From: Halichondria panicea
Taxonomy: Eukaryota > Porifera > Demospongiae > Suberitida > Halichondriidae
Assembly: GCF_963675165.1 (NCBI RefSeq)
Contig: NC_087390.1
Coordinates: 1,879,501-1,943,500, forward strand
DNA: 64,000 bases
Direction of reading: 5' to 3'
The notes beneath the pieces are model-generated. The model was given only the letters and a program-made list of their open reading frames with translations. It did no database searches and was not told where the DNA came from. Both the position numbers and the translations under genes were made by a program. This document shows positions 1 to 64,000 of this stretch, piece after piece (within the stretch, counting starts at the first letter, position 1; every line of letters begins with the position of its first letter).

Positions 1-3000
1 TATATAATTAATAATTAATAATTATTATACAAAACAAATGTTATAAGTATGGTGCTATATTTATATTTTTATATTTATGGGGGGAATGTCCAGGGGCGCT
101 TAAGTACATGTAAAAGCGGCCCTGTATTTCATTGGACAGCTAAATTTAATATTTCCGTCCTGGCTGCGGGATCTCTGCAGGTTGCTCTCAATTGTCAGCT
201 GTTGAGCTCTGGTGTGTCGAGTGTGGGTGTGTGTGAGGTGATCCTGGGGAGGGATGTGACTGTAAGGGAGTGTATGTGTGTCATGGTGACAGCCCTCGGA
301 CTGACGGGTGAGCTGGAGCTAGGGGAATACCCTAAACTACACCTCCAGCATTTCCATTAGTATATCTGATCACATTTGACTATAATAATTATTATATATA
401 TACATTAATAATGTTGTCTTAATTCTCGGCTAATGTGTGTGCTTCTTTAGAGGTCCATTTTACGTATCTATCTAATATTAGAAGTACTCAATGCATATAA
501 TTATACCACTGTATATGTAGGCGGAGACTGGCACCTGCAAAGGACCAACTGGTGCGGAGAAGCAGCTGACGTGTTGGAAGATGAGGTGTGTGCATGGAGG
601 CAGCACCTGCATGACTGTAGTACATGCAGTACAGTGCAGTAACTGTATAGTACTGGCCGGGTTAGGGTTAGGGTTATCTTCTCTATACATGCAGTGATGT
701 GTTAATAGTTTGCCAACTGGTGGTATAATTTTACTAGGATGCCAGTCTGGAACAGGAGAGACTGAAGTCTGGTGACGTACTGCTCCTTGCAGAAGGAAGA
801 CTACCTCCCAAAGTGAGTGCACTGTTGTTCAGTAATGCATGTATTGTAAATGGAATTCACACGTGTACATGCTTGTACATGTATGTACGCAAAATGACAG
901 ATTAGTATTGTTTTTACCGGCCCACCCCCTCGTACATATGCAGGGTTTTATTCGTCTCCAAGTGTACCTCTACTCCCCCGAGTCCAGCCCCTCCCCCCAT
1001 CCACCAGCTGACCTCTCTCAGGACGTACGTTCCCTAGCTGGGGTTCAAGGCACATGTACAGGGCATGCTCTGGCAGTATAATATATAGTATGCACAAGCT
1101 ACATACATGTACATGATTATTTTAGTAGCCCCACCAGATGCTTTCTCATCTTGCACAGAATTCTGTACACAATACACACACACCTCACTTTTTACACCCC
1201 TCCACCACACGCCCCCACAGGTCCCCCTCCACCTGGTCCCCCCGTCCCTCTGCCACCCCCCTGTTCCCGGACAGCTGGACGAGGTCGGTGTATTAGAGAT
1301 CAGTAAAGAGGCCACTGTCGAGGAACTCAAGATCACCATCCTTACATTACCCGCCGTAAGTCATTTGACAGTCATGTGATAAAAAATGTTATATCAGCTC
1401 CTAGATTCAAGTATAGTAAACCATTAAAGCTCCCTGTATTATAGTGGCCATCTTGACAGGCAAGAAAATCTCTAGCCTTTCAATTGTGCGGCATTGAACT
1501 ATTACAGTTCTTTTAGAATGGTTTATAGACTCAGGTGTTTGCATGGTCCTAAGTTACCCCCCCCCCCCCCCTCCACAGATGGAGAATATGACGGTACCGT
1601 TGCTAGAGTTACTGAGAGTGAGGGAAGTGGTGAATGGCAGACCAGCCAAGATATTCAAACTACACAACCACACTTTGAGGTACAGTACGAGGGCGTACCG
1701 TGTTTATTGATGTCAGTAATACGTAGTTACTACAATGTAACTATTACTTTGTACGTGCAGGTATAGTGTTTGGAATCATTAAGGGCATTCCGTGTTTATT
1801 AGTGTGTATACATATAAAATTAATATCGCTGGATAGTGTTTGGAATCTACATATTATTATTATGTGTGAGATTGGCAGAGCGTTTGCACGTAGCCTTTAT
1901 ATAGGGTTATACGTGTGTACAACGATGTCAAATTTTAAATATATATTTTGTACATATATTTTGTGTACTGTTATAATTCAGGTTTTCCATTTACTGTGTA
2001 GTTGTAAATTAATGTGGTGGTATAATGTATTTGGCAAATGAGACAAGTGACGGGTGCCAGAATTGTCATAGAGAGCACAAAGTTGCTAAAATCTCTACCA
2101 AATTTCCCGCTTTAGAGTAACAGCACGCTTTTAATCGAGACCATGCAGTAATGGGCCTCTAGCCTCTATTTACTAACCAGGCCTCTATTCGAGACCAGAT
2201 GTTAATTACACTCGCAGTCAAAATTAAATAGTCAAACTTTACACTAATTATTAAGATACAGTCACGGTATAGTAACCAACATTGTGTACTATTTAGAGAG
2301 CCTTCACTTTCATAAACAGTCTGAACTTGAGACAGTCGTCTTTGAGGTACTGAGTGTTTGTGTCAGCACAGTAACCTAGGCGATCAAAGGGGAAGAATTT
2401 CTTTGAGTCGCCAAAAAATGTTGTTTTCTCTTTCAAAATGTTTATTTCCCTTCCTATGTAGTGTCCATGGTCACCCAGATGGTTGAGCATCTGTAGGATA
2501 GCTACACCTTCTGTTTTGGCAGCATCATCGATTTTATTGATGTAGGGTGACAAACTACCAGATCCAATACCTTTTGTAAACACATTGAATGAGAAGCTCC
2601 ACCCTTGTGCAGTAAACTCTCCACCATTCCAGTATCCATAGCTGCCTTTTTGCTTGTTGTTTCGTAAACTCAGTGAGAGTGAACTCGTGGCAAGAAAACC
2701 TATTTAGCAATAACAAATCATTTTGTATCTTCACTGTGTTGGCTTCCATCGTAGTCTTTAGATCACTGACTTTTGTGTCAAGCATTGCAACTTGTTGCTC
2801 AACCTTCACATCAAGATCTTGGACTATAGTTTGTAAATCATGGAATTTGGTATCAACTTTTGCGTCTAATCGTTGAATTTTGATATCGATGTTATTGCCT
2901 TGTTCCTTCACTTGTTTCTGCAAGTCGACTATTTGCTGATCTTTCTCCTCCATTTTCTGGTGTAGCTCTCTCGTTAGTTGCAGGTTGAGGAGGGTGGCTG

Positions 3001-4425
3001 TCAGGAGGTGGTGTTGGGCACTCTCTGTCATGTGACCCACCAAATTTCTTCGAGGAACCTTAACGTCACATCCATTACCAGCAAACTCACACTCCACAAG
3101 TTGTAGGGGGCACTCCAGCAGGTGGCTACCAGCTTGGCAGCGAGGGACGGTACCAATCTCACATTGGTTGGGACAAGGCAGGGGGTAGTTGTCACAGCAA
3201 GGGGTGTGGTCATTTGTTCCGATATCCTGGGTGGACTCAAAGTCACAATATTGGCACTTCCAGGGACGTTTTGGACAGGAGGTGGTGTGGTGGTTCAGGT
3301 CTCCCAGTTCCCCCGTCCACTCACACCCACTCTTCTTGTGGGGACAGCGAACATTCAACTGGCGAACTTTTCTCCTGAAGTACTTGTCTTCTTGAGTAGC
3401 CATGTTGTCTTGCTTGCACATAGGGCATGGTTTTAGTTCTTTGGTGAGTCTGTTGGCAGCTTGCTGGGAGATGTGGTGGCCGCAGCATGTTGTTTGGAGT
3501 GGCTCAACAAGTAGCTCTAAGCTCACAGGACAGAAGTAGTCTTGGTCAGGTTGTTCAACAAGGTCATAGTCAGGTTCAGCTGGCTGTGTGATCTGTTCTG
3601 GGGGGTGGGTAGCAGCTGGTTCTTGGTTCACGTTCACAGAGTTAGAACAGTCACTGTTACTGGTAGCCATATTTAGGCTGGGTTAGTGTTAGCAGGAAGC
3701 CACTCCCTCAGTTATCTGTGGTGTGTGCATGTGGTAAAGACAATCATTGCTCTGTGTAACAATACATTGTCTTTGTGTGAGAAAGATCTGTATACCCAAC
3801 CGCCCTAAATGGGTATATTCATTCATTAGCACTATAAACCATGCTAATTACTATTCAATCTTTCCCCTAATAGACGTCGGAACTGTCGTCAGGGTCAAAT
3901 GACAACAAAGGTTGCCTGCACAGTGCTGCACCAAGAAGAGGAACTATCTAGTAAGTGAATTAGTGATACTGTAGTAAATAATTCAGTTAGTCTCGAGGCT
4001 GGGCACGCTCTGCCTAATTTGTCTTGCTAAGAGGCTGGAATTCGAGACTACCTTTCAGTGTACATGCAGTAATACGCTTAGTTTCCACTCTTTTTACCAA
4101 ATACCCAACAAATTTATCCCTCTCTGTTCTAAATGCCCCCATGCAGGACTACTACAGTGGTTTTCAACCTGTGTGTGAGGTTACCTGGAGAGAGGGGATA
4201 TGGACCACACACTGAGGTAATGGTGGCTCTGTAGTAGTAATATTTAATGTTGTGCCATAACTTACACAGAAACGATGTATAATACAGTTCTCGCACTTTT
4301 AATTAGACCTACTATTTACGTATGATTGTGCAAAATATGTACCCACTATATACATTGTATTCCGATCCCATACCCGTAACCATGCACTATTTCCATTCCA
4401 TTTTCACATACAATCCAGTGGTTGA
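1..4425 (+). pseudogene. Partial, decayed second copy of the 3' part of USP40 (exons 24-31)
   Basis: This is a near-identical copy of 17040 to about 23850. Exons matching USP40 exons 24-31 lie at 181-307, 521-585, 738-812, 944-1024, 1221-1355, 1579-1679, 3874-3950 and about 4146-4214, with introns also similar. The first six keep the lengths of the intact copy (127, 65, 75, 81, 135, 101). The seventh is 77 nt instead of 66, with rearranged bases after the acceptor and a changed end. The phase therefore shifts, and the next exon would meet a stop after about ten codons. Similarity ends near 4425, at the acceptor of the next exon, whose coding sequence is missing. No catalytic exons are visible, but the copy runs to the left edge, so an upstream gene body cannot be excluded. 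I read it as a non-functional segmental duplicate, although the first six exons could still be transcribed. Confidence 0.8.
2293..3670 (-). pseudogene. TRAF-like gene broken by a one-base frameshift
   Basis: An intronless minus-strand gene lies inside the intron between the copies of USP40 exons 29 and 30. From its ATG at 3670 it encodes a degenerate RING/U-box-like finger, TRAF-type zinc fingers, a coiled coil and the start of a MATH domain. Near 2650 the frame is lost: the run of A after the QQAK codons is five long here and four in the intact paralogue at 19458-20909. The rest of the MATH domain continues in another frame (2293-2583, ending FMKVKAL). The first-frame product would be 371 aa and lack most of the MATH domain, which binds receptors and trimerises in TRAFs. 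One base separates it from an intact gene, so a sequencing error is the main alternative to recent decay. Confidence 0.85.
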
Positions 4426-5263
4426 AATCCAGACCCATCCGTGGATGAAGATGCCTACTCTCTCACCGACATCAAGAGACGGGGAAAGGCTACCACTAAA
4501 GACAAGCAAGGAGCAAAATACACAGGAGCTAAGCAAGGAGCGTCTGGCCACAAAGAAACTACAAAAGCAAATGTGGATCAGATCATCTACCATACTGCCA
4601 CGCTGCAGCAAACCCAGCCCCTCCCCTAGCTGCTCCCAAGGCAGCTCCAGTCCCTCCCCACAAGGCCCACCACCACCACTATCACTCAAGGTTGCTACTG
4701 CCCTTCTCAATCTGGATCTACAGCAGTCTGAAGGATCTCTACTCTATATAAGAACAGATTTTACGAGACTCTAGTCTAAGGAACAATTTGTACGAACAGT
4801 TGTATAGTTTAGCAGGCTATAGCAGGTAGAGTCAGCAATCAATGTTCAATTTTAGTTGAAAAGACTTGAAGCTTCAAGTATCTAGCAACATTTCTCAGAC
4901 CTTTGTACGTGGGTGTAATGGCTTGTTGTCATAGTTACTTATCTGAGATGAGGGGGTGACTGACTATAAACAGTAGCCACAAAAATGAATTTCGTTAACC
5001 TCTGCACCATTATTTAATAATTATGAGAGACTCTAAATATAATTAGCTGCGCCGTAAACGTACTGACCAGCTATTCATTGGCTCCAGCTATATTAAAGAA
5101 ACTATAAAGACATAAGACAAGTATAATATATAAGCAGATCGATCGAGGGTAGCTCAGTAAGTCTGATGTGGATCATTGATCTACTATTGTACAATTCCTA
5201 CAGGGTTGTGTCCATTGCCGACCGATAGTCGACTACCCACCTGATCTCACCCCCACACACACA
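4426..5263. other. Intergenic stretch upstream of USP40, with an unidentified coding-like segment
   Basis: Homology to the duplicated USP40 block stops at about 4425. The next 350 bases are compositionally coding-like. One frame from about 4436 to 4629 stays open and is rich in Lys, Thr, Gln and Gly (contains DAYSLTDIKRRGK). An overlapping frame is open to 4770. I recognise no family and see no convincing start. It could be a stray exon of an unknown gene joined at the duplication breakpoint. The remaining 500 bases to the USP40 start are AT-rich, and I see nothing definite in them. The USP40 promoter should lie here, but no clear TATA box or initiator stands out. Confidence 0.3.
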
Positions 5264-7836
5264 ATGCTTGAGGGTCTGTTTGACGAGGAGACTGTCGAGT
5301 ACGATGCAAAGTCTGCAGGGGATAACGAGAGCTCACGAGTGCCCCGCCCACCCACCCCCCGGAACAACACGAGGCTGTGTGGTCTCAGTAACCTTGGTGC
5401 CACCTGCTACCTCAACTCACTGTTACAGACTCTGCATTTCACTCCAGAGTTGAGAGGTAGGCAAATTTGTATCCTGTTCATAAAAGTTGAGTTTTATAAG
5501 TACTGAAGCGATGGGAATTAGCTACATAGGTGACTCGTGTACATGACTCTATTGGATGGTAGTATCCATGCAGTTTACCGTTGAGCATATCTTGGTGAAT
5601 GAACATGACTGAATGCAAGTTTCTTTGGGTACAGGGGTGCTAGATCTACATCTGGGACAGTCTCGGCTAATTCGGGACAGTTGGCAGAGACTGGTATATG
5701 CACAACTTGCTTGTAGATAGATCTAATACTTTTTTTAAAATTGTGATCATTTTCCTGTTCACAAAATTGATATGCTAAATTTTTTGTATGCAAATGATCC
5801 AGCAAATGTGGCAAGTGGGCAGATTTCAGTGTTATTGGTTCTCACCTCATGTGTCAGTGTCTGTTAGCTCAACAAGTAATGTGCTCTCAATGAGCACCAC
5901 CATTAATGAATCTACCCACTGTACTGCAGAGGAACTATTCAAACTGACTGAGACAGAGTTGGGCATCTTCTCCACTCAGGAGGGAGCAGACAACTCCATG
6001 GTAACCAGGAGCACTATAATTATTAACTATTTGCAGTTGTCTAGGAAAAATTAACGCCCTATAATTATAGTGGAACACACTTTATACAGTGTTTTACGGA
6101 TGTGGCCTTTGTTGAGAAGTTCTACACAAACTGTTCATTTGGGACCTGTGGGCTTTTGTTCAGAGGGTGGTTGGTTCCATTGTAGTTTGATTGTTGTCAT
6201 GGCTGCCCTCTGGCTGTTTAGCACATCTCTATAATCTCTGTCTGTGCTCAGGTGCGAGTGATTCCTGTCCAGCTGCAGAAGTTGTTTGCCAATCTCCTTC
6301 TGCTCAACCAGCAGAGTTGCAGTGTGGACGCTCTCACAAACAGCTTTGGTTGGAGCAACAGTGAGGTATGTGGTTAATGCAGTAACAGCATGAATATTGA
6401 ATATGAAGTAGGGAGCATTGTTTGTAGAGCAGTGCTGATCCACTGTACAACTGTACGTCACCGAGGGTTACAAGTGGTACAGCCTTATAACACTCTAAAT
6501 CTTGCTTTCACAATAATATTATTAGTGCATTAGAATTATTAGTTGTTAACGTACGTATTATAAACAGAAGGGTGTATGCCCTAGCTTGTAATGTATAGTA
6601 ATTTCTCCCACTCTCAATCGAGCCACTCACCACTCGCTTCTCCACTATCTCTCCCTCCATTCTCAGGAGTTCCAGCAGCACGATGTACAGGAGTTGAATC
6701 GGATACTGTTCAGTGCCATCGAGTCCTCTTTACTGGGCACCTCAGGAGAGCAGCTCATCTCTAAGCTCTATCATGGCGTCTTTGTGCAACAGGTAAGTAA
6801 GTGAGTGTTATAGATATTGCAATTAGAACCTACTTTCCCTTCTTCCCCAATAATCCCCCACTCCCAAAATCCATCTTCCTAACTTCAATTCCCCCTCCCT
6901 CTCCGTCAGATAATCTGTCAGGTGTGTGGTCGTGTGAGTGAAAGGGAACAAGAATACCTAGATCTGGCCATGGCCCTCTCCACTAGCCCCACTTTGGAGG
7001 GGGTGCTCCAGGAGTCGTACATCGAACAAGAGTTGCTGGAGGGAGCCAACCAATATCGTTGTGAGAAGTGTGGCAAGCTTGTCGACGCTAAGAGGGTGAG
7101 AGTTGCATTCTTAAAATAATGACAGACTACTCGTTTACTGTTGCCATAGTGATGTGCATTTTCGAAGTGGTGGCCACTACATTTTTTGCCTAACCTGTGG
7201 TAAACTACTATAGGCCTAGAAGGTGGTTAGTACCAACCACCACCGACCAGTGTGGGCACATCCCTGTAGTCTGAAAGACTTATAGAAGGCACTACAGTTT
7301 TGAAGAAATTGCCATACAACTAAAAGCCTGTACAGCTTAATGAAAGTGATAATTATTATGTTACACAACAATGCTACACATTGCACCATTGCTTTACATG
7401 CACTCCTCAGGGCTGCAAGATTCGGCAGCTGCCACAGATCCTCACGATAGCCCTCCTAAGGTTTCTCTATGACTACGAGAAGGGTGAGAGATATAAGGTA
7501 AGAAACTGGTAGTAGTACAATGTTTGAGCTATTTACTTAAGACCACAAATTGCATAATCGCTATGTATGAGAAAAAAAACGTTTTACGTGTGCTTATAAC
7601 TTGGCTGACCGTACAATAGACACATTTCAAGTATTCCAAACTATAACCTCCAGGACACTAGCAAATTCAAGTTCCCACTTGAGTTGGACATGGCCCCCTA
7701 CTGTGAGGATGGCTCTGTGGGGGGTAGCAGTGTGTACGAGCTGTTCTCGGTGGTCATTCACAGTGGCAGCACTCACTCCGGACACTACACTGCCTACATT
7801 CGGGACATTGATGGACTTGGAACTTGGGCTTCCCCC
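5264..7836 (+). other. USP40: USP40 exons 1-7: catalytic domain
   Basis: Exons: 5264-5456, 5930-6000, 6252-6365, 6667-6792, 6910-7095, 7411-7497, 7654-7836 (320 codons). Exon 1 carries the catalytic Cys, exon 5 the Zn-binding CQVCGR and CEKCGK pairs, and exon 7 the catalytic His followed by [10 protein letters not shown]. All key residues are present, so the enzyme should be active. The region around 7200-7260 in the intron after exon 5 holds a dispersed repeat also found in inverted orientation at 32986-33022. Confidence 0.9.
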
Positions 7837-10800
7837 GTGAGTCAACCTTATCTCTGTAGACTGTCCATACATGTACTTTATTATATTTTGCCTTTAATAC
7901 TTCTACATTCTCATTAGGTGGTTTCATATTCTTGACAATGTTAGGGAGTACAGTAGAACCTTATCCGGCCCTCGATTATCCGGCTTGGCAGTTTTCTTGT
8001 TATCAGATCAGAAAATGGGCGTGTCCCTCAAATGCGCATGCGCGTTGCAGCTGTTACCATGGAGACATGCCTGCTTATCTTTTGCGCATGCGCAGACACA
8101 ATGTGGCACTGCTGTTTATCAATAAAGTGGGTGGATCAAGGTGTGGTTTATCTATTCGATTATCCGGCATATTCACTTATCCGGCCTGCTTCTGGAACCA
8201 AGGTGTCCGGATAATCGAGGTTCTACTGTACCTGTTGGTACAGTAAGAGTATAATTGTACAGGGAATGCCTATATAAAGGGGCACAACGTTTTGGCCATT
8301 ATTATACAGAGTTGAAGAGTTGTTTTGTACCTGCTCATTTGAGACCTGGATGCCTGGCTTTTATATCACAGTTGACCCTCTTCAGTGGTGGAAGAGTTCC
8401 ATTAATTGTAGCTACACATACTACTCCACCCCTCCCCTCCCAGGACGAGGAAGTGGTCCAGTTGCCACGGGACCCGGCCTCTGGTAGTGTGGACCTCATT
8501 GACTTTGATAACCCTGCTGACCTCATGCTGGAGCTACTCAAACAATGTGGAGGGTCTGCCACCATCTCCAAGCTCACTAAGGTGTGTGGGGGGTAGGGTT
8601 AATTTACTGAACAATCGTAGTGTGTTATGTTGGTGTATGTTAGGATATAATATTATTATGAATTCTGTTAGCAGTTTTATAGCACATGCATTGTTTGCTT
8701 TGATGGAAATTATCTGTATGCAGGCTCTACAGGACAAGACTGGAGTGACGTGGAACAAGAGGTTCAAGAAGCAGTTTGGGCCCATTACAAAGGTGTGGTC
8801 ACTTCTCCAGGGTAGCTACAGTATGACTGTAAACTTAACTTACTTCGATCCATTATTGTGCATTTACTTGCCAAATATGTGTGATTTTCAATTATTATAA
8901 ATGTGATATCAAAGTTGCCATTTTATGATATAATTATTAATTACTCCCCCACACACACAGTTCCTGGGTAGCTGTCCCGACTTGTTCTCAGTCAACGAAT
9001 CTAACCTAGTGTCACTGGGTGGAGCCAACAAGACAGACACACAACAAGGTGTGGTGTGGGGTATGAATCAAGTGATTGGTAAAGATCATTAATGCAACAA
9101 AATGACATTGACTTTTACCATGACTGTGTTTCATTAGGGGGGATTTATGGATGGATGGCTTAACGAATCTTTTCCTTAACCATATCTCTTGAACACAGCT
9201 TCCTCTGGTGATAAGTCAGGGGGCAGTCCCCTTATTGTGAGGGTCAATGTAGAGCAGGCCGTCAATGCTGAGGGTGGAGAGGAGGCGGAGTCACAAGGTA
9301 CAGGTACAGCAGGTGACTATCATGCATCAGTCTCAACTTTCCCTTCCCGTACATTTATAATATCGTATGGTGAGAGACTTTCAACTACATCCCACTCTCC
9401 ATCAATCGTTTGAGACCACACGTTTTATAGGCTTAGCATTTGTTGTAAAAACTTGACACTATCTGAAATGTATAGTGTCCATTTCTTCACTCCTCACAGT
9501 TTCAACTAAAGGTGATAGCGTCGATGCAGTGAGGGGTGGAGCTAGCGAGAGTGGCCAAGACAAGAAGAATGGCGGGGAAGGGAAGAAAAAACCTGTGAAG
9601 AAAGAGTAAGTTAGGAAGAAGTACATGTAAAGGGTATTAATTTAGTATTCTGTTCTATGTCTGTGTGTCAAACCTTTAATACCAGATATCGGCCCGCCCC
9701 CTCCCCCTCCCCCTCACAGGTCCCCTCCAGCCCAAGGGCAGTGCTGGTTTGAGTTCAACGACACCCACGTATCTCCCATCAGGGCCAAACAGATGGAGAA
9801 GATGTACCAGGGCAAGCAGAGCGCTTACATGCTCTTCTACAGGAAGAAGGACATGCAGAGACCACCTCAAGGTGGGGACTGCTGTGGTTTGCATATCGTT
9901 ATATTCCTTTCACACTTCACAGCGTTAGGCAACAAATTATTTGGTGTTCCTGAGAGATTTCAAGTGGAGGTGGCCCGGGCTAACACAATACTGGACCAGG
10001 AGAGGTGAGGGCAGTGAGGGTGTGACCAACCACACCTCTTCACGAGTTGGCTCAATGGATATACACTGTGCCTTTAGGAGTGTCACGTAATATACATGTG
10101 TAATGGAATAGCCGTTCTGCAGTTTTTATGAGGGAAATCTCTTGTTGTTACTGTTTGGGTTGTAAAGTAGAGAGAGAGACAATTAGTGGTTGCAGTTGTA
10201 TGTGTATAACTGGGTCATAAAGGCACAGGATTGTATGGTGCTCTTTGGATTCGTGCATGGTTAGCAGGTTCTTGTTCTTGTGCTTCCACGTATGTATGGT
10301 CTCTATTTTATAGAATAAAATAGTTATATTCGGTGATTAGTCTAAGAGATTTACTTGTGGCCATAGTAAATATGTATTAAACTGCACAGATATGAGTATG
10401 ACATCGCCATCAACACACTTCAACTTATCATTCATTTCTCACTGGAGTTTGTGCTGGCCAACGGAGCACTGCAGAGAATTGACGAGGTGGGTGTGGTTTA
10501 TTATGTTACGGAAATAATTATATAATTATGTAGTTGTACGAATGTGGTATATAGAGGTGTTTGTTTTTACAAGGAGAGCTTTTTATTATGAGTACAGTAG
10601 AACCTCGCTAATCTGAATAGAACCGGACCAGACCCCATCCGAATACATGACATTTCTGGATTAACAATTGATTAATGAATAATTATCATTAACGAAGACA
10701 CTTTTGTACATGTATTATGATAATTATTACTGTGGCCAGAAGGGAAGCTGCTAGCTGGAATAGTATTTTATCTCTCCAATACAGTGAGTCTTGTGAGCTC

Positions 10801-13800
10801 TCTTCGTTTTCTTTGCAGGGGCCATTATATTTGAGCAGTTTATTATCGCTGATTCAGCAAAGAAAGTTAGATTGCGCATGCGCAATAGTTTATTCTATTG
10901 ACAGCCCCTCCTCTTTTTCAGTTTGCCGTTTTATCTGGATTTCGGAGTAAAGAGGTCCAGATTAGCGAGGTTCTACTGTAGTGAATAAGTTTTACCCACA
11001 ACAAATGTTATTATGCCTCGGTGCGCATGCGCAAGCGAGGTATACGGTAGTGTGTTTGTGTGTCTGTGTGTGTAGACTATTTCAGCTGCTCAAGGATCAA
11101 TGAAGTGCAAGTAAGAGTTTCTATAGGCTTCTAGTCATGTTTTCTTGGCTTGCAATGGTTGGATTTGCAAAATAAAGCTTCGTTCTCGAGTTATGCCTAG
11201 TTTTGCTTACTTGGAATGCCATTATATTGCAGTCTTTTCAGAAGAGTCCGTAGCAAAATTTATTCATCGAGTGTTGCTACTCTACTTAGTAGTTAGCTCT
11301 GCACTAGAACGCTAGCTATTGGTAGCTGCAGAGTGCTGAGTGAGAAGAGAGCTGCAAGGCTCTGCTGACCTGCTGACTTGCCATAATTTTAGACTTGAAC
11401 TTTTGGCATCGATCGTTTTTAACAACAATCATGGTCGATCATTACCCACTATTTGAGTTTCCCGCATGCAGCAAAATTATTCGTCATGATAATTATAAAT
11501 CAATCAATGTGTGTATAAAAGCTAGCTATAATAAGAATAATATTATTATGTTATGTAGCTTTGGCACCTCTACCGAGGCATCAGCACCTGCGGTGCTTTC
11601 ATTTATTTTTAGTAGTGTTATAGATGATACGACTTGTGTATAATTGTAATCACAAACGTGGGATTTTTATACAAGTTGTACATGCATGTACTGCTAACGT
11701 TTGTTTTCGTTATTTGCATCTACATGTATGTAAACAGTTTGTCAATGGACACTCATTGTTTGATGAGTTTTGAGGTTATATTAACAATAGATGGAATGTA
11801 TGAATATTGTACGGTGGCCCTGAGCGCTACAGTAACTCTAGTTGGTAGTTCATACTTGATAGTTCAAACGCGTAGTTGGTAGTTCGCAGTTGCTACTTGA
11901 TAGTTCAAATGCGTAGTTGGTAGTTTGCAGTTGCTACTTGATAGTTCAAACACGTAGTTGGCAGTTGCCAGTTGGTAGTTGGTAGTTCGTAACCTAAACT
12001 TTGCAACAATAATTAGCTTGCTTTTAAATTATGATACTGGCACCGATATCTAGCTGGCCTAGGACGGCAATATTAATCTTATATGTACACATCTAGGTAG
12101 GGAGATCATTTCAAGTCTAATCCTCATGTACCTATATTCCCAGATCCCAGCAGGGAGGGGGGAATTATAGAAACAGGTTTTGCATGGCACTTTTAGATTC
12201 TATTGAGGCTATTTAAAGTTATGGTTAAAAGATTAGAGGCAGTGCAAAGATCTATATACAACATTTGCTAACTGCAAAGTTTAAAGGTCACGAACTCCCA
12301 ACTGCCAACTGCCAACTACCAACTGCCAACTGCCAACTACCAACTGCCAACTGCCAACTGCCAACTGCCAACTGCCAACTGCCAACTACCAATTGCCAAC
12401 TGCCAACTGCCAACTGCCAACTGCCAACTGCCAACTGCCAACTACCAACTGGAGTAGCACTCAGGGCCACCGTAATATTGAAACCCACCCACTCTTAATA
12501 ATTATATAGCAATGTGATTCATGACCGTTTAGGGAAAGTAGTTAATGTTTCACTATTATATTATACATGTATGAACCAGCATTTTAGACAATTTGCACAA
12601 GTGTGTGTCCGTGCAAGAGAATAGGGCAATAGATTGTTCTCCTATAGCTATATTTATAGTACCTATAGTTACAGTATAGTGTGTATAGCAACCATTTCTA
12701 TATACATGCATGTGTGTATATATATGTGCGTGCATGCGTTTGAATGAGACAAACTAACTCTACGAATGGAGGGAGCCCTCTGGTATCAAGGAATGGCTGC
12801 AAGTACAAGTACAAAGTGAGGTGGTTCTATTCCAAGGGAGCCTTTCTCGTTCTGGTCTGGATTCTGGATTATGCTGTTGACTATAGCCTGTGTATCAGTC
12901 TCCCATGTATTGCATGTGTTCTGTCAACGACTTGATGTCAATTTTGTAATTTCGAAATGGCTCTATACTGTCCCAGTTGTGTTTGGTTTGTTGGGAGCTG
13001 TTTTCTTTGGATGGCTAGCCGACGCTAAGCTGGGGAACTACAGAGTGATGAAATACAGTTTTGTACTGTTGTTCCTCATAAGTTTGCTTTCTAGTGCCTT
13101 CACCCTAGTTCCTGACATTACACATTACGTGTATGTTGTGAGTGTCTTGTATTGCATAGGTTGGAGTCTCCTTATAGTAGCTGCAGTAGCATGCTTTGTT
13201 ACCTCACTACAACTAGGCCTGGATCAGATGCCTGATGCTTCATCTACCAATATCACTAGTTTTATTGCCTGGTTTGCATTCAGTATGTATGCTGGTGTTT
13301 GGATCCCTACTGTTTCTGATATGCCCATTAATTCCGGTGTTTCGTGTAACAGTCAATTATCACACTGGGTTGTCCAACTTTACAGTTTGCTGCCACCTTT
13401 GTGTATGAGTGTTGTTCTTATTCTTGACTTCCTCCTAACTAAAAAATGGCTGATAATTGAACCAAAGTCATCTCAGTCCCTCAAAACCATCTACTGTGTT
13501 CTCAAGTTTGCAGCTAAGCACAAAACTCCCCTCAATGGCAGTGCTCTCACATACTGGGAGGAAGACGTACCTTCAAGAATGGACCTGGGAAAGTCGAGAT
13601 ACGGTGGACCATTCACTACAGAGCAAGTTGAAAATGTGAAGACCATCCTACGTTTGTTGCCCCTCTGCTTAACGCTATGGCTTCTTGGGTGCTCACTTGC
13701 ACTCTTCCATCCACTATCTTATGCTATTGTTTATCCTCCTGATTGGAATTGTTATGTTTCAAAGCTTCTGCCCTTGTTCACATATCACTATTACTGGTGT

Positions 13801-16458
13801 GGAATGATTTGGACTGTCTTTTATGAGTTTATGCTATACCCAGTGATACGTAACAAACTTCCCAGCATCCTTAGAAGAATTGGAATAATTTCTCTCCTTA
13901 TCACGGTTGTTAGTATTGTGTTTCTAATTATGGAACTACTAAAAAGCAAATACGGGGATTTAGATGAAATCCATTATGTTACAATCGTCTTTATTTCAAT
14001 TTCTAGAGGATTGCTCACAATCTTGCTTTTTAGTGCCATGATGGAATTAGTTTGTGCTCAAGCTCCATACAACATGAGAGGATTGTTTGGTGGATGTATG
14101 GTTTTGGTGTTGTTATCATCTCTTAGTATTGCTGAGATTTCTCCATCCATACGCAAAGTCACATTAACAATGTGTGGGGTTGGAGTAGGCATCAGTCTTC
14201 TTGGATTCATCCTGTACTCTCTCCTGGTTCGATGGTACAAGAGGAGAGTTAGAGACGAGGACTACAATGCACACAGAGTGGTGGAGGAGGTCTATGATCG
14301 ATACTTGTCAGCTCAGCATTGACTATAGTTTCAGTTTTTAATTACATATATACTACCAATGTACAATATGTGCATGTAGTGCGCTTTAGTGTATCGTTTT
14401 TGTGACATTTATATATACGTATCGATATATCTATTAGTAGACCTGTTTATATTGAATGAACTGTATGTGATTAATTGGTGTTTTGGTAGTGTGCCAAGCT
14501 CAATGCAGAACTGCATGCAAGCTACATAGTATAGTTTGTGTCAGTCTATATTTACCGTATGCACCCTATAAAACTCAGTTTTCTGAGGGCTCATGCAGAT
14601 CCTTGTTTTTACATGTTATAATTATTTATGCATGTGCCACTAGCTGTGTCTATAGAGTACTTCTTGTATACTGCACCTTGCTTATACTATACTTATGAAG
14701 CTAATGTATATATACCAACCTCTCCATACTGCAGGGCTCTGATCCTTGTGTGCTGAGTGTAGACCGGAGGAAGAGCATTGGTGAGCTCAAGGAAGCCATT
14801 GCTGAGGTAAGTATGTACCAGAGCTATAATTATACTGTGTGTTCTTTGTATGACTACATGATATAGAGCTTACTAGATTTATTATGGGAAGCCTTGTAGT
14901 CACAGAATAGCCGAGTTATTGTAGGGAACTCACTACATTGAAAACCAATGTCAAACAAGTTCGTGATCGGTACCCACTGAAATAAATGAAGACATGCACT
15001 TAACAGTTTGCTAGTGAAAATATCAAATGTTTTTCTCCCTCTTAGACGTACTCTAGTCTCTACGATGCTGACCATGTAGTAATACACACAGCCAAGACCC
15101 TCCCAGCTGGCACACACCTCTACGACCTGGTCTCAGGTATATGTACATGAAATTATATCCGTGGCTTGTAAAATCCTATCTCTCTCAAAAATGTGTAGTG
15201 TGCTCGATCCATACAATAATAGTCCATTACAACTCGTATTATGTAATTCATTCTTTATTCAGGCAATGATCAGACGAGTGTGGCTGATGCTGGTATCACC
15301 AACAACTCTCAGCTGTTTGTGTGGGACGGTCAGACTGTGGGAGGTGAAGCCATAGCGGTGGGATGGTCATGTGATCCGATCCTGCTGCATGTGACGTACC
15401 CATCGGAGGAAGGAGAGTGTGAACTGAGCAGTGGTTTCCCCAAGAACTCAACTATTAGTCAACTGAGGGTGAGATGATTGTGTTGATGTTCATTGAGTGA
15501 GTATCAATCGAAGAAAGCCTTCATTTTTGTATTTACATGAATTGTACTATTGTGTGAGATATCCTTGGTATGATTAGTGAAACACAGTATCGTATGCACA
15601 TACGTACGTATAGCTATATTGCTTCATCCCAAATGGGCAACTGTTAAAAATCTTTGTCTCCAAATTATAACGTATATTAATGTGTCTCCATGTGTGATAG
15701 GTGTCCCTGTCGGAGCTACTAGAGATCCCTCCCAGTCATGTGACCATCAGCCATGTTAAGCTCTCTGAGATACAGGACACACAGACACCCATCGTTGTCC
15801 TTTCTCCTAGCAAGGTGAGGGAAGGTGTGGTCTATAATCGTTAGGTTCCCCTACCATCCTCGTGTTGTGTGCAGATTGGTAATAGTTTGCGTTGAATTAA
15901 TCATTACTTGCATGTCTATCTACACTAACTGTCAGCAAGATTCCTCCCTTTTATAGGATGGCAGCACTCTAGAGGAGCTGAAGCTACAGGATGGAGACAG
16001 GCTCACAGTGGAGAGGAGTATCAAGAAAGGGTGAGGTTCTTGCTAGAGAAAGCATAATTGATGATTACAGTCTCATATTAATTTTTGTCGTATTCTTTTG
16101 AGGTTCAGTTCTAGTGGTCCAATTTTATTGATATTTGTGATTTTCTGACAATGAGTTCGTCCAGATGATGATCGTTTTTAGTTCATAAAATGTTGTCAGG
16201 CCTAATTTTGGACTTTTCCCCCACCAAAATTGGCCTTGAAAATGACCTAGTCAAGCATTCAGAAAATCGTGAAATCTTGTAATTAGAACATTAAGTTACG
16301 GTGGTTTAAAGATACCGTATTACATGCATATAATAATAATTACCTAGATAACATCATGTATTGTCATGGTTGCAGTGTGAAGTCACTAGCTCACTCTGTA
16401 GCAGACAAACACAGCAAGATGCTGTCAGTCATCATTGAGAGCAGGCTACTGGTGAGAA

Positions 16459-16512
<54 letters not shown>

Positions 16513-19500
16513 ACATATGCACCCTTCAATAATGGTTACAGCTCTACAGTTTAATTTTTTTAACTATAGTGTACGTATAATCCTATAATATAGACCACCC
16601 TCACTCTTCCCCTGTATCCCCAGCCTCTCACTGATGCTACTGGGTTGTATCCTGTGTTTCCAGTGGAGGTAGGAAAAGACGAATGTGTCGCCACGCTCAA
16701 AACAATGGCCTTGACAACAGCTAGCAACCAGCAATTTATTGGTGAGCATAAATAAATCTGCTATAAGAAAGTGTTGATTAGAATTTTCTTAAATGGCAGG
16801 TGAATGTCGTCTCCGTGGTGATGATGATGTCACTGGAATAGGGCCTCCGCTGTATGAGTCTCAGACACTGACTGACGCTGGAATCAGTCCTGGACAGAGG
16901 ATCATTCTGGAATCAGGCCAAGCACCAACCAGTAATCAGGTGCAACCATATATAATTGCATAATTATGGTGCCGCTTTTATAATTACATTAAATGTAGCG
17001 AGACTATAGTATATATAATTATTACAAAAACAAATGTTATAAAACAAATGTTATAAGTATGGTGCTATAATTATGGGGGGAATGTCCAGGGGCGCTTAAG
17101 TACATGTAAAAGCGGCCCTGTATTTCATTGGACAGCTAAATTTAATATTTCCGTCCTGGCTGCGGGATCTCTGCAGGTTGCTCTCAATTGTCAGCTGTTG
17201 AGCGCTGGTGTGTCGAGTGTGGGTGTGTGTGAGGTGATCCTGGGGAGGGATGTGACTGTAAGGGAGTGTATGTGTGTCATGGTGACAGCCCTCGGACTGA
17301 CGGGTGAGCTGGAGCTAGGGGAATACCCTAAACTACACCTCCAGCATTTCCATTAGTATATCTGATCACATTTGACTATAATAATTATTATATATATACA
17401 TTAATAATGTTGTCTTAATTCTCGGCTAATGTGTGTGCTTCTTTAGAGGTCCATTTTACGTATCTATCTAATATTAGAAGTACTCAATGCATATAATTAT
17501 ACCACTGTATATGTAGGCGGAGACTGGCACCTGCAAAGGACCAACTGGTGCGGAGAAGCAGCTGACGTGTTGGAAGATGAGGTGTGTGCATGCATGGAGG
17601 CAGCACCTGCATGACTGTATAGTACAATCATGCAGTACAGTGCAGTAACTGTATAGTACTGGCCGGGTTAGGGTTAGGGTTATCTTCTCTATACATACAC
17701 TGATGTGTTAATAGTTTGCCAACTGGTGGTGTTATTTTACTAGGATGCCAGTCTGGAACAGGAGAGACTGAAGTCTGGTGACGTACTGCTCCTTGCAGAA
17801 GGAAGACTACCTCCCAAAGTGAGTGCACTGTTGTTCAGTAATGCATACAAAATTATTGTAAATGGATTTCACACGTGTACATGCATGTACATGTATGTAT
17901 GCAAAATGACAGATTAATTATGACATCAGTATTGTTTTTACCACGCCCACCCCCTCATACATGTGCAGGGTTTTATTCGTCTCCAAGTGTACCTCTACTC
18001 CCCTGAGTCCAGTCCCTCCCCCCACCCACCAGCTAACCTCCCTCAGGACGTACGTTCCCTAGCTGGGGTTTAACACACATGTTCTGACAGTATGATCACA
18101 CAAACTACGTACAATGTACATGTATGTAGTATTTTTAGTAGCCCCGCCAGATGCTTTCTCATCTTGCACAGAATTCTGTCACACACCTCACTCTTCACAC
18201 CCCTCCACCACACACCCCCACAGATCCCCCTCCACCTGGTCCCCCCATCCCTCTGCCACCCCCTTGTTCCCGGACAGCTGGACGAGGTCGGTGTATTAGA
18301 GATCAGTAAAGAGGCCACTGTCGAGGAACTCAAGATCACCATCCTTACATTACCCGCTGTAAGTCATGTGACAGTCATGTGGTAAAATCCCGCTGTAAGT
18401 CATGTGACAGTCATGTGATAAACTTTTTTATATCTCCTAGATTCAAGTAGTAAACCATTAAAGTTCCCTGTATTATAGTGGCCATCTTGACAGGCAAGCA
18501 AGCAAATCTGTAGACTTTCAATTGTGTATTTTTTGCGGCACCGAATTATTACAGTTCTTTTAGAATGGTTTATAGACTCAGGTGTTTGCTAAGTTACCCC
18601 CCCCCCCCTCCACAGATGGAGAATATGACGGTGCCGTTGCTAGGGTTACTGAGAGTGAGGGAAGTGGTGAATGGCAGACCAGCCAAGATATTCAAATTAC
18701 ACAACCACACTTTGAGGTACAATACGAGGGTTATTGATGTCAGTAATACATGTAGTTATTACAATGTAGTTTGTACTTAGTGTTGGGAATCTGTTAGGGG
18801 CATAGTCTGTTTAATAGTGTGTACATATAAGATATACTACACCTAAGAGGAGGATATGCACTCATAATATATTCCCCGCTACTGTGGTTACTCCGAGGCG
18901 TAGCCGGGGATGTATCCATGGTAGCGGAGGATATAGGGGGTGCATATCCTCATAGTACATGTAGGTGTGGCATATCTGACTTATACCACGTGACTGCAGC
19001 ATTATAAAAGGACCTCCCCCTAGCAACAATTCAATCCACGATGCAAACTGCAAAAAAGAACAAGACTATGCCGGATTTTGCAACCGTCAAAGAGCTAGTT
19101 GAGCAACACGTCGACTCCTACTGATGCTCGAGAGCTCCCTTGGTCCAAGCGTTGGCCATTCGACGTCCCTTACTGGAGTTGCAAGCTTTTTTTGGATAAA
19201 ATGTGTCTAAACCACGCCCAGTGTACATATCCTCCTCTTAGGTGTAGTATATCTTTTAATTGAGACCAGTAATATTATTTCATATGGCTATGTATATAGG
19301 CTACGTCTATTTACTAACCAGTCCCTATTCAGGACCAGACGTTAATTACACTCATAATTAATTATGTTGGATCATCAATTTAACTTTCAAGAATAGTCAA
19401 AATTCACACTAATTGCTAAGATACAGTCACGGTATAGTAACCAATGTTGTTTACTATTTAGAGAGCCTTCACTTTCATAAACAGTTTGAACTTGAGACAG

Positions 19501-22500
19501 TCGTCTTTGAGGTACTGGGTGTTTGTGCCAGCACAGTAACCTAGGCGATCCAGAGGACAGAATTTGTACGAGTCACCAAAACATATTCTATTCTCCTTCA
19601 AAATTCTTGTTTCCGTTCCTATGTAGTGTCCATGGTCACCCAGCTGGTTGAGCATCTGTAGGATAGATACACCTTCTGTTTTGGCAGCAGCATCGCGTTT
19701 ATAGATGCTGACTGTCAAATGTGTTCCATTAGCAGATTCAGCACCATTTGTATACACACAGAATGAGAACCTCCATCCTTTTGTAGTAAACTCTCCACCA
19801 TTCCAGTATCCATAGCCGCCTTTTGCTTGTTGTTTCGTAAACTCAGTGAGAGTAAACTCGTGGCAGGAAAACCCTTTCAGTAGCAATAACAAATCATTCT
19901 GTATCTTCACTGTGTTGGCTTCCATCGTGACCTTTAGGTCACTGACCTTTGTGTCAAGGTTTCTAGCTTGTTGATCAGCCTTGGTATCAACTATTGCCTG
20001 TAGATCTTGGAACTTGGTATCAAGATTTTCAAATTTAGTAGCAACTTTTGTGTGTAGATCATACGCTTTTTCCTTTTGTTGTTGGAATTTTGTATCAACT
20101 TTTGCGTCTAATTGTTGAATCTTGGTATCGATAGTATTGCCTTGTTCCTTCACTCGTTTCTGCAAGTCGACTATTTGCTGGTCTTTCTCCTCCATTTTCT
20201 GGTGTAGCTCTCTCGTTAGTTGCAGGTTGAGGAGGGTGGCTGTCAGGAGGTGCTGTTGGACACTCTCTGTCATGTGACCCACCAGATCTCTTCGAGGAAC
20301 CTTCACGTCACATCCAGCTCCAGCAAACTTACACTCCACAAGTTGTAGGGGGCACTCCAGAATGTGGCTATCAGCTTGGCAGCGAGGGAAGGTACCAATC
20401 TCACATTGGTTGGGACAAGGCAGGGGGTAGTTGTCACAGCAAGGGGTGTGGTTATTTGTTCCAATATCGTGGGTGGACTCAAAATCGCAATATTGGCACT
20501 TCCAGGGACGTTTTAGGCAGGAGGTGGTGTGGTGATTCAGGTCCCCCAGTTCCCCTGTCCACTCACACCCACTCTTCTTGTGGGGACAACGAACATTCAA
20601 TTTATTGATTGTGTTTCGTTTGAAGAACTTGTCTTTTAGCGTTTTAAAGGGAGCATTGTTACACATAGGACAAGGCTTGCCATCTCTGATGATCCTTTGA
20701 GCAGCTTTCTCTGAGATGTGCTGTCCACAGCAGTCGGTTTGATGTGGCTCCACCAGAATCTCAAGGGTAACTGGACAGTACAAGTCTTTATCAGGTTGTT
20801 CAACAAGATCGTAGTCAGGTTCAGCTTGCTGGGTGATCTGTTCTGGGGGATGGGTAGCAGCTGGTTCTTGGTTCACAGAGTTAGAACAGTCACTGTTACT
20901 GGTAGCCATATTTAGGCTGGGTTAGTGTTAGCAAGCAGCCACTCCCTCGGTTATCTGTGGTGTGTGTGGTCATCGTAGTACATTACTGGTGGTAAATGGC
21001 ACAATGCTTGATGCACATTGATAGTTTTTTTAACTGAGGCATGCTCTGAGTTATAGATGTGTTATTTTAAGCACATGCTCAACTACAGTACTCAAATTGA
21101 AGCGCTTTTCCAATTATGCGAAGGATACTGAGGCGCGTGGGCGGCCACGGGTATAGTAGTCGTCTGGTTTGTTTGTCTGTAATGAGTGAGTCTGCTTACC
21201 TGGATGCCACAGCACTGTGTTTACAGTATTGATAGCTTTTAGACTAGTTTTAATAGTGGAAAATTTTGATGTTAAAGCCTCGTTGCATGTCGAATAAAAA
21301 CGAGCAAAGCTAAATAAGAAGCTTGAACTTGCACGTTTGGCAGGCTTAATTGGCAGCTAGCTAACTAAACGCGGCCTTTATTCAAACTAGACTACGTATT
21401 TGCAGCTGAAGTGATCCTGTACCAGGAACAATGGAAAAGGGTCACTAAAGTAGAAAGTAGAAAATTGGACTGGTTTGTTGTTTAGGGTAACTCTCGGTCC
21501 GGATCCTCCAAGGAGCCATACTTCTCTAAGACTCCAGGATTCTTTGCAGTGATCCTAGTCCACAGTACATGTCTCATGATCTCATGTAGGCTTACCACTA
21601 AAACTCTATTCTCATGGAATTATGCCATGATTCCAGTAATCGATGGCTATAATGTTTTATTACGTTTAAACACGAAGTAAGTACGGTTTTGCTGGTATAT
21701 AGTATATACACTCATCTGATGATAAAATTAATTAATCGCTACAAGATACAGTCACAGTGTACTTATACTAACTAAGAGTGTGTAGATCTACTCTTAATTT
21801 TAGAGAGTCTTCACTTTCATAAACAGTCTGAACTTGAGACAGTCGTCTTTGAGGTACTGAGTGTTTGTGTCAGCACAGTAACTTAGGTGATCAAGGGGGA
21901 AGAATTTCTTTGAGTCGCCAAAATATGTTCGACTAACCTTCAAAATTCTTGTTTCCGTTCCCATGTAGTGTCCATGGTCACCCAGCTGGTTGAGCATGTG
22001 TAGGATAGCTACACCTTCTGTTTTAACAGCATCATGCTCTTTATTGACGAAGAGTGACAAATGTGTTCCAATACAAGATCCGATACCTCTTGTAAACACA
22101 CAGAATGAGAAGCTCCACTCTTCTACAGTAAACTCTCCACTAAACCAGGGTCCATATCCGCCTTGCGCTTGTTGTTGTGTAAACTTAGTGAGAGTAAACT
22201 CGTGGTAGGAAAACCCATTTAGCAATAACTTCATCGTGTTGGCTTCCATCCTGACCTTTAGGTCACTGACCTTTGTGTCAAGGTTTCTAGCTTGTTGCTC
22301 AACCTTCACATCGAGATCTTGGAACTTGGTATCGACTTTAGTATCAAGATTTTCCAATTTAGCAGCAACTTTTGCGTCTAATTGTTGAATCTTGGTATCA
22401 ATGTTATTACCTTGTTCCTTCACTTGTTTCTGCAAGTCGACTATTTGCTGATCTTTCTCCTCCATTTTCTGGTGTAGCTCTCTCGTTAGTTGCAGGTTGA

Positions 22501-25500
22501 GGAGGGTGGTTGTCAGAAGGTGGTGTTGGACACTCTCTGTCATGTGATCAGCCAGATCTCTTCGAGAAACCTTCATGTCACATCCAGCTCCAGCAAACTC
22601 ACACTCCACAAGTTGTAGGGGGCACTCCAGCAGGTGGCTATCAGCTTGGCAGCGAGGGACGGTACCAATCTCACATTGGTTGGGACAAGGCAGGGGGTAA
22701 TTGTCACAGCAAGGGGTGTGGTCATTTGTTCCGATATCGTGGGTGGACTCAAAATCGCAATATTGGCACTTCCAGGGACGTTTTGGACAGGAGATGGTGT
22801 GGTGGTTCAGGTTCCCCAGTTCCCCCGTCCACTCACACCCACTCTTTTTGTGGGGACAGCGAACATTCAACTGGCGAACTTTTCTCCTGAAGTACTTGTC
22901 TTCTTGAGTAGCCATGTTGTCTTGTTTGCACATTGGGCATGGTTTTAGTTCTCTGGTGAGTCTGTTGGCAGCTTGCTGGGAGATATGGTGGCCGCAGCAT
23001 GTTGTTTGGAGTGGCTCAACAAGTAGCTCTAAGCTCACAGGACAGAAGTAGTCTTGGTCAGGTTGTTCAACAAGGTCGTAGTCAGGTTCAGCTGGCTGGG
23101 TGATCTGTTCTGGGGGGTGGGTAGCAACTGGTTCTTGTTTCCTCACAGAGTTAGTAGAATCACTGTTACTGGTAGCCATATTTAGTGTTAGCAGGAAGCC
23201 ATTCCCTCAGTTATCTGTGGTGTGTGTGGTAAAGATAATCAATGACGATATACATTGTTTTTGTGCGTGGTAGATCCGTACCCAATTGTCCCGCTATGTC
23301 AACAAGTTAGTGGTGTTCATTCCAAGCACTATAAAACCTTTGCAACCATCTAGTCAATCTTTCCCCTATTGCAGACGTCTGAAGCTGTCGTCAGGGTCAA
23401 AGGTCGCCTGCACAGTGCTGCCCCAAGAAGAGGATCTACAGTAAGTGAAGTGATACTGTATAGCATTGCAGTGTACAGTAATACGTTTAGTTTCCACTTA
23501 ATACGTATTTCCTCATCAAATTTATCGTTCTCTGTTCTAAATGCCTCCATGCAGGACTACTACAGTGGTGTTCAACCTGTGTGTGAGGTTACCTGGAGAG
23601 AGGGGATATGGACCACACACTGAGGTTGTGGTGGCTCTGTAATTAATAGTACATGTAGCTGTTGATAATCCTAATGTTGATTGCAGTAATACTGTTAGTA
23701 CCGATGCTACTGCATGCACAGTAATGCTGTTATCAGCAATAATTTATGTGCATGCAAAATGTGTACCCCAACTGATATTAAATACTAGTATACTATGTGC
23801 AGTGTTTTCCCATATCGTGCACCACTTCCATTCCAAGTTCCCTATACAGGTGGTGTATGATACGTCCCATTCCAGTACCCCATACTCACTTTGTGCCCAC
23901 GTGTCCCAATACCTGGACATGCCTCTGGACAGACTGAGAATGGCCAAGCACAAACTGGATAGTTTTGAGTGGATCAAAATGCAAGACTCTCATCAGGTGC
24001 ACATGCAAATAATGGTCGAGTGAAATACTCTTAGCTTAATTACTCTGAAATCTTTTGAAGAACCTGTTTTTTGCGTTCACCCTATTCGTACATACGTACT
24101 GAGTATAGCCAATGATGTTGCTGACGTGCATAATTATGTGAATTTTTGAGTTAATAAAATGACAATGTATTTATCAGGCATTCCTAGTTTATGATACGTA
24201 CTACTTTTACAGCCCAAAGTAGCGTGATTTGGTAAGGGGTCATTGTGGTAGAAAACACAATATAGCATGAGAATCCTTATGTTTTAAATATGCAGGCAAC
24301 TCGTCCTCGTGCTTGTCCCTGTATGTTTCAAAACACTTGGTCTCATGCTGCTATTACATAGAACCACTGTGCACTTCTCAATTAGTGCGTAATTAGTACC
24401 AATTTCTCACCTGTATTTACAGCTGGTGTCAAACTGCCCATAAATATTTCTGAATTTACAATTTACACAGAGTGACTCCAGCAAGCGAGGTCGTAAGAAA
24501 GGTCAAGCAAAGGTCAACATTCGCAACTCCCCTATCATGCTCAAGGACGGGGACACTGTCGGAGTGAAGGTGTGTGGGCGTGAGGGGGTGGATGTTGAAG
24601 TAGTATGACTCTAACTTGAGAAGCCCTTGTTTAAAAACTGCTCAACAGTTAGAAGCCAGTCCAAAGTGTCTGTACATGCAGTCAGTCTATTGTGGCTACC
24701 TAGTAGACCCTCAGCCAGCCCAATACATGTGTTTGGACCTGTGTTAGCGAACCACGTCTTCTTGTTCTTAGCCACAGTTGGTCTGCTCAAGATGACCTCT
24801 ATAACCTGCAATTAATAGCTAGAGCATAATAATTATTGGTTACCTTATAGACACCTACGTAAGCCATTAACAGTTCATAGTTGTGGTCTATAATTTATAG
24901 CCAATAGTGTAGAAGGTCACGTTATGTTTTCGTAGCTCTGTTCTTTGCCCTATTGAATAGCTATCCAAACAAGCCACCTTAATTGGATGTGTGGGTGGGT
25001 GTAGGGTCATATTGACATTGTACAGTATCCCCCCAGGGAACAAGCGATTGTTGTAGTGGCTGTGCATTTAGCAAAGTTAATGTGTTATCTTAATAAGCGA
25101 TCATTATTATTATTAGTACCCTAACCTGTAGCCAATAGTTACGCCTTGCAGTATTTGAAAATTGTATGGCCTTTACGGAATTTATTTTGATTTCAGCGAA
25201 CAATAGTTTTTTAATTAATTACCTTACCATTGGTTCCTATGATGTCATTACTGATAAATTATATCACAAATGGTTGTACTTCCATAGGAAGTTGCTATGG
25301 TCACAGGACAAGTGAAGTAGTGAAGTAGGGAAGGTAGAGCTTCCTGATTTGGGACAGCTTACAATTGTTACTGTTTGCCAGCTAGCTTGCCTTTATGCTT
25401 TCCCTAATAGAGTAGTGAATCTCAAGTGTGTGTGTGTGTATAGAATATCAGGAATTGAATCCACGAAATTCAAGTTATGGTAGCTGAAAGAATCCCCGAA

Positions 25501-27276
25501 CCATTGATTACGTGATTACACATGCTACACTTAAAACCTTGTTGCCTCTAGTGCTTAGTCTGCTACTTTGTTAAATATGTAGGAATGGTATGCAGTGAGA
25601 TTATTGTTTTTTTATAATCTATTTATTTTGTCTGCTTCTAAGAAATTCCATACTTTTTACATGTAAGGTTGTGCAAGTGGGCAGCTTTTTCTTGATAGTG
25701 TTTTAGGTACGTATGCATAGTGCACGGTGGTCTGAAGCCAGCTAAGAGTGATGTGCACACCAATTGTTAGCTTAGACACTCACTTCTTGTGGTCTAGGTC
25801 AAAGAGCTGCTTATCTGACACTTGAAATCTCGTTGAGTTGAGACAACTTGTTGTGATACAAGTACATGTACAGCATGCCCTGAGGGTGCTCAGTTTTGCT
25901 ACTTGTTTAGGACTCTGAAAAGCTAATAATTTTATGTTTACAGCTCACACATTTTTTTCCCACACTTAGTTGTGTCGTTCAGGTTAAGGTAATTCGTATA
26001 GGCTAGTGGCGCAGATCAATACAGCGATGTTAACTATAGTCGCTTGTGCTTGTACTTGTTACTAGTTGGTGGTCCATAGGAGCCTAACGTCTGTAGTGTA
26101 CATGCACTCAAGCCCTACATCATCCTGTCTGTCTGTCCGTCCTGTGCAGATATTGTTATCAGATTCATTTGTATGTGCTCCTAGTATGACATAAGGTGGC
26201 TGGATTGATAAGCTGCTTGACCATTATAACCAACAATGGTCTCAACAGCTGCTTCCATATCTGTTATCACCATTATTTGAATTCTAAACTTACCCATATC
26301 AAGCCAATACAAATTTAGAAGCCAGTGAAACTTGCTGATAGAGGTCGCCCTTGGACAGACTAAAAGTGGCTGCACAAAAGAGGTGACCTGCTGCTAACAT
26401 GTGCTAATAAAGTTGAGACTAATTTGGTTGGGGAACATTAATTTCGGGTGTATTGTAAAAGGGAAAGGTTAACGACCTGGTCGCTTATAAGACAGTCACA
26501 ATAGATACTGAATAACTCGGCTGCAGTGGCTGGGCGCTCTTGCAGTCTTGGTGCAGGTGTCCTCTGTGAGCTCACTGTGGCAGTTCCGCTCATCGCTTAC
26601 TTTAATAGAATCTAACCAGACACCTCTCTAGGTGTCCAGGATGAAATTACCAATTTCCTAAGCTGTAGAAAGATATGCCATAAAGGATATAAAGGCCAAT
26701 CTAAATCTTTCTTATTTCCTACCCTTGTAGTGTGACCTTTTTTAACATAACGGATAAACTTGACACATGTACTTCAGTACCATGCAATGTGTTATATGTA
26801 CGCGTACGTATATCCTCTCAATAATGTGAATAATGTGAGTATGCTACCTCCTGCCCTCCACAGGACCTCCAGTACGACCCTGACGATACTGATGATTTCT
26901 CTACCCCCCTGGATGACAGAGGGCGGGCCATACTAGCGGCAATACAGGAGGACAAGAGACAAAAGTGAGTGTTGACCGCTAGTTTGTTTTACTTAATTAG
27001 GAATGCACATTGTATTCATAATAATAATTGTCGTTATAGTAATTATGTTTCATCTGTTATGTAATCACCAAGTTACGGCCATTCAAAGATACAACACTAT
27101 ACAATCATACATGCATGTGCATCACATGCTATGCTTTTTCTGTCCCCCTCTATAGGAGGAAGTCCAAGGGTGGTGGTGACATCCTGGCCCGGGGGGGAGG
27201 GGCCAAAGCCAGGAGACAGGAAGTAGGCATCAAGATATTCGTACCGGACTATCAAGCCAAACAGGATCAGTTATGA
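5264..27276 (+). CDS. USP40: USP40-type ubiquitin carboxyl-terminal hydrolase (35 exons, 1288 aa)
   Basis: This is a cysteine protease of the USP (C19) family, which removes ubiquitin from proteins. The catalytic domain is in exons 1-7 and the rest is a long tail of ubiquitin-like segments, as in vertebrate USP40 (about 1235 aa). Visible landmarks are the Cys box [13 protein letters not shown] (catalytic Cys48), the [13 protein letters not shown] box, two CxxC pairs of the finger Zn ribbon in exon 5, and the His box HSGHYTAYI (His303). Tail segments such as [24 protein letters not shown] and [10 protein letters not shown] also match the family. I placed 35 exons by GT/AG sites and homology, and every junction keeps phase from ATG 5264 to TGA 27276. 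The start was chosen because it precedes the conserved N terminus with no other in-frame ATG. Its introns host a transporter gene, two TRAF genes and several MITEs. Confidence 0.93.
7951..8228. mobile_element. pogo/Tigger-type MITE in a USP40 intron
   Basis: The element starts CAGTAGAACCTTATCCGG and ends CCGGATAATCGAGGTTCTACTG, is 278 bp long, and is flanked by TA on both sides. This is the terminus style and target site of Tc1/mariner-pogo (Tigger) transposons. No transposase is encoded. The interior has GCGCATGCGC palindromes. It lies in the intron between USP40 exons 7 and 8. Confidence 0.85.
10595..10978. mobile_element. pogo/Tigger-type MITE (second copy family)
   Basis: The ends are CAGTAGAACCTCGCTAATCT and AGATTAGCGAGGTTCTACTG-like, inside a TA duplication, 384 bp. 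It shares the terminal ten bases and the GCGCATGCGC motif with the element at 7951-8228, but most of the interior differs. It is non-coding and lies in USP40 intron 15. Confidence 0.83.
11010..11640. repeat. Dispersed repeat shared with 63600-63960 (and partly 21110-21400)
   Basis: The stretch around 11400-11610 (GGCATCGATCG, then ATCATGGTCGATCATT.CCCACT, ending near GGCATCAGCACC) recurs at about 63740-63930 in the same order. The beginning (GCCTCGGTGCGCATGCGC, then a GTGTGTCTGT run) resembles the start of the sequence between the two TRAF genes near 21130. I see no coding frame or clear termini. It is an old interspersed repeat of unknown class. Confidence 0.6.
11810..12474. mobile_element. 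Foldback-like element with tandem-repeat arms
   Basis: The termini TACGGTGGCCCTGAG and CTCAGGGCCACCGTA are perfect inverted 15-mers. They are flanked by a direct duplication ATATTG (11804-11809 and 12475-12480). Inside, the left arm has repeated GTTGGTAGTT / GTTGGCAGTT units. The right arm (about 12297-12450) is a 7-bp minisatellite, CCAACTG with CCAACTA variants, in the opposite orientation. Arms made of tandem repeats are the hallmark of foldback elements. There is no transposase. Short open frames made of repeated NCQLPTA are artefacts of the repeat. Confidence 0.75.
12744..14322 (+). CDS. SLC15/POT-like (NPF-type) membrane transporter, intronless, nested in USP40
   Basis: This is an MFS-fold protein resembling the proton-coupled oligopeptide transporter superfamily. 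The main frame 12871-14322 encodes 483 aa with about eleven hydrophobic segments. It has the loop motif [18 protein letters not shown] after TM2 and the family-typical cytoplasmic stretch [20 protein letters not shown], then [20 protein letters not shown]. An in-frame N-terminal portion (from ATG 12744, with [19 protein letters not shown]) is in a different frame, and the switch falls between 12861 and 12871. The intact protein would have twelve TMs. So the gene is either frameshifted or starts at Met 12871 without TM1. The proton-coupling ExxER motif of classic POTs is not visible in TM1, so substrate and mechanism are uncertain. A lack of introns suggests a retrocopy or a single-exon family member. 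It has the same strand as its host intron. Confidence 0.72.
16456..16508. repeat. (AC)n microsatellite in a USP40 intron
   Basis: A run of about 25 AC dinucleotides follows directly on the donor of USP40 exon 21 (GTGAGAACC). It needs no function. Confidence 0.95.
18829..19255. mobile_element. 427-bp MITE with 30-bp perfect terminal inverted repeats
   Basis: The ends 18829-18858 (AAGATATACTACACCTAAGA...) and 19226-19255 are exact reverse complements over 30 bases. No transposase is present and the target duplication is unclear. The interior has a TATAAAAGG box followed about 45 bases later by an ATG (near 19040) opening a 27-codon frame that ends [12 protein letters not shown]. This looks like captured host promoter and exon sequence. 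It lies in USP40 intron 29, close to the 3' end of a TRAF gene. Confidence 0.85.
19458..20909 (-). CDS. TRAF-like adaptor protein, intronless, antisense in a USP40 intron (483 aa)
   Basis: TRAF-family proteins link cell-surface receptors to kinase and ubiquitin signalling. Residues 45-83 form a degenerate RING: the pattern [22 protein letters not shown] keeps only some zinc ligands (C45, C60/61, H64, C80, C83), with Thr48 and Ser66 where Cys is usual. The layout therefore looks like a U-box. TRAF-type zinc fingers span about 108-220 ([28 protein letters not shown]). A coiled coil covers about 228-335. A MATH domain from about 348 to the end has GDHGHYIGT and FMKVKAL. A single exon starts with MATSNSD, a start shared by all three paralogues here. 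It is 57% or more alike to its neighbour 21800-23179 by eye, with almost identical zinc fingers. Its expression would make RNA antisense to the USP40 transcript. Confidence 0.93.
   Translation of the reverse strand: MATSNSDCSNSVNQEPAATHPPEQITQQAEPDYDLVEQPDKDLYCPVTLEILVEPHQTDCCGQHISEKAAQRIIRDGKPCPMCNNAPFKTLKDKFFKRNTINKLNVRCPHKKSGCEWTGELGDLNHHTTSCLKRPWKCQYCDFESTHDIGTNNHTPCCDNYPLPCPNQCEIGTFPRCQADSHILECPLQLVECKFAGAGCDVKVPRRDLVGHMTESVQQHLLTATLLNLQLTRELHQKMEEKDQQIVDLQKRVKEQGNTIDTKIQQLDAKVDTKFQQQKEKAYDLHTKVATKFENLDTKFQDLQAIVDTKADQQARNLDTKVSDLKVTMEANTVKIQNDLLLLLKGFSCHEFTLTEFTKQQAKGGYGYWNGGEFTTKGWRFSFCVYTNGAESANGTHLTVSIYKRDAAAKTEGVSILQMLNQLGDHGHYIGTETRILKENRICFGDSYKFCPLDRLGYCAGTNTQYLKDDCLKFKLFMKVKAL
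20910..21799. other. Spacer between the two TRAF genes
   Basis: It holds the upstream region of the 19458-20909 gene: the first 50 bases after the ATG are shared among all three TRAF copies (ending with GGTTAGTGTTAGCA and CTGTGGTGTGTG). It also holds a repeat resembling 11010-11350, with a GAGGCGCGTGGGCGG segment, and a stretch without recognisable content. I see no gene. Confidence 0.5.
21800..23179 (-). CDS. TRAF-like adaptor protein, tandem paralogue (459 aa)
   Basis: It has the same architecture as the 19458-20909 gene: N-terminal Pro/Gln/Glu-rich tail, degenerate RING with [18 protein letters not shown] and CPMC, TRAF zinc fingers, coiled coil and MATH. The coiled coil is shorter by about 20 residues, because it lacks one of the DTKF/DLQ-type heptad blocks that vary among the three copies. 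The MATH domain ends FMKVKTL. It is head-to-tail with the other TRAF, separated by about 890 bp. The RING half is nearly identical to that of the frameshifted gene at 2293-3670. It is intronless and intact. Its ligand or receptor partner cannot be told from sequence. Confidence 0.93.
   Translation of the reverse strand: MATSNSDSTNSVRKQEPVATHPPEQITQPAEPDYDLVEQPDQDYFCPVSLELLVEPLQTTCCGHHISQQAANRLTRELKPCPMCKQDNMATQEDKYFRRKVRQLNVRCPHKKSGCEWTGELGNLNHHTISCPKRPWKCQYCDFESTHDIGTNDHTPCCDNYPLPCPNQCEIGTVPRCQADSHLLECPLQLVECEFAGAGCDMKVSRRDLADHMTESVQHHLLTTTLLNLQLTRELHQKMEEKDQQIVDLQKQVKEQGNNIDTKIQQLDAKVAAKLENLDTKVDTKFQDLDVKVEQQARNLDTKVSDLKVRMEANTMKLLLNGFSYHEFTLTKFTQQQAQGGYGPWFSGEFTVEEWSFSFCVFTRGIGSCIGTHLSLFVNKEHDAVKTEGVAILHMLNQLGDHGHYMGTETRILKVSRTYFGDSKKFFPLDHLSYCADTNTQYLKDDCLKFRLFMKVKTL
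24570..26863. other. Long USP40 intron without recognisable content
   Basis: I examined this 2.3-kb AT-rich intron on both strands. The open frames are short and resemble no protein, and I see no strong inverted repeat or RNA gene. Confidence 0.6.
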
Positions 27277-28708
27277 AGAATTTGAACAAAACTAGTATTG
27301 TACATTATAGTTTGTGATTTTATGCATAATCATATCAATTTAATTTCTTGCTGCCCAGCGAGTGGGCAGATCAAAGCAATTAATCCAGTGCTCTGTAATA
27401 ATAATGGCATTTATATAGATTTTGAGTTGGGACTTAATTATGCCACACCCTCCAAGCCATTAACTACCTAGGAAGAAAACCTGAATTTAGCAAGTCACTA
27501 AAATTCCTTCAAAACACATGTCTTTTAATAGGGAAAAATTGACCAATCAGATCGAATTTGATAGTCATTTAATATACATAACATACGTACTTCAGTATAA
27601 TAGATACCAGTTTTTAATATTACATGCATGTAGCAAGCGTATACAAATAATTAAGCAATGCAAGCGTCGCAATGTTCAAAAAAGAAATTTTTGAAATCTT
27701 GATAAATATGAAATCATCAAACACTCACAAAACTCAAAATAATCGTTAGAATGACCATTGGGGATCGAAGTTGCTATGGTTACACATTGGGTCTGGAAAT
27801 GGAGCAACAAAATTAATAAGTACATAATAGAAACGCTAAAATGAGAAGTGTACAAAATCTCGCTCTCTCAATTGGAAGTTGAAAGAACACACAATCATGT
27901 GTACTCCTGAGGCTATACAGTGTATTCGAAACTGTTTTTTTTCTTATCTATTTTCTTGAATTCTTGTGTTGTGTGGTTTATAAAGGGATGATGGATGGTC
28001 GTATATATGTAAGTGCAGCTGAGATCACGACATAGCTGTGACAAATAACTCGGGAGTAGAATGAATGAAACTGCATGACTTCACTATATATATATGAGTT
28101 GATATGGTAACCGAAATTTGACGGATGATGGACAAACGTAGCGGCCGCAGATTGTGAATGGATTGTTTGTTTCGTTCTTTGTTACCTGTGAGAACTGGTG
28201 TCGATACATAGTGAGAATGCGTACGTACATCGCAAGTGTTGATTATGATATGAAATGATGTGTTTTTGTGACAAACAGCTACTAGAGAACTGAAAAATGG
28301 GCAGTAAATACGAACGAATAATTAATTATTAAGTGACACGCTTAATGAAGGTCACACTGCACACGCACACACACATTAATGCTGGCTGCTGGGTTGGGCA
28401 AGCCTGAACTAACAGTAGATTAAGAGAGTGGCAATCGATTGGAACTGAGACCTGCTGCTACAAATAATAATTATGCTGAACAATGATAAATGAAAGGAAG
28501 GAAAATTGAGGGAAATTTTAACTTATACACTTTAACAGCTGGAAATGAAGATTACAAAAATGCTTGTTTGGTGTGGTAGTGATTTTGATTGAATTTCAGA
28601 GCTGTGAAAAATTTGTTCCCTGACGAGTACGAAACATGGTTGCAAAGTGAATGGGTGAATGAAGAGTCGGACAAATGTCTTGAAAGAGAAAGTTTGTTTG
28701 TGGTTGCT
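27277..28708. other. Convergent 3' region between USP40 and the IGF2BP-like gene
   Basis: The two genes are tail-to-tail, so this 1.4 kb should hold both 3' UTRs. It is AT-rich with no coding frame. On the minus strand the sequence after the IGF2BP-like stop is T-rich when read on the plus strand. I cannot fix the poly(A) sites. Long 3' UTRs with regulatory elements are plausible for an IGF2BP gene but are not shown. Confidence 0.5.
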
Positions 28709-31700
28709 TTACCACTTCTGACCACCGGCAGTCTGCAGGAGTGACAGAGAGAGAGAGGGGAGGGGTGAATCATGTGTATAGAGTAAGCTCGAGGGCCGGC
28801 AATAAATCAACACAGGAAATATGGGTAACAGTACTATCAAGTTTTAGCTCTTCTGACAGCTAGAGGCCATTGTCAAAAACATCATACTTGGCCGATTCGA
28901 TAACACACATGTGCACCAAAGTATAACCGAATATATAGGGGCATGCTCGTTACGCTAATGTACATAAAGGCCATCACCATGGCAACACACTCACGAGGGT
29001 GGGCAGGTGTGCCTCCCCGAGGGTGGCGGAGGCGATGCTCTTGAAAAGGTCCTCCTCTTCTCCTTCTTGTGCACCCTGTGAGGACGGACAATACGGAGGA
29101 AAGTGAGGACCTCGATCATATCAACAACCAAACACACAATTTAATTCCTAAGCAACGTAAATCAATGCGTACATGCACACACACACACCCTGCAGTGGAA
29201 TTAAGATACTACAAAGGGAAAAGCTAAAATAAGAATCGGGCTTCAAGGACAGATGTACCAATAAAACACGACACAGTACACGGTGTTTAAATAGTAATTT
29301 GTTGTGGAAAACCATATTTTTGCTCTAATATTGAAAATGAAAAAGGGCGTGCTTGTCAATTAAACCTGGAACCTAATACAGGTGCACTGTGTGGGAACAG
29401 GCACCAGTTAAGGCCTGAGGGTAGTGTATACATCCTGTGACAAACAGGTTGCCATAGGAAACTGTGGTTCGATATTGAAATGGACAAGACACAACAAAGG
29501 CCAAACTAATCAGTTACAGCTGGCAGTAATTATGCACTTTGCTATAAGGGGCACCTTTCAACATGTGTGCACCAGCCAATTTTGAGTATAATTATAGACA
29601 TTACAAAGGTTAGGGCTTCTCTTCAATTAAGGCAGGAGTGATTTTGAAGCATTTGATCTTTGCCAGTAAACAGCATTGAAAGGACTCCATTATACAGCGT
29701 ATCAACCTAGCCAAGGCGATGATATAAACTGACGCATACTCATTCATGCATGCAAGCAGTGCAAGCACTTAATTGGTAATTATGAAAGACAAATTAAAGT
29801 ACACGTCATTAGACAATACATAGACACGTACATAACGTGTAACTACTCAAGCTTAACGCTGCCATGAATTAGTATATAATACCATTTCCCCATAAGAATG
29901 AACACATTGTTGAAGCACTTACGTAAGCAGTTGAGAAGGTCGTGGTTGAGCAGAACTCTGTTACCGTGGTGAGGGGGGTGGGGATGGATGCCTGCACGGA
30001 GGACAACAGGATATCATTATATACTACGTACAATACTCGTTATTTACTATCAAAACACGACAATCTATTTTTAAAGCTATTGAACATTACGTAATGTGTA
30101 CATGCATGTGTACATGCATGACTACATGTAGATATTACTTCATTTGGATAACACAAAAAGCTTTCAAGTATCAAAACATTAAATATTATGTAAGCAAGCA
30201 CAAGAAATAGTTTTAATGGAAGCTAGCGTATTCCATTTCAAAGAGCTTATACAAACCACGACCCAATTAAAGGCACTTTGAAGTACAGGCCATAATAATA
30301 TGTGTACGTGTACATACGTCAGGTGACCAGGGCAAAAAAGAAACTGACAGCTGCTCGTGTGTGTACACACGGTAACACGAGCTACCAATGAGAGACATAC
30401 TTCTGTGCGTATGGTTTAACAATGCTGACTCAGGCTAGGCCACACAAGAAGCCTACAGAAGCCGTCTAATTGAGGTCACTTGAGGTCATATAACATTATA
30501 ATAGATGTAGACAGGAAAGAAACTACAGACCACTTCACATGCTTGGGACATTTCCCTACCAAAGCGGTTCACACAAGAACTGTGTATGTGACTGTATACT
30601 AGACTTGTATCGAGGTTAGAAGCCTTAATTATGTACATATCTAATAGACTAAAACTCACAGCATAATTTTCGAAAGCATACAACAATTAAGTTTCTTAAC
30701 AACCACTAATTACTGGACACTGCACAATAGTACACGTACTTTAAATAACCAAAGTCAGGCTGTTTTCACTTTCGAAACACAATCATAAACTTTAAAACGT
30801 AAGTAAGCACTCACCTTGAAAGGTGATCTGATGGAGTCCCTCTCGTCCATATACGCAGAGTTGCTGAACGTCATGCCGACACCAGTCGATGGCACCATCG
30901 TCACGGGAGAATTGCGGCTACTCGGTATGAACCCGAACCCAGTGGAGGAGGTCGGAGAGTTACGGCTGACAGGGGTGAACCCAAACCCGGTAGAGGCAGT
31001 GGGAGAGTAGATGGGGCTGAATCCAGAGAGGGAGCTGGCCTCAGACGAAGAGTAGCCACTCGTAACGCTGTCAGAATTACCGAACCAGATGTTCGAAGTC
31101 GGTTGCTGCTGCTGCTGTTGTTGTTGTGCAGGGGGCGGTGGTGGTGGTGGAGCCCCGCCTCCAAGTCCGCCCATAATCCCGCTGACCCATCCCCCTCCGT
31201 TGTTGTAGCTTCCATTGGGCATTGGTCCATTGCTGTGGTTGGAGGACGTCTGGAACATAGAGTTGGAACGAAGAACAGCTGGCGGTGGTGGTGGTATAGC
31301 AGCTTCTTCAGGACCTTCTGGCAGAGGTTGCTCGCTCAACGAGTTGCTCCATAGTCCGTACCCGTTCATCGGACCTCCGTTGGCGTACCCGTTGTTTCCC
31401 ACGGGGGCACTGCTTCTACGAAGCCTGGAGCGACCAAAGCCGGGGGCAGCAAGAGAGGGCTCTTTGAACGAAAGGCCGCTGAAAACGTCGGAGATTTCGT
31501 CATCGTAGTCGGTGTTGAAGCAGAAATTTCCCGAGACAGTACCCAGAGGACCTGCGGAGTGGGGGGTGGGGTGCATGTCGTTGAAGGGGCGGTGCCCACT
31601 GCTCGTGATGAGTGGAGGTTCTCCAGACGGTTTTGAAATGAGAGGAGTGTATTCGGCACGTCCGCCGTTGGTCATGTGACCGTTCATCCCCATCGTGTTG

Positions 31701-32083
31701 GTGACGTTGTATCCATTCATTCCGGGTTGTCCCATTTCGTTCATCCCAGCAGTTCCGTTTCCATGCACCATTCCATCGATGGAAGACTCAAGTGTGTACT
31801 TTCGCTCGGAATTTCCGCCATTCATCGACTGAGGCATAGGTCCAAGTTTGAATCCACCGAGATTGTTTACCTCGAGGGCGCCTGTTGATCCGTGGAGGGT
31901 AGTCAGACGTGTGTGCTCGCCCGAGAAATCCGTGAAGGTGCGGACGTTAGTGGCAGTGGGTGTGGCAGGAAGTGACTGGGGGTGGTTGAGGTGGTTGATC
32001 TCAGAGGACATTGGCATGGGACCGCCCATAGGGGGCGTGGCAGCATTAGTGGGGGAGGGGCTGTTGAACATGGATCCTTGCTC
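28709..32083 (-). other. IGF2BP-like exons 13-16: low-complexity C-terminal tail
   Basis: Exons in gene order: 32083-30815 (423 codons), 29991-29923, 29075-28995, 28732-28709. The big exon is rich in Asn, Gly, Pro, Ser and Met, with P7 and Q8 runs and two GFGF-containing repeats (STGFGFTPVSRNSP and STGFGFIPSSRNSP). The last exons give a Glu-rich helix-like segment (EGEEEDLFKSIASATLGEAH) and the end TAGGQKW. Such tails often drive granule formation, but that is inference. Confidence 0.85.
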
Positions 32084-35000
32084 CTGTGTGGAGGTAAGAA
32101 AGAGAGAGAGGATGATGGCTATGTATACATGAAGTCTGAATGGACCAATTGATGAACGAAAAGAGTAATTTGATTTTTAACGAAATATCAGCTCAAAGTA
32201 CATTCGACCTTCAAATACAGTTGCTAGGAAACACGCGTACATGTAGCATGCAAGGCTCATTCCAAATCAATGGGAAGCTTGTAATTTAGCTTATAACTTA
32301 CGCTGGCTGGTATGAACTGAGCCATGTCACTCTCGTAGGAGGCCCTCAGTTTAGCGCTGATCAGAGACTCTGCCTTCTTACAGTTGTCAATGGTACCCAG
32401 AATGGTGATGGTACGCTCCATGTTGAAGGCTGTCAGCTCTTTCAGTCTGTGGGGGGAAGAGAAAGAGGGGGGTAATGATTAGTTTATGGGGGGGAGAGAG
32501 AGAGAGGGGGGTACGAATTAGTGCAAGAGAGGGGGGTAATGATTAGTTTGTGGGGGGCGAGAGAGGGGGGTAATGATTAGTTTGTGGGGGGCGAGAGAGG
32601 GGGCTACGGATTAGTGCAAGAGAGGGGGTAATGATTAGTCTGTGGGGGGAGAGAATCTAAATATTTAGGGTTGCACTGTGTATACATACAAAAGTATTCA
32701 CCTATCGATCAATGCAAGCTACTAGGGGGCTGGCCACTTCAGCCATGCATGCATGCATATAGCAATTTGTTTAGATGTTTCCAGTGGGTAAATTCCTCTA
32801 GACTAAGTCATGAATGAACTGAATATCACCCAATAAATGTAGTGCCCAGACTCAATATGTATAGATTGCTGAATTGATTATCTTGACGTGTGAAATAAAC
32901 AAAGCAAATCTATCCCAAGAAAAACAAGAAGGGGAGGCGTCCAGTGTGCATGAGTAATGAGGTCACTCTAATGAAGATGTACAGGGATGTGCCCACACAC
33001 TGGTAGGTGCTAACCACCTCCATCCAGACAACAAACACAAATAACCATCATAATGAGAGCAGGTTACTGAACCATGCATCCATACACGTCAGAGCAGACA
33101 ATAAACCAATACTCCTAGGCCTAAGTTACCACATCCATATGTATTTGGCTAAAAAGTGAGTTGAGGATTAATTGAAAATAGCCTCCACCACTAGAAACTT
33201 CTGGACACATCACTGTGTACATCTACATGCATGCAGCTTTTATAGTATAATAGCAAAGAAAAAATTTCTTTTCACAAGTAGCATTAGCCCAAAGCACACA
33301 ACTGTAAAGTGCAATCTGTGTATACTCAACTCTGCTAACACTACACCACAGCTAGCTTAGAGAGACAGCTAGCAGCCCTGAAAACGTCTAGTCGAATCAC
33401 ATGTGCAATCCTAACCACTAGTGTGTAATCATTGGAGACAAATTTGGCACATGATTTGTGACATTGATATTGTAAGCCAAGTGTACCATCTGCTATTGTC
33501 GTAGGGTAGGGTCAATGAATATCGTTACACCGATCTATGAATAATTAGCAGAGCTCTAAACTATCCACCCCATGAATAAAACACAAGCTATTGTGACGCA
33601 CTAGGTTCCAGGTCACCTCTCATTATCTACTTGCCTCTAACAAGCAAGCAGCAATCATACTTATTTCTCTGCACTAAAGTAGTTGACAAACTTAGTCGCA
33701 ATTTAGGCATACTATGCAGCAAATGGAAAAGAATTTTTAAACAAAAAGAGATGCTCTAAGGAAAAATTATTAGGACTCTTATAACGATTTTCAGATAATA
33801 TTCTACAACACAGCTAGAGCTACATAGATTTAACAATCCACCAAACAAGTTTGTCCTCACTGGAATTTAGTTAATGTATACCATCACATACGTACACGTA
33901 TATACAACAAAGAAAAGATTCACAATTAAAGTACCACTTTACAAGAGACAGTGTAATGGTTGCCGGGGGTGGACTTACTTGGAGATGGTGATCTTTGTGC
34001 CCGACTCTGCCATGATACGCTTCAGAGTGTTGCCTCCCTTTCCTGCACGAGATCACATGACATCACATGACAACATCATACACACACACTCGATGGACGC
34101 TATTGAACCTTACTAACACTCATTCACCCAAAACACGTACAACAAAATTAGTAGACCAAACTAAGTAAATATGAACTTTGAACTTTTTGGTTTACTCTCT
34201 TCCGTACACGATATTGTTTGACCCTTGACCCCTGGGTACTCTTTTGGCATAACGACTATACTCTTCCTTAATTAATTAATTGATGTCATTAATTAACTGG
34301 CTCCAATTAGTCGTCATAACAGCAGAGTGCACATCCCTCCCACACTCACATTTTTGTACGTTTAACGAGAATCGTTTCAGATACTGCATACAATACTACC
34401 GTATAGCGGGTAATTTTCGTTGCTACCCATTTAAATACGTATAGCTCAGGATAGTGACGTTGTGAACCTATTGCGGTAGAATAATTTCGTAGTTATAAAT
34501 TTTCGGTATGATGCTGAAATTTCCACCAAACGAAAACAACCCGCTATAATTATTATAGAGTACTGCATAATTATACCAAAAATAATGACACTATAATTAT
34601 TATTCGATATTGAGACACCCCTCAATTGATCACATGATCGGGTGCGGATAATTATATTAGCTAACGTACATCCCATCAAGGTGAATGAGCGGTGAGTGCT
34701 AAATGATTACAGACAATAAATTAATAATTATTATTGGTATATAAAAAGTACATGACGTTGTGGTTTTAAGTTAATACATCACGTTGAATTGAAGGAATTA
34801 CGTGGTCAGTAAGTTGGCCTCAACTTACAAAGCTTTAACTCCCACTCACTATATGTAGTCACCATAGAAACCTTGTACAAGAATCCATACACTACACCAC
34901 TTACACACACTTATAGGAGCAACACACACTTGGTAATTAAAAGTTGATCTACAGTTCAGTCTATAATTATACTGACTGGCTAGTATATAAATAGAAGGGA

Positions 35001-38000
35001 ATATACACAATTTAAAAAACTAAATATAGATGAAAAATAAAGTACCACCATTAAAAGCTTTCAACACTGCATTATAATTATAGCAATATTTACATATTTA
35101 TTTGTGTACAATACAGACATTATAGTACAATTACAATTAGCTTACCGATAACGCGACCAATCAGCTCGTTGTGAGCCAGTACCTTGAGGGGCACCACAGG
35201 CAGTGGATCGTGGATCCTTCTGCAAGGGGGAGGGGCAAGGGGTGGAGTCAATACTATAATAATTACTGCACTTTGAAATACAAGCGCACATTCTCATCTG
35301 ATATACTGATAAAATATCTACCATTGGGACATTTGTTGTAAATAAGCGTACGTATAGTTCGGAACTACATTACTATCAACTGAACCACATGTACTTATCA
35401 GATAACAAAATCTCAGTAACTATGGCTTCTCCAGTCCTGAAGGCACCTGACTATAATTGGGTGAACATTTCCTACAACACAGTGCCTCCGTTGGTTGACC
35501 ATAGCAGATGCCTCTGGGCAACTAAGTTGATAAGATAAGAAACTTTCACTTGTCCGCCACTATTCCACAAAACCAAAATTTATGCCCCATTGTACCAATA
35601 ATACCAAATAAATCCCACGGGTAAAGCTACGAGAGTGGTATGGGCTGTAATAAATTGGCTTGGGAACTGATTCGTATCAATCGATTGTCAAGGATAGACA
35701 AGTTAAAGGATAATTACTCCAATCCCATTGTAAATAGCTAATCTCATTGTACATGGCTCCTATTCTAACTTACTATGTTCGTATAGTCTTAGAGTGAGTA
35801 CTGAGAGAAAAATCCCCTGAAAATTTAGACCCCCAGAAGTACATTACAGACATGCGCTCATTTACTGTACAGTGTTAATGGGACATGCAATGAAGGGTCA
35901 TGTGATCAGCTGCTTACCCGGTGTCAAGGACTCCGCTGGTTACTAAGAGCTCGTGCTGCATTATCTTCATCATGTGATGGCATGCCTCAGTGCAGCACTC
36001 TGGGGGACCAATGATCGTCACGGCCTGGGGGGGGAGCGGAAGAGGGTGGTTAGGATGTGTGTGTGTGAGGTGTGAGGGTGTGGGGGAGGGGGTGTGTGAA
36101 CTAATACAATGAGCGGTCATTTATGACATCATCTAATTTAAGGGCTAGTACGTTACTATACTTCCAGGAGTGATACATGTGGAGTGTGGTTCTGTTTGAA
36201 ATATCGAAATTATTCCCGCAAGAATACCGCTGACAGCTAAGTCCTGTTGTACGCAAATAGTGACCAACTGTACTTAACATCAGGATAAAGAAAATATTCA
36301 CGGTTCAATTTTGCGGTTGACCACAATATTAAGAAAGCAATGGACCGAAGCTTTAACCTGACACAACCATCTACTGACTTCACCAGCTTTAAACTAACAA
36401 CCGCAATGAGGCATATACTGGAAGCCAACGACCCAAGGCAAACAAAAATTCAATTTCAAACACACACACGCTACATTACAATACATCACTCTAAACGATA
36501 CTTCAGGGAAGACCAAAACACACACTAACTTGAAAGCACTCTGCCACCTGGTACACTGTATCTATAAGCCACACCCCTAACTCTTCCCTGACAGACAGTA
36601 CAGATTTGCTAATTTGTAAGTGAGATAAATAACAGTTAAGGGGAAATATTGAGAGACCCAGTGACATGCATTATTTATTTATTTATTTAGTCATCCAATA
36701 CTCCAGTACTGTACCGTAGCAGCATCACAATGCAGTGGACTAACAATTTGTTGCATTGTTTACAAAACCAGTTCACAAGTAAACACAAGTACAACCACAG
36801 ACTCCATGTTGTCGCTGTTAAGCTCAAGGTACACTAATGGCGGCAGCACACTGTAGCACTATGTATACATGCAGTGAAAGTTACAGTACCAAGCATAAAC
36901 ATTTCCATGGAATTTGTACTGACATTTTTAGATTATTGTCCAAATAAACACGATAGCATGCAGAGATTGAGTTTGCTTGTAATTGAAACATCACTGAAAC
37001 ATCATTCACAATATGGGGTATCATATAGTCTAAAAAAGGTGAATTGTACAAATACAATGTTCTGAATCTCCATTATAGGGGGGAGAGTAGGTTCCAACCT
37101 TTTAAGAACCTTTTAAGAAGAGCAGCCTAACAAACCCAGCTGTGATGGACAAGCATCAACAGAGCCCGTACGAAAGTATGGAAGGAGAAGCAGCAACTAC
37201 ATCTGTGTTTGGTCTACTGAAGCCTTTACAACAGACATGAAGTGGATATTCAGCCAAGAATATATGTGTAGGATGATGGCTCAGCAACAAGCTTAGTATA
37301 ATTTGTACAGCTTATTGCTGGCTAACAGCAAATGTCATGGATACCAAATTTAGGCCTATTTTGTTGAGTTAGCACAGGCCTGAGGCTATAACAAAATATA
37401 GCATCACCAGATACATCGAGAATGATTGAGAATGATAATCATACGTATGCATGCAGTGACTATATGCACACATGCAATTATTCAAATGTTATTGAACAAA
37501 CTGCCCTTAAATACAAACATGCCAAAATGCAAGCTAACATGTATAAAGCAAATTACAATTTATTATTTACAGTAAATAGTAAATAAAAGCTGGCTAGCTT
37601 GGAAAAGAGCAGACTTCGTCCTGTCCTACTCCACATCCTGTCCTACTCCACACACTATTAATAATATTACTAATTAATTAAGAGCAAGCCAACAGGATGT
37701 AATGATCAGAGGAGGTCGGACACGAGTACCTCGATTAGGCTAAAATTGAGTTAATTAGTCACATGCAACAATGAATTTACTGTTGAATTTTGCACGTGAC
37801 AAATCAAAGCCTAATCGAGGTACCCTTGTCGTATCTCCTCTGAGAAGCAATTAATTAACTGAAATAAAGTGGCTACAACCTCAAGCTAAGGACACTCTAA
37901 GTCAGCTACATAACCGTACGCCCATTTCTTTCTTTGCTGCCTCATTTTGTCTACTCTTTTTTGGCTACTATAATTATACCATCATAGAATAGCACACTAT

Positions 38001-41000
38001 ATCATTATTATACCTGACCATTGTTTCTCAGTAGCTATAATTATGTATAGCTGTACATCAATATGACACACAGACTCACCCATACCTTCTCCGTGGTACC
38101 AAGGCTCTCTCGGCGATGAACGTCCACTCGCGCTTTTGTCAGCTGTGTGATCAGGCGGATGGTCGCCCCGTCCTTGCCGATGATCGCTCCCACCATCTCG
38201 TTGGGGACCAGGATCCTAGAGGAGAGAGGGACGGAAATATTGAAACACTGCTGCACCATGTTTAATTAGATCAGAGGTACGTAGTATAAATTAAAAAGGG
38301 GAAAACTTGCCGTGGAAATAGAAAAAAATGAGTGATTATACCTAATTTATGTCGCACCATTGGTTACCCTTAACGTAACCGAGTCGTACGATAAAAACAA
38401 GTCCAAACTATTTAATAACCGCGCTAGTGTACACATAGTACGATACTCTACTGCGGTTAATTGGTGCAGACAAAAACAGGTCCCGCACATACATACGGCC
38501 ATACACTGTACACAGAGATAAGCCTAGGAGATGGTAGTACACACATGACAGTGTCTACATTTGGAATGGCCGCTAAATCGAGTTAAAAATACAACCACGC
38601 TAATTGAGTTATTTGTACCAATCATAACAGTAGACCACTTTAAACAGCGGAATTACTCAGCCATATGGAGTTGGTGGTAAGGATACCGGTGGTGTGTGTA
38701 TCTTAACGACTTGCACTTGCAAGCCCAAGAGTAATGAAAGGAAACAGTCACTGCATGTCCTAGGCCTTCAGTTAATGGCTCTTAGAGCAGCTGAAGATAT
38801 ACACACATAAGCATACCTTCTATCTTGAGCAAGCCTAGTTAAATTTTGTCTACGAAGGAAAAAAAGTCAAAAAGGTCAAGAAAAGCTCAGAGCAAAAACT
38901 ATAGCAACTCTGTTGTAAAAGTACTTGAAGCTTTCAGCTAGCTGCCTACAATAGCCACTGCCAAACTGAATGGTTGTAATCAAGAAACAAAGTTGAATCA
39001 ATTAAGATTCCTACTGTTGAAAATTCATGAAATTTGAAATGCCAGAGAAAAGCTTTTCCACACAGTGCTTTTCTTTTGTACACTATAATTACAATGTAAG
39101 GTCAATTTTTTTTAAATACAGAGACCACACCCCCTAATAATTATACATCACGGAGTAAGAAAAGTAACTTAGAACTACCAACTACTGTAACCAAGATGCA
39201 TGGTTTTCACTTAAATTAACAATTTTAATTTGCTAAATTCGCTCATTTCGAGTGTTTACTCCACAGCAGTAAAAAACCCAGTGTTGTGAGAGTAACAAGA
39301 GTGTTTGTGTGTGGTGGGGACCAGCAAGACCTTACCACACACTTGGGGAACATTGATACCCACTTACAACTTACACTTAACTATCAAAACAGGAGATGTG
39401 AATAATTTTATATGGTCTGTCTAGGCACTTGAAGAAAGAGCTTTATCAGAAGGTGGTAGAGCCATGAATGTAGCCATGGTGAGGGCTGGTTTATAAAACA
39501 GGAGGCTTCTAGCTAAACTAAAAAAATTAATTAGTTTACTAATTAGAGTCTTGATTAACCTTTAATTAGCATGTTAGCAGTAGATTTAATTAAACCCAAG
39601 TAATAATATAGAAGCATGCCTTTTCATGCACAGTGTCACCATACATGGCCTCAAGGTGGTGGTCACCACTTATTCAAATGTTAGATTGCACCTCAATACA
39701 TAGTGAATACACCCAAACCACGCAGTAAAGGGTGCAATCAGATGCAGCTAGCAAGCTATAGCTCTACTAGAGACAGGGCAACAAAGAAGGAGAGAGAGGG
39801 GAGAGTATCGTCATAATTATAAGCATTCCTCTCACCTCAGTGGGAAGTCAGAGTTCTTGGAGGGTGAGTTGGAGAGGCCGGGGGATCCTTTACGCATGGT
39901 GGTGTTGGCGGGGGAGATGGTTCGCATTGTCGTGACACCACCGTCTACGTACGTCACCTGGTGAGGGAGGAAAGGGTTAAATAATTAATTAGAAGGTTAG
40001 AGCATACAGATTGAGGATGATGAAAAATGGCTTCGAAATACTAAACAGGGAAATTATGATGCAAAAGTGAACTAACAGGAAGGCGCATGGTTTGAACTAC
40101 AAAGCCTGATGAATGACCACTGATATGACCTTAGGATTGTCTCTGAGTATTTACACCAGTGAGTTAGAGCAATAATCTTGAGACTAATGACACCACACGC
40201 TGGTGGCTGAGCAAGCAGGACACAACATGACCAGCCCAACTCAGACAGTCCACTATCACATTTGCCCTTATCTCAACAGAGTAGCTAATTGACCACTGTT
40301 ACCAGGGCAACCAAGTCCCGGCAGTATTACTAAGAAAAAGTTGACCTTATTTTGGGTTAACAGGAGGAGCATTTTTGTGTCCAATTATCCTCTTTGAAAA
40401 TCAGCATTTTATCACATAATTAGAAGCTCAATCTCAACTTATCTTATCATTAATTTTTATAGTTTCCGAACTTCTAAAATCATTTGATAATTAAAAGTTT
40501 TGCAATAATTTATATTACATCTGAGACAGATACTGTAGTATCACTAACTTCTTTAATACGCATGCCTTGCATCTGATCCTGAATCACCTATTGTGTCATG
40601 CTGGGATCCTATTTCAAAGTACAATGGTGGCCACAACTATACCTATATGCAGACTAATATAGACAGTTTATGGGCTGCCATGCTCCAGAGTGGTGGTCTA
40701 ATTTAAGACATGAGCAGCTGCATCAGCTAAGTGTTAAGTGGTTAATTGCTGGCCTCTTGCCTGCTGACCCAACTTCGTTAACAACCTCGTTAACACCCAA
40801 GCTTTAAAAAATGTGCTTGGATCAAGATACCCAAATTGAAATAAACTGCTCACAGCTATTAATGTACGTACCCAAAAGTTTGGTATCTGCAATGACATTC
40901 AGAAATCTTCAACTAACCAAAAATGGGCAGGAAAATGAAGGAATTAAAGATTTAAGAGGGGCAGTAAACTACATATAAATATGAATTTCATGTTAACTAC

Positions 41001-44000
41001 ATACTGACAGTAGCTAGAAGCATTGTATTGACTATAATTGAGCCAGAAAAAAAAAGCATAAAATAATTAAAAAGGGTACACATAGGAGCTGAACACCTCT
41101 GAACTGGACCAGCCAGTGATGACTCAATACAACACTCAAAAGTGCAAGTCATGTTGTGGGTGAAGGTGTTGTGCCACATTATAGTGTTGAGCTTAGGTAG
41201 GGCTAACACAGGAGGCAGGTTAACACCAACCACACACCAACCCCCCCTGCTGAAGAGTTGTCTAACAATGACATTGTATATATACTAGCTTTTAGGCCAA
41301 AACTATTCGGCTGCAGGGGATGGAAGTAGTTGGTATAACTATAGCTTATATTACACACTCACCCTTGGAGAGTGATCACTAATGCCTTCACCAAAGTAGC
41401 CAGCAGCTCTGAGAAAAGAAAAGAAAGCAGACAGTTGATGTGAGAATATTCGTGCATATTAATTAAGAGCTAGTGTTCAGACACACAAACGCTTGAGTGT
41501 TGTTGGATAAACGTACTTTTGAGCTTGTTCCTGCGTCTCATAGGTAATGACAACCTTGCGAATGCCATACTCTCCTGTGAGTGAGAAAAATCGAATTAAT
41601 TATGAAAACATGCAGAAACAGGATGATAATTTTACCACAATACTATACTACTAGCATGCATGTAATGGTTGTGTATATATGTACCTTCTTCTATCTCCAT
41701 CTTGTGCACTTGTCCTAGTTGAGTGAACATTCCTTCCAGATTCTGCAAGACACAAAATGCTATGGTAACGCACACTGATACTAGAGCCAGCAGACAAGGT
41801 ACAGCTGCAGTAGTATGCATATAAGATAGCCTTTTAATGCACAGCTACGATATAATTATACTCAAACATTGACTAGCGTTCAAAAGACAATTTCTCACTG
41901 CACACTTCAGCTAGACAATAACTAAAGCAGCTACTACTATTCTCTGAGTGTCTTGCTAAATAAAGAGTGGAGCCATTATCCATCTCACAATACCCACTGT
42001 GTAAAACCATGGCCCAGAACACATACAAGCTAATCAACTAGCGTAACCAACAGGATTGCCCAGGGCCACAAGTTACAACTAAGCACCAAATTTGCTGGTT
42101 GAGTATCTAAGCAGAGTGACCATCATGCCAGGCAAGTTATTGCAGCTGTGCTTATATTATATATAAGAATCCTTTCTTGTGGGCTGTAGCTAGTGACTTA
42201 GGTATAGCAAGCTATCATAGTGGTGATGTGAATTGCGTAACTAAGGGTATTCAGGGCATGGGTTTTAAAATGTGAATCACATGAGATAAGAAAATGTGTT
42301 GAAAGGAATGAATTCGATCACTTGCTAGGGAGGTCAGGAAAATTTATCGAATGAATTTGAGTGCGGATTGTGAATGTATCCATTCCTCAGATCCAACAGA
42401 TTGTCAGTTAATGAATAGCTAACTAGTTTGAGTCATATGACTTAAAATAATTATTATATTGAGCTGAAATTCATTTAAATGCCTGCAAAGAAGCGTTGTA
42501 TAGGAAGTTACCGACACTTGCAAAATGTTAATTTGGCAAAAGCCTAGTATAATAATCTCATACAGTGAAAGCACAAAACTATTTTAATTAGCAAATGACT
42601 TGTATTTTGTGCACATTATATGCAATTTCTACACCCACAGGTAAGTTATCAGAGGTGCATGTCAGAATGAACACTTTGCTGGAATGAATGAATGAGTAGC
42701 TAGAGAGAGAGATAGAGTTTCAATGACGACAGACATGCAGTGATAACTTGTCTGGGCTCAACGGGTTACTGCCACTATATCAACTATGGTGGTCAGAGGG
42801 AGATAAGATGTTGGATGGCTTCTAAATTGTCAGCTAGCCTGCCGATGGATGCTTCCTTTCAAGGTCACCCCACTCTCTATCAACTATTGTACTAATTTCT
42901 TGACTAATTTATAATAATTGTGCAAAAATATGCAATTCTACTACTGTAACAAGTCTTTACTATGCAAGAGATGGCTATAGAGCTTGTTCTGAGCTTTCTA
43001 ATGCACTTCTAGTTTAAAACAACAACAGATACATCAACAGCATACACCATTAAACATTGTATTATAGCAATTATGCACACATACATGTAAAGGAATGAAT
43101 GATTAAATGTACTTTACCATTCTACAGATTAAGTAAACTCCGGTGCTCATTCCAGCTACACTGGACACGATAGACTACATTACGTTGCAGTGCATGCATT
43201 GCGAGATCACATTAATTACGGCTGTACTTTGGAATTCCACTATTAGTGGCAACATTACACGGCAGAGTGACTCAGATATTAATTTTCCGCAACAGCTTTC
43301 TTACCTGCACCGTCAGATGAGGGGGTATCTCGGTCACCTCTACTCTGCCACACGGAGACTTGCGTCTGGGAATAAGAGAACTTCAATTGCATACTCAAAG
43401 ATAGATGGACAGATATTATAACAACGAATGGAAACAAAAAATAACCCTAGAACGTGACTATGAGAGACTCTCAGAATATCCGCACCCTCAAACTAAGTAT
43501 ACTTCCTTTATATCACAACATTGCATCACCAGAGATGAGCTAAAAAGAGGTTTTTGGGCAACAAGCCACAAGCCTACTCTGCATCTTTTTACTGGGGTGG
43601 TTTACAAGATATTGGATTATGGCTGAATGTTGTGCAACATGTGGCCATGACTAATAGTAAACCTGACAGCCACAGCTCTGCATAGCCATGCAGAATAATA
43701 CTCTAATGGTGGACATGTGGAGAGTCGCCATGGCTTGCTCACAACCTTAATTTCATTTCATTTCCCCTGCATGCAAACATTTCTATGAAGACAACTTAAC
43801 TTAATTTAAGCTGCAGCCCTGCTTGCATGCAACGCAACAAAACAATTATTGAGATATTCAGTAGACATCATTCTACAAGGGCAATCATTCTCACCTGGCA
43901 CTAGGTCTTTGCTGATGAGCTGGTTCCACTATCATGGGGTGACCTAGAATGTCCGAGCCTGCATGGCAAATAAAATGATATGAAATATTTATGGTAGAAA

Positions 44001-44715
44001 GAGTCGACAGATTAAATGGCAATGCAACGAACTTCGAAAATATTACAGTAGAATAATAATGCTTATAAAGCAAATCTGATAAAAATAAACATGAAGTTAT
44101 TATTAATGGATGAGTATTGACAGCATTTAGCGTGCATGGCTGCAGAAGCTTGTGACAGGGTATGGCTAGCTGCAAGAAACTGCAGGCTCAACACATGTGC
44201 ACTTATCACTCTAAGTGAAAGCTACCCAGCAATGCACGACACTATTAGCATAGCTATAGAACTTAGCTAGAACTAGAAAACTGCAGCAGACATGAATACG
44301 AAATATGCAAAGTGGGGGGGTGCAATGTTGTTGGCTAGCTACAACCATAACTACAACCAAACTTGTAGTACGCATACAACACTTATAGACCTAAAAAGTA
44401 AAGCAAATCCCCTATAGCAGGTCTTCTGCAGTTATTACATGATTCACCTACTGCTGTAGTATAATATGCTAAAGCTCAAGCACTGCATGCATGTACAGGA
44501 GCCACATCACCAAGCAACAGTGCTGCAGGACAGGTCACTTCCTCACCATTCAGTTCTCTCATGGCCTCATCTGCAGACACTGGATTGTCAAGCTCCACAA
44601 ATGCATAGCCATTCTTCATGAGTACTTCTCTAACAGTCCCATACCGTCCAAATAATGATTTGATGCTCTTTTCGTCTCCTTCTGTAGATAGATTGCCAAC
44701 ATACAATTGAGTCAT
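28709..44715 (-). CDS. IGF2BP/IMP (Vg1RBP)-type RNA-binding protein, two RRM and two KH domains (16 exons, 846 aa)
   Basis: It binds mRNA in the cytoplasm and, in bilaterians, controls localisation, stability and translation. Phase-consistent exons run from ATG 44715 to TAA 28709. RRM1 begins at residue 2 (TQLYVGNLSTEGDEKSI, with NGYAFVELD). RRM2 is near 81-160 (VEVTEIPPHLTVQNLEGMF). KH1 is near 193-262 (RILVPNEMVGAIIGKDG). KH2 is near 278-355 (PLKVLAHNELIGRVIGKGG then TKITISKLKEL and ERTITILGTI). These match IGF2BP domain by domain. After KH2 comes a 480-residue Ser/Gly/Pro/Asn-rich tail with polyPro and polyGln, ending LPTLTAGGQKW. KH3 and KH4 of the usual six-domain protein are absent. It is divergent from the receptor gene at 47117. 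Confidence 0.92.
32455..32655. repeat. Purine-rich minisatellite in an IGF2BP-like intron
   Basis: It has repeated units of roughly 40-50 bases with the core GAGAGGGGGGTAATGATTAG and TTTGTGGGGGGCGAGAG, about four to five copies with small changes, next to the acceptor side of exon 12. Confidence 0.85.
32986..33022. repeat. Dispersed repeat shared with 7215-7262
   Basis: ACAGGGATGTGCCCACAC followed by GGTTAGTACC-like sequence is found here and, in reverse complement, in a USP40 intron at 7215-7262. The boundaries are unclear. Confidence 0.55.
34404..34546. mobile_element. 143-bp MITE with TAGCGGG ends
   Basis: TAGCGGGTAATTTTCGTT at the left is mirrored by AACGAAAACAACCCGCTA at the right, with TA on both sides. 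It lies in an IGF2BP-like intron. A relative is at 46141-46327. Confidence 0.75.
37706..37843. mobile_element. 138-bp inverted-repeat element
   Basis: The outer 36-40 bases of each side (TCAGAGGAG, then GTACCTCGATTAGGCT) are inverted copies with a few mismatches, leaving a short AT-rich centre. This can fold into one long hairpin. It is intronic, between the two KH1-coding exons, and non-coding. Confidence 0.75.
41363..44715 (-). other. IGF2BP-like exons 1-6: RRM1 and RRM2
   Basis: Exons, in gene order: 44715-44547, 43958-43895, 43365-43305, 41742-41685, 41574-41517, 41408-41363. RRM1 has the RNP2-like LYVGNL and RNP1-like NGYAFVEL. Joining exon 1 to exon 2 gives MRELNGSDILGHPMIVEPA, as expected for the last strands of the fold. 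RRM2 is shorter in its RNP motifs (VEVTEIP, RKVVITYE), as in IGF2BP. Confidence 0.88.
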
Positions 44716-47116
44716 GGTTGATCTGATTGACGAGTGCAGACTAAATTTCTTCGAGCTGTGCAACCTAGCTAGCTATCAATAGAGCTAGTAACAGTTTGTC
44801 CTATAAATCTGAAGCTTTAAACCAGAGTTCTTTTCAGGGGCGTGTCTGGCACCTAATCAACCACGACAGGAAGCAAACAGGTCATGAATATGATTATACG
44901 CTAAAGCTGCACATGCGCACTAAGGAACAAGCTTGCCATGACTTGTGTTGCACAATACTGCAAGTACTAAATTATTATCTTTTCTTGGAGGAGGCTAGAA
45001 GCCATTTTGAACACACAACAGCCATGCCCCAATAATGGAGTACAAAATGACGAAAAGACAGTGGTTAAAGCAAACAGATACAACCTATTAAATAAGGAAA
45101 AGCAATAAAGTATATTGCAAACTCAGTTTATTTCAATCTGGTCTGAATGATGCTTTGTTACATAACCAAGAATGTTGCTAGCTGAGGACTGAGGAACATA
45201 CATAAAGAGTCTACTTTCACTTGCCTTCGAAGAATATTTGGTCTCTAATATACTAGCCTCGTCCCGGCCGAGTTGTCTCTAAAATAACGCTAAGGTCGCC
45301 AACTATTTTTTCCCTTCCTTGAAATGAGGCTACTAACCTACCAGCTTGCAGATATAAGCCTATAATTATAGTACACGTGCATGCAATGTATCAAAGCGTG
45401 TTCTATCTGCATCCAATAGTCTTCTATACTGCAGATCAATTAACAAAAACCTTATGCAATAAAATAAAAGCCTAGTGCAATAATAAGGAATAAAAGAGAT
45501 CAAAGATATAGTAGTGGGCTGATGTACGCTTTTGTGAGTAGAGCAAGCACCACCTCATGCTGACCAGAGACTGTTTTTACACAAGCTATTGTCTGGGAAC
45601 TTTGCACAAACACCGCAACTAGCTCAACCACAGAGTAACCTCATTCTATAGTCCCATAATACTAAATATTAAATACATGTGTGAGATACAATTTAATATG
45701 TGGCAGCAATGTGCTAATTAAAGATATCTAGAACAATTACCTAATAATTGGTTAATGAGCTAATTTCAAGCCAATTACCTAATTCCATTGTTCTGCCTTA
45801 GTTAGTGCATGGACACATACCTTCACACTAGCAGGACCAAATAATGGCAGACACATGCTTTTTAAATGATTTTCTAGAGTCCCTCCTTTAGTAAACCACG
45901 GTGGTAATGGCAATACAAGCTTTGGTAGGGATTGTACAAATATAGACCACATAACATGTGCATAACACAGTCTGAAAACGCTTCTATAAAAAGAAATTGA
46001 CATCATGCATGAATGCAATAATTATTATAGGGACACTATAAAAGATAAAAGTTCAAAAAGTTAAAGTTATAGGTTGATTAATAACAACAACTTGATGCAG
46101 CATGTACTTACACATAGACCTACATAGCTACTTACACGTATAGCAGGTAATTTTCGTTGGTGCAAATTTTGTATGAACTACCAATAAGTTAATGTTCGTA
46201 TTTCCATATTTGTACAGCTCAGATCAGAATAGTGACGTAAACATTAATAATTTCGCATTTTAATTACATTTAATGCTTTAATACGAAAAATACAAAAATT
46301 TGGACCATATGAAAATAACCTGCTCTAAGATATACATGCAGAAACCAAAGACCAAAAAAGTGGAAAAATCCAACGAGAGCTCATGTTAAGTGTTAATGCA
46401 GTGTCTAAGAAATGCGCCTTATCTTTAAAATATGACACCTACTCTGGTCTCATCTCCACTGCAACAGTCTTGATTCACTCCTGCAGAACCGTTATTATCA
46501 CATTTTATTGTACTACCAAAAATTCCCATTACAAATGTGGCAGCATGCCTGGTCAAGGTTGCAAGTGCCAGCAATAGGGTGTTGTGAATACAGTGGTTGT
46601 CTGAGTGTCTGTTTGGTGTTTGGTCACTCTGTTGAGGTTTCAAACTGTGCTGGGGAGGATGTCACATGTCACATCATAGATAAGGGACGACAGGAATGGT
46701 GAGCAGAGAGGAGGCTAGGCAGAGTACAAGGCCACATCCACAATAGAGAAGTCCTCCGCAGTGGTACCTGAGAATGAGGAACACATCATCTCGATGACAT
46801 GCACGAACAACAACAGTCAACAAAATAACTGCCCTACTAAGAACTAATGTTGTAAACGTGGTGTGCAATTTATATAATTATAACTCACCCAAAAAAAGTG
46901 ATGTGAAAAATGAGCCAGAATCCAGAATCATTCTTCTTCTGGTAAAGGCAGCCAAAAGGCAATTATTGGCGGCGTTTATTCGGGCAACATTAATTCTTGC
47001 ACAATCGAGGTCCTCCCCTTTTTTTGCATACCCTGCACTTGCACATGACCATGAATTTGATTCTAGTGACAATTTGTCCTACTAGCTATATACTAGCTCT
47101 AAGCTGAGCTCTGAAG
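44716..47116. promoter_or_regulatory. Divergent intergenic region between the IGF2BP-like gene and receptor 1
   Basis: The two genes are head-to-head, so this 2.4 kb should hold both promoters. I see no TATA box at a convincing distance from either start. It contains a MITE at 46141-46327 and otherwise AT-rich sequence with only short open frames that match nothing I know. Confidence 0.4.
46141..46327. mobile_element. MITE related to 34404-34546
   Basis: It begins TAGCAGGTAATTTTCGTTGG after a TA and ends with an imperfect inverted copy (GAAAATAACCTGCTC then TA). The interior also shares AGCTCAG(A)TAGTGACGT-like sequence with the element at 34404-34546, so the two are one family. Confidence 0.7.
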
Positions 47117-49818
47117 ATGACTGCAATCAGCAATATGTCACTAGTATTACTTCTCCTTATAACAGTGATAGTCAAGTCTAGAGGAGAACCTATAAGTGAG
47201 TAGACACTAGTCAAAATGTGTTGAAGAGCCTTGTATTGAAATATACCACAGATATGTTCATACTATAGACAGTAACACTAGATTAGCTAGCGTGTAAATT
47301 ATTTTGCTGTTTTGTTCTGTTCCATTCTAGGTCTGTCAACCATTCGATACAAATTCACCACCTGTGGTCACGGTGGTCGAATAGGTCCTACGTATGAGAT
47401 GTGTCTAGGCGAGTACACTAACACCTCGATTCTCGCAAATCCAGACAACTTCTTTTTCTACAATAAATTGCACTCCAGTGGAGAATATTTCGCAGGGGGA
47501 CAAGGATTCAGAATTCCCACAACTGGCCGTTACAATGTGACCGTAGCTGGTGCTTCTGGAGGAAGGGGAATATGTAACATTGACAAAGGTAAAGGCTTGC
47601 TGTGGAGAGGGGAATTGAACTTTGTAGCCGGTGAAGAGCTTTTGATACTTGTCGGTCAAAAAGGAAGAAGTCCATGTGAAAGCGAGGATTTTGTGGGCGC
47701 TGGTACATTGTGTCAGAATCCACCATTAAACGAAACTGAATCCGCTGTGTGCAACGAAACTTGGTACTCTAGACTTTTACTGACTGTTCCAGACGACAGA
47801 GCTGATTTTGTGTACGCGAATATAGGAGGTGGTGGCGGAGGAGGGGCTAGTTTGATCCGATTGATTAATCACACTTCGGACGGACCAATACCAGCACAGT
47901 TTCCTCTTTTAGTGGCCCCAGGGGGCGGAGGAAGTGCATGTTTAGCTGTGTACAATGTGACCAATCAAATACAAGCAACATTTCCTGACAGTTTAACAGA
48001 TATGGAACAGTACGAGTTTTTTATGAATGCTAAATATTCACTGTATGACCCTGAAGATTCGGGCGGTCTAGGAAGAAGAGGATATGTTTACGAGCAGTCT
48101 AGCTTCAGGGGGGGTGCTGGTGGGGGGTACTTCACTACTCGGAATTCTGGTGATGTTGACGGAGGTTATCTAAATGCTGAAGAAAATTTTGCTGAAGGTG
48201 GCTTTGATTGTTCAAGACAGCTCTTTGATTTGTTGACATATATAGACTCTACAGATATTTACGGTGGTTTTGGTGGAGGTGGTGGGCAATGTGGGGGTGG
48301 GGGAAGTGGTGGTGGTTTCTCTGGGGGGAGGTCAACAGGAGCGGACCACTCGTTACCAGGACAAGGTGGTTTCTACTATAGAGTTGGTAGCATTACCAGT
48401 GATTATCAAGACAAGAAAGAAACAGTGGAGACAATTAGTGTTTCTTTGAACAAGTTTGACGATGGATTTGTAGAGTTTGTGTTGAGAGACTGTGGATGTG
48501 GTGAGATGTGCATTATCAATGAAGTTGCCGACACTTTTGAATGTTTTTGTCCTAATAATGAAACGGTATTAGCCCTCAATGGATTCGATTGTGCAAAAGG
48601 TGATATTTGTTTGCATGATAATATTTCCCTGCCGGTATGATAGGAAACAATGCATGCTTGTTAATCTGTACTTATATGCATAACTCATGGAACAACCGTG
48701 ATACAATAGGTGTAGTAAGTTAAGCAACCTATTATGGTCTTGTTTTTATTGCAGACATTGTATTGGATTTTAACGCCTCCTCGGAAGCAGCTGTTCTCAT
48801 CAAAGGCATAACCTTCACACCTGTCTACTTGCCTCAGGCTATCAGTCTGTTTGCAATGAGCGGGGCTGCCTCAATGAACGATAACACAACATCCTGTACC
48901 TTAGTGTTCTTTGGAGCTGATTCAAAGCCTGCCTTGGCCACCAATGTACTCACTGACAGGTACAAATACAAATACACATCATAAAAATTAATCTATAGGC
49001 TGTATATACGTGTGTACAAATATATGCCCTTCATAAGAGATTAATCTATAAGCTGCATGTACCTGTTCTATTATAATTATAGACTATACTATTTTTACAT
49101 TCTTGTAAGACAGGCTATATACATGTACAGTTTGTATTTCAATAAATTATTTCCTATGCAAGAAATCTAAAATTATTATCTGTCACTCCAGAACAAGCAG
49201 TAACCTTGACCACCTCTCAGTGCTCCACTCTGATGCTGCTAGCACCTACTCTCAGTCTGCCTATCACAAGTACCTCCCCCGGGCAGTCACGGTAACAGGA
49301 GGTGTACTAGTGAGCGAGGGACACTGTCAGCTGCTGATGGAGCAAGTTAATCTCACCATCAGCACTCAGAATGTTTCCTCACGTAAGACCTCCTTTTGGC
49401 ATAATGGGTTACAATTGTCTGCATAGTGTACCATAATGACACTGTATGGTTTGTTCACCATTATAATATTATGCCGCTATAGGTGTACAGTGATCTCTGC
49501 ATACACACATGCACCCTTACATTTCCTGGCAATTAGCTTATATTCGTCTCCAGTGCCTGTTTCTGCAATTTCACTGGTACAAGACTATAGCGACAATGAG
49601 CTCATTTCTCTCGCTCAAACAGTATTTGGACTAGATACAACCGCTGCATCAACAGGACAAGATACGACAACAGCTACTGAATCTGCAACTAAAGTGTTTG
49701 GAGAGTTTTCGGAGGTTGTGTGGTCCCTGATTGGCATCAGTGTGTTGTTCTTTATTGTACTAATCTGTGTGACTCTTATAGTGATTGTCAGATACACTTG
49801 GAAACGGTCAAGAAGTGG
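47117..49818 (+). other. Receptor 1 exons 1-5: signal peptide, ectodomain and TM
   Basis: Exons: 47117-47195, 47331-48599, 48755-48959, 49192-49382, 49554-49818. The single 1269-nt exon 2 holds the whole glycine-rich domain and the EGF-like piece. Exons 3-4 hold a module with several NxS/T sites (DFNASSE, NDNTTS, NLTIST) that also exists, diverged, in receptor 2. Exon 5 has a Thr/Ser-rich stalk and the TM. Confidence 0.88.
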
Positions 49819-52644
49819 GTGAGTTCTTAACAAACACAATAGTATATAGTCCAAGTTATTATTTGAAAATTCCCTCGTAGAAAACTAGTGATAGAGTTAC
49901 AACCACCGCCACACCTTGATGCCAGCGCAGGGAGCATGATTCCAAACGCTTACTACCACGCATTCTCAGTAAGTGTATTGAGGTTATGGGAAAGACTTGT
50001 TATGGAACATGCAGTGCTTATAATTTTAAAACTTCATGTAACTATTCTTTCTTCTGTAGGTTCCACCAAATGACCCGTTTGTGCCTAACCAATATATTCG
50101 GGCCTGCCCCCCTAAGAAACTCGATCAACACGACTACGAGATTATCAGCTTCTCTGATTTTGACGATTCTTCCAACAGAAGAACCACAACTGATGTATGT
50201 CCGCTTGTATCCTTTCTTTCACCCGTATTATACCATTAATAATCAGTATACACAATCTTTCATCTGTTCATTATTATAATATAACTATTGCGTCTCATGC
50301 AGCATTAATTTTTTGTTACCCATGCAGTACAATGCAATCACTGCGTCTGCACGAAACTTTCACACAAAATTTGGAGTGACTGCTCCCGTTCATGACTTCA
50401 CCTCCTACAACAAGCACAGGGTGGGAGACCTGGGACAGGTAGGTCATATAGGAGACATGGTAGCACCATAAAGAATGTACTGTCATATAACTGTCTGTGT
50501 GTATACTGATGCAGCTATGGGAGTACCCTCGAGGGAACCTCATCTACCTGAGGGAGTTGGGAGAGGGACAGTTTGGAAAAGTCCTTCTCATGAGAGCAAA
50601 AGTGAGTACATAATATTATTATATGCCTGTGAATGCTGAGCTGCATGCTTGTGATCACATTTGTACTTTTAACTCTAACTTACAGCATCCACATGTATTC
50701 ACAAAGCGAACAACACAGTCTTAAACTCTATAACTTACTCCTCATGCTTCCAGGGTATAGCCAACTTCCAGGGAGCGATCCCAGTGGCTGTGAAAACCCT
50801 CTCATTTCGTGCTCCTAACATGCTCCAGAAGTTCATTGAAGAGACTAACCTTATGAAGAAGTTTTGTCATCCAAACATTGTCAGTTTACTAGGTAAGACA
50901 TTTGATGTGCACTACATTGTCAATAGAAATAGGATGAAGATCAATGAATTTATATACTGTAGAACCTCGATTTTCCGGAATCTTGGTTTGGCTCAAAATG
51001 GGCTTGTCCCTGAATGTGTATGGGCAATGAAGAGCCGTTACCATGGACACAGACATAAGTTTTTACGGTCGTGCATGCACAGACACCCATGTGCACTAAA
51101 TTTGCACTGCTGTTTATCAACTAAGTGGGCGGATCGAGGCGTGGTTGATCCATTCGATTATCCGTCATGTTCAGTTATCCGGCCTGCCTAGGTGTCCGAA
51201 TAATCTAGGTTCTACTGTATAGTTAAATGAAGTCTGCGTGCATGAGAGCTTTTGTTTTATCCCGGTTAGTTTTTGCATGGTATATAGACGATTTATGCTT
51301 TGACCTTTGCCTCTCAACATCAACCTTTTCAACAATTCACGCCGTATCAATCTACACAACACACTCACTATGCAGGAGTAAGTAGCCATGACGTAAACGA
51401 GGACAGTGCTCCCCTGATGATACTGGAGTACATGCCGTATGGTGACCTGCATGGATTCCTTAAAAAGAACAAGTCAGTAAATTGTTGTATTGGTTTATGG
51501 AAATTTGAATGTTGGTGAATTATTACAGGCCCCAGCCCGATAACCCTTCCACTATAACTCCAGCTCACTTCTTTAGCATCGGGAGAGACGTAAGAGAGAA
51601 ACCAATAATTATTATAGATCTATTACGTAGGACAATAATTGCTTTATTAATTAACTACCAGTACGTTTATCTAAAATTGTTGAATGCAGGTTGCTGAAGC
51701 TCTCTCATTTCTGGGCTCACAAGGCTATGTGCACAGGGATGTGGCTGCTAGAAACTGCCTAGGTAAGGTTTAGTGCAAGAGTAACGCTCGAATAATGGTT
51801 GTTGAGTTAATGATCTTTACCATCGCTAGCTAGTTCAATAGTGGTTTACTGTAAGCACGCTCTCTACCATCTCTCCTCCCAGTGGGTCCTGACCTAAGCA
51901 TCAAGATTGCTGACTTTGGGCTCTCTCGAGCTGTGCAGACAAAGAACTACTATCGAGTGGAAGGAAAGACAGTGCTACCTGTGAAATGGATGGCTCCAGA
52001 ATCACTGATTTATGGAATCTTTTCTACTGCCTCAGATGTTTGGTAAGAAAGAAATGGTGGTAAGGCTCTAAATCTGGATTTATAACACACCAGTTAAATC
52101 CTAAGTACAGTTTACATCTATTGGTTCCATCTAAATTAATTTGTCGTGCATTTAGTATGCTTTACACAACAGGTCGTTCGGTGTTCTGCTTTGGGAGGTG
52201 GTGTCGTTTGGAGAACTACCTCTGGATGCTTTGACCACCGAGGAACTTATCGAAATGGCTGAGACCAAAACACTGTGCCATCAAAGGTAACCATGCATAT
52301 GTAACCACAGCTACTTGTGCAAAATTTTCCTCCCGGTGACCAGTTCATAATTATTATTGCTTTCATTTCTATCTTTGTTTAGAACACTGTATTTGGTCAC
52401 TATACTGCAAGGTTGTTTAATTCTATCTGTGTGTAATAACCCTTATATATACAGCGAGGTCTCACAATAAAATGTCCTCTTCTTCCTCTGTAGACCTGAG
52501 AATTGCCCTGAGGAGATTCACATGGTCATGTGCAGCTGTCACCAAAACAACCCCACAGACAGGATCGGGTTTGAAGAAATCTTAAGGAATTTTTCAAAAG
52601 ACAATATTGATGACTATTTTGAGAAAACAATCGAATCCATTTAA
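47117..52644 (+). CDS. Receptor tyrosine kinase 1 with ALK/LTK-type glycine-rich ectodomain (16 exons, 1074 aa)
   Basis: This is a single-pass cell-surface kinase. Phase-consistent exons run from ATG 47117 to TAA 52642. There is a signal peptide at 1-26 (hydrophobic SLVLLLLITVIV). The glycine-rich domain, about 28-410, has [32 protein letters not shown] and GGFGGGGGQCGGGGSGGG, the pattern of the ALK/LTK GR domain. A short Cys-rich EGF-like piece follows (CGCGEMC...FECFCPN), then a second glycosylated module, a TM at about 637-660 and a juxtamembrane region with Tyr (NQYI, DYEII). The tyrosine kinase has GEGQFG at 797-802, VAVK with Lys824, HRDVAARN with Asp926, DFG with Asp944, YY at 956-957 in the activation loop, and WMAPESL. 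All catalytic residues are present. There are no MAM or LDLa domains, so it is not a full ALK. Its ligand is unknown. Confidence 0.92.
49881..52644 (+). other. Receptor 1 exons 6-16: juxtamembrane and kinase domain
   Basis: Exons: 49881-49968, 50060-50194, 50328-50438, 50515-50601, 50754-50892, 51376-51472, 51529-51589, 51690-51762, 51883-52042, 52173-52286, 52494-52644. The kinase exons 9-15 have lengths 87, 139, 97, 61, 73, 160 and 114, the same as in receptor 2. The last exon is different and ends DYFEKTIESI shortly after the kinase fold, so there is almost no C-tail. Confidence 0.9.
50957..51217. mobile_element. pogo/Tigger-type MITE in a receptor 1 kinase intron
   Basis: The ends CTGTAGAACCTCGATTTTCC and AATCTAGGTTCTACTG are flanked by TA. 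At 261 bp it is clearly related to 7951-8228, sharing CTGTTTATCAA..AAGTGGG and the GGTGTCCG(G/A)ATAATC end. It lies between receptor 1 exons 10 and 11 and makes that intron longer than the same intron in receptor 2. Confidence 0.85.
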
Positions 52645-52834
52645 TTTTAATTGAAGGCGGTTTTTACTTGTGCGAACCTTTGACATTCCCCCCATTCATA
52701 GTGTTCTTTTTTATATTGCTGTCAGTGTGTTGTTTTACTACTTAGTCAACAGTATGCTGTAGCCCTTCAAAACATAGGAATATATGATTTACTCACACAA
52801 ACACACGTGCACACAAACATACAGCCATGTCTAT
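52645..52834. other. Very short convergent spacer between receptors 1 and 2
   Basis: Only 190 bases separate the two stop codons, so the 3' UTRs must be very short or overlap. It contains a short imperfect CA-rich stretch (ACACAAACACACGTGCACAC). This spacer is itself duplicated at 61362-61731. Confidence 0.85.
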
Positions 52835-55800
52835 CTATAACTGTCCACTGTTTGTTAATAGCAATGGCTGCTCACTCTCTGGTATAGCAGTCAATGAGGA
52901 GGAGCTTGGCAGTGGTGGTCTCTTTTTGACCACGTTGAAAAGTTCCATGGCGATAATCTCAGTGAATGACGGCCTCTCATCCACCTCCAACTGGTGACAG
53001 TCAGATACAAGTTCCCACAGGTCACCAGGGGAACCCAGAGGTCTGAATATAGACAAACAACATTTATAAAATTGCTTATTGTGATCACTGTATACGAAGA
53101 TATGAATACAACAAGCACGGTGTGGGTGCACCTAAAACAACCACTTAGCTTGGCTTCTATGCATGCCAACCTTGGTATAGGTTTCATAGGAAGAGAGAAA
53201 TGAGAAATTAAAGAACAGTAGCTTCATTAATAAGGGAAAGCATGCAAGGGCAATAGAAATGTAGATAGAATTGTTCTCGGCGATGGCTACTACACAGTTA
53301 TACTGACTGGGAATGAGTGACGTGGTTACACATCTATTAGTGCGTCCATGGCAGCAGTATCAGCACTCGATCAGTACAGCTAGTATAATTTGACGTAAGT
53401 AGTACGTAGCTACTAGCTACTAAATGTTTGTACCTGGTGTGGTGAAGACGTCCATTCTGCGCTGCATCAACAATATCTTGAGTACTCATATCAGGCAAAG
53501 CCTGTTGCCCAAACGTTAGAATCTCCCAAATCATAACACCATAAGCCCTAGAAACAAAAAGAAACAATAGTTTCCAACTCCAAATATGATTCGTTAAGGC
53601 CATACCGATTACAACTTGGTTATATAGAACAACTTGTTTCTAACATAGCTTTAAAGATGCATGCTCTATAACTGTGAACCCAAGGCTTAGTATTAGCATA
53701 ATTATACTCACCAGACGTCAGAGGCTGAAGAGAACTTTCCGAGGAGCAGGCTCTCAGGAGCCATCCACCTCACAGGTAACACCGCACTACCAGCTACTCT
53801 GTAGTAGTCCTTGTTGTTCACTCCTCGTGCCAGACCAAAGTCAGCTATCTTGATCTGGAGTCCAGAGCCAACTAGAAGGGGGATAAAACAGTTAAACTTT
53901 CATTCTGAAACTGTTCATTAATACATGCATATATAGCCAAGTCTCGAGCTACAACTCCTAATACGCACAAAACAGTTATAGCTTCAATGGCAACTTTCAC
54001 GCTTTGGTCTGTCCTAAAAAATGACTCACCTAGACAGTTTCTCGCTGCCACATCTCTGTGCACATACTTGTGCTGGGACAGAAACTCTAGACCATGAGCA
54101 ACCTGTAACCAAGGAAACATGTAAATTGGTCAGTCAAAATACACACTCACAATCTACATTAATATTCGGTTAAAACACATAATTATGGTTGATACTCACA
54201 TCATAGGCAAAGGTGTAGAAATGCAGCTTCTTCAGGGGTGAGGGCTTGTTGGGACCAGGTCTGCATGTATGAAGGGAAATCACTATTGACAGACTGTCAG
54301 TGAGAGCTGTCTATTGTGGTCACTCTGTAAAATAAATTAATGGCCCCTAAGTCACTTGTTAGCAGGTCACCTCTTTGTTATAGCCCGTGACTATTGGTCT
54401 GCCCAATGGTGCATGACTGCTATTTTATAACAGCTTTCCCTCTGTTCAAAGCTAGACCACATTATTAAAACAGCTGGAGAGGGTTGCAGTTGAACATCTT
54501 TCAACAGATTAAACGGAGGGGGGGGGTTGCAGCTCAACAGCCGTAACTTTAGTATCAAAATTTTCCTGAATGTCTAGAATCAATATTTTGAATTGCATTC
54601 CAGAGTGAAAGTCGGCATTATGGTGCATTATAGCCTACTAGCAGACCATATTAAAAGAACATAATATTTCCAGTACATGCAGCTGATATCGATATCATAT
54701 ACCAAGGAGGCGATTTTACCCCTAAAACTTAGTGTTATTTGTGGTATCAAATTAGGTAATCCAATGTATAAATTATAGGAATGCACAGATAATATCGGTT
54801 ATAATAATGATGTCATACCCTCGTGCTGCACAGCTAAATACAGCCCACGTGCATGAGTATAATAACCTAGTTTTATGCACAATAGCTGTAGCTACCACAG
54901 CTATATGTGTTATGGAGTGATGTGCAATATTGACCTTCACCTGTTATCTATTAAGAATCCATGGAGGTCTCCATACTGCATGTACTCCAGGATCATCAGA
55001 GGAGCACTGTCTTCACCTTCCTTCTGTCCAATGAAACCTGAATGGAGATTTAGCTTTAATCGATTATGGGCTACGTTCATGTCAAATACTTGAAGGTACA
55101 ATCATTCTGTGCAAATAAAACAAAGAAAACAACGCTTCACACTGTATGAAGAAAGCTTGTGAAAATAGCTAAAACATGCAGCAAATGTTTGAGCAACATT
55201 TAATTGGATAGAGGTATACTCGTATAGACAGGCTGTATATGCATGTGACGTGCACACAGAGTACATAGAGCATCTCACCTAACAAGCTGACAATGTTTGG
55301 ATGGGTAAACTTCTTCATCAGTTCAGCTTCCTCGACAAACTTTTGTATAACAGCAGGGTCTCTACTGGTGAGTGTCTTCACAGCCACTGGAATCTTACCC
55401 GTGTAGCCAGCTATGTCCTATAATTATGTGAAACAATAATTATTGTAATGTAATTCTGTCATTATGAGGCCCGGGCCCTTCTATAAGATTTCAAGGAGGC
55501 TATAAATTATAATCCACTGCTAGAACACTGTGTATATAAACATACTATGACACTTACTCTAGCTTCCATGAGAAGAACTTTTCCAAACTGTCCTTCCCCT
55601 AGTTCTCTCATGTAGGTCAGTTTGGATCGAGGGTACTGCCATTGCTGTGTATGTGTGTGTGTGTGGAGAGAGTATAATTTATGCACTGAGGTTTACTGTT
55701 GTCTCTACTATATAAAGACTACATTACCTGCACATGGGTGTGGAATCGCTGTCTGTTATAGGTACAGAAATCCACGGATGGCGTCTTGATTCCATGTATA

Positions 55801-56296
55801 GGCTGGAACAGGGCACTGGAATGAGACCCAACCACCAGATCAGCTTCACCATCCTAAGTAAGAAATCAAACGGTATATACATTCACACAAAGGGTAACTG
55901 ATAAGATGTAAAAAGTGTCAAGGAAACGGTACGAGCATCCAGGCAAGAGGGCCAGATAGTTACTTTAATAATGATACTTTAATAATGATACTCAAACAAT
56001 CAGTTTTCCCCTTAATCTCACTCGTTACAAATAATAACTACCACCTCTGATTGGTCAATGTGCAACGTTTCGTATCCCGGCTCCCCAATATTAGTGGTTA
56101 CTCTGCGGCTGGGAGTCTGCAGGTGAAGAAGCTCACAATATTTAATTCACAATGGTAGCAATATGAAGTCCATACAAGTGTGGGTGTGTGGCTTACCCTT
56201 TGATACCTCACGTATGCAGAATTGAGCTCTAGAGACTCTGTTTTCAGGTAAAGGTTGTTTTGGTGTCTGTCTTTAGAGAGGTGATTGGAAAATGTT
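52835..56296 (-). other. Receptor 2 exons 6-16: juxtamembrane and kinase domain
   Basis: Exons in gene order: 56296-56197, 56116-56045, 55853-55728, 55644-55558, 55417-55279, 55037-54941, 54260-54200, 54102-54030, 53871-53712, 53547-53434, 53042-52835. Exons 9-15 match receptor 1 in length one for one; the juxtamembrane exons 6-8 do not (100, 72, 126 against 88, 135, 111). Confidence 0.9.
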
Positions 56297-58964
56297 CTGT
56301 GCAGTAGTGCAAATTGACATAAAAACCATGTAACGACAATTCTAGTACGGATTGTGACAAAATACTCATAAGATACTGACTATGTCATTGTAGCTCATTT
56401 AACACACAATATAATTATTTACGTACATATTTTTTCTTTGTTGGATCTTGTAGTAGACCACACCTATTATTACGGCACTCAAGACCACCAGCAGAGTTAC
56501 CCCCAGTATTGATCCGACCACTGCACCAATCACTCCACGATCGTTGCTAGGCTTTGTTGCGCTCTCTTTGGTTCTTGCTATACTGTTGAGCAAGTTAGTA
56601 GAGATATTCCTGATCTGAAAGTCCACATCTATAAGATAATGTTTCAGAGATAATCATAACAGCTGCTATTAAGGAGCGTATTTTTAGTAAGTTGCCGAAG
56701 GAATCACCAACCAGCGATATAGAAACACTAAAAATTATCATACAAGTGTCATGTGCAGGATATGCTAATGGCTATAGCTTTAATGCAGCACCTGTATCTG
56801 GAGTAATGATGCTGATATTAGCTTGAATTGTGTTTGTTGCTAGTCTACAGTCCCCATAGCTCAGTAGTACCATGGTGGTGATCGTCACAGGACTCTGCAG
56901 TAGCCTCACAGGGTCTGTTTTCTGTGTGATGTTGCCAGTAGCGTCCAATGAGATTACAGAGAGGGTGTTGATTGTACCAGACTCTCTGTTCGTTGTGTGT
57001 GTAGAGTGAGGTTGTCAATACATTGTTTGGCTATCACACATAATACAAAGAACCTAGTATGGAGGTATACATAAGGGAAACATAGAGCACAATTCTTAAT
57101 GAATGTGTGCAATGGCAATGACCACACAATATACAATGGTCATACATATCAGTACATCGATCATTGTGAACGGACAATCTTCTAAATGCAATAATCTCAC
57201 CTGATGCTTTCCGACACTACTACTTGTTCCAAACTCTCTCCAAACAGGACAATCAAGCAATCCTCCCCCTGTGGCGTGTCTCCAACCTGACGTTTTGTCA
57301 CCCTGACCGGCTCAACAGACACATCCACACTCAGACTGAGCAGTCCTATGGCTGCAGTGAGGTGAAGCTGTCGAACGTTGTAGCTGTCTGGGATGGGAAT
57401 AAGTTCTCCTTCTTCAACTGCTAGCTCTTTTTCTGTGAAATAAAAATGGGAATGAATCTTGAATCTTAATAATTTTAATACCTTCTCGGTAACAGTTGCT
57501 TCCGTCCTCAGCCAGGAGAGTATCATTTGGACACAAGCACTCAAACTGCTTCTCCTCAGGGTACATCACACACTGTCCAACACACTCACAGTTGGAGGAC
57601 ACTATCTCAACATATCCATCACCATCATTGTGATCCCTCTCCAGCATTCTTACAACAGGTAACCCTGTGAGATTGAATACCCCAACATCGCCACCGCCTC
57701 CTGGTATGGTGTTTAATTTCTCGACAACGTGCCCTCCTGTGTAGCCTCCTCCCCCTCCTCCAGAGCCACACCCACCTCCACCACCACCATAGCCACCCTC
57801 TACATCAGAAAACACACGAGATTCACTTGGAATACTTGATGAACAATCAAAGCCACCTTGTGCAAAGTCATCTGCTTGACTCAATAGTTTTCCATCCACT
57901 TCCAACAAAACAAATCCCAACACTGAATTCCAGCCTCCACCAGCTCCAGATGAGGTTAGATCTATGCTATTGGGTCTTATTCCCCTGCCACCTACTGGCC
58001 AGATTAAGTAATATTGATCGAAATGAGCATTCACATGAAAACTATAGATCTCCTCACTAGTACCATTACTCGGATAATTCAGTAAGTAGTTTGAAAGTTC
58101 ACTTTTCAATGATTCAAAACCCAAAACAGCTGAGGCCCCTCCACCTCCAGGTGCTACTACAATCGGCAAATTAGTGAATTCTGAATCATTTTTTCTCCTC
58201 GGCCAAATCATGCTAGCTCCACCTCCACCACCACCACCATTGAAAAGATCTGCGTTGCTGCCTTTTGCAAGTGTTTCATTTATCCAATCAACTTTGCAAG
58301 CCTCCGCTTCTGCAAGATTTCTTGGTCTTGGTTGTTGGCATATCGGGTTGACTGCATTATCGGGTACATCACACACACTGGTTCCTCTGTGTCCCACCAA
58401 GATAAGGTACTCGTAGTCAGTAGTCAGTTCAACTTGCATACGAACCACTCCACCCAATCCATACTCGAAATTGCACAAACCCTCACCTCCTCTGGCTCCA
58501 GCAATGGTGATGTTGTAGAGGTCATTTCTTGGTAAGCGAAATCCCTGTCCTCCATCGTATTCATCATCAAATTCAAACAAAGTTTGACCGGATACAATTG
58601 GTGAGTTTATCTGTTTGTAAAAACGACCGCACTCAGGCTCTACCCTGGGGCCATCGTGGTTTGATGATCCGCAGTTGGTGAACCGGTAGGTAATCTCTGT
58701 GAGATCTGTGAAGGTTAGGTATGCATACTGAATTTAGTCAGGCTTCTAAAAGTGTTAGTTGGCTGGAGAGTAGACTAGATATACTCAACTCTATAGCTAG
58801 CTCCACTGAGATAGCTCTATACAGTTGAGAGATAGTACTCTGAGCAGCTAGATCTAGCTGAGCATCAGCCATATGCAAGCAATGCTAAGAAACTTACCCC
58901 TCCTTCTAGCCTGGGCCCTGAATAGAGTGCTTGCCAACAGTAGCAAGGATAGAAGCCAGTTCAT
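52835..58964 (-). CDS. Receptor tyrosine kinase 2 with ALK/LTK-type glycine-rich ectodomain (16 exons, 1051 aa)
   Basis: It is a paralogue of receptor 1 on the opposite strand, with phase-consistent exons from ATG 58964 to TAG 52835. There is a signal peptide at 1-20 ([19 protein letters not shown]). The glycine-rich domain is at about 25-400 ([50 protein letters not shown]). An EGF-like Cys piece follows (CECVGQC...FECLCPND), then a conserved glycosylated module and a TM at about 604-632. The juxtamembrane has GYETLHI, a possible SH2-binding Tyr. The kinase has GEGQFG at 755-760, Lys782, HRDVAARN with Asp884, DFG with Asp902, activation-loop YY at 914-915 and WMAPESL. The C-tail ([20 protein letters not shown]...) is longer than in receptor 1. 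It is catalytically complete. The true start is upstream of the TTG at 58580: exon 1 supplies the signal peptide. Confidence 0.92.
56427..58964 (-). other. Receptor 2 exons 1-5: signal peptide, ectodomain and TM
   Basis: Exons in gene order: 58964-58898, 58705-57482, 57432-57201, 56985-56792, 56628-56427. As in receptor 1, the glycine-rich domain and EGF-like piece share one long exon (1224 nt), and the TM exon is exon 5. Protein identity to receptor 1 is low here except in glycine runs and cysteines, unlike in the kinase, so the ligand-facing part has diverged faster. Confidence 0.87.
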
Positions 58965-59172
58965 TTTAGGCTTCTTTCACTGATTTCTTTTCAAGAGGGG
59001 GCGTGGATGTCGATGGGAGCCCTGTGAATCTGCTAGATATAGTCTAGATATGTCTACCATATGACCCTAAACCATTCACACACAAGCATTCTTCATAATT
59101 ATGAGGTCTTGTGTGCACAGAGGAGGTACGACAGGGCGGTGCAGCTCATGAGTAGTCTCATGGACCCAGACC

Positions 59173-59227
59173 TAGCCTCGATTCCAGGCCGCATTAAAAT
59201 ACTTTAATCGGCCTGGAATCGAGGCTA
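59173..59227. repeat. Perfect palindrome with 19-bp arms
   Basis: TAGCCTCGATTCCAGGCCG at 59173-59191 is exactly inverted at 59209-59227, with a 17-base AT-rich loop. The same motif recurs singly nearby (60009) and with changes at 45256, so it is the end of a repeat family. Two such ends have met head to head here. Confidence 0.85.
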
Positions 59228-59289
59228 ACCCAGACTATGAAAGATAGATTCGATGGTCCACGAAACTAGATCTAGTGCTGCACTCAGAT

Positions 59290-59997
59290 AGACTCGCAAG
59301 CCACTCCCTTTTCTCTGATTGGACGGGGGCGGTTAAATATTAATGTCACGTGCAAATTATCCAATTTATTCTGATGCGTCAAAAGCTAAAGACAGACAGA
59401 AGACAAGTATACAGATCTATCTAGCCAGCCTTTTGATTTTATAGATCCTTGTACCAGTGTCTGTTGTGCCACAACTTGTGGATTAGCATGGAACAGCTGA
59501 TGAACGTAGAAATCTTGGCAGTCCTTCTTTGAACCGAGGAGTGGCAGCGATTTAAGACAGCTTGTACAAGTCTGACTACTCTCAATTCAACTGCTGCCGT
59601 CTGCCATTATCTGTCTTGTATTGTACAGGTTATTAAAAGCTTTAGGCAACCAATGACTTTCGGCTGCCAGTTCTCATCACGTAAAACTAAAACAAGCTAA
59701 TCTCTGCTGGTGTCTTAGATGACTATATCCTAGCTGAATGCCTGATGATGTTATTACTCCATCATCTTCTCTTTTCTAGCACTAGCATCCATTCTTAAAA
59801 CTGTAGCTAAGAAGCCCGCGATCACTTTTGCGGCTACGCAATTCTACTTAACCTCACGCAATTTTTGGATCACGTGGAAAAATCAATGAATAATCTCTAC
59901 CCAAATTCTGGTAGAGACACAAAATGTGTCCCAGAGTCACCAGTCCCTTTTCTCCCGCCCCCGTCCAATCAGAGAAAAGGGAGTGGCTTGCGAGTCT
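59290..59997. mobile_element. Element bounded by 43-bp inverted repeats
   Basis: 59290-59332 (AGACTCGCAAGCCACTCCCT... to GGGGGCGG) is the exact reverse complement of 59955-59997. The interior is about 620 bp and non-coding. No target duplication is obvious. The arms include CTCTGATTGG, an inverted CCAAT-like box, and lie 330 bp and 1 kb upstream of the receptor 2 start. Confidence 0.75.
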
Positions 59998-60973
59998 AGC
60001 ACTCAGAGTAGCCTCGATCCCAGGCCGCACTTCCCACTTCTTTTCTATGAAGGCCGTAAAGGAGGCTGGACATGTGTCATATAGTCATCCGTTAGTCATC
60101 ATTAGTCATGAATAGTCTCATGAATACGCTTAAAATCGTCGATCCTGCTGAGTCAGCATTTTACCAAACTTCCATTTTTGCTTGTCTGTCTCTCTTGTAT
60201 AATGAGTCGTAGCAGTTTAACAATATTATGATTGCTATACCTGCTACATCAAAACAGGAGTAAAAAAACAAAGGCAAGTGCAACAACTCGATGTTTGTGA
60301 CTAATCTAAGTTTCTGGCTCATTGCTTCTAGTATGACTATGCTACTCAGTTTCTAGTTTCACTGGGTACTTTTAGCATCATTTACTACTAGTATGGAGTG
60401 CTAAAATCGCTTGCTTTTGACTTGGCTGAATAGCTACTGTTCTCTGCAAGTTTCCATATATCTCTCCATGCACACACATTTCCTCTGTAAAACATTATGA
60501 CGTGTGTCAAGATCGGCGTGGATTCGAGGCTAACACCCCACTGTCTGATATTTGTGTATGCAGTCATGGTGGGATTTTTGTTTTGTGACATGTTGTATAG
60601 GGGAGACTTTAATTAGCTACCAAAAGCATCTTAAATATTGTGGCTCTGCCTCTTCAGTAATTCATGGGTTCGTGTGTCCGTAATAATCAGACACAACCAC
60701 AAATAATTGCTGGTGTATATCATGCGAATTGGGCTATCATTTTTGGAGGTTATGTTGTTCATAGGTAGACCTATAATTATATTGTCGGGTGAAAAATCAG
60801 CTTGTTTCGCACATCCGGATCTGTTCTCATCCGGCAGCTATTTGATTATACGTTCTGTCTGATAAATATCTAGTAGTTTGCCTATCCGATATAAAAGCGA
60901 AAACTCGGCCTGGGATCGACACCTTTTACCTATAGTCTCGCAGGCCATACTATGAACTGATATTGCTATTGTA

Positions 60974-61013
60974 GGGTTAGGTTAGAGTTAGGGTTAAGGT
61001 TAGGGGGTTAGGA
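60974..61013. repeat. Interstitial telomere-like repeat
   Basis: About five imperfect copies of GGGTTA / GGTTAG in a row, the metazoan telomere unit. It is too short and degenerate to be a chromosome end. Confidence 0.6.
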
Positions 61014-61317
61014 TTATATCACTTCAATCAGTTGTTTGTAGTATGTCGCCCAGCGAGACTATACCTTTCACCTGACGCACTTGATGTCTGACAGAGTTCG
61101 GCAACTTACTCTATGCATGAGTCGATGAGATTGTTTGTGACCAGTCATTGATGTGTTTCGGCTATAATTATATATTTAGGTAGATGGAGAGTTTTGAGTT
61201 TTTTTCTTGTGCATGGATAGAACCTGAGTATTATTTGCAGTCGCAAGGTAAGATACTTTCGAATAGTAATTTTGAATAGTTTTATCAGAGGTTTAGATAA
61301 TTGATTTGCACCTTCAC

Positions 61318-61500
61318 GGAATTTTTATGACTATTTTGAGAAAACAATCGACTCTGTTTGATAATTTTTATATGTAGTTTTTATACTTGTGCGAACCTTC
61401 CACATTCATAATAATTATTACAGTGTTCTAATAATGCTATTAATACTCAGTTAGCATGTTGTAGCTATATATATGAGTATTGTATCCCTTCAAGTCAAAA
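61318..61500 (+). pseudogene. Relic of the receptor 1 last exon and 3' flank
   Basis: It matches 52590 to about 52800: the codons DYFEKTIDSV followed by TGA (61359-61361), then the same ACTTGTGCGAACCTT flank. An 18-base piece of the exon just before is missing, and no earlier kinase exon exists upstream. This marks the left breakpoint of a duplication of the receptor 1 / receptor 2 junction. Confidence 0.85.
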
Positions 61501-61529
61501 AAATAAAGATGATTGAGCGAGAATAAAAT

Positions 61530-61715
<186 letters not shown>

Positions 61716-61731
61716 ATACAGTCAGGTCTAT

Positions 61732-63306
61732 CTATAGATGTCCACTGTTTGTAAATAGCGATGGCTGCTCACTCTCTGGTATGGCAGTCAATGAAGCGAA
61801 ACTCGGGAGTGGTGGTCTCTTGTTGACTACGTTGAAGAGTTCCATGGCGATAATCTTAGTAAATGACGGCCTCTCATCCACCTCCAACTGGTGACAGTCA
61901 GATACAAGCTCCCACAGATCACCAGGGGAACCCGGAGGTCTGAACATAAATTAAGAGTTAATAGTCTATTAGTAAATTGCTCACTGTATGAGATAATATT
62001 ATAACTAAACAAACATTTCAAAAATAAAAACATCAACTGATAAGAATGACCTATATACAGCTAAGGAGGGAACGGCAGGGGCGATATAAAAATTGTTCCG
62101 ATGGCTACTACAAAGCTAGAGACTGGGCATCAGTGCATGGAAAAAACTTAGTAACAGCACTATACACTAGCTATATACCTGGTGTGTTGAAGATGTCCAT
62201 TCTGTGCTGCATCAACGATATCTTGAGTACTCATATCAGGCAAAGCTTGTTGCCCAAACGTTAGAATCTCCCAAATCATAACGCCATAAGCCCTGTAAAA
62301 AAATTATATTGCAATACTTCAAGAGGACATAATTATAGCTGAGTCTGTACTAAAGATGCTCCATGTTTTACGTGAAACCCACTTACTAGTTAATAATTAG
62401 TTACACTCACCAGACGTCAGAGGCTGAAGAGAACTTTCCGAGGAGCAGACTCTCGGGAGCCATCCACCTCACAGGTAACACGGCACTGCCAGCTACTCTG
62501 TAGTAGTCCTTGTTGTTCACTCCTCGTGCCAGACCAAAGTCAGCTATCTTGATCTGGAGTCCAGAACCAACTAGAAGGGGGAGAAAACACTTTATTCTGA
62601 AACTGTTTCTTGTAGTCATCAAGCTAAATCTCCTAATGCATACGCACATAATAATATAGTTTCCATGGCAACTTTCACGCTTTGGTCCGTCCTATAATCC
62701 AACCAATTACAGTAACTCACCTAGACAATTTCTCGCTGCCACATCTCTGTGCACATACTTGTGCTGGGACAGAAACTCTAGACCATGAGCAACCTGCAAC
62801 CAAGGAAACACGATATGTATAGTCAGTCAAAACTACACCATGCACACTCATACGTATAAACTAATTATGTTCTGGACAGCAAAAAATACTTATTTTAGAA
62901 ACTGTCCGGGTATAATTAGAACAGATTTGTATAGAGCATGCGATTAAGTGTCCGGAATTATTAGAACAAGCAAGCACCTGCATGCGAGCTAGTAGAACAG
63001 TGTGCGACTGAATAGTTGCACTAGCTATCTAAAACTAGCTATACTCCAACTGAAGCACTCCAAGTTAGTTGCCGTCTATGAACGTAACTCAACTTTCAAG
63101 GTATTGTCCGGATATTTAGTAATAGTAAAGCACCGGATTGTCCGTTGTATTAGAACAACAAAAATTCCCCAGAAGAGTGTCCGGGGTAATTAGAAGTGTC
63201 CGATAAATTAGCGGTAATACATTACATGCAGTTGTTCATACTCACATCATAGGCAAAGGTGTAGAAATGCAGCTTCTTCAGGGGTGAGGGCTTGTTGGGA
63301 CCAGGT
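61732..63306 (-). CDS. Receptor tyrosine kinase 3, 3' half only (runs off the right edge)
   Basis: Five exons in gene order: 63306-63246, 62793-62721, 62570-62411, 62292-62179, 61939-61732, with lengths 61, 73, 160, 114 and 208 identical to the last five exons of receptor 2. They encode RPGPNKP..., HRDVAARN, the DFG loop with YY, WMAPESL and the C-tail ending LFTNSGHL. Introns are also similar to receptor 2 in sequence, so the copy is recent. Catalytic Asp and DFG are intact. The Gly loop, catalytic Lys, TM and ectodomain would lie beyond 64000 if present. No matching exon 11 is found between 63307 and the window end. It could be a whole gene or a fragment. Confidence 0.88.
62870..63215. repeat. 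Cluster of degenerate TGTCCGG-n-TTAGAAC motifs in a receptor 3 intron
   Basis: The intron between the HRD exon and the one before it contains five to six spaced copies of a unit like TGTCCGGGTATAATTAGAAC (near 62904, 62950, 63105, 63137, 63178 and 63197). The same intron in receptor 2 lacks them. This is probably an inserted repeat with internal sub-repeats. Confidence 0.65.
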
Positions 63307-63619
63307 CTGTATGAAGGGTAAACAGGCAAGTATATATACATGTACTACACTATTACAGAGCTAGAGAGCTGTCTATTGTGGTCACAGTCTCCATAATTAT
63401 AGCACGTGTTTCAACCTGTTTTATATAGCAGGCCACCTTTATTACATGTACAGCTACTGTTGGTCTGCCTATAAGGGTGGCTGCAATTTGATCACAGTTT
63501 TCATGCACTCCGTATTCAAATTTAAGCCAGAGCACATAATTTATTACACCGGGGGAGGTTTGCAGTTGAATATCTTCTATCTTTAGTATCAGTAATCCAA
63601 TTTCTGAATGGTAGGAACC

Positions 63620-64000
63620 TTTCAAAGGATGTGTTTCAATTAAAATTTTTGTTGGGGCCATAATTTGTCATTTTGGCCATGGTATATTTGGCTGAATTTG
63701 GTAAAATCGATACAAGAGACTTTGTATAGATCTACTTTTGGCATCCTTTTTAGCATAAATCATGGTCGATCATTTCCCACTCTTCAAGTTTCCCTGCGAT
63801 TATACCACTTGATGATACAGATGCAGCGAAGTTATGATAATTATCTGTGAGTGTGTATTAGCAATAGCTATAGTATAGCTTTATGTTATGTAGCTTTGAC
63901 ACACTGGGGCGGGGCATCAGCACTCACGGTGCTTCTGTTACCTCTATATATAGCTACCACACTGATACAGGTAAGTGTTATGGAGTGCTGTGAAATTGAT
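63620..64000. repeat. Dispersed repeat, copy of 11400-11640
   Basis: From about 63740 the sequence matches the repeat at 11400-11610 (ATCATGGTCGATCATT, TTATGTTATGTAGCTTTG, GGCATCAGCAC). It lies in the unfinished first visible intron of receptor 3 and ends the recognisable similarity to receptor 2. Confidence 0.6.

Follow-up and report, generated by a model that had tools for sequence, protein, structure and literature searches.

In the ALK/LTK ectodomain (PDB 7nx3, 7n00, 7nx0), a TNF-like, a glycine-rich and an EGF-like part follow one another, forming the ligand-binding block, and ALK is further characterized by a MAM-LDLa-MAM N-terminus that is absent from mammalian LTK according to the available part of one account (PMC10605310). 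A holozoan tyrosine kinase survey places the origin of the ALK family in Bilateria and concludes that the kinase motifs of ALK are older than its distinctive extracellular domain, which in that survey is LDLa; the term "glycine-rich" does not occur in its text (PMC8662651). Another study traces ALK/LTK within Bilateria, and the words "sponge", "Porifera" and "Cnidaria" are absent from its main text (PMC7851593).

We describe here two sponge receptor genes, A and B, located in a window of 64,000 nucleotides (the whole stretch analyzed) from Halichondria panicea. In our reading, to which we give a probability of roughly 0.7, A and B are members of a tandem family of five genes in which a head homologous to that of ALK/LTK is joined, through a stalk, to an IRKL kinase that is not demonstrably ALK, and in which heads have been exchanged between members.

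Two receptor genes in a tandem cluster

Genes A and B are two complete receptor tyrosine kinase genes in convergent orientation, with 16 exons each. The exon models, predicted from homology and splice signals, give single open frames with GT-AG introns in 15/15 cases for A and 15/15 for B (splice scores being weak at some gene B junctions around the stalk), and the intron phases are identical between the two genes. The features, in window positions, are as follows.

47117-52644, + strand: gene A, 1074 aa, start ATG at 47117, stop at 52644
47117..47195, + strand: A exon 1, start codon and signal peptide (exon model)
47331..48599, + strand: A exon 2, TNF-like and glycine-rich (about 47333-48487) and EGF-like (about 48488-48599) parts (phmmer, shuffles, alignment)
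48755..49382, + strand: A exons 3-4 (48755-48959, 49192-49382), membrane-proximal stalk, its two cysteines invariant (exon model, alignment)
49554..49818, + strand: A exon 5, transmembrane helix (exon model; hydropathy 3.28)
49881..50438, + strand: A exons 6-8, juxtamembrane region (exon model)
50515..52644, + strand: A exons 9-16, tyrosine kinase ([15 protein letters not shown]) and short tail (Pfam PF07714, 1e-78)
58964-52835, - strand: gene B, 1041 aa, start ATG at 58964, stop at 52835
58898..58964, - strand: B exon 1, start codon and signal peptide (exon model)
57482..58705, - strand: B exon 2, TNF-like and glycine-rich (58703 to about 57594) and EGF-like (about 57593-57482) parts (phmmer, Pfam PF12810, shuffles)
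56792..57432, - strand: B exons 3-4 (57432-57201, 56985-56792), two-cysteine stalk (exon model, alignment)
56427..56628, - strand: B exon 5, transmembrane helix (exon model, hydropathy)
55728..56266, - strand: B exons 6-8, juxtamembrane region (exon model)
52835..55644, - strand: B exons 9-16, tyrosine kinase and tail (Pfam PF07714, 6.5e-77)
61730..63306, ends approximate, - strand: 3' exons (kinase C-lobe) of the third member, gene C; its head is encoded beyond the window, at C14:1946054-1947367

In both genes, a signal-peptide exon is followed by the exon for the TNF-like, glycine-rich and EGF-like parts, the stalk, the transmembrane helix, the juxtamembrane region and the kinase. The whole ALK/LTK-type head is encoded by one exon (exon 2), and the signal-peptide exon is spliced straight onto it, so that the head directly follows the signal peptide (judged by eye), in line with the original prediction. 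The general features of a receptor tyrosine kinase, namely a signal peptide, a single transmembrane helix and intact kinase residues, are present in A and B, and the Pfam matches given above bear out the expected complete kinase. The sponge receptors differ from ALK in having no MAM or LDLa domain, likewise as predicted: Pfam lists neither for A or B up to E 1.

The "unnamed glycosylated module" of the original prediction corresponds to the stalk, which carries N-glycosylation motifs and, in the alignment, two invariant cysteines and which, unlike in ALK/LTK, separates the EGF-like part from the membrane. A search of the PDB with the stalk gave no match (best E 0.29), and a search of the genome gave seven matches, all within the receptor cluster, the stalk of E being too divergent to be found.

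What had been described as a pair belongs to a larger group, since five receptors with an open head exon (A-E) and one decayed copy, a fragment carrying five TGA stops, lie within about 34 kb, in a cluster on contig C14 that continues past the window end. The kinase exons of C, D and E are also open. Protein identity among the B-E heads is 80-84%, and the head of A is only 38-40% identical to that of B. A genome search for further heads outside this cluster gave nothing better than one match on C13 (E 0.008). The genome also encodes DDR-like and MuSK/ROR-like kinases (a cluster on C10, and C9), which are of IRKL type, as are A-E, and show 36-43% identity to the A kinase, whereas the heads are found in the C14 cluster instead. 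No relatives were found in prokaryote genome contigs or viral contigs, as expected for an animal gene.

The extracellular head and its ligand

In phmmer searches of the PDB, the head of B matches ALK (7nx3, 1.8e-25), LTK (3.3e-6) and nematode scd-2 (6.2e-6), with the best unrelated entry at 0.27, and its second matched stretch extends through the EGF-like end. The head of A matches LTK (3.8e-10) and ALK (2.2e-8) in its first half only, the best unrelated entry being at 0.044. Against an ALK ectodomain reference in which 27 of 342 residues are provisional, B scores 91.6 bits and A 33.6 bits, whereas the best of 200 shuffles with glycines held fixed reached 17.2 (B) and -1.4 (A); with all glycines masked, 28.7 bits remain in B and 9.9 in A. 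The match is therefore not a glycine artefact, and the original prediction of an ALK-type glycine-rich ectodomain is upheld. The Pfam profile ALK_LTK_GRD (PF12810) is matched by B, at 34-35 bits against a cut-off of 24.5, and not by A. Pfam lists many other glycine-rich proteins under PF12810. A profile built on our alignment A1 includes ALK itself, and its search was left out of the evidence.

The cysteines point in the same direction. All six ALK TNFL-GlyR cysteines are aligned in B-E and five of six in A, where the sixth is one column off, and the EGF-like piece, which had been predicted to be joined to the glycine-rich region, has six cysteines in each of A-E, 5/6 of them in ALK's columns. 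Because the TNF-like half and the EGF-like cysteines are also conserved, the whole TNFL-GlyR-EGFL block is present, in the same order as in ALK/LTK. Across the aligned block B is 36% identical to ALK, and the run [17 protein letters not shown] of ALK is also found in B. There are also differences from ALK/LTK, in that the sponge heads have two extra cysteines (three in A) and a segment between the glycine blocks that is longer and variable. AlphaFold predictions for the head (two window sequences) had a mean pLDDT of 28.8, and the head fold therefore rests on sequence homology. These sequence comparisons show homology between the head of A-E and the ligand-binding TNFL-GlyR-EGFL block of ALK/LTK.

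The known ligand types of ALK/LTK are ALKAL in vertebrates and Jeb/HEN-1 in fly and nematode. An ALKAL-like ligand had been suggested as one option for the sponge receptors, and a search of the sponge's own genome for ALKAL (PF15129), run exon-wise in six frames and thus apt to miss short genes, gave 12 weak matches (best E 0.22), none over the family cut-off. Eight of these sub-threshold loci were read and were taken as noise, being a tandem repeat, stop-containing frames or a stretch resembling collagen. This result is expected, as AUG/ALKAL is reported from vertebrates only in the available part of the literature source (PMC7851593). At the positions of ALK E859, Y966 and E974, which we take to be ALKAL contacts, the sponge heads have, respectively, a gap in B-E and Glu within a gappy stretch in A; R, G or T; and Asp in B-E and Phe in A.

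The head would most likely bind a secreted ligand other than ALKAL, which may bring two receptors together and allow the kinases to phosphorylate each other on activation-loop and juxtamembrane or tail tyrosines. Within the receptor interior, the juxtamembrane region and the tail differ most, and several receptors could translate one ligand, or similar ligands, into distinct responses of the cell. Gene A would be expected to read a different ligand, because its head has such low identity to that of B.

Placement of the kinase

The kinases share with IRKL kinases (Trk, MuSK, ROR, DDR, ROS1, INSR, ALK) a complete receptor tyrosine kinase catalytic domain, in which the activation loop is followed by LPV[KR]WMAPES, and 35-45% identity. 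The most identical vertebrate kinase is ROS1 for B, C and D (43-45%) and TrkB for A and E, and by PDB score TrkB, INSR/IGF1R and MuSK stand above ALK for both A and B, as does ROS1 for B. The activation loop reads QTKNYY in A, NNKDYY in B, C and D, and YDKDYY in E only, so that the first Tyr of the YxxxYY common to other IRKL kinases is missing in A-D and kept in E.

In both trees, for which the references were vertebrate only and 19 of 22 were provisional sequences (that of ALK agreeing with the PDB at 303 of 304 residues), the sponge kinases form their own clade (100/100) on a long stem of about 1 change per column, outside ALK/LTK/ROS1/INSR/IGF1R (95/87 and 91/90). A clade of sponge kinases with ALK and LTK is weakly rejected (AU p 0.037 and 0.022); neither a grouping with ALK, LTK and ROS1 (p 0.127 and 0.107) nor one with the INSR group (p 0.149 and 0.186) is rejected. 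Between the catalytic Asn and DFG there are 12 residues in all five sponge kinases, compared with 17 in ROS1 and 15 in ALK and LTK, the LTK count being from a provisional sequence. The insert before DFG seen in ALK, LTK and ROS1, which presumably defines the ALK/LTK family, is absent from all five. These data establish in part that the kinase is of receptor type and of the insulin-receptor-like group, and not demonstrably of the ALK family. One half of what would have spoken against an ALK-type receptor was thus observed, as neither tree joins the kinase to ALK/LTK, and the other half was not, as the glycine-rich match is specific rather than generic.

Alternatively, the genes might be fast-evolving true ALK orthologues, in which a minimal TNFL-GlyR-EGFL-TM-kinase ALK of the animal ancestor is retained, the sponge kinase having drifted and MAM and LDLa having been added later. 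Such a history would account for the head homology, the long stem branch, the YxxxYY loop kept in E, the identity of B-D to ROS1, which is ALK's sister, and the grouping with ALK, LTK and ROS1 that is not rejected. However, the low p values for a clade with ALK and LTK alone, the outside position in both trees, the missing insert and the rank of ALK in the PDB scores make it unlikely, if still a serious competitor. The original prediction had left a choice between an ancestral minimal form and independent shuffling; the data agree slightly more with the head and the kinase having been joined independently, with a kinase tree too weak to decide.

Probable exchange of heads and alternative origins

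In 5/6 pairs formed by B, C, D and E, divergence is far lower in the head exon than in the kinase. Synonymous differences per sites in exon 2 and in the kinase are 68/290 and 83/168 for B-D (p 2e-8), 65/294 and 78/168 for C-D (p 8e-8) and, with the E kinase near saturation at synonymous sites, 67/291 and 107/165 for B-E (p 1e-18), 52/294 and 106/165 for C-E (p 2e-23) and 66/293 and 92/163 for D-E (p 6e-13). The pair B-C is reversed (57/292 and 16/170, p 0.0036). Between E and B, C or D, identity per 100-base bin is 68-99% inside exon 2 and about 40% just past its 3' end, and in D-E the resemblance extends upstream into the intron as well. This pattern indicates that the head exons of B, C, D and E are probably kept alike by exchange or gene conversion. 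In B, C and D the divergence of the stalk is as low as that of the head (dS 0.14-0.29), so exchange is not limited to the head exon.

A tandem cluster with a decayed copy and head exchange, together with high divergence and indels at head residues of about 200-265, would also suit diversifying receptors that recognize self/non-self or microbes instead of growth factors. Yet no sign of positive selection was seen on the head (each full window of 40 codons along the head exon has a dN/dS of 0.23-0.71), and the divergent segment has the highest pS (0.49-0.53), and is therefore older rather than faster in protein change, which leaves this alternative rather improbable. Kinase dN/dS is 0.07-0.20 across the six pairs.

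A convergent glycine-rich ectodomain, with no common descent with ALK, might be considered because glycine-rich stretches are low in complexity and A has no Pfam GRD match, but the score left in B after masking, the far lower shuffles, and the TNF-like half, EGF-like part and cysteine pattern common to ALK and sponge heads make it very improbable. Nothing was found in favor of contamination with bilaterian DNA or of an assembly artefact, and this origin is hardly conceivable given a single 6.5 Mb contig carrying five paralogues whose flanks differ, B-E heads too distant for haplotypes of one gene, the low identity of B to ALK, and silicatein-type genes in the same genome.

Returning to the reading of an ALK/LTK-homologous head on an IRKL kinase not clearly of ALK type, the combination suggests that the head did not wait for the ALK kinase, and that the ALK-type receptor head may predate ALK itself. 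It is quite possible, and we propose it tentatively, that the ALK head is an exon-coded module that predates Bilateria, was joined to different kinases in different lineages and is still passed between neighboring sponge genes. If true, this would be a present-day example of the mixing of receptor heads and kinases as in early animals. It makes testable when, and with which kinase and ligand, the glycine-rich fold began signaling, and the cluster offers a compact locus for studying head exchange between receptors.

Finally, as a separate observation on this genome, silicatein-type active sites occur at three loci, which fits a siliceous sponge; at the active site, Cys instead of Ser is present in the four best cathepsin-type loci, and the three with the silicatein-type serine are among 14 further short stretches.

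Gene models and head domains of A and B

The genome examined (131 Mb, 39 contigs) carries two receptor tyrosine kinase genes, A and B, in the window, C14:1879501-1943500 (contig NC_087390.1). Among 18 peptidase C1 loci or stretches examined in it, 3 carry the motif CG[AS]SYAF, with serine at the position of the catalytic cysteine, the hallmark of silicateins; this supports its coming from a sponge, as originally stated.

Receptor genes in the window (models from homology and splice signals)
47117-52644, + strand: gene A, 1074 aa, 16 exons
58964-52835, - strand: gene B, 1041 aa, 16 exons

The genes lie tail to tail with about 190 bases between their stop codons, and each is a single open frame with GT-AG introns throughout (15/15 in both), identical intron phases and kinase exons 9-15 of equal lengths (87, 139, 97, 61, 73, 160 and 114). 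In both, a short signal-peptide exon is spliced directly onto one exon of 1.2-1.3 kb, exon 2, which holds the whole head, an ALK/LTK-type TNF-like, glycine-rich and EGF-like block. In these predicted models, splice signals are weak at some B junctions near the stalk, the two-cysteine segment between head and transmembrane helix.

Judged by sequence, the heads of A and B are ALK-type. In phmmer searches of PDB, the B head exon matches ALK (1.8e-25), LTK (3.3e-6) and nematode scd-2 (6.2e-6) before an unrelated entry at 0.27, its matched stretches being the TNF-like half ahead of the glycine runs and, further on, the second glycine block together with the EGF-like end. The more divergent A head matches LTK (3.8e-10) and ALK (about 2e-8), then 0.044; its match is confined to the first half, and Pfam finds no ALK_LTK_GRD (PF12810) in A despite these matches. 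When every residue except glycine was permuted (n = 200 for each gene), the maximum score was 17.2 for B against a real 91.6, and -1.4 for A against 33.6; with all glycines masked, 28.7 and 9.9 bits remain in B and A, respectively. All six TNF-like and glycine-rich cysteines of ALK are matched in B and in the further cluster members C, D and E, and five of six in A, the sixth being off by one column; five of six EGF-like cysteines occupy the same columns as in ALK, and the sponge heads differ from ALK in having two additional cysteines (three in A). A structure prediction of the head from two sequences (pLDDT 28.8) was set aside as evidence. Among the papers listed in literature searches, titles and abstract openings describe no sponge ALK-type ectodomain, subscription literature being mostly outside this coverage; the narrowest search gave one paper, which concerns a sponge compound.

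The receptor cluster and the ligand search

Whole-genome searches with both heads enlarge the originally predicted pair to five open heads, all on C14, plus a decayed copy, P.

Head exons found in the genome
C14:1926791: A, open
C14:1936917: B, open
C14:1946054: C, open
C14:1949402: D, open
C14:1956406: E, open
C14:1947925-1948320, beyond the window, between C and D: P, head fragment with five TGA stops

The P locus also holds a remnant similar to the last kinase exon, and elsewhere the search gave a single weak match on C13 (E 0.008) with a stop inside. Kinase exons are open in C, D and E, with the same lengths save that in E the best-fitting borders of exons 11 and 12 are off by a few codons; the region of the middle exons of E (stalk to juxtamembrane) holds a TM-like segment. 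The stalk has seven matches in the genome, limited to the C14 cluster, and none among solved structures. A long (CA)n repeat lies just past the 3' end of C (window 61517-61894).

The proposed search for an ALKAL-like ligand found nothing in the genome over the family cut-off, which is unsurprising because AUG/ALKAL is reported from vertebrates only (PMC7851593). Most weak matches to the ALKAL profile come from a tandem repeat family at C1:1.25-2.23 Mb, whose frames contain stops. Three ALK head positions that contact ALKAL are mostly changed in the sponge heads.

Placement of the kinase domain

The main tree had 34 rows: the five cluster kinases, 22 vertebrate references and 7 of 30 fetched own-genome kinase loci, the 23 excluded being mostly near-copies or divergent Src-like. 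The cluster kinases form a single clade (100/100) that joins Trk/MuSK/ROR/DDR/PTK7 (89/76), outside ALK/LTK/ROS1/INSR/IGF1R (95/87). In a reduced tree, from which EGFR, PTK7, EPHA2, FAK, TIE2, B and C were removed, the cluster sits near the RTK base without resolved placement. The kinase phylogeny called for by the original prediction places the cluster with ALK/LTK in neither tree. AU p values for grouping with ALK+LTK are 0.037 (34 rows) and 0.022 (reduced); adding ROS1 gives 0.127 and 0.107, and grouping with the whole INSR group gives 0.149 and 0.186.

Apart from a tandem EGFR chain, counted twice, that tops both PDB lists, the B kinase scores TrkB 200.5, ROS1 200.1, TrkA 199.1, INSR 195.1, MuSK 193.1 and ALK 190.6 bits, and that of A scores TrkB 217, IGF1R 210.1, MuSK 209.7, INSR 208.8 and ALK 204.6; human ALK as query, for comparison, gives ROS1 318 and IGF1R 282. 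By identity, the nearest kinase is ROS1 for B, C and D (43-45%) and TrkB for A and E (42-43%), with ALK at 36-39%. Ahead of DFG, ALK, LTK and ROS1 are 3-5 residues longer than every one of the five cluster kinases, in a count whose pattern ended early, giving 10, in at least four reference rows and missed the own-genome locus L022. A kinase specifically of ALK type is weakly rejected; a wider relationship may hold, the corresponding groupings having AU p of 0.107-0.186.

In the kinase L022 (C10:45260-46144), NCLV and DFG are separated by a long insert where ALK and ROS1 carry theirs, and this locus is possibly a sponge ROS/ALK-side kinase; in the trees it falls near Trk/MuSK/ROR. Another kinase cluster, with the catalytic domain in one open frame, occupies C10:1701723-1940221. 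Two of the 14 loci examined there have in-frame stops, and the four members in the tree group with DDR1/DDR2 (99/97).

Divergence among paralogues and other genes of the window

Synonymous divergence among B, C, D and E is 0.20-0.28 for the head exon in all six pairs, versus 0.72-1.5 for the kinase in five of them (Fisher p on head and kinase counts from 8e-8, C-D, to 2e-23, C-E); B-C, with a kinase value of 0.10, goes in the opposite direction (p 0.0036). Along exon 2, E shares 68-99% identity per 100-base bin with B, C or D, falling to about 40% just past the 3' end; at the 5' end its identity drops against B and C and less against D (71-75% over 200 bases). Similarity of D to B and C extends into exons 3-4 (dS 0.14-0.29 among the three). 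Inside exon 2, pS is lowest at residues 81-120 (0.03) and highest at 221-260 (0.53), the kind of mosaic that conversion tracts would be expected to give. Our reading is that the head exons of B, C, D and E have probably been exchanged or converted between the genes, one of the borders coinciding with the end of the exon. Positive selection on the head exon was set aside, dN/dS being 0.23-0.71 in each full window.

Other genes and open frames in the window
12820-14322, + strand: 500-aa open frame, by eye like a multi-span transporter, empty in Pfam at 1e-3
2555-3682, 19458-20921 and 21800-23206, - strand: three related TRAF-type zinc-finger genes

The zinc-finger genes are apparently another tandem family, and one of them has a sub-threshold MATH match.
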